From Desulfuromonadaceae bacterium (GTDB lineage: Bacteria > Desulfobacterota > Desulfuromonadia > Desulfuromonadales > Geopsychrobacteraceae), in assembly GCA_013138655.1 (NCBI GenBank), contig WTCI01000310.1, positions 1-26,756 of the forward strand: a stretch of 26,756 nt of DNA. Reading direction: 5' to 3'. The stretch's first letter is position 1; every line of letters begins with the position of its first letter. Shown piece by piece: positions 1 to 26,756 of the stretch. The position numbers were made by a program, and so were the translations under genes. Under the pieces are notes generated by a model that was given only the letters and a program-made list of their open reading frames with translations, searched no databases and was not told the DNA's origin.

Positions 1-212
1 GAATTCCCGAGACAGAAATAAAAAGAGTTTCTTTTGCTTCGTTTTCTTTGCGATGCAAAGAAAATGACGCCGGCTGTCGGTCCGGGAACCGACGGTCTCG
101 GTTGAAAAAGGGATGAGAATCAGTAACAGTCGTTGCCAGTCGTTGGTTTTTGGTGATATGTTAAACAGTTACCGAAATTTTTGCTTAGCCATCGTATTCT
201 TTTTTGTGAGAC
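1..212. other. intergenic region without a recognisable gene
   Basis: No open frame here resembles a protein. The stretch holds a perfect 10-bp stem with a 3-base loop at 42-64 (TTTTCTTTGC / GCAAAGAAAA) and a weaker 6-bp hairpin near 77-94 (GTCGGT / ACCGAC). The first could be the terminator or 3' tail of a gene lying left of the window, but no clean T-run follows it on either strand. Nothing else is supported before the repeat that begins near 213. Confidence 0.5.
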
Positions 213-430
213 GAATGGCGCTAGTTTAAGGGCTTTTGTACGCTGGGAGTAAAGCCGGGACTGTCCCCAGTACCATCGGGGGCTGTCCCGGCTTTACGGT
301 TATGAAACTGAGGTGGTTCGCATCGCAAAAGCCTGGGACAGCCCCCACCCTTCGCCTTCGCTCAGGAGCCGGTGGGGACAGTCCCGGTTTTGCTGGGGAG
401 CGTGCTACGAACCCTTAAACTAGTGCCATT
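213..430. repeat. nested palindromic repeat, MITE/REP-like, with flanking direct repeats
   Basis: The outer ends are inverted repeats: 214-232 (AATGGCGCTAGTTTAAGGG) matches the reverse complement of 412-430 at 18 of 19 positions. Inside are four alternating copies of a unit around GGGACTGTCCCC or GGGGCTGTCCC, at about 251-269, 279-296, 327-346 and 371-390. They pair as two hairpins and also across the whole element. Just outside lie near-identical direct repeats, ATTCTTTTTTGTGAGAC at 196-212 and ATTCTTTTGTGAGAC at 428-442, which differ only in T-run length and look like a target-site duplication. No transposase is inside; the 60-codon frame at 236-418 is repeat-encoded. The layout resembles REP/BIME elements mobilised in trans by RAYT transposases; that mechanism is inference. 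Confidence 0.75.
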
Positions 431-466
431 CTTTTGTGAGACCATCAAGCTTGATTGAGAGAAATA

Positions 467-1399
467 GTGACTCATTCCATTAAGTTTTTCTTTGAATACC
501 TGGTCATTCGCTCGCTGGCGGGGTTGTTGCGTCGTTTGTCGAGGCCGACTGCTCTCAGGGTGGGGGGGCATCTGGGCCTGTTGGCTGCTTGGCTGTTGCC
601 GAAAAGACGGCGGCTGGCGGAGGAAAACCTGCGCCGCGCCTTTCCGGAGTTGTCTGATCAGCGGATCGCCTGGTTGGCTTTACGAAATTTCTGGCATGTT
701 GGGGTCAGTGGCGCGGAGATCTTGCGGATCGACATGTTTCGACCCGGTAGCGATGACCTGCAACGCTATTTTGAGGTAGCAGGCATAGAACACCTGCAGC
801 AGGCCCAGGATCTGGGGCGCGGGGTGATCATGCTTTCAGGGCATTTCGGTTTCTGGGAGATGGGAAGCTTTCCGCTGCATGAACTCGGTTTCCAGGTTGA
901 TCCGGTTGCCAAGCCGATGAAAAATCCACTGGTTGGCCGGTATATCAAGCAACTCCGGGAAACTTACGGGGCTATCGAGATCGACAGTCGTAAGGGTGCG
1001 CGGCGAGTTCTTAACGCGTTGCGACAGGGGCGGATTCCGGCCATCCTGCTCGATCAGCATATTTCCCCGCCCGGTTCGATCCCGACGCGTTTTTTCGGCC
1101 AGCCTGGTTATACCACCACGGCGATCACCAACTTGGCCATGAAATACCGGATTCCGGTGGTGCCGGTATTCTGCCAGCGGCTGCCGGATGAACGTTATAA
1201 AATCTGGGCCGAGCCGATGTTGTTGCTCGAAGGTGAGGGGGAACAGGCCGTCAATGAAAATACCCAACGACTGACGGAGATTATCGAACAGGCTGTCCGG
1301 CGTGATATCACCCAGTGGTTCTGGATGCATAAACGCTGGCGGGTTCCGGAAAATCAGGCAGAGAAAAATCAGCTCAAGAAGGATGAAACAAGTGAGTAA
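467..1399 (+). CDS. LpxL/HtrB-family lysophospholipid acyltransferase
   Basis: Probable inner-membrane acyltransferase of lipid A (or related phospholipid) synthesis, moving an acyl chain onto a lipid A precursor. The protein (310 aa from this start) has a hydrophobic, basic N-terminus, the H-x4-E catalytic motif in SGHFGFWE, a substrate motif near [10 protein letters not shown], and the typical C-terminal WFWMHKRWR. Length fits the family (about 300-320 aa). I chose GTG at 467 because GAGAG lies 5 bases upstream; an in-frame TTG at 455 would add four residues but has a poorly spaced ribosome site. The 3' end overlaps prfC. LpxL and LpxM cannot be told apart here, so no symbol is given. The palindromic repeat ending at 430 sits directly in its 5' region. 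Confidence 0.88.
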
Positions 1400-2978
1400 A
1401 GAACTGCAACGTGAAATTGCCAAACGGCGCACCTTCGGCATTATCAGCCATCCGGACGCCGGGAAAACCACCCTGACCGAAAAGCTGTTGCTGTTCGGTG
1501 GGGCCATCCAGATGGCCGGGACGGTCAAGGCGCGTAAGTCGAACCGGCACGCGACCAGTGACTGGATGAGCATTGAGAAGGAACGAGGAATTTCCGTTTC
1601 TTCCTCGGTGATGAAATTCAACTACCGTGATTACGAAGTGAATCTCCTCGATACCCCCGGACACCAGGATTTTTCCGAAGATACCTACCGGGTATTGACC
1701 GCCGTTGACAGCGCGCTGATGGTCATCGACAGCGCCAAGGGGGTTGAGACGCAGACCGAGAAACTGATGGAAGTCTGTCGAATGCGGAACACTCCGGTGC
1801 TCACTTTTATTAACAAACTTGACCGCGAGGGGTTGGCGCCGCTTGATGTTCTGGCCGATATCGAGGAGAAGTTGCAGATCGAGTGCACCCCGCTCTCCTG
1901 GCCGATCGGCATGGGGAAACGTTTTAAGGGGGTCTACAATCTCTACCGTCAGGAGTTGAACCTGTTTACTCCCGGAGACGATGCACGCAGTACCAAAACT
2001 ATCAAAATTGCAAGCCTGGATGATCCGAGAGTCGATGAACTTCTGGGTCGTCAGGCCGATGAGTTGCGCGAAGACATCGAACTTCTGGAAGGAGCGGCCA
2101 ACCCGTTCAATTTGCAGGATTACCTTAAGGCCAGCCAGACGCCGGTCTTTTTCGGCAGTGCCATCAATAACTTCGGTGTCCAGGAGATGCTCGACGCCTT
2201 CGTCGAACTCGCTCCGGCACCCGGCTTGCGGGAAACGGTTGACCGGCTGGTGGCACCGGATGAAGAACCGTTTTCCGGCTTTGTTTTCAAGATTCAGGCA
2301 AATATGGACCCGGCCCATCGCGACCGGATCGCTTTTTTGCGGATTTGCAGCGGTAAATTTACCAAGGGGATGAAGGTCAGGCATCACCGGATCGGCAAAG
2401 AAGTCAATCTTTCCAAGGCGATCATTTTTATGGCTCAGGACCGGGCCCATGTCGAGGAGGCCTATCCCGGAGATATCATCGGCTTGCACAATCATGGCAC
2501 CATCAAGATCGGTGATACCTTCACGCTGAAGGAGCCGCTCAAATTTACCGGTATTCCCAACTTCGCCCCGGAACATTTCCGCCGGGTGCGCTTGAAAGAT
2601 CCGCTCAAATCCAAACAGCTGCAAAAAGGGCTGCTGCAACTGGCCGAAGAAGGAGCGGTGCAGGTCTTCAAGCCGATCAGCGGATCCGAGTTTATCCTCG
2701 GCGCGGTCGGGGTGCTGCAGTTCGACGTGACCATGGAGCGGCTCAAGGCTGAATATAATGTTAACGCCGTCTACGAGGGAGTGGATTACAGTACCGCCCG
2801 CTGGATTGAGTGCGATGACAAAAAATTGCTCGCCGAGTTCAGTAAAAAGAATCAGCACCAGCTGGCCCACGATGCCGAGGGTCACCTGACCTTTTTGGCT
2901 GCCAGTGAATGGCGTCTTGGGCACACCATGGAGCAGTGGGAAGGGGTTCGGTTCCTCAAGGCTCGGGAACACAGCTGA
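1392..2978 (+). CDS. prfC: peptide chain release factor 3 (RF3)
   Basis: GTPase that recycles class I release factors RF1/RF2 from the ribosome after termination. At 528 aa it matches the usual length (529 in E. coli). The P-loop reads SHPDAGKTT, switch II is [14 protein letters not shown], the guanine-specificity motif is NKLDRE, and the RF3-specific tract [19 protein letters not shown] is present in the C-terminal part. GTG at 1392 is chosen because AGAAGG at 1377-1382 is 9 bases upstream; ATG at 1383 is in frame but touches the ribosome site. The gene overlaps the end of the acyltransferase (stop at 1399), so the two are probably cotranscribed. A strong hairpin follows the stop. Confidence 0.96.
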
Positions 2979-3002
2979 TCCCGCGACGTCATCAATTTTC
3001 CT

Positions 3003-3037
3003 GAAAGGAACTGCATTGCAGTTCCTTTCCTGTTTTT
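3003..3037 (+). terminator. rho-independent terminator after prfC
   Basis: An 11-bp perfect stem (GAAAGGAACTG / CAGTTCCTTTC) with a CATTG loop at 3003-3029 is followed by CTGTTTTT. It lies 24 bases after the prfC stop and should end the acyltransferase-prfC transcript. The 100 bases between it and the next gene show no further feature I can support. Confidence 0.85.
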
Positions 3038-3145
3038 GGCTATGGAGGTCAGCGGGATTTGTGATATCTTTATGAGCTCTAATGCTTGTCTCTGTCGAAT
3101 CGGCATGCCTGGATAAGCAAAGCCGACAAACAGCTTGGATAATCT

Positions 3146-5170
3146 ATGGGTTTGCGTCATTCGTTGAAAATTTCCATTCAGTCAAGGCTGGTCCTGGCGA
3201 TGATTCTTTCGGCCGTTTCTTTTGCCGTTATTGCCACGGTCCTGCTGATCTCTTTTGTCCAGGTTCGTAACGATATTTCCCAACTTGTTGAAACGCAGTT
3301 ATCGCAAACGGTTGCCAATTCACAACTGGCCGATGCGCAAAGTACTTCAGCGGCCCGGAATACAACGGCAGACATTGATCGGACCATCGTGACCTCAGGA
3401 GCGATCGTTCTCGCTCTGCTGCTGGTGCTGATGATCCTCTTGGGCGCGATCTATGTTAATCTTTTCAATCACCATATCAAAAAACCGATGGAGACGATCC
3501 GGCAGCGCTTGCTTGCGTTTCGCCAGGGTGATTACAATTCACCGATGCCGCTTGATCGCGAAGACGAGTGGGGGCAGATCGAAGAAGTGTTTAACGATAT
3601 GCTCACTGCTCTGGTGAAGAGCTGGTCGACCATACAGGAATCGGAACAGCGTTACCGACATCTGTTTGATAACGCGACCGAAGGGATCTTCCAGAGTACC
3701 ATCAGTGGTGAATTCTTGAATGTGAACCCGGCGATGGCGCAAATGTTCGGGTCCCCTTCTGTTGCCGACCTCAAATCATGTACCAACCTGCACGAACAGA
3801 TTTACGCGGACCCGCAGGAGCGCGATCGGTTGATTGCGGAAATGAAACAGCGTGGGTTTGTTCACGGACGAGAAGTCCGGATGCGGCGCAAAGACGGTGA
3901 ACTTTTCTGGGCCGCGATTAATGGGCACCTGGTTCGTGACGACGACGGTCAGGTGCTATCGATTGAAGGAACGCTGAATGATATCTCCGAACGTCGTCAG
4001 GCCGAGGAATCACTGCGGAAATTACAAGCAGATCTGCAGAATATCGTTGATTCGATGCCCTCGGTGCTGATCGGGGTGAACCCGGAATTGAACGTGACGC
4101 TCTGGAACCGGCAGGCTGAAGATATGAGCGGTATTGCCTCTGCGCAGGCGGTGGGGCAAAAGTTGACCGATGTTTATACCCTGATCGATCCAGTCCGGTA
4201 CCTGTCCACGTTGGAAACTGTATGGCAGAGTGGAGTACCGTCACGTTTGCAGAAGATCCCAGCTGTGTCGCAGGGGAACACACGTTATTTCAATCTGCTG
4301 ATTTACCCATTGAGTCTGAAAGGGAGCAGCGGTTTGGTGATCCATGCCGATGATGTGACCGAAAAGGTCCAGATTGAGGATATCATGATGCAGTCGGAAA
4401 AGATGCTTTCAGTCGGCAGTCTGGCGGCCGGGATGGCTCATGAAATAAATAATCCGCTGGCGGTGATTTTGCAGAATGTTCAAGTGATGGAGAGTCGGTT
4501 GTCACCATCTCTGGATAAAAATCGGCGGACTGCCGAAGAGTTGGGAATGAGCATCGAGCAAGTTGCCGAATACTCCCGGTTGCGCGGTTTTGACCAGATG
4601 ATTCAGTCGATTAGCAGCGCCGGGCAGCGAGCGGCGCGGATCATAGAAAATATGCTCAGTTTCAGTCGTAAAAGTTGCTCCGAATTTATTCCCTGCTCGC
4701 TGGTCGATTTGCTGGAAAAAACGATCGAACTGGCAGCCAGTGATTACGACATGAAACATCATTACGATTTCCGAACGATCCGGATTGTCCGTGATTTTCA
4801 GCCGGTTCCCGATGTGCCCTGTGAATCCGGGCAGATTCAACAGGTCATTCTCAATCTGCTGAAAAACTCAGCGCAGGCGTTTGCTCAGAAAAGCGAAGAT
4901 GCGGAGATCCGCGTGAGGATTTTTATGCAGGCAGAGCAGGTTTGCCTGCAAGTGGAAGATAACGGCCCGGGAATGGATGAAGCAACCCTCAAGCGGGTTT
5001 TTGAGCCTTTTTATACCACCAAAGAGGTTGGTATCGGCACCGGACTGGGCTTGTCCGTGGCTTACTTCATTGTTGTTGAGAATCACAAGGGCCGGCTGAC
5101 GGTGACTTCAAAACCGGGGGAAGGGAGTTGCTTCAGTCTCTATCTGCCTGTAACGAGAGAGGTCGGCTAA
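3146..5170 (+). CDS. membrane PAS-PAS sensor histidine kinase
   Basis: Inner-membrane sensor kinase of 674 aa. Order of parts: membrane segment about 15-38, a short (about 45-residue) periplasmic loop without a recognisable sensor fold, membrane segment about 84-106, HAMP about 107-160, PAS1 about 163-285, PAS2 about 293-410, HisKA with phospho-acceptor His432 in GMAHEINNP, then HATPase_c with NLLKNSAQAF (N box), DNGPGMD (G1) and GTGLGLS (G2). The dimerisation region is longer than usual, with some 20 extra residues between the His helix and LSFSRK. Sensing is more likely through the PAS domains than the small outer loop. No response regulator lies beside it, so it is an orphan kinase and its signal is unknown. 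GGA at 3137-3139 is a modest ribosome site. Confidence 0.93.
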   Translation: MGLRHSLKISIQSRLVLAMILSAVSFAVIATVLLISFVQVRNDISQLVETQLSQTVANSQLADAQSTSAARNTTADIDRTIVTSGAIVLALLLVLMILLGAIYVNLFNHHIKKPMETIRQRLLAFRQGDYNSPMPLDREDEWGQIEEVFNDMLTALVKSWSTIQESEQRYRHLFDNATEGIFQSTISGEFLNVNPAMAQMFGSPSVADLKSCTNLHEQIYADPQERDRLIAEMKQRGFVHGREVRMRRKDGELFWAAINGHLVRDDDGQVLSIEGTLNDISERRQAEESLRKLQADLQNIVDSMPSVLIGVNPELNVTLWNRQAEDMSGIASAQAVGQKLTDVYTLIDPVRYLSTLETVWQSGVPSRLQKIPAVSQGNTRYFNLLIYPLSLKGSSGLVIHADDVTEKVQIEDIMMQSEKMLSVGSLAAGMAHEINNPLAVILQNVQVMESRLSPSLDKNRRTAEELGMSIEQVAEYSRLRGFDQMIQSISSAGQRAARIIENMLSFSRKSCSEFIPCSLVDLLEKTIELAASDYDMKHHYDFRTIRIVRDFQPVPDVPCESGQIQQVILNLLKNSAQAFAQKSEDAEIRVRIFMQAEQVCLQVEDNGPGMDEATLKRVFEPFYTTKEVGIGTGLGLSVAYFIVVENHKGRLTVTSKPGEGSCFSLYLPVTREVG

Positions 5171-5174
5171 GTTT

Positions 5175-5339
5175 ATGCCTGTTATCGCCTGGAAAAAAGT
5201 TTATGAAACCGGAATTGTTGTTCTTGATAATGAACATAGAAAGTTGCTCGGAACGGGTTTGCAGTTCTTGACAAAAATACGGAATCATCAAAGCTTATCC
5301 GGATATTTCGGCCATCAATATCTCTGGGAGACGGAATGA
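5175..5339 (+). pseudogene. bacteriohemerythrin remnant, N-terminal part
   Basis: A 54-codon frame fills the gap between the kinase and asnS. Its first 26 residues carry the hemerythrin N-terminal signature: Trp6, Tyr10, YETGIVVLDNEHRKLLG with the GI pair, Asp18 and the metal-ligand His21. After that the match fades, apart from a late FGHQ (residues 45-48) that may be what is left of the HxxxE/FxHE region; hemerythrins normally need about 130 residues and several more His/Glu ligands. The frame ends in TGA overlapping the asnS start as ATGA. It cannot form the four-helix di-iron fold by itself, so I read it as an internally deleted or decayed gene. A small expressed leader coupled to asnS is an alternative. 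Confidence 0.6.
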
Positions 5340-6724
5340 AAATCCTTGCAAGGACAGCAATTAAGCAGGTCGTACAGGCTGAAAATGCAGTGGAATTCTG
5401 TGTCAAGGGCTGGGTTCGTTCAGTTCGAAGGGGCAAGGAAGTCAGCTTCATTGCTTTGAATGACGGGTCATGCTTTGCCTCTTTGCAACTTGTGCTTGAT
5501 CCGCAGTTAAGCAACTATGAGCAGCTTTCACGGGTTGGGACCGGCGCCTGTCTGGTTGTGAATGGTCATCTGGTCGAATCGCCGGCAGCCGGGCAAAAGT
5601 GGGAGCTGCAAGTCCGTGAAGCGACCCTGCTGGGTGATGCTGATGAGACCTTCCCGCTGCAGAAAAAGCGCCACTCTTTCGAGTTTCTGCGTTCCATCGC
5701 TCACCTGCGCCCCCGCTCCAATACCTTTGGCGCGGTTTTTCGCATGCGTAGTGCACTTTCTTTTGCGGTCCATAAATTTTTTCAGGAACGCGGTTTCCTC
5801 TATGTGCAGACGCCGATTATCACGGCCAATGATTGCGAAGGGGCAGGGGAGATGTTCCGTGTCTCGACCCTCGACCCGACCAATCCTCCGCGACAGAATG
5901 GTCAAGTCGACTGGTCCAGGGATTTTTTCGCTGAGCGGACCGGATTGACGGTCAGCGGCCAATTGCAGGGGGAGCTGTTTGCCACGGCGTTTTCCGATAT
6001 CTACACCTTCGGCCCGACCTTCCGTGCGGAAAACTCCAACACCAGTCGGCACGCGGCTGAATTCTGGATGATTGAACCGGAGATCGCCTTTGCTGACCTG
6101 GTCGACAGCTGTCGACTGGGTGAGGATTTTCTCCGCTACCTGGTGGTTTACGCCTTGGAAAATTGCCGGGAGGATCTCGATTTTTTCAATCAGCGCATCG
6201 AAAAAGGTCTGATCGACAAACTGAAAGCGCTGGCCACCGCCGAGTTTCAAACCATCAGCTACACCGAAGCGATTGAACGTCTACAGAAGTCAGGGCAAAC
6301 ATTTGAATTTCCCGTCGAGTGGGGTTGTGACCTGCAATCGGAACATGAGCGCTATCTGACCGAGCAGATTTTTCGTGGACCGGTCTTCGTCACCGATTAT
6401 CCGACCCGGATCAAGGCTTTTTACATGCGTTTGAATGATGATCAGAAAACCGTCGCGGCGATGGATCTGCTGGTGCCGCGGGTCGGTGAAATTATCGGCG
6501 GGAGCCAGCGTGAAGAGCGGCTTGATGTGTTGCAGGCACGGATGGCTGAATGCGGGATTGCTGCAGAACACCTCGACTGGTATCTCGATATCCGTCGTTG
6601 GGGGAGTTGTCCCCATGCCGGGTTCGGGCTCGGTTTTGAACGGTTGCTGATGTATGTCACCGGTATGGAAAATATCCGCGACGTTATCCCCTTCCCCAGA
6701 ACTCCGGGACATGCCCGTTTTTAG
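5336..6724 (+). CDS. asnS: asparaginyl-tRNA synthetase
   Basis: Charges tRNA-Asn with asparagine in the cytoplasm. The 462-aa protein is of normal class IIb length (466 in E. coli). An OB-fold anticodon-binding domain occupies about residues 15-105, followed by the catalytic domain with motif 2 in FRAENSNTSRHAAEFWMIEP and motif 3 in GFGLGFERLLMYVTG. The NDCEGAGEMFRV segment separates AsnRS from AspRS. ATG at 5336 has GGGAGA 5 bases upstream and overlaps the stop of the hemerythrin remnant. With AsnRS present, the GatCAB amidotransferase in the same window is probably needed mainly for Gln-tRNA-Gln, which is inference. Confidence 0.96.
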   Translation: MKILARTAIKQVVQAENAVEFCVKGWVRSVRRGKEVSFIALNDGSCFASLQLVLDPQLSNYEQLSRVGTGACLVVNGHLVESPAAGQKWELQVREATLLGDADETFPLQKKRHSFEFLRSIAHLRPRSNTFGAVFRMRSALSFAVHKFFQERGFLYVQTPIITANDCEGAGEMFRVSTLDPTNPPRQNGQVDWSRDFFAERTGLTVSGQLQGELFATAFSDIYTFGPTFRAENSNTSRHAAEFWMIEPEIAFADLVDSCRLGEDFLRYLVVYALENCREDLDFFNQRIEKGLIDKLKALATAEFQTISYTEAIERLQKSGQTFEFPVEWGCDLQSEHERYLTEQIFRGPVFVTDYPTRIKAFYMRLNDDQKTVAAMDLLVPRVGEIIGGSQREERLDVLQARMAECGIAAEHLDWYLDIRRWGSCPHAGFGLGFERLLMYVTGMENIRDVIPFPRTPGHARF

Positions 6725-6748
6725 GAGCCTGTTAAGTCCAACAGGCTC
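6725..6748 (+). other. hairpin between asnS and the binding-protein gene
   Basis: A perfect 9-bp stem (GAGCCTGTT / AACAGGCTC, loop AAGTCC) starts at the first base after the asnS stop. No T-run follows; the next gene's ribosome site AGGAGAGG begins two bases later. It may be a weak terminator or attenuator, or an mRNA-stabilising 3' structure. Confidence 0.5.
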
Positions 6749-6765
6749 CCAGGAGAGGTTCGATC

Positions 6766-7650
6766 ATGGCGATAATTTTCTCCGGCACATTGAAAAGACT
6801 CTGTTCTGCGTACGTTCTGCTGAGCGCAGTCCTGCTGCTATGTTGCACCGGTGAGGCGGCCTTCAGCCACGATCAGCTGATTCTTGGAATCCATCCTTTT
6901 CATACCGTAACGATTCTCGAAAAAAAATTTACCCCGCTGGCTGAATATTTGAGCAAAGAACTCAATATACCCGTTGTTGTCCGGGTGGGCTCAAGCTATG
7001 CCGAGCACATAGATGCGGTCGGCAGGGATAAGCTCGACATCGCTTACCTCGGCCCGGTCCAGTATGTTCGGATGGTGGATAAGTATGGCAACAAACCGCT
7101 TCTGGCTTGTCAGGAAACCGACGGGACGCCGTTTTTCAGGGGGATCATCATTACTCGGCAAGACAGCCCAAGTGAAAAACTTGCAGACCTGGAATTTGGT
7201 GAGTTTGCTTTTGTGGATATCTATTCAACCATGGGCTATATTCTTCCGGCCTTTCTGTTGCTGAAAGAAAATCCGGCCATCATCAAAGAAAACAACTACC
7301 AAATGCTCAAAACCCATGAAAATGTCGCATTGGCGGTCCTCACCGGAGATTTTGAAGCCGGAGCGGTCAAGGAATCTGTTTACCAACTTTATCGACACCG
7401 GGGGCTGAAGGAACTGGCCCGCACACCGGCTGCTCCCGAGCATCTTTTTGTCGCCCGGGCAAACCTCTCCGCCGGCACCATCAAGAAGCTTCGGAAGGCT
7501 CTCTGGCAGCTCAGCAAAACGAACTCCGGACAGCACATCATGCAAGCGATAAAACCTACGCTGACAGGCTTTGTGCCGGTTGAAGACGAGGCCTATGACG
7601 GCCTGCGTACTGTTATCGAAAGGTTAGCCGAAGAGAGTACTCTCAAATGA
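6766..7650 (+). CDS. PhnD-like periplasmic substrate-binding protein
   Basis: Exported binding protein of the PhnD/SsuA/transferrin-like class (294 aa). The N-terminus is a signal peptide (basic RLCSAY, then a Val/Leu-rich core to about residue 27, cut near GEAAF); LLLCC is not a canonical lipobox, so a lipoprotein is possible but unproven. The mature part starts with LILGIHPFHTV and contains DIAYLGPVQYV, GIIITRQDS and FVDIYSTMGYILP, typical of phosphonate/phosphite-type binding proteins. No ABC permease or ATPase gene is nearby. The stop overlaps the start of the hybrid kinase (ATGA at 7647-7650), so its likely job is to present a ligand to that kinase rather than to a transporter. AGGAGAGG lies 7 bases before the ATG. 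Ligand unknown. Confidence 0.85.
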   Translation: MAIIFSGTLKRLCSAYVLLSAVLLLCCTGEAAFSHDQLILGIHPFHTVTILEKKFTPLAEYLSKELNIPVVVRVGSSYAEHIDAVGRDKLDIAYLGPVQYVRMVDKYGNKPLLACQETDGTPFFRGIIITRQDSPSEKLADLEFGEFAFVDIYSTMGYILPAFLLLKENPAIIKENNYQMLKTHENVALAVLTGDFEAGAVKESVYQLYRHRGLKELARTPAAPEHLFVARANLSAGTIKKLRKALWQLSKTNSGQHIMQAIKPTLTGFVPVEDEAYDGLRTVIERLAEESTLK

Positions 7651-9788
7651 CCGTCCAACGATGTTCCGGCAACGTCAATTACTGGCTGTTGCTAGTGTTG
7701 GTTCTTGCCATGCAGATTATTGTTGCCTGGAGTTCCGTGAGCCATCTGCATGATTCCCAGGTGGCTGAAATCAACAGTATTTCGAAAAAAAACATCTTTT
7801 TTCTGCATGGCCTTATCCAGGATGAATTACAGAATAAAAATTACTCAACGGTCGAATCCCTGTTGCGAAAGTGGGGTAAATCCCATAGCGAGAACATCGC
7901 AAAAGTCGTCCTGACGACGAAAAACGGTTTTACCTTAGGCGCATATCAATGGGACTCAACCCCGGCCCATTCATTGGCCATTGAAGAGGATATTCTTTAT
8001 TCGTACCGGGGCACAGCAACCCTTAAGCTACTGGTCAGCCTGGACAGTGTTTATCAGCGCACAACCCGGATCGCGACGATTTTCGCGGTGGTTATTCTGG
8101 TTTTCACATTACTATTGGTGCAAATGACCCGGCTTTACCTGCGGCAAAAAGCACTGACACAGGCTTTGGATTCACGATCAAGCGCATTGACCAAAACAGT
8201 TGATAACTTAAAAAAGCAGATTGCGGCCCGGACAGCCGCGGAAGAAGCACGGGCTGAAAGTGAATTGAAATATCGAAGCCTGATGGACAATCAAAACGAT
8301 GCCGTTTTTCTTCACCGGGTCAAGGCAGATGGAATTTCCACATTTTCAGAAGTCAACGAACGGGCGATCCGTCAGTACGGCTATACACGGGAAGAATTTT
8401 TACGCCTCAGCCCCCTTGATATTTCTCTGCCGGACGATCTTCAGAAACACCGCGCATCGGGGCATGCGCAACAGCTCCTGGAAAAAGGTCATTTAGTCTA
8501 TGAAATCAGACACATAAAAAAAACCGGACAAATATTCCCGGTTGAGATCAGTGCGACAGTCATAGAATGGCAAGGGGACAAATACGTTTTGTCGGCAGCA
8601 CGAGACATTACGGAGCGCGTACAGATGCAGGAAAAGCAGCAACATCTGGAAAAGCAACTGCTGCACACACAAAAGCTTGAAAGTCTCGGTGTCCTGGCCG
8701 GCGGCATCGCCCACGATTTCAACAATATCCTGATGGCCATTCTCGGTCACAGTGAGCTTGCTGAGCGTGGTTTAGCCAAGGGGACTCCGGTCACCAAAAA
8801 CATCCGGCAGATAAAACTGGCCGCAGAAAAAGCGGCCGAGCTGACCAACCAGATGCTGGCCTACTCAGGCAAAGGGAAATTCGTTATTGAACCACTGGAT
8901 TTAACAACAATCATTCAAGAGATGGAGTACATGCTTTCCGTTTCCATCTCTAAAAAAGCCGTCCTTCGCTACAAACTTGACGAACAGCTGCCAAGCGTAG
9001 AGGCGGATGCAACCCAGATACGTCAGATCATCATGAACCTGGTGATTAACGCTTCAGATGCCATCGCCGACAAAAGCGGGGTGATTAGCCTGTCCACCGG
9101 AGTCATGGCATGTGATCAGAACTATCTGCGGGAAGCCTGGTTGGATGAAAATCAGCCGGCAGGAAGCTACGTGTTTGTCGAAGTGACGGACAACGGCTGC
9201 GGCATGGCCCCGGAAACAACTGCCAATATCTTTGATCCTTTTTTTACCACCAAATTTACCGGCCGCGGTCTTGGCATGTCCGCTGTCCTCGGCATTGTCC
9301 GCGGACATAAAGGGACCATTAAAGTTTATAGTGAACTCGGCAGAGGGACGACATTCAAAGTTCTCCTGCCCGTTTCTGAATTACCGGCAACAAGCGCTGT
9401 TCAAGCAGAAAGTACGGCACCACTGCAAATGACCGGCTTGGCCCTGGTTGTGGATGATGAAGAGCTATTGCGTGAGTTGGGAAAAAACATGCTTGAACTC
9501 TTTGGTTTCACAGTTCTCACCGCGGTCGATGGTCGAGAGGCAGTGACCGTATACAAACAGCACCAAACAGACATCAAGCTGGTTTTGATGGACTTGACCA
9601 TGCCGCATATGGATGGAGAAGAAGCGTTCCGTGAATTGCGCCGCCTCGACCCGAACGTAAAAGTGATTATGAGCAGTGGCTACAATGAGCAGGAAGTCGC
9701 ACAGAAATTTGTCGGCAAAGGGTTACTCGGTTTCGTTCAGAAGCCTTATCAGATATCGGCCTTACAGAATATCATGCAAAAACTTTAG
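7647..9788 (+). CDS. hybrid sensor histidine kinase with C-terminal receiver
   Basis: Inner-membrane hybrid kinase, 713 aa. Parts: membrane segment about 12-32, periplasmic domain about 33-140 with no family I can name, membrane segment about 142-165, a helical linker about 166-205, PAS about 206-325 ending in DITERV, HisKA with His356 in GGIAHDFNN, HATPase_c about 440-580 (NLVINASDAI, DNGCGM, GRGLGMSAVLG), and a receiver about 597-713 with the acidic pair in VVDDEE, phospho-acceptor Asp649 in LMDLTMP, and Lys in FVQKPY. There is no Hpt domain or output domain, so the relay must continue through proteins encoded elsewhere, or the receiver tunes the kinase. Its ATG overlaps the stop of the periplasmic binding protein gene, implying stoichiometric expression of a two-part receptor. 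Confidence 0.92.
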   Translation: MTVQRCSGNVNYWLLLVLVLAMQIIVAWSSVSHLHDSQVAEINSISKKNIFFLHGLIQDELQNKNYSTVESLLRKWGKSHSENIAKVVLTTKNGFTLGAYQWDSTPAHSLAIEEDILYSYRGTATLKLLVSLDSVYQRTTRIATIFAVVILVFTLLLVQMTRLYLRQKALTQALDSRSSALTKTVDNLKKQIAARTAAEEARAESELKYRSLMDNQNDAVFLHRVKADGISTFSEVNERAIRQYGYTREEFLRLSPLDISLPDDLQKHRASGHAQQLLEKGHLVYEIRHIKKTGQIFPVEISATVIEWQGDKYVLSAARDITERVQMQEKQQHLEKQLLHTQKLESLGVLAGGIAHDFNNILMAILGHSELAERGLAKGTPVTKNIRQIKLAAEKAAELTNQMLAYSGKGKFVIEPLDLTTIIQEMEYMLSVSISKKAVLRYKLDEQLPSVEADATQIRQIIMNLVINASDAIADKSGVISLSTGVMACDQNYLREAWLDENQPAGSYVFVEVTDNGCGMAPETTANIFDPFFTTKFTGRGLGMSAVLGIVRGHKGTIKVYSELGRGTTFKVLLPVSELPATSAVQAESTAPLQMTGLALVVDDEELLRELGKNMLELFGFTVLTAVDGREAVTVYKQHQTDIKLVLMDLTMPHMDGEEAFRELRRLDPNVKVIMSSGYNEQEVAQKFVGKGLLGFVQKPYQISALQNIMQKL

Positions 9789-9868
9789 GACGTAGGTTGC
9801 TCCATTCAGAAACACCCGAAACGATCCAGATGCTACTTTCACGACCGCAAAATTTTATTTCTCCTTGC

Positions 9869-9897
9869 TTGACTTTTATTTGGCAGATGTCTAATGT
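9869..9897 (+). promoter_or_regulatory. predicted sigma-70 promoter of the GntR-family gene
   Basis: TTGACT at 9869-9874 and TAATGT at 9892-9897 are separated by 17 bases, matching a sigma-70 -35/-10 pair. The -10 box lies inside the 26-bp palindrome at 9886-9911. The start codon of the regulator is at 9932. Confidence 0.55.
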
Positions 9898-9911
9898 CGA
9901 CATTAGACATC
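9886..9911. promoter_or_regulatory. 26-bp perfect palindrome, probable GntR operator
   Basis: The half-site GATGTCTAATGTC is followed at once by its exact reverse complement, centred at 9898/9899, with no mismatch over 26 bases. It covers the predicted -10 box and ends 20 bases before the regulator's start codon. GntR/FadR proteins bind palindromes as dimers, so negative autoregulation is the simplest reading. I found no second copy before the aminomutase or synthetase genes; if they are controlled by this regulator, it may be through readthrough from this promoter. Confidence 0.7.
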
Positions 9912-9931
9912 AAGAAGGAGCTGGGACGGTT

Positions 9932-10570
9932 ATGCCAATTGTCAAAAAAACTTATAAAGATCAGGTTGTTGACTATGTTTATCAACTCCTGTTGACGAAC
10001 GAGCTGGGCCCGGGAGATCAATTGAAAGAGAGCCTGCTGGCTGAGCAGATGGGGATCAGCAGGGCACCGATCCGTGAGGCGATGAAAGAGCTGATCATGA
10101 ACGGTCTGGTCGATTATCGTCCCCAGGTGGGCAACTTCATTCCTGTTTTGTCCCCCAAGCAGATTGTCGACAGCTACACCACACGTGGTGTCCTTGAGGG
10201 TTACGCGGTGATGGAGACCTGTGATCAGTTTTCCGCTGAAGAGGTCGACAAGCTCGAAAACCTGACCGAGCAGATGGAAAATTATGCCCATAAAAAGAAC
10301 CACAAAATGGTCATCGAGGCCGGCGGAGAATTTCACGATCTCTTGATCAGTAAGAACAATAACGTGCAACTGCTGGAATACACGGACCGTCTCAGTTTGA
10401 AGCTGCATATTCTGTTTTTTAAATATTTGGGAAAGCTCTACGGCCCCTCTGAAGTTGGCCGACGGCATCGGGAAATTGTCGAAAGTGTTAAATCAAAAGA
10501 TCTGGGGCTGATTGAAAAGGTTATTCGGCAGCATTACGTCGAAACGGGGTCGAAAATAGCGATTCTTTAA
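9932..10570 (+). CDS. GntR-family transcriptional regulator, FCD (FadR/VanR) type
   Basis: DNA-binding regulator of 212 aa. The N-terminal winged helix (about 1-75) has the family pattern LGPGDQLKESLLAEQMGISR followed by APIREAMKELIMNGLV. The C-terminal FCD ligand domain (about 85-210) keeps the metal/ligand-binding residues: EFHDLL, RRHREIVES and RQHYVETG. FCD regulators usually sense small carboxylates or amino-acid-like effectors. I start at ATG 9932 (AAGGAG at 9914-9919, rather distant), because the frame upstream to 9797 runs through the promoter and palindrome and lacks family similarity. It lies 85 bases before the aminomutase gene on the same strand, so it probably controls that cluster; this is inference. 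Confidence 0.92.
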   Translation: MPIVKKTYKDQVVDYVYQLLLTNELGPGDQLKESLLAEQMGISRAPIREAMKELIMNGLVDYRPQVGNFIPVLSPKQIVDSYTTRGVLEGYAVMETCDQFSAEEVDKLENLTEQMENYAHKKNHKMVIEAGGEFHDLLISKNNNVQLLEYTDRLSLKLHILFFKYLGKLYGPSEVGRRHREIVESVKSKDLGLIEKVIRQHYVETGSKIAIL

Positions 10571-10655
10571 TATTTGTGGGTTCAGAGCAAGTTAACTCCG
10601 AAATTTTACATCTCAATCATATAGAAGATAAGCCTGCAACATCACGGAGGAAAAG

Positions 10656-11732
10656 ATGGCAGAAGAATGGGTTCAGCAGATGCAGAACGAAGTGAACACA
10701 CTTGAGAAACTCGAAGAGTACATCAATGTCTCTGACGACGAAAGGGAAGCGATTCAGACCCTGAAAACCAAATGGGGAACAACCCCCTATTTTGCGTCGT
10801 TGATGGACAAAGATGACCCGAAATGCCCGATCCGGATGCAAGTACTTCCGTCGATGAAGGAAAAAATCAATGAGTTCGGGATGGATAACTACCTGGTGTG
10901 GAAAGAAAACCGCGCTACGGAAGAAGTTCGTCCGGACAGTATCGCCCGTCAGTACAAAGACCGGATTGCTTTTACCGTTGTCGAGGTCTGTGGAATTTAC
11001 TGTCGCCACTGTTTCCGCAAAGAACTGGTGGTCGATCAGAATCTGCAACTGCGCTTTGATGCTGACGAAGGCCTGGCCTGGATTGCCGAGCATAAGGAAA
11101 TCCGCGATGTACTGATTACCGGTGGCGATCCGCTGCTGTTGTCGGATGAAAAACTGGAGTACTTGATCACCAAACTGCGCGAAATGCCGCACATCGAGAT
11201 GATCCGTATCGGTTCACGTCTGCCGATTGTTCTGCCGCAGCGGATTACCGAAGGCTTGAAAAAAGCAATCGGCGGTTTTCACAAGGTTCCGGTGTGGATC
11301 AACACCCAGTGTAATCACCCGAAGGAGATCACCGAAGCAACGGAAAAAGCCGTTTACGAGCTGCTGAGTTGCGGGATCAATGTGGGGAACCAGGCGGTGC
11401 TGCTTAAGGGGATTAACGATGACGTGCCGACATTCAGGGAACTGCACCAGAAACTGCTGCGTACCCGGATTCGCCCCTACTATGTTTTTTATTGCGAGCC
11501 GGCTCCGGGGATCGACCATTTCCGTACCCCGGTGGAAAAGGGTGCTGAGCTGATTCGTGACGCGCTGCGTGGACACACCACCGGTCTGGCACAACCGATG
11601 TACGTGCTGGCGACCAATATCGGCAAGATTCCACTGATGCCAGACTATTACATTGTTGATAAAAACGAGAAGGAATACACGCTGAGAAACCACCTGGGAG
11701 AGACCACCAAAATTCCGAATATTCCTGAATAA
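10656..11732 (+). CDS. KamA-family radical SAM/PLP aminomutase, substrate uncertain
   Basis: Radical SAM enzyme of the lysine/glutamate 2,3-aminomutase group, expected to move an alpha-amino group to the beta carbon using a 4Fe-4S cluster, SAM and PLP. The 358-aa protein has CGIYCRHC (Cys112, 116, 119), Arg121 at the carboxylate-binding position (Arg134 in clostridial lysine aminomutase), GGDPL (156-160), and PLP-lysine 324 in NIGKIPLMPDY. By hand alignment, the two aspartates that hold the substrate epsilon-amino group in lysine 2,3-aminomutase (Asp293, Asp330) correspond to Glu281 and Ala319 here, so lysine is an unlikely substrate. The known glutamate-enzyme pair (Lys/Asn) is not clearly present either. 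No acetyltransferase gene (ablB) is adjacent; a glutamine synthetase gene follows 80 bases later. GGAGG precedes the ATG. EpmB-like tRNA/EF-P modification is less likely. Confidence 0.85.
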   Translation: MAEEWVQQMQNEVNTLEKLEEYINVSDDEREAIQTLKTKWGTTPYFASLMDKDDPKCPIRMQVLPSMKEKINEFGMDNYLVWKENRATEEVRPDSIARQYKDRIAFTVVEVCGIYCRHCFRKELVVDQNLQLRFDADEGLAWIAEHKEIRDVLITGGDPLLLSDEKLEYLITKLREMPHIEMIRIGSRLPIVLPQRITEGLKKAIGGFHKVPVWINTQCNHPKEITEATEKAVYELLSCGINVGNQAVLLKGINDDVPTFRELHQKLLRTRIRPYYVFYCEPAPGIDHFRTPVEKGAELIRDALRGHTTGLAQPMYVLATNIGKIPLMPDYYIVDKNEKEYTLRNHLGETTKIPNIPE

Positions 11733-11747
11733 CAGGCCCCTAAAATA

Positions 11748-11781
11748 ATTTATGGAGGCTGCTGTCACAGCCTCCATAAAT
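11748..11781. other. 14-bp perfect hairpin between the aminomutase and synthetase genes
   Basis: ATTTATGGAGGCTG at 11748-11761 pairs perfectly with 11768-11781 across a CTGTCA loop. There is no T-run after it on the + strand, and the ribosome site of the next gene (AAGGAG, 11799-11804) is 17 bases further. It could be a partial terminator, a processing or stability element that sets the ratio of the two proteins, or the end of the upstream transcript. Confidence 0.6.
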
Positions 11782-11812
11782 ACATTGTACATCCCCGCAA
11801 GGAGAGGCACAG

Positions 11813-13234
11813 ATGAATCTACAAAGACTACAGGAACTCATCCAGGAAAAAAAGGTCAAAAATATCGACCTGAAGTATGTCGACCTGGTCGGACGCTGGT
11901 ACCATATCAATTTTCCGGCCCGGCGGCTCGATTATGTCATGGAGCACGGCATCCCTTTTGATGGTTCCAGTATCCCCGGAATGCGTAACGTGGAATCGGG
12001 TGACCTGATCCTGATGCCGGATATTTCCACTGCCCGTTATGACAATTTCAATCCGAATCCCACCGTGCAGATTATCTGTTCGATCCGTGAAGCCGATTCC
12101 CCGGCGGGGTATAAAAAAGATCCCCGCAGTGTCGCGGAAAGATCATTTAACTATCTAAAAGAAAGCGGGATTGCCGATGAAATATTGTGGATCCCGGAGT
12201 TCGAATTCAACCTGTTCAGCGAAGCTGTCTATTACAACACCAAACATAAAGCGGGCTACCGGCTTTCCACCATGGAAAATAAGGAAGCCCTGCCGTTTGA
12301 TTACGAAGATTCCGATGCCACGGCTCTGACACACCGCAAAGGCTATCATCTGGATCGGCCCTATGATCGGAACGCAAGTGTCCGGGAGGAGATCTCCGAT
12401 TATATTGAAGAGCATATCTGCCCGATCCGTTACCACCACCATGAAGTCGGCATCAGTTCACAGCAGGAGATTGAAACCGAACTGGCTCCATTCCCGGAAA
12501 TCGCCGATAACATCATGTATATCAAGAGCGCCATTCAGCAGATTGCCCTCAAGCATGGGTTGACCGCAACCCTGATGCCGAAGCCGATGTACGAAGAGGC
12601 CGGGAACGGGATGCATTTCCATATGCTGCTGAGAAAAAACGGGAAAAACATCCTCTATGAGAAAGGCGGTTATGCCGATCTTTCAGACGATGCCCTGCAT
12701 TTCATCGGCGGGATTCTCCACCATGGTAAGTCGCTGGTTGCCCTGACAAATCCAAGTACCAATTCCTATAAACGTCTGCTGCCCGGATTTGAAGCACCCG
12801 TCAAGCTGATCTTCGGGCTGGCCAACCGCAGTGCCGCAATCCGCATTCCCAAATATGCGACAACTGAAGAAAACAAGCGCTTTGAATTCCGCACCGGCGA
12901 CGCAACCTGTAACCCCTACCTGGCGACCAGCGCGCTGATCATGGCCGGTATCGATGGTATCAAAAACAAGATCGACCCGACCGCGCATAATCACGGACCC
13001 TTCGATGAAAATATTTTCGACTGGCCGGAAGAGAAACGCAATGCCCTGCCGGCGATTCCGGCCAACCTGGAAGAGGCGTTACAGGAATTAAAAAAAGACC
13101 ACGACTATCTGCTGCAAGGCGGCGTGTTCAGTGAAATGCTGATTGATGGGTTAATTGAAGAAAAGATGAAAGAAGTGATCGCTGTCAATGAGCGACCAAC
13201 CCCGTACGAAATGAATCTCTATTTCAACCTTTGA
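11813..13234 (+). CDS. divergent type I glutamine synthetase without the adenylylation tyrosine
   Basis: ATP-dependent ligase of the glutamine synthetase I fold, 473 aa (469 in E. coli), AAGGAG 8 bases before the ATG. Active-site residues are kept: Asp50 (FDGSS), Glu129/Glu131 (PEFEF), Glu211 and Glu219, His268 (GMHFH), Arg321, Glu327 (GFEAP), Arg339, Arg344 and Glu358/Arg360. It has the region of the beta-type insertion. Three departures stand out: the adenylylation motif NLYDLP reads NIFDWP (Phe402 for Tyr397); the usual RFPD after the catalytic Arg reads RTGD; and the conserved GYFPVPP tract reads GYHLDRP. GlnE therefore cannot modify it at that site. Position behind the aminomutase suggests a specialised ligase, perhaps acting on a beta-amino acid; ordinary glutamine synthesis cannot be excluded, so I give no glnA symbol. 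Confidence 0.9.
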   Translation: MNLQRLQELIQEKKVKNIDLKYVDLVGRWYHINFPARRLDYVMEHGIPFDGSSIPGMRNVESGDLILMPDISTARYDNFNPNPTVQIICSIREADSPAGYKKDPRSVAERSFNYLKESGIADEILWIPEFEFNLFSEAVYYNTKHKAGYRLSTMENKEALPFDYEDSDATALTHRKGYHLDRPYDRNASVREEISDYIEEHICPIRYHHHEVGISSQQEIETELAPFPEIADNIMYIKSAIQQIALKHGLTATLMPKPMYEEAGNGMHFHMLLRKNGKNILYEKGGYADLSDDALHFIGGILHHGKSLVALTNPSTNSYKRLLPGFEAPVKLIFGLANRSAAIRIPKYATTEENKRFEFRTGDATCNPYLATSALIMAGIDGIKNKIDPTAHNHGPFDENIFDWPEEKRNALPAIPANLEEALQELKKDHDYLLQGGVFSEMLIDGLIEEKMKEVIAVNERPTPYEMNLYFNL

Positions 13235-13256
13235 TGACTTTTTGCGACGCCATCAA
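13231..13256. repeat. dispersed hairpin repeat, copy after the synthetase gene
   Basis: GACTTTTTGCGACGCCATCA at 13236-13255 is identical to the reverse complement of 19952-19971. Short arms TTGATG / CATCAA make it a hairpin that overlaps the synthetase stop codon. A shorter near-copy (GCGACGTCATCAAT, one mismatch) lies just after the prfC stop at 2983-2996. The rest of the gap to 13313 holds a weak CGGCGC/GCGCCG hairpin at 13270-13291 between two convergent genes. Confidence 0.65.
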
Positions 13257-13313
13257 TATTGGTCCTTTTCGGCGCTGTCCGCGTTGCGCCGGCCTGACTT
13301 AACGCATGGGGTA

Positions 13314-13871
13314 TCAGTTATTTTCGGACACCGGACTTCCAGAGAAGGGGGACTTCAACACACTCTGGTGCCTGGGCGTCGAACCCTTCAGAACGGATTT
13401 TTTCACCCCCTTGGGCTCAAAGATAAACTGCCATTCGCTGTAGCGGGTCTTGTCGGAAAAATTCTTGTTTTCCTCAGAAAAGTTATTCTTCTTAAACGGC
13501 TCCAGTTCACTCCTGCTTTTCACCCCCTGAATCCGTCCCACCGGATCCTTGATCAGCACCCAGTCTTGACCAGTCATCGGATCCGGATAAAGTTTGCGTA
13601 AGTGTCGAACTGTGGCAACCGAGCGTGGGTCTTTCGTCAGGTTTTTCAGGTCGGACGGAAGCATCGCCCGGGCACCGGCTCGGGAGGTTAGATAATAGGA
13701 CTCAATTGCCCGACGATACTGATCCCCACGCCAGAGCAGTTCCTGCTCCTTGGCGCGCTGCACGATAGTCTTCCAGGTGGCTCCGGCAATCCCCGACAGC
13801 AAGCCAAGGATGGTTACAGCAATCAACACCGACATGAGAGCGGCACCATTTTTTGTTTGTAGATATTTCAT
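13314..13871 (-). CDS. atypical type II secretion/type IV pseudopilin-like protein
   Basis: Predicted inner-membrane pseudopilin of 185 aa. The N-terminus MKYLQTKNGAALMSVLIA followed by VTILGLLSGIAGATW is a short basic leader with a G/A prepilin-peptidase-like site after Gly9 and a hydrophobic helix. The Glu normally at position +5 of the mature protein is Ser14 here. The rest is soluble, with YPDPMTGQDWVLIKDP, a motif I associate with GspG/PulG-like proteins of Geobacter relatives, and a Lys/Ser-rich tail. ATG at 13871 puts the leader at pilin length; the frame is open to 13934 but those 21 residues look unrelated, and neither start has a strong ribosome site. No secretion or pilus genes are adjacent, so it is an isolated minor (pseudo)pilin candidate. 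It is divergent from ttcA. Confidence 0.72.
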   Translation of the reverse strand: MKYLQTKNGAALMSVLIAVTILGLLSGIAGATWKTIVQRAKEQELLWRGDQYRRAIESYYLTSRAGARAMLPSDLKNLTKDPRSVATVRHLRKLYPDPMTGQDWVLIKDPVGRIQGVKSRSELEPFKKNNFSEENKNFSDKTRYSEWQFIFEPKGVKKSVLKGSTPRHQSVLKSPFSGSPVSENN

Positions 13872-14071
13872 CGCAAGTCGACTGAAAGCTGGGTAAAAAT
13901 ATGTAAAACTACATTCTCTGTAATGGTTCCCCATCTACAGATTTTCTTCAAGTTATTTACCAAGAATACGGATTCTTTTCCAGGGCAGCCTCCTGGATAT
14001 CCCGGCAGAATCTTGCCTTTTTAAGCGGATTCATTTACTAATGCCAGTTCACATTCGGGAGGAAGGATCAA

Positions 14072-14824
14072 GTGGCAGACCTTTTTCAACACATCAAAAG
14101 ACTGACCGGCAAAGCGATCGGGGATTTCCAACTGATTGAAGATGGTGACCGGATCGCGGTCGGGGTCTCAGGGGGGAAGGATTCCTACACCCTGTTGCAG
14201 GTTCTGGAGGCTTTGCGCCGAAAAGCCCCGGTCAGGTTCGATCTGATTGCGGTCAACGTCGATTCGGGGTTTTCCGGCTATCGCAAGGAATTGATCGAAC
14301 AGTATCTGCAGGAGCAGCAGTTCCCTTACCGGATGGCCTCTGCGGATTGTGACCGGATCATCAAAGAGAAACGCCGCCCCGGTTCATCCTATTGTGCTTT
14401 CTGTGCCCGCCTGCGTCGCGGTATTCTTTACACTCAGGCAACAGAGCTGGACTGTAACAAGGTTGCCCTGGGACATCATCTGGATGACTTTATCGAAACC
14501 CTGCTGCTGAACCAATTTTATGCCGGCACCCTGGCGGCAATGAGCCCCAAGCTCCTTGCGGATAACGGCAAGCAGACTGTCATTCGACCACTGGTCTATG
14601 TTGAAGAGTCCGATATCACTGAATACAGCAGCGTGGCAAACTACCCGATCGTCTGCTGCGCCTGCCCGGTCGCCGGGGATGAAGATCAGCAGCGGCAAAG
14701 AATGAAACAGCTGATCAAGCAACTTTCCGGGGAAATTCCACAGATCCGTAACAGTATGATCAGTGCACTGGGGAATGTTCATCCCCGGCATCTGCTCGAT
14801 CAACAGTTGCAGAAGCGGGGGTAA
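14072..14824 (+). CDS. ttcA: tRNA 2-thiocytidine biosynthesis protein TtcA family
   Basis: ATP- and Fe-S-dependent tRNA thiolase that makes 2-thiocytidine at position 32. The 250-aa protein has the PP-loop SGGKDS (33-38), the CAFC pair (Cys108, Cys111) and a later cluster CCACPVAG (Cys195-198) that supplies further cluster cysteines, plus ALGHHLDDFIETLLLN typical of TtcA. It is shorter than the E. coli protein (311 aa), mainly at the ends, which is common in this group. GTG at 14072 is preceded by GGAGGAAGGA, a strong ribosome site. The gene converges on the receiver-J-domain gene, with only 22 bases between stops and no clear terminator. Confidence 0.9.
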   Translation: MADLFQHIKRLTGKAIGDFQLIEDGDRIAVGVSGGKDSYTLLQVLEALRRKAPVRFDLIAVNVDSGFSGYRKELIEQYLQEQQFPYRMASADCDRIIKEKRRPGSSYCAFCARLRRGILYTQATELDCNKVALGHHLDDFIETLLLNQFYAGTLAAMSPKLLADNGKQTVIRPLVYVEESDITEYSSVANYPIVCCACPVAGDEDQQRQRMKQLIKQLSGEIPQIRNSMISALGNVHPRHLLDQQLQKRG

Positions 14825-14846
14825 CGGGTTCTGATTTAAACCAGGG

Positions 14847-16742
14847 TCAATCTTCCTTGCGCATGAATTTTTTCAACAGGCCTTCGGATTGCGTGATTTG
14901 TTCACGACGCAGATTGATCAGCCGCAATTCACGTAAAGCCTCTGTACAATCCGGGTTTGCCTGGACAGCCATTTCGAATGATTTTTCCGACTGCCGCTCT
15001 TTCCCTTGCACATGGTAAATATGCCCCAGGTAAAGATGGGTTAAATCAAGGCCGGGATTCAATTCCCGGGAAGCCAGCAAGACTTCCAGCGCACGGTTTT
15101 GTGCCGCAGTTTTTTCCGCTGAAGCTTTAAAAAGTGCCCAGGCAAAATGGGTCATATACTCAGGCTCTTCAGGGCTCAACTCGATCGATCGCTGCAAGGG
15201 TCTAACCGCGGCCTTGAAACGCCGTAGGTTCAGCAAAACCCGACCTTCCTGATAAGCCGTCTCGGCCTCAATCACCTGGTTGATATTGATCGATTTTTTC
15301 GGTCCATTGACCAGCTCATCCAGGTAACTCGAACAGGTTGTGGGGTCGCTGAGCACCGTGTAGGCCTGGGTCACATAGTGAAAAAGTTCGTTGATTTTTG
15401 CGCTCATTTCTCGCGAAAGGCCACAATCGAGAAAACGGTCCGGATGATACTCTTTGGCCAGCTTATAATAGGCACGCCGCACTTCGCTGCTGCCGCATTG
15501 ACGGCCGACCCCCAGGGCCTTGAAATAGTCAGAATCCATCACCCGCCGGTAATCATCCAGAATCTTGCGGCGCAGCTGTTCGTCAATCGGCCGCACTGCT
15601 TGACCCGGCAGATCAGACATTTCAACCTGCTCAACGATTTCACTGCTTTCGAGCATTTCAGAAATCAATAAAGCGGACAGGACCCTCTGTACTTCACGAC
15701 GCGCCAGCGGGTGCTGTTCAAGAATTTCTGCCAAAGTGAACGCTCCCAGGCAACTCCGGAAAACTTCCTCGCCCCGCCGGTTCAGCTCAATATCCTGAAA
15801 ACGGTATTTGGGATCTGCGACCTGTTTCAGATAAAGATTATGAAACGGCTGCAGATAAGAATCCAGCTGCCGTCCGGTCCAATAGTGACTGATCCCCTGC
15901 AGAATCAGCGAGGCCGGAGAGAGTTTAATCGAGGTGACAGATTTCTTGAAATCTTTACCGGGAACAAACTGGCTGGTCCCGTCCTTCCACTTGAAGGTCG
16001 AGAGGAGTTTTTCCGTGACCTGTCGGGCCAGGGATTCGTGCAGATCCTGTGGCGTCACGAGGCCCATTTCAATCAACTCTGTCCCCTGTAATCGTCCGGA
16101 CTCCTTGCTGCGCTCAACCGAGGTATCACAGTCAAGCTGGGGAATCACCCCCTCACTGACCAACATCCGGCCAAGACATTCATGCAACACGTTGGAACGG
16201 GAAAAGATCGGGTAGCCTTCCTTGATATAGATAATTTTTTTTGCTTCAGCCCGCTGTAAATGCAGCAAACCAGTCGCTTTTTTACTATAAAGTTCATGCA
16301 GCAACAGCGGGATACTATGCTCGTCCAGTTGCTGGAGCTGGTCTTTTACGGGGGGTTCTGACGGTTTTTCACCGGGGAAAAGCTTGGCGATCAGGTTATG
16401 AAGATCGGGGGCAGTAAAAGGTTTGAGCAGAAATTCATCCGGGCCGTAATCCAGCTTGGCCTGGGCAATTTGCTCAGGGCTATGGAACATGGAGGTAATC
16501 ATAACCACCGGAAGTTCTTTGGTTTTTTCATGTTTTCGCAGGGCACTGCAGACGGCCGGGCCGGAAATTTCCGGCATATTGATATCGATCAGAGCTAGAT
16601 CAAACTCCTCGGTCAACAGCATCTGCAACCCGGCCGCACCCCGATCAACGGTTTTCACCTGGTGACCGGCCGCGGACAAAACCTTTTTCAGGAGGGAACG
16701 TAATCCCTGGTCATCATCGATGACTATTATTCTTTGGCCCAT
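14847..16742 (-). CDS. receiver-PATAN-DnaJ-TPR multidomain regulator
   Basis: Cytoplasmic protein of 631 aa joining four parts. Residues about 3-120 are a response-regulator receiver (acidic pair DDD at 9-11, phospho-acceptor Asp53 in LIDINMP, Lys in LLKPF). About 135-390 carries PATAN/DUF4388-like sequence (LYSKKATGLLHLQ, IIYIKEGYPIFSRS) found in deltaproteobacterial signalling and motility proteins. About 405-475 is a J domain with the HPD tripeptide in EYHPDRF, expected to stimulate a DnaK-type chaperone. About 495-600 is a set of TPR helices. ATG at 16742 is preferred because GAGAGAGGA lies 8 bases upstream; ATG at 16751 would touch that site. The start is one base after the glnE stop (TGA-A-ATG), so translation is coupled to glnE. 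Partner kinase and target are unknown. Confidence 0.88.
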   Translation of the reverse strand: MGQRIIVIDDDQGLRSLLKKVLSAAGHQVKTVDRGAAGLQMLLTEEFDLALIDINMPEISGPAVCSALRKHEKTKELPVVMITSMFHSPEQIAQAKLDYGPDEFLLKPFTAPDLHNLIAKLFPGEKPSEPPVKDQLQQLDEHSIPLLLHELYSKKATGLLHLQRAEAKKIIYIKEGYPIFSRSNVLHECLGRMLVSEGVIPQLDCDTSVERSKESGRLQGTELIEMGLVTPQDLHESLARQVTEKLLSTFKWKDGTSQFVPGKDFKKSVTSIKLSPASLILQGISHYWTGRQLDSYLQPFHNLYLKQVADPKYRFQDIELNRRGEEVFRSCLGAFTLAEILEQHPLARREVQRVLSALLISEMLESSEIVEQVEMSDLPGQAVRPIDEQLRRKILDDYRRVMDSDYFKALGVGRQCGSSEVRRAYYKLAKEYHPDRFLDCGLSREMSAKINELFHYVTQAYTVLSDPTTCSSYLDELVNGPKKSININQVIEAETAYQEGRVLLNLRRFKAAVRPLQRSIELSPEEPEYMTHFAWALFKASAEKTAAQNRALEVLLASRELNPGLDLTHLYLGHIYHVQGKERQSEKSFEMAVQANPDCTEALRELRLINLRREQITQSEGLLKKFMRKED

Positions 16743-16743
16743 T

Positions 16744-19700
16744 TCAGGCATCCTCTCTCGGCAAGAGATCTTGCTGCGGATTCAGGTAGCGTTCAAACAG
16801 TACCCGAATTCCCCCCGTGATTGTCCGATATTCTTCCAGAAATTCCTTTTCCGGCACAACCCCTTTTTTACCATAATCAAGACTACGGCTTATTTTTCTC
16901 AGACTTTTCGGTTCATTAGAGAGGCCATTGATCGATTGATCGTGCAACAAGCGCAACTTGTTTTCCAGTCGGCGCAAAAACTTGTAGCCCTGTATCAACT
17001 GCTCGGCATCAGCCTGTGAAAGCAGCTGATGATCCGCCATCACCTGCAACAGTTCCAGGGTGTTCTGTCGGCGTAGCGCCGCAATCTCTTTTGCATGCAA
17101 CAGCTGCAGGTACTGGGTGATAAATTCCACATCGACCATGCCGCCACGGCCGGTTTTGATATTGAAATGGTCTTCTGTTTCCCGCGCAATTTCCTTTTCC
17201 ATCCGGAACCGCAAGCGAAAGATTTCCGGCTGCAGGTCAGTCGGCAGCGGCCGGTCAAAAGCCAATTCCGCGATCAGCCTTTGCAGTTGGTCAGCAAAGG
17301 CGGCAGGTCCGCAAACCACGCGAGCCTTGGTCATTGCCTGCCGCTCCCAGGATTGGGCGGATTCCTGATGATAGCGTTGGAAGGCGTTCAAGCTGGTGAC
17401 CAGTGGCCCCTGGTTGCCGGAAGGGCGCAATCGGGTATCGATTTTATAAACAAAACCCTCGCGAGTCACCAGCGTCAAAACAGTAATAATCCGTTGCGCC
17501 AACTTGGCAAAATATTCATGATTACTGATCTGACGAAAACGCTGCGGATCGGTTCCGGAAACCGGGCGGGTCCGCCCCTCGCCGGCATAGATGAAAATGA
17601 TATCCAGATCTGAATGGTAGTTCAGTTCAAGGCCGCCCAATTTGCCCATGCCGACAATCGCAAAGGCTGTTTCCTGTTCTGTTACCTCATCCGCAAAAGG
17701 AGCCCCGAAGCGGCCGAGCAATTCCTGGCGGGCCATGGCGACCGACTGTTCCAGGCAGACCTCTGCGAGCCAGGAGAGTTGTTTAGTCCCCTCGCCCTGT
17801 TTCATCTGGCCGTGCAGGTCATTAAGCGCTACCCGCAGAAACTCTTCATTGCGGAAACGACGTAAGGTATCCAGTTTCAGTTCATAATCATCGGCCAGAA
17901 AAACCTGTTCTTCCAGTTCATCCGCCAACTGTTGCCGATATTTGACAGCGACTGCGTAGGATCGGGAAACCATGGTATCAAGCAACTCCGGGCGTTGGAT
18001 AAAGATCCGTGACAGAAGTTGACTTGAACCGAACAGAGCGACCAAAAGTTTAACAATTTCAGGGTTTTCTGCAAGTAGAGAAAAGAAGGAGGTGCGTGCC
18101 CGGATGCCGCGGAGAAATGTCTCCAGGTTATTCAACGCCTGATCGGGATTCGGTGAATCGAGCAGTTCACCCATCAGCAGGGGGGTAATTTTTTCCAGAC
18201 AGCGTCGCCCACGCCGGGTTAACCGCCAGTGCGGGTCTTCGCCCCGCAGCAGGGTCAAGCTTTCGTAGGCCGCATCAGGGTTACTGAACCCATTTTCTTC
18301 CAGCAGGTCTTTGACCAGATCCGGGTCCGACTCAGTAGCAAAGATGAAACTGACCTCGGGGCGGACGGGCTGCTCTTCTTCAGCTGCTGAGTGAAACAGA
18401 TCTTTGAAGATGTGACTGACCCCCTGACGCTGCCGCTCCAACTCTGCAGCAAAGCTTTCACTGTCAACAAAACCGCTGCGGCGGGCCAATGCCAGGAATT
18501 CTTCGTCCCGGGTCGGCAGCGAGTGAGTCTGCTGTTCCTGCACGATCTGAATCCGGTGTTCCACGGTGCGCAAAAACCGATAGGCTTCGCTGAGCAGGCG
18601 TTGCTCTTCAGCGGTAATCAGGCTCTCCTGCTCCAGCAGTTGCAGCGTCTGCAAAGAATTGCGGAACTGCAGCTTTGGCTTGGTTCCGGCATTCACCAGT
18701 TGCAGCGCCTGAATAAAAAACTCGATTTCGCGGATGCCGCCCCGGCCAAGCTTGAGGTTACGCTCCCGTTCCTGCTCCCGGCCAAGGCTGACATTGATCT
18801 TCTGCTTCATCAACTTGATATCCTCGATCATGCCGAAATCGAGGTAGCGGCGATAAATAAACGGTTTCAGCCGTTGTAACAGTTCCAGTCCCAAAGGGAT
18901 TGAGCCGGCCACCGGCCGAGCTTTGATTAATGCCGCACGCTCCCAGCTCTGCCCCCAGGATTCGTAATAGGTTTCGGCGGCATCCAGAGAAATTGCCAGA
19001 TCTCCACTATTGCCGTCCGGGCGTAGCCGGGTATCAACACGAAAGACAAAACCGTCCTCGGTGACCTGATTGAGAGCTTGGGAAACCATTTCGGCCAGCT
19101 TGACAAAATAGCGATGCAGGCTGATCTTTTCACCGCGGCTGCCACCGCTGGTTTCACCATGATTGGAAGAATAGCAATAGATGAGATCAATATCGGAAGA
19201 GAAGTTGAGTTCATGTCCCCCGAGCTTGCCCATGCCGAGGACAGTCATTTCGGCAAGACGTGAGTTACCATTTTCAACTGTTTCCAGCGGTTGTCCGTAC
19301 TCCGCCTGCAATTGCCAACTGCAGATTTCATAGGCCCGTTGCAGGCTGGCTGCAGCCAGGCCCGACAACTCGGCCGTCACCTCTTCGAGGTTTGCCATGC
19401 CGCACAGATCGCGGCTGCCGATGCGTAGAATCTGCTCGAATTTATCGTGCCGCAACCCGGCCTTAAGTGCAAAGAAATCGCTCTCATCAGGGATGGTGCG
19501 ATGCAGGCCCGCCAGCATCTCTGCTTCGTCGCACGTTTGATCAATCCGGCCTGTAACCAGTAACAGGGTAAAATATTCCGGCTTGCGACAGAGGATTGAA
19601 GCGAGAAATGGTGAGCCACCCAGAACCGTCAGCAATTGCCGGCGGCGGACCGGCTGCTGCAGAATAGTCACAAATTGCTCCCGATCGACGACGGAAATCA

Positions 19701-19932
19701 GCCGCTCCAGACCATTCAGGGCAAGATCTGGATCGGCTGAATGCAGGGCATCGGTGAGAATCCCCGTCAGCAGTTCAAAGTCCTGCAGAACCTCATCGAT
19801 CAGCTGCAGATTGGTTTTGACCCGCTCACCGTTGGCCCAAACCCGGCTGTCGAGCCAGCAGATCAACGCCGGTTCTTCCTCTGTCCCTAACAGGGCAAGT
19901 TTATCGGTTATCTCCTGTTGAGCCTTCTGCAT
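16744..19932 (-). CDS. glnE: bifunctional glutamine synthetase adenylyltransferase/deadenylase
   Basis: Controls type I glutamine synthetase by attaching AMP to a tyrosine when nitrogen is plentiful and removing it when nitrogen is short, guided by PII. At 1062 aa it is slightly longer than the E. coli enzyme (946 aa). Two nucleotidyltransferase domains are clear: GMGKLGG (233-239) with Asp247/Asp249 in SSDIDLI for the N-terminal half, and GMGKLGGLELN with SDLDIIF in the C-terminal half, each followed by a helical bundle. AGGGG precedes the ATG. It lies between mtnA and the receiver-J-domain gene on the same strand. The synthetase at 11813-13234 lacks the target tyrosine, so GlnE must act on another GlnA encoded elsewhere. 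Confidence 0.96.
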   Translation of the reverse strand: MQKAQQEITDKLALLGTEEEPALICWLDSRVWANGERVKTNLQLIDEVLQDFELLTGILTDALHSADPDLALNGLERLISVVDREQFVTILQQPVRRRQLLTVLGGSPFLASILCRKPEYFTLLLVTGRIDQTCDEAEMLAGLHRTIPDESDFFALKAGLRHDKFEQILRIGSRDLCGMANLEEVTAELSGLAAASLQRAYEICSWQLQAEYGQPLETVENGNSRLAEMTVLGMGKLGGHELNFSSDIDLIYCYSSNHGETSGGSRGEKISLHRYFVKLAEMVSQALNQVTEDGFVFRVDTRLRPDGNSGDLAISLDAAETYYESWGQSWERAALIKARPVAGSIPLGLELLQRLKPFIYRRYLDFGMIEDIKLMKQKINVSLGREQERERNLKLGRGGIREIEFFIQALQLVNAGTKPKLQFRNSLQTLQLLEQESLITAEEQRLLSEAYRFLRTVEHRIQIVQEQQTHSLPTRDEEFLALARRSGFVDSESFAAELERQRQGVSHIFKDLFHSAAEEEQPVRPEVSFIFATESDPDLVKDLLEENGFSNPDAAYESLTLLRGEDPHWRLTRRGRRCLEKITPLLMGELLDSPNPDQALNNLETFLRGIRARTSFFSLLAENPEIVKLLVALFGSSQLLSRIFIQRPELLDTMVSRSYAVAVKYRQQLADELEEQVFLADDYELKLDTLRRFRNEEFLRVALNDLHGQMKQGEGTKQLSWLAEVCLEQSVAMARQELLGRFGAPFADEVTEQETAFAIVGMGKLGGLELNYHSDLDIIFIYAGEGRTRPVSGTDPQRFRQISNHEYFAKLAQRIITVLTLVTREGFVYKIDTRLRPSGNQGPLVTSLNAFQRYHQESAQSWERQAMTKARVVCGPAAFADQLQRLIAELAFDRPLPTDLQPEIFRLRFRMEKEIARETEDHFNIKTGRGGMVDVEFITQYLQLLHAKEIAALRRQNTLELLQVMADHQLLSQADAEQLIQGYKFLRRLENKLRLLHDQSINGLSNEPKSLRKISRSLDYGKKGVVPEKEFLEEYRTITGGIRVLFERYLNPQQDLLPREDA

Positions 19933-19951
19933 TTATCCCCTTTTTCAACCG

Positions 19952-19979
19952 TGATGGCGTCGCAAAAAGTCCGCCATCA
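19952..19979. repeat. dispersed hairpin repeat, copy between mtnA and glnE
   Basis: The sequence 19952-19971 is the exact reverse complement of 13236-13255 (20 bases). With the following CGCCATCA (19972-19979) it makes a perfect 8-bp stem (TGATGGCG / CGCCATCA, 12-base loop) and includes the mtnA stop codon. It may act as a 3' mRNA structure between mtnA and glnE. Confidence 0.7.
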
Positions 19980-21044
19980 ACCTTTGCTGACGAATTCTGC
20001 CAGGTTCTTCCGGTAACTCCCCTGAGCCACTCCATGCTCGGTAATGATTGCAGTCACCAACCGGTTCGGGGTGACATCAAAGGCCGGGTTACGCACCGCA
20101 ATTTCTTCCGGGGCGAGTTGCACGTCCTTGAAATGGGTGATCTCGCGGGCATCCCGCTCTTCAATCGGGATCTGTGAGCCATCACTCAAACTCAGATCGA
20201 TAGTCGAAATCGGTGCCGCCACGTAGAAGGGAATATTGTGCTCCTTCGCCAGCACCGCCACCGTGTAGGTGCCGATTTTGTTGGCGACATCGCCGTTGGC
20301 GCTGATCCGGTCAGCACCGACGATGACACAATCGATCTCCCCCTGACTCATCAGATAGCCAGCCGCGTTATCACAAATCAGCGTCACCGGAATTTTGTCC
20401 TTCTGCAGCTCCCAGGTGGTCAACCGGGCTCCCTGGAGAAAGGGTCGGGTTTCATCGACAATCACCGAAACCTTTTTCCCGGCTGCCACGGCCGTGCGAA
20501 TCACCCCGAGGGCCGTACCGTAACCGGCAGTTGCCAGGGCTCCGGCGTTGCAATGGGTCAGAATCCGCGCCCCATCGGGAATCAATCCTTCGCCGTGACG
20601 GCCCATTTTTTTGTTGCGCTGCTCATCCTCTTGGGCAATCGCCAGAGCTTCGAATTCAAGGCCGATCTTCAGTTCCAGAACCGTCCGGTCGAGGTTGGCA
20701 TGGGCAAACCGCTTCATCCGTTCCAAAGCCCAGGACAGGTTGACCGCAGTCGGCCGGGTCGCTACCAGCAGGTCGCAGATCCTGGTAAATTCGGCGAAAA
20801 ATTCTTCACTCGATTCGGTTTCGATATCCCGTGCCCCCAGCCAGGCACCGATGGCCGCAGCGACACCGATGGCCGGCGCACCACGGACCACCATGTTGCG
20901 AATCGCCTCGGCAACGGCCTGATAGTCTTTGTAATTGTGCCAGACCACTTCGGCCGGCAGCAGGCGCTGGTCGAGCATCTGACAGGTGCCGTTAAAAAAT
21001 CGAATCGGGCGGACGGTGTTGGCATCCATTTGACAACCGGACAT
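19977..21044 (-). CDS. mtnA: S-methyl-5-thioribose-1-phosphate isomerase
   Basis: Isomerises methylthioribose-1-phosphate to methylthioribulose-1-phosphate in methionine salvage. The 355-aa protein has the eIF2B-like fold signatures: RGAPAIG (54-60), catalytic Cys165 in [10 protein letters not shown], and catalytic Asp245 in IVGADRI followed by [12 protein letters not shown], which separates MtnA from eIF2B subunits and ribose-1,5-bisphosphate isomerase. GAGGG lies 7 bases before the ATG. No other methionine-salvage gene is adjacent. The gap to gatB is filled by palindromic repeats. Confidence 0.94.
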
Positions 21045-21057
21045 TATTTTTCCCTCT

Positions 21058-21166
21058 GTAGGGGCGCCGCTTGCTGCGCCCTTCTCTGGTGAAATAACGC
21101 AGGGCGCAGCAAGCGGCGCCCCTACGCTGATGAAACAACGCAGGGCGCGGCAAGCGGCGCCCCTAC
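21058..21166. repeat. three-copy GC-rich palindromic repeat between gatB and mtnA
   Basis: A 24-base unit occurs three times: inverted at 21058-21081, direct at 21102-21125 and direct at 21143-21166 (core GGGCGC, A or G, then GCAAGCGGCGCCCCTAC). The first two form a perfect 24-bp stem. The last two sit in a 40-base tandem repeat, 21086-21125 and 21127-21166, with three mismatches. The gatB stop codon (21163-21165 on the - strand) is inside the last copy. It is a dispersed GGGGCG...CGCCCC palindrome family; mobility is inferred, not shown. Confidence 0.85.
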
Positions 21167-22599
21167 TCGGAAAGTTTCTTTTTCAACAACTGATTTACCA
21201 GGCCGGGATTGGCCTTCCCCTTGCTGGCTTTCATCACCTGGCCGACAAAAAAGCCCATCAGTTTCTCTTTGCCCGCCTGGTATTCAGCAACCTGGCCCGG
21301 GTTGGCAGCGATCACCTCGGCGACGATCACCTCGATAGCGCCGGTATCGGTCATCTGCTTGAGACCTTTTTCCTCGATCACCTGATCGGCCGTCTTGCCG
21401 GTCTGCCAGATCTCCTCAAAAACCGTCTTGGCGATCTTGCCGGAGATGGTATTATCCTCGATCCGCTGCAGCACTCCGGCCAGCAACTTCGGTGTCACCG
21501 GACAATCGGCAATGCCGATCCCGTTTTCATTGAGGGCCCGCAGCAGCTCACCCATGACCCAGTTGGCACAGGTTTTCGGGTGGTTGTGCAGGGCCACCAG
21601 CGCCTCAAAATATTCCGCCACCGGGCGCTCCGCTGAAATCACTCCGGCATCGTAGGCCGCCAGCCCCAGTTCCCCCTGGTAGCGCTGTCGTTTGGCCGCG
21701 GGCAACTCAGGAAGCGTGCCGCGGACCCGTTCGACCCATGCGTCGGAAACCACCAGCGGCACCAGGTCAGGATCAGGGAAGTAACGATAATCGTGAGCTT
21801 CCTCTTTGCCGCGCATCGACCGGGTGACCCCGCTGTCGGCATCAAACAGCCGGGTTTCCTGTACCACCCTGCCGCCATCGTCAATAACCTCAATCTGCCG
21901 CTCGACCTCGTATTCGATTGCCTGCTTGATGAAGCGAAAGGAGTTGAGGTTCTTTACTTCGGCTCGGGTGCCGAACTCCTGCTGACCCCAGGGACGAACC
22001 GACACGTTGGCATCACAGCGGAAGGAACCTTCCTCCAGATTACCGTCGCAGACGCCGAGATAAACGACAATCGGGTGCAACTGTTTCAAATAGGCAATGG
22101 CCTCATCGGCGCTGCGCATATCCGGTTCGGAAACCACTTCCAACAACGGTGTACAGGCCCGGTTCAAATCGACCGAAGAGCTGTTACCATCGGCATGAAG
22201 CAATTTACCGGCGTCCTCTTCCATGTGAATGCGGGTGATACCGACCTTCTTTTGACCATGTTCTTCGGTTTCGATCTCCAGCCAGCCGTGCTCGCAGATC
22301 GGCAACTCGAACTGGGAGATCTGGTAACCTTTCGGCAGGTCGGGATAAAAGTAGTTTTTCCGCGCGAAAATCGACCGCGGGGCGATCCGGCAGTTGGTCG
22401 CCAGGCCCGTCTTGATGGCATCTTCCACCACCTGCCGATTCAACACCGGCAGCGCCCCCGGCAGGCCCAGGCAGACCGGGCAGGTCTGGCTGTTCGGCGC
22501 TTGTCCGAATGCGGTGGAACAGCCGCAGAAGATTTTGCTTTTGGTGGTGAGCTGAACATGCACCTCCAGCCCGATGACGACCTCATATCTGGAATCCAT
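21163..22599 (-). CDS. gatB: aspartyl/glutamyl-tRNA amidotransferase subunit B
   Basis: Subunit of GatCAB that binds the misacylated tRNA and phosphorylates its Glu (or Asp) side chain before amidation. The 478-aa protein has the typical start [13 protein letters not shown], zinc-binding cysteines in FCGCSTAFG and [10 protein letters not shown], the kinase-site region with [18 protein letters not shown] and [15 protein letters not shown], and the C-terminal YqeY-like tail (about 330-478) ending in [17 protein letters not shown] lies 9 bases before the ATG. It follows gatA after a 99-base gap holding a palindrome. Its last codons run into the next repeat, which provides the TAG stop. Confidence 0.96.
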
Positions 22600-22622
22600 T
22601 ATTCAAGATCCTATCTTTTTCC

Positions 22623-22688
22623 GTCGGGGCGAACCTCGTGTTCGCCCTTTCGATTCGCACGCTGGGCGAACACAAGGTTCGCCCCGAC
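22623..22688. repeat. palindromic repeat between gatA and gatB
   Basis: The left arm 22623-22647 (GTCGGGGCGAACCTCGTGTT then CGCCC) pairs with 22664-22688 at 24 of 25 positions across a 16-base loop. It has the same GGGGCG...CGCCC design as the gatB-mtnA repeat but a different middle, so it is a related, separate family. Confidence 0.8.
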
Positions 22689-22698
22689 ACACCCATGA

Positions 22699-24156
22699 TT
22701 ACAATTCCGGGAATTTACCGCCCCAATCGGTGGCATTTTCAAAGGCCCAGGCCGCCTGCAGAATTTCCGCTTCAGCGAACGGTTTACCGAGCAGTTGCAA
22801 TCCGATCGGCAGCCCCTCATGGTTCATCCCGCAGGGGAGGCTGATGCCGCAGGTTCCCGCCAGATTGACCGGAATGGTAAAAATATCCGAAAGGTACATC
22901 TGCAGCGGATCATTCACCTTTTCACCGATCTTGAAAGCGGGTGTCGGCGCGACCGGAGTCAGCAGCAGGTCAACCTGTTCGAAAGCTGCAAAAAAGTCCT
23001 CGCGGATCAGGGTGCGAACCTTCTGCGCCTTCAGGTAGTAGGCATCATAATAACCGGATGACAGGGCGTAAGTACCAAGCATGATGCGCCGTTTGACCTC
23101 ATCACCGAAGCCGGCGGCACGCGTCTGCCGGTACATGCCGATTAAACCTTCCCCGGCATCTTTACGGACACCGAAACGGACGCCATCGTAACGGGCCAGA
23201 TTGCTCGAAGCCTCGGCGGTCGCGATCAGGTAGTAGCAGGCGACGGCGTAATCGGTGTGCGGCAGGCTGACCTCAACGATCTCGGCACCCAGCTGTTGAT
23301 AGGTTGCGATCGCTGCAGCAACCGATTTTTTCACATCCGGGTCGAGCCCCTCGATAAAGTACTCTTTCGGCAGCCCGATTTTCTTCCCCTTGACACCCTC
23401 CTTGAGGGTTGTCAGGTAATCGGGAACCGGAGTGTCGACCGAGGTCGAGTCAGCCGGATCGTACCCGGCGACAGCACCAAGCAGCAAGGCACAGTCTTCG
23501 ACATTTCCGGCCAGCGGACCAACCTGATCGAGAGAGGAAGCGTAAGCGATCACTCCGAAACGGGAGACGCGCCCGTAAGTCGGCTTGAGCCCGACGACCC
23601 CACAGTGGGCAGCCGGCTGGCGGATCGATCCGCCCGTGTCGGTTCCCAGGGTTGCCGGCACCTGTCCGGCAGTAATCGCGGCGGCACTGCCACCGGAAGA
23701 TCCACCCGGAACCCGCTGCAGATCCCAGGGATTAAGAACCGGCCCGGCAGCACTGTTCTCGTTGGACGAACCCATGGCAAACTCGTCCATGTTCAGCTTG
23801 CCGACGATCACCGCACCCTGTTCACGAAGTTTGGCAATGACGGTGGCATCGTAAGGAGAAACGTAATTATCGAGAATCTTTGACCCACAGGTGGTCCGTA
23901 CATCCAGGGTATTAAAGATATCCTTGACGGCCAACGGGATTCCGGTCAAAGGCGCGGCATCACCTGCGGCAATCCGTTGGTCAGCGGCCTCCGCAGCAGC
24001 CAAAGCCGCTTTTTCACACACGGTGATGAAAGAGTTGACCTTGCCGTTGGTCGCGGCAATCCGCTCCAGACAGGCCCGCGTCAATTCCACCGAGGTCAGC
24101 TCCCCGTCCGCCAATTTTTGACGCAGTTTCGAAATCGTCAAATTATTCAATTCCAT
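22699..24156 (-). CDS. gatA: aspartyl/glutamyl-tRNA amidotransferase subunit A
   Basis: Amidase subunit of GatCAB; releases ammonia from glutamine or asparagine for transfer to the activated aminoacyl-tRNA. The 485-aa protein carries the amidase Ser-cisSer-Lys triad: Lys78 in GIPLAVKDI, cis-Ser153 in [10 protein letters not shown], and nucleophile Ser177 in [15 protein letters not shown] at 24156 is chosen because GGAG lies 5 bases upstream and the length matches the family; the frame stays open to 24198 but has no ribosome site there. It follows gatC after 180 bases that contain a repeat element. Confidence 0.96.
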
Positions 24157-24209
24157 AATTTCTCCAGAATCGCTTACAACGATTTTGTTATTTCTCATCT
24201 ACCCTGTCA

Positions 24210-24330
24210 GGACTGTTGATAAATGCTCAGATACAAGGCTTGCGCAGGTCTTGAACCACAGACGCAGCAGTGCTACGTCGAGGATTCGGGGACAAGCATA
24301 ACGCCGCAGATGGGTTTTTAGCGACAGTCC
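24210..24330. repeat. about 120-bp element with inverted ends between gatC and gatA
   Basis: GGACTGTTGATAAA at 24210-24223 matches the reverse complement of the end at 24317-24330 at 12 of 14 positions. The middle has no reading frame with protein similarity. The end sequences look like multicopy intergenic elements I recall from Geobacter-type genomes, but I cannot confirm copies elsewhere from this window. Confidence 0.5.
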
Positions 24331-24336
24331 CTTCCA

Positions 24337-24624
24337 TCACTCGATGACTTTAGGGACTTGATAACAACTGCCGGCTGTCGATGGGGCATTTTGCAATGCC
24401 CGCTCGATACCGATCGACGCCTGTACCTGATCCTCACGGAAGGCATTCTCCATCGGCACTGCGTGCGCCGTCGGCTCGACATCTTCAGTGTCGAGTTCAT
24501 TCAATTTATCAACGTAACCGAGGATTGCATCCAGCTGCCCGGTCAGCTCATCAAGCTCAGTCGGTTCCAATGCCAACCGGGCTAACCGCGCCACATGCTC
24601 CACTTCCTCACGACTGATTTTCAT
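24337..24624 (-). CDS. gatC: aspartyl/glutamyl-tRNA amidotransferase subunit C
   Basis: Small scaffold subunit that wraps around GatA-GatB and helps the complex fold. The 95-aa protein has the family start MKISREEVEHVARLARLAL, the central LGYVDKLNELDTEDVEPTAH, and the C-terminal RED...ALQNAP segment. ATG at 24624 fits the MKIS start and has GGAG 8 bases upstream; GTG three bases earlier is possible. It is the first gene of gatCAB and follows mrp after a 140-base gap. Confidence 0.94.
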   Translation of the reverse strand: MKISREEVEHVARLARLALEPTELDELTGQLDAILGYVDKLNELDTEDVEPTAHAVPMENAFREDQVQASIGIERALQNAPSTAGSCYQVPKVIE

Positions 24625-24676
24625 CACACTTTCTCCGCTGTTGCCAGGTGAATATTCCAGCTCACCGATATATCAA

Positions 24677-24701
24677 GCCGACCCAAAGAAACCGGGTCGG
24701 C
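24677..24701 (-). terminator. possible terminator hairpin after mrp
   Basis: A perfect 8-bp stem (GCCGACCC / GGGTCGGC, 9-base loop) lies between the mrp stop and gatC. On the - strand it is followed by TTGATATAT, a poor T-run. Weaker pairing extends the arms outward (ATTCCAGC with GCTGGAAAT). It may partly separate mrp from gatCAB transcription. Confidence 0.45.
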
Positions 24702-24764
24702 ACGGATGCTGGAAATTAACATTCGTTGTTGGATAAAACAAGGAAAACACCTGTTTTTACTGAA

Positions 24765-25634
24765 TCATTCCCCGTCGACAAAAGCGACAACCGCGGCGGC
24801 AACCTTGCGTAAAGCTTCGCTGCTGCTCGATTCGGGATGAGAAAGAATATACGGCTTGCCGTCATCCCCGGAAGTAACAATCCTTGGGTCGAGAGGCACC
24901 TTGGCCAGCATGGCCACGCCGGTTTTCTCTGCCAACTTATCGCCACCACCGCTTTTGAAAATATCCGACACTTCGTTGCAGTGCGGGCAGACAAATCCGC
25001 TCATGTTTTCGATCAGGCCAACCACCGGCAGCTTCAGCTCACGGCAGAAGCTGAGTGATTTTTCCACATCGACCAGCGCAACTTCCTGTGGCGTGGTCAC
25101 CACCACGGCGGCCGCCCCTTTACCGAGCAGCTGTACTGCGCTCAAAGGCTCATCACCGGTTCCCGGAGGGCAATCGATCAACAGATAGTCAAGCTCACCC
25201 CAGACCACATCAGCCAGCAATTGCTGAATGGCACCGTGCTTCATCGGCCCGCGCATGATCGTTGCCTGGCCGGGCGAGGCCAACAAAAAACCGATCGACA
25301 TCAGCTTGAGACCGGAAACCTCCAGAGGGAAAATCCCCTCTTCGCTGGCCTGCGGTCGCTCTCCGGCCAGTCCACACATGGTCGGCACGCTCGGTCCATG
25401 CAGATCGATATCGAGCAAACCCACTTTGAAACCTTTTTCAACCAGTGCAAAAGCAAGATTGACCGCGGTCGTGCTTTTACCAACGCCGCCCTTGCCGGAC
25501 ATGACGATAATCTTGTTTTGGATCCCGCCCATCCGGATCGCCAGGTTGCGGCGTATCTGCGCCTGCTCATCGTTGGCGTCACCGGGTTGCTTCACCGAGC
25601 AGGAACTATCGTTACAGCTGTCACACGTACTCAT
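24765..25634 (-). CDS. mrp: Mrp/ApbC-family Fe-S cluster carrier ATPase
   Basis: Cytoplasmic P-loop ATPase that carries and delivers Fe-S clusters. The 289-aa protein has the deviant Walker A SGKGGVGKST (about 46-55), Walker A' region DIDLHGPSVP, the LLIDCPPGTGDEPLS motif, and the cluster-bridging CPHC pair (Cys216, Cys219). An N-terminal cysteine cluster CDSCNDSSC (Cys4, 7, 12) recalls the NBP35-like extension seen in many anaerobes. GAGGAG precedes the ATG. It starts 26 bases after the stop of the BTAD-type gene on the same strand, so the two are likely cotranscribed. Confidence 0.92.
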   Translation of the reverse strand: MSTCDSCNDSSCSVKQPGDANDEQAQIRRNLAIRMGGIQNKIIVMSGKGGVGKSTTAVNLAFALVEKGFKVGLLDIDLHGPSVPTMCGLAGERPQASEEGIFPLEVSGLKLMSIGFLLASPGQATIMRGPMKHGAIQQLLADVVWGELDYLLIDCPPGTGDEPLSAVQLLGKGAAAVVVTTPQEVALVDVEKSLSFCRELKLPVVGLIENMSGFVCPHCNEVSDIFKSGGGDKLAEKTGVAMLAKVPLDPRIVTSGDDGKPYILSHPESSSSEALRKVAAAVVAFVDGE

Positions 25635-25660
25635 AATGCTACTCCTCTTCTATGGATGGT

Positions 25661-26756
25661 TTATAATTCAAGCCGCTCCGGGCTCAGGGTTTCAATCAAT
25701 TCAGCAATCTCCTCTGGATCGTAATCCTCCGCTTCCAGAGCTCTACGAAAAGCTTCAAGTAACTGCCGGGCCGCGTGTTTTTCTCCTTGCTGTTGATAGA
25801 TCAGCAACAATTGTTGGACCAGAGAGTCCTGGGTCGGTTCCAGCTGTAAAGCGATTTGCAATAAACCGATCGCCTCAGCGATCTCTCTGCGCTGTTGCAA
25901 AATACGGGCAAGCACAGAGAGGTGCTCCAGCCGCAATTGTGTGAGTTGTTCACGGTAATACGGCAGGTCAGCAACCAGTTCATAGCCGGCTAAAAAGTCT
26001 CCTTTCCAGATTTTACCGGCCTGGCGCAAAGCCAACTCGGCCTGCCAAAGATTTTGCCGTTGCAAGTGACGGCGGGACGTTTCCATTGCCGTGGTAAACT
26101 GACGGGTATCAATCAGTACATTTTTCAGCAACAGCATGCCTTTTTCGAGAACCAGGTAATCCTGACGGATCTGCTTGCCAAAACAGTTTTCAAGATTTTT
26201 ACGCAATCGGGAAAGAGCCGCATCAAAACTGTTTCGAGCTTTATTCGGGGGGCTGTCGGGCCAGAGGGTGCCCATCAAAACTTCCGTACATAAAGCGTTA
26301 TTGGGAGCTGCCGCCAATAGCGCCAGAATCAGCCGGGAGGGCTGGCCGACGTCACTGAAGTTGAGTTCTCTGCCGCCGAGAACCAGCTGGAAGCCACCAA
26401 GGGTCTGCAAGTTCGCGAGCGGGATCAGACGACCGGACTCGTCCAGCCCGCAAGCCAGCCGCTTCCGGGCCAGTTGCCTGAGTTGCTCTCGCCACTCGGC
26501 ACGTTGCATGGCCGCCGGCAGCAGTTCCCTGAGCAGCTCCGGGGTCAGAGCAAAAAAGAAATCCAGATGTTTACGCCGCAAGCTGCCGAATAACTGACCG
26601 AGTCGCTCCAGGGCCTGCTCTGGTTCATCCCGACGTAAATGCAACAAAGCCGACCAGGCACAGAAGCCACCGTAAAAACAATCCTCCCCCAGTGCTTGTG
26701 ACTTTGCCGACCCTTCCTCCAAAAGCTCGGCCGCCCGGTCATACTGCTGTAAAATC
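25661..26756 (-). CDS. BTAD/SARP-like transcriptional regulator, partial (C-terminal part)
   Basis: The frame is open to the window edge, so this is the C-terminal end of a longer protein; the TTG at 26722 is not a convincing start. In the visible 364 or so residues, a helical TPR-like tract comes first, then a winged-helix DNA-binding domain (LQTLGGFQLVLGGRELNF ... LWPDSPPNKARNSFDAALSR), then a bacterial transcriptional activator domain of helical repeats (LWQAELALRQAGKIWKGDFL ... EPTQDSLVQQLLLIYQQQGE). Proteins of this kind are often 600-1000 aa with an N-terminal AAA or TPR part. The target and signal are unknown. It lies just ahead of mrp. Confidence 0.8.
   Translation of the reverse strand, partial: ILQQYDRAAELLEEGSAKSQALGEDCFYGGFCAWSALLHLRRDEPEQALERLGQLFGSLRRKHLDFFFALTPELLRELLPAAMQRAEWREQLRQLARKRLACGLDESGRLIPLANLQTLGGFQLVLGGRELNFSDVGQPSRLILALLAAAPNNALCTEVLMGTLWPDSPPNKARNSFDAALSRLRKNLENCFGKQIRQDYLVLEKGMLLLKNVLIDTRQFTTAMETSRRHLQRQNLWQAELALRQAGKIWKGDFLAGYELVADLPYYREQLTQLRLEHLSVLARILQQRREIAEAIGLLQIALQLEPTQDSLVQQLLLIYQQQGEKHAARQLLEAFRRALEAEDYDPEEIAELIETLSPERLEL

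Follow-up and report, generated by a model that had tools for sequence, protein, structure and literature searches.

The window, a 26,756-nt stretch of a contig from a Desulfuromonadaceae bacterium, contains three plus-strand genes, located from a list of open reading frames (ORFs): gntR, kamA and GSA (Table 1). GSA denotes the GlnA-type synthetase of the window, and GSB a second synthetase type found in relatives. A sequence-only reading had recognized a same-strand trio of an FCD-domain GntR regulator, a KamA-family aminomutase and a glutamine synthetase, and profile scores and coordinates confirmed this assignment. The likely start of gntR is the ATG at 9935; the ORF list gives a longer, TTG-started frame from 9797. 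The likely starts of kamA and GSA, also read by eye, are ATG codons at 10656 and 11813, with GGAGG and AAGGAG upstream, respectively. The ORF list also includes genes that we take to be gatC, gatA and gatB.

Table 1. Features of the kamA locus (positions in the window).
Feature	Position	Strand	Description
Sigma-70-like gntR promoter	9869..9895	+	TTGACT at 9869-9874; -10-like TCTAAT/TAATGT overlapping the operator; read from sequence
Predicted GntR operator	9888..9909	.	Perfect 22-bp palindrome TGTCTAATGTCGACATTAGACA
gntR	9935..10570	+	FCD-domain GntR regulator, 211 aa; PF07729 (60 bits) and PF00392 (54 bits), both over cut-off
kamA	10656..11732	+	Radical-SAM aminomutase, Glu281/Ala319 subfamily, 358 aa; predicted L-glutamine 2,3-aminomutase
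RNA hairpin, kamA-GSA gap	11748..11781	+	Core GGAGGCTG...CAGCCTCC at 11754-11775
GSA	11813..13234	+	Type I glutamine synthetase, 473 aa; Phe402 replacing the adenylylated Tyr
Dispersed repeat	13235..13254	+	TGACTTTTTGCGACGCCATC; directly after the GSA stop, where relatives have GSB

The hairpin between kamA and GSA showed both-side changes in 6 of its 14 pairs, a number reached by none of 500 shuffles, in an alignment of the window with nine of 12 GSA loci. Rfam searches at gathering cut-offs found no family in the window; the sole matches in eight further loci were a tRNA and, in L097, a lysine riboswitch some 180 bases downstream of kamA. Na+ riboswitches have been reported with ablA and eam, according to an excerpt of PMC9337991. 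The repeat that follows GSA is present in 41 genome copies at ≤1 mismatch. GSB was missing from both the window and the window genome, and blastn found no similarity between window positions 13235-14900 and a GSB-bearing relative (L034).

The pairing of kamA with a synthetase gene, central to the sequence-only reading, was found to recur across genomes: GSA and/or GSB lay within ~6.5 kb of kamA in 45 of 80 related loci, and a GntR relative lay beside kamA in 19. A neighbouring GSA or GSB was absent from 35 loci, and 30 contained none of the glutamine-related genes sought; several of the loci without synthetase or glutamine genes are on short contigs (e.g., L043, L067, L111), and others are not. 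The position of GSB relative to kamA varies by locus, being downstream, upstream or convergent. In a phylum sample of 297 genomes, KamA was detected in nine (window genome included) and GSB in three, in one of which KamA was not found at E 1e-120. Among 60 relatives, all 15 genomes with GSB (76-100% identity) also had KamA, two of the KamA sequences being fragments. KamA relatives occur in Desulfoscipio geothermicus and Prosthecochloris as well, and some sources label relatives of KamA 'lysine 2,3-aminomutase'.

GSA scored above the TIGR00653 (GlnA) cut-off (477 versus 429 bits), and the listed catalytic residues were conserved in 11 of 11 GSA sequences, identifying it as a type I glutamine synthetase. 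Substitutions were found at N264 (to A) and S266 (to N), and K352 is also altered; residues 264, 265, 321, 327, 359 and 397 are given their usual roles in the enzyme. Phe occupies the position of the adenylylated Tyr397 in all 11 sequences, which sets GSA apart from GlnE-regulated GSI-beta enzymes. Each of the nine GSA-bearing relatives examined had a canonical glnA, and the window genome showed a C-terminal fragment of one, with the Tyr, at a contig end; the main task of nitrogen assimilation therefore probably does not fall to GSA, in keeping with the sequence-only reading. The description of this synthetase as divergent held only in part, since GSA passes the GlnA cut-off while resembling a second synthetase beside canonical glnA. 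Its proposed action on beta-glutamate found no support: GSA retains Arg321 and Gly265 and falls in the wider GlnA group, so none of the features found singles it out for beta-glutamate. GSA appears to be an additional glutamine synthetase of the ordinary kind, and, judged from residues and scores, it is GSB that is unusual. In each of the 120 best homologues, Ala replaces the glutamate-binding Arg321 and Arg replaces Gly265, and scores of 332 and 354 bits leave GSB below the type I cut-off of 429. These residue changes of GSB are not accounted for by the beta-glutamine pathway proposed below.

KamA exceeded the TIGR00238 cut-off (287 versus 199 bits) and retains the CxxxCxxC cysteines (Cys112, Cys116 and Cys119), the PLP lysine (Lys324) and the substrate-carboxylate arginine (Arg121), which place it in the KamA family. 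It did not reach the cut-off of the models for lysine 2,3-aminomutase (LAM; 343 versus 525 bits), glutamate 2,3-aminomutase (EAM, TIGR04368; 334 versus 650) or arginine 2,3-aminomutase (TIGR04468; 369 versus 600), the last being the best-scoring equivalog; no arginine genes were noticed near kamA. In LAM, Asp293 and Asp330 are taken to bind the side-chain amine of lysine, and Arg134 is presumably the carboxylate arginine. Glu and Ala occupy the positions of the two aspartates in 94 of 96 subfamily sequences, the others being one Glu/Asp and one incomplete there. Asp/Asp was found in 12 other KamA-family members and Lys/Asn in two relatives above the EAM cut-off; the latter pair is assumed to act in the EAM pocket. 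The window-type sequences formed a single clade (support 100/100), which grouped with the two EAM sequences and not with LAM (98/97) in a midpoint-rooted tree.

Lysine as the KamA substrate was set back by the subthreshold LAM score and the replacement of Asp/Asp by Glu/Ala. That KamA is a plain lysine 2,3-aminomutase beside an unrelated synthetase gene would agree with the label given to relatives and with identities of up to 43% between window-type KamA and Asp/Asp members; this is highly improbable, given that both lysine-binding aspartates are substituted, that the association with synthetases recurs, and that in one relative (L114) an AblA over its cut-off, together with AblB, adjoins a window-type KamA. 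Glutamate, the substrate named by the sequence-only reading, was disfavored by the low EAM score, by Glu281 at the position of the EAM Lys, and by the presence of an EAM above cut-off alongside window-type KamA in two of five genomes examined (those of L103 and L083). The corresponding route, in which KamA converts glutamate to beta-glutamate and GSA (or GSB in relatives) amidates this to beta-glutamine, draws on the glutamine synthetase activity on beta-glutamate described for Methanohalophilus in an excerpt of PMC1224877, the rebuilt acid-binding site of GSB and the grouping with EAM; weighed against the pocket, score and coexistence data, and the 35 loci without a neighbouring synthetase, it appears distinctly unlikely. 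Conversion of glutamine to beta-glutamine is likelier than this glutamate route. We reason that the pocket Glu has one more side-chain carbon than Asp, and that the amide nitrogen of glutamine would lie one atom nearer than the amine of lysine.

The 22-bp palindrome upstream of gntR is likely the GntR operator. No chance match was expected within the window, and the palindrome was the sole site in the window genome at ≤3 mismatches. Of the 15 gntR loci with an upstream stretch long enough to include the operator, 14 (all but L044) had TTGACT or TTGACA ahead of it; a consensus promoter scan did not list the gntR promoter at 9869..9895. The operator pattern was matched in 13 of 14 genomes searched, and a reversed control pattern in 6 of 14, so single weak operator sites may be due to chance. 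Weaker copies of the palindrome were located upstream of an aminotransferase gene in three relatives. This gene was rejected as part of the core module because it also occurs in relatives without window-type KamA (e.g., G001, G016, G018) and was not found in the window genome. FCD regulators, and an aminotransferase in the presumed regulon, could indicate breakdown instead.

Genes for GlnHPQ were found near kamA in 13 of 80 loci, an asparaginase-like gene in five and a glutaminase in two; the window has no GlnH. The copies scored, GlnH, GlnP and GlnQ of L036 and the glutaminase of L077, passed their NCBIfam cut-offs. In two loci (L077 and L110), GlnHPQ, RpiR, KamA and glutaminase are clustered. 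This grouping, and the palindromes over the -10 element of the FCD/GntR gene and before the aminotransferase gene in three genomes, would suit a catabolic pathway in which imported beta-glutamine, or a related compound, is converted to L-glutamine by KamA and passed on by glutaminase or the aminotransferase, with the imported compound sensed by GntR. ATP-consuming GSA and GSB would be unexpected in a breakdown operon, and neighbouring ablAB and proVWX genes, where found, suggest solutes; we regard such a pathway as improbable. Ornithine, or a different short cation, could fit the Glu/Ala pocket just as well. Action of KamA on a short cationic or amide amino acid (ornithine, 2,4-diaminobutyrate or asparagine), with the synthetases serving another step, is consistent with the lone pocket Glu, which suits either class, with an acid bound by GSB otherwise than glutamate, and with the asparaginase-like genes, and is disfavored by the glutamine-specific neighbours above curated cut-offs; it is unlikely on balance.

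The beta-amino-acid and solute setting assumed by the sequence-only reading was borne out in a few loci only. The solute transporter genes proVWX lay beside kamA in 2 of 80 loci (L065 and L066), and a further case was recognized by ProX (L127); ablAB was near kamA in none of the 80. Outside this set, kamA was found behind ablA-ablB in two relatives' genomes (L114 and L116), from 20 regions chosen partly for having two close KamA matches. Among the neighbouring genes, some are suggestive of glutamine and a small number of solutes.

From gene families, a recurring neighbourhood, pocket residues and a palindrome, all read from sequence, we infer what the enzyme acts on and makes, the direction of the reaction, how the regulator works and what the module is for. 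We tentatively favor, with somewhat less than even confidence, a locally regulated module whose product, beta-glutamine (3-amino-5-amidopentanoate), would serve as a compatible solute. GSA, not adenylylatable at the usual Tyr, would make L-glutamine, and KamA, using a 4Fe-4S cluster, SAM and PLP, would shift its amino group from C2 to C3 to give beta-glutamine, which, being unused in protein, could accumulate. GntR, bound to the palindrome over the -10 element, would repress the operon until released by a metabolite. In relatives, GSB, as an ammonia ligase whose acid-binding site has been rebuilt, would catalyze a further or alternative amidation, perhaps of beta-glutamate to beta-glutamine. 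We advance more hesitantly the combined proposal that kamA encodes a glutamine 2,3-aminomutase, giving bacteria a direct route from glutamine to beta-glutamine, and that GSB is a new GS-fold ligase in which the substrate-binding Arg has moved from 321 to 265.

The window KamA shares with lysine 2,3-aminomutase (KamA/AblA; structure 2a5h) the fold family, CxxxCxxC motif, PLP lysine, carboxylate Arg and ~40% identity, but is shorter at the C-terminus and differs in its pocket and LAM score. With EAM, which excerpts of PMC9337991 and PMC7835215 tie to osmoprotection, it shares beta-amino-acid chemistry, whereas the pocket pairs differ and both enzymes occur within one genome (G353, G355). The nearest equivalog by score, arginine 2,3-aminomutase, is nevertheless far from matched. 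Beta-glutamine is a known solute of Methanohalophilus (PMC1224877, in excerpt), so that the proposed end product and the involvement of a glutamine synthetase are the same; however, the synthetase there uses beta-glutamate, and the excerpt names no aminomutase for it. The abl operon for N-epsilon-acetyl-beta-lysine likewise makes a beta-amino-acid solute with two enzymes, the first of them of KamA type, although the second is an acetyltransferase rather than a synthetase. Among the matches listed in the open-licence literature, no title or abstract start named an aminomutase for glutamine or genes for beta-glutamine in bacteria. If the proposal is correct, this recurring cluster of anaerobic bacteria, Desulfuromonadales and other sulfate or metal reducers, would be a genetic marker for beta-glutamine, a rare salt-protecting compound, a new specificity would be added to a well-studied radical enzyme family, and the 'lysine 2,3-aminomutase' label on some relatives would need correcting.

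The genes of a GntR regulator, a KamA-family aminomutase and a glutamine synthetase (GSA) lie on one strand, as ORFs and NCBIfam/Pfam families confirmed, and form a real, recurring cluster. GTDB species genomes were scanned for KamA relatives, of which 172 were confirmed, and the best 80 of these loci (identity 74-99%) were used to count neighbours within ~6.5 kb of kamA. The adjacency of kamA and a synthetase, noticed in the sequence-only reading, held across genomes: GSA was found beside kamA in 12/80 loci, a second synthetase (GSB, 51-100% identical to the copy in the public record L034) in 43/80, and either one in 45/80. Loci titled Desulfuromonadales and kin read gntR-kamA-GSA-GSB, many of those titled Desulfobacterales or Deltaproteobacteria read GSB-kamA, and the arrangement is convergent in L098 and L099, both titled Desulfonatronum; since the order varies, the link is not one inherited block. 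Bin titles are individually unreliable, because L034, nearly identical to the window (GntR 100%, KamA and GS 99%), is titled a Chloroflexi bin, whereas the records that follow it in similarity carry the titles Desulfuromonadaceae, Desulfuromonas, Geopsychrobacter and Desulfuromusa.

Locations of the features discussed
Feature	Location	Strand	Remark
PhnD-like protein and hybrid histidine kinase genes	window 6766-9788		4-base overlap
22-bp palindrome	window 9888-9909		perfect
gntR	window 9935-10570	+	family confirmed by NCBIfam/Pfam
kamA	window 10656-11732	+	family confirmed by NCBIfam/Pfam
RNA hairpin	window 11748-11781		between kamA and GSA
GSA	window 11813-13234	+	family confirmed by NCBIfam/Pfam
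Dispersed repeat GGACTTTTTGCGACGCCATC	window 13235-13254 and 19953-19972	both	41 genome copies, at most 1 mismatch
206-aa ORF	window 13314-13934	-	
glnE	window 16744-19932		glutamine synthetase adenylyltransferase
Presumed gatB, gatA, gatC	window 21163-24627	-	
GSB	L034 3401-4717		GS-fold protein
KamA2 (examples among others)	L041 3140-4417; L055 5745-6959; L077 5721-6956		
KamA-family protein	L107 2231-3859		
Aminotransferase loci	L156, L157, L159, L147, L039, L044		operator-like palindrome in front or within cluster

Other neighbours included GntR (19/80), at least one GlnHPQ gene (13/80), an RpiR-type regulator (7/80), an asparaginase-like gene (5/80), glutaminase (2/80) and proVWX (2/80); glutamine-related genes were absent near kamA in 30/80 loci, and ablA and ablB within ~6.5 kb in all 80. 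Among 20 further regions from relatives' genomes, several chosen for two KamA matches lying close, kamA of the same subfamily follows ablA-ablB in L114 and L116 (AblA of L114, 759 bits, cut-off 525; AblB, 321 and 343, cut-off 205), and in L127 it adjoins proX (438 bits for ProX, cut-off 215). ProV and ProX of L065 passed their cut-offs and ProW fell below (344 vs 439). In L036, GlnH, GlnP and GlnQ passed their NCBIfam cut-offs and the asparaginase-like protein scored below its own; the L077 glutaminase also passed. Neighbours outside the scored loci were assigned by similarity alone.

Aligned to lysine 2,3-aminomutase (LAM; 2a5h), KamA retains the cluster cysteines, Arg134 and the PLP lysine but has Glu in place of Asp293 and Ala in place of Asp330. 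Among 123 distinct KamA-family frames of at least 250 aa in the loci compared, this Glu/Ala pocket was found in 94 of the 96 subfamily members (one Glu/Asp, one cut off), several being close kin, so that 94/96 is not a count of independent events. The pocket was Asp/Asp in 12 other frames, including AblA of L114, Lys/Asn in the two over the cut-off for glutamate 2,3-aminomutase (EAM), and Met/Gly in 11 frames of a second group of ~400 aa (KamA2); one further frame was Ser/Ala and one was cut off. In a midpoint-rooted tree, whose 49 rows comprised 22 of the 96 and the frames outside the subfamily, Glu/Ala KamA formed a single clade with 100/100 support, separate from LAM and EAM and on the EAM side of the root. 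By these sequence tests, KamA is placed outside both. The proposed route from glutamate through beta-glutamate to beta-glutamine became less likely: Glu stands where EAM has Lys, which argues against a carboxylate side chain, and of five genomes searched for EAM, two (Desulfoscipio geothermicus, L103, and that of L083) hold a cut-off-passing EAM together with Glu/Ala KamA. The pocket would fit either an amide such as glutamine or a short cation such as ornithine, and the glutamine-related neighbours would tip the choice towards glutamine. KamA2 adjoins kamA of the Glu/Ala subfamily in 5/80 loci, and none of three scanned passed any NCBIfam equivalog cut-off; the Ser/Ala protein of L107, beside GSB-kamA, is nearest the EAM model (343 vs 650 bits).

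The synthetase beside kamA had been called divergent, which held only in part for GSA; the unusual one is the GSB of relatives. GSA looks ordinary, with its metal, ATP and ammonium residues and Arg321/Gly265 kept, Ala at 264 and Phe at the adenylylation Tyr, 397 (11/11). Among the distant homologues listed (61-67%, several named from Cloacimonetes), position 264 is Ala (48) or Pro (58), and 397 is Phe in 91/106. The window carries glnE, whose usual target Tyr is kept in the genome's canonical GlnA fragment; because Phe stands there in GSA, it reads as a glutamine synthetase predicted to lie outside GlnE control. Canonical glnA (~40% identical to GSA) is present in the nine other GSA genomes and as a contig-end fragment in the window genome; GSA therefore appears to be an additional synthetase, which speaks against its being the main nitrogen-assimilating enzyme. 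GSB is the odd enzyme: the listed catalytic residues are intact, but Arg321 is Ala and Gly265 is Arg in all 120 of the best 120 of 3296 homologues, and within the loci, Ala is at 321 in 40/41 (one Gly) and Arg at 265 in 41/41. Among its solved relatives, a methanogen GlnA (8ool) scored highest. GSB should be an active ammonia ligase, predicted to bind its acid otherwise than glutamate.

Across 60 relatives, window genome included, GSB (76-100% identity) was found in 15 genomes, all with Glu/Ala KamA (as fragments in G023 and G026), and GSA (at least 86%) in nine, plus G020, again with KamA in 10/10. In G020 (L007/L036), KamA and GSB are intact, but GSA is split into two pieces that lack its middle part. 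Among 297 genomes sampled across the phylum, KamA was found in nine, window genome included, and GSB in three; one of these three, G294, lacked KamA at E 1e-120. No GSB was found in the rest of the window genome (draft, 2.45 Mb, 364 contigs, 93% complete). In L034 it starts 13 bases after GSA; window positions 13235-14900 showed no blastn similarity to that record. A repeat copy directly follows the GSA stop codon, and an inverted copy lies just behind GSA in L045 (3-kb contig). GSB may have been lost by recombination at the repeat, or the sequence may be misassembled there. The nearby 206-aa ORF, with what we take to be a prepilin-like N-terminus, matched nothing in Pfam or NCBIfam at E 0.001. 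Three further ORFs are presumably gatBAC, encoding a glutamine-dependent amidotransferase.

The palindrome, a predicted GntR operator, overlaps the -10 region behind TTGACT and is the only such site in the genome at up to 3 mismatches. It was matched in 13/14 genomes searched and a backward-read control in 6/14, so lone weak sites may be chance. Extra sites in G022, G035 and G028 (2, 2 and 3 mismatches) each lie ~50-120 bases upstream of a class I/II aminotransferase gene, which stands inside the cluster in two further genomes (L039/L147 and L044); these placements tie it to the presumed GntR regulon in relatives. It is absent from the window genome at E 1e-100. In an alignment of the window with 9 of the 12 GSA loci, the hairpin is conserved with compensatory changes. 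It lacks a T run on the + strand and may govern how much KamA is made relative to GSA. Upstream, the PhnD-like periplasmic binding protein and kinase, kept in L033, are a possible ligand-sensing pair.

Excerpts of published work report that a Methanohalophilus glutamine synthetase converts beta-glutamate to beta-glutamine and that early NMR work on methanogens argued against glutamate aminomutase as the beta-glutamate source (PMC1224877), that Na+ riboswitches are associated with ablA and eam (PMC9337991), and that in Moorella exposed to blue light a glutamate 2,3-aminomutase belongs to the clusters most strongly up-regulated, interpreted as osmoprotection (PMC7835215). Titles and abstract openings of the open-licence literature searched did not name a glutamine aminomutase. 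GSB was absent from both loci with a glutaminase neighbour (L077, L110), and, judging from these two loci, GSB and glutaminase may catalyse opposing reactions on one shared amide. Our best guess, held with slightly more doubt than confidence, is that KamA is a glutamine 2,3-aminomutase with a compatible-solute role.
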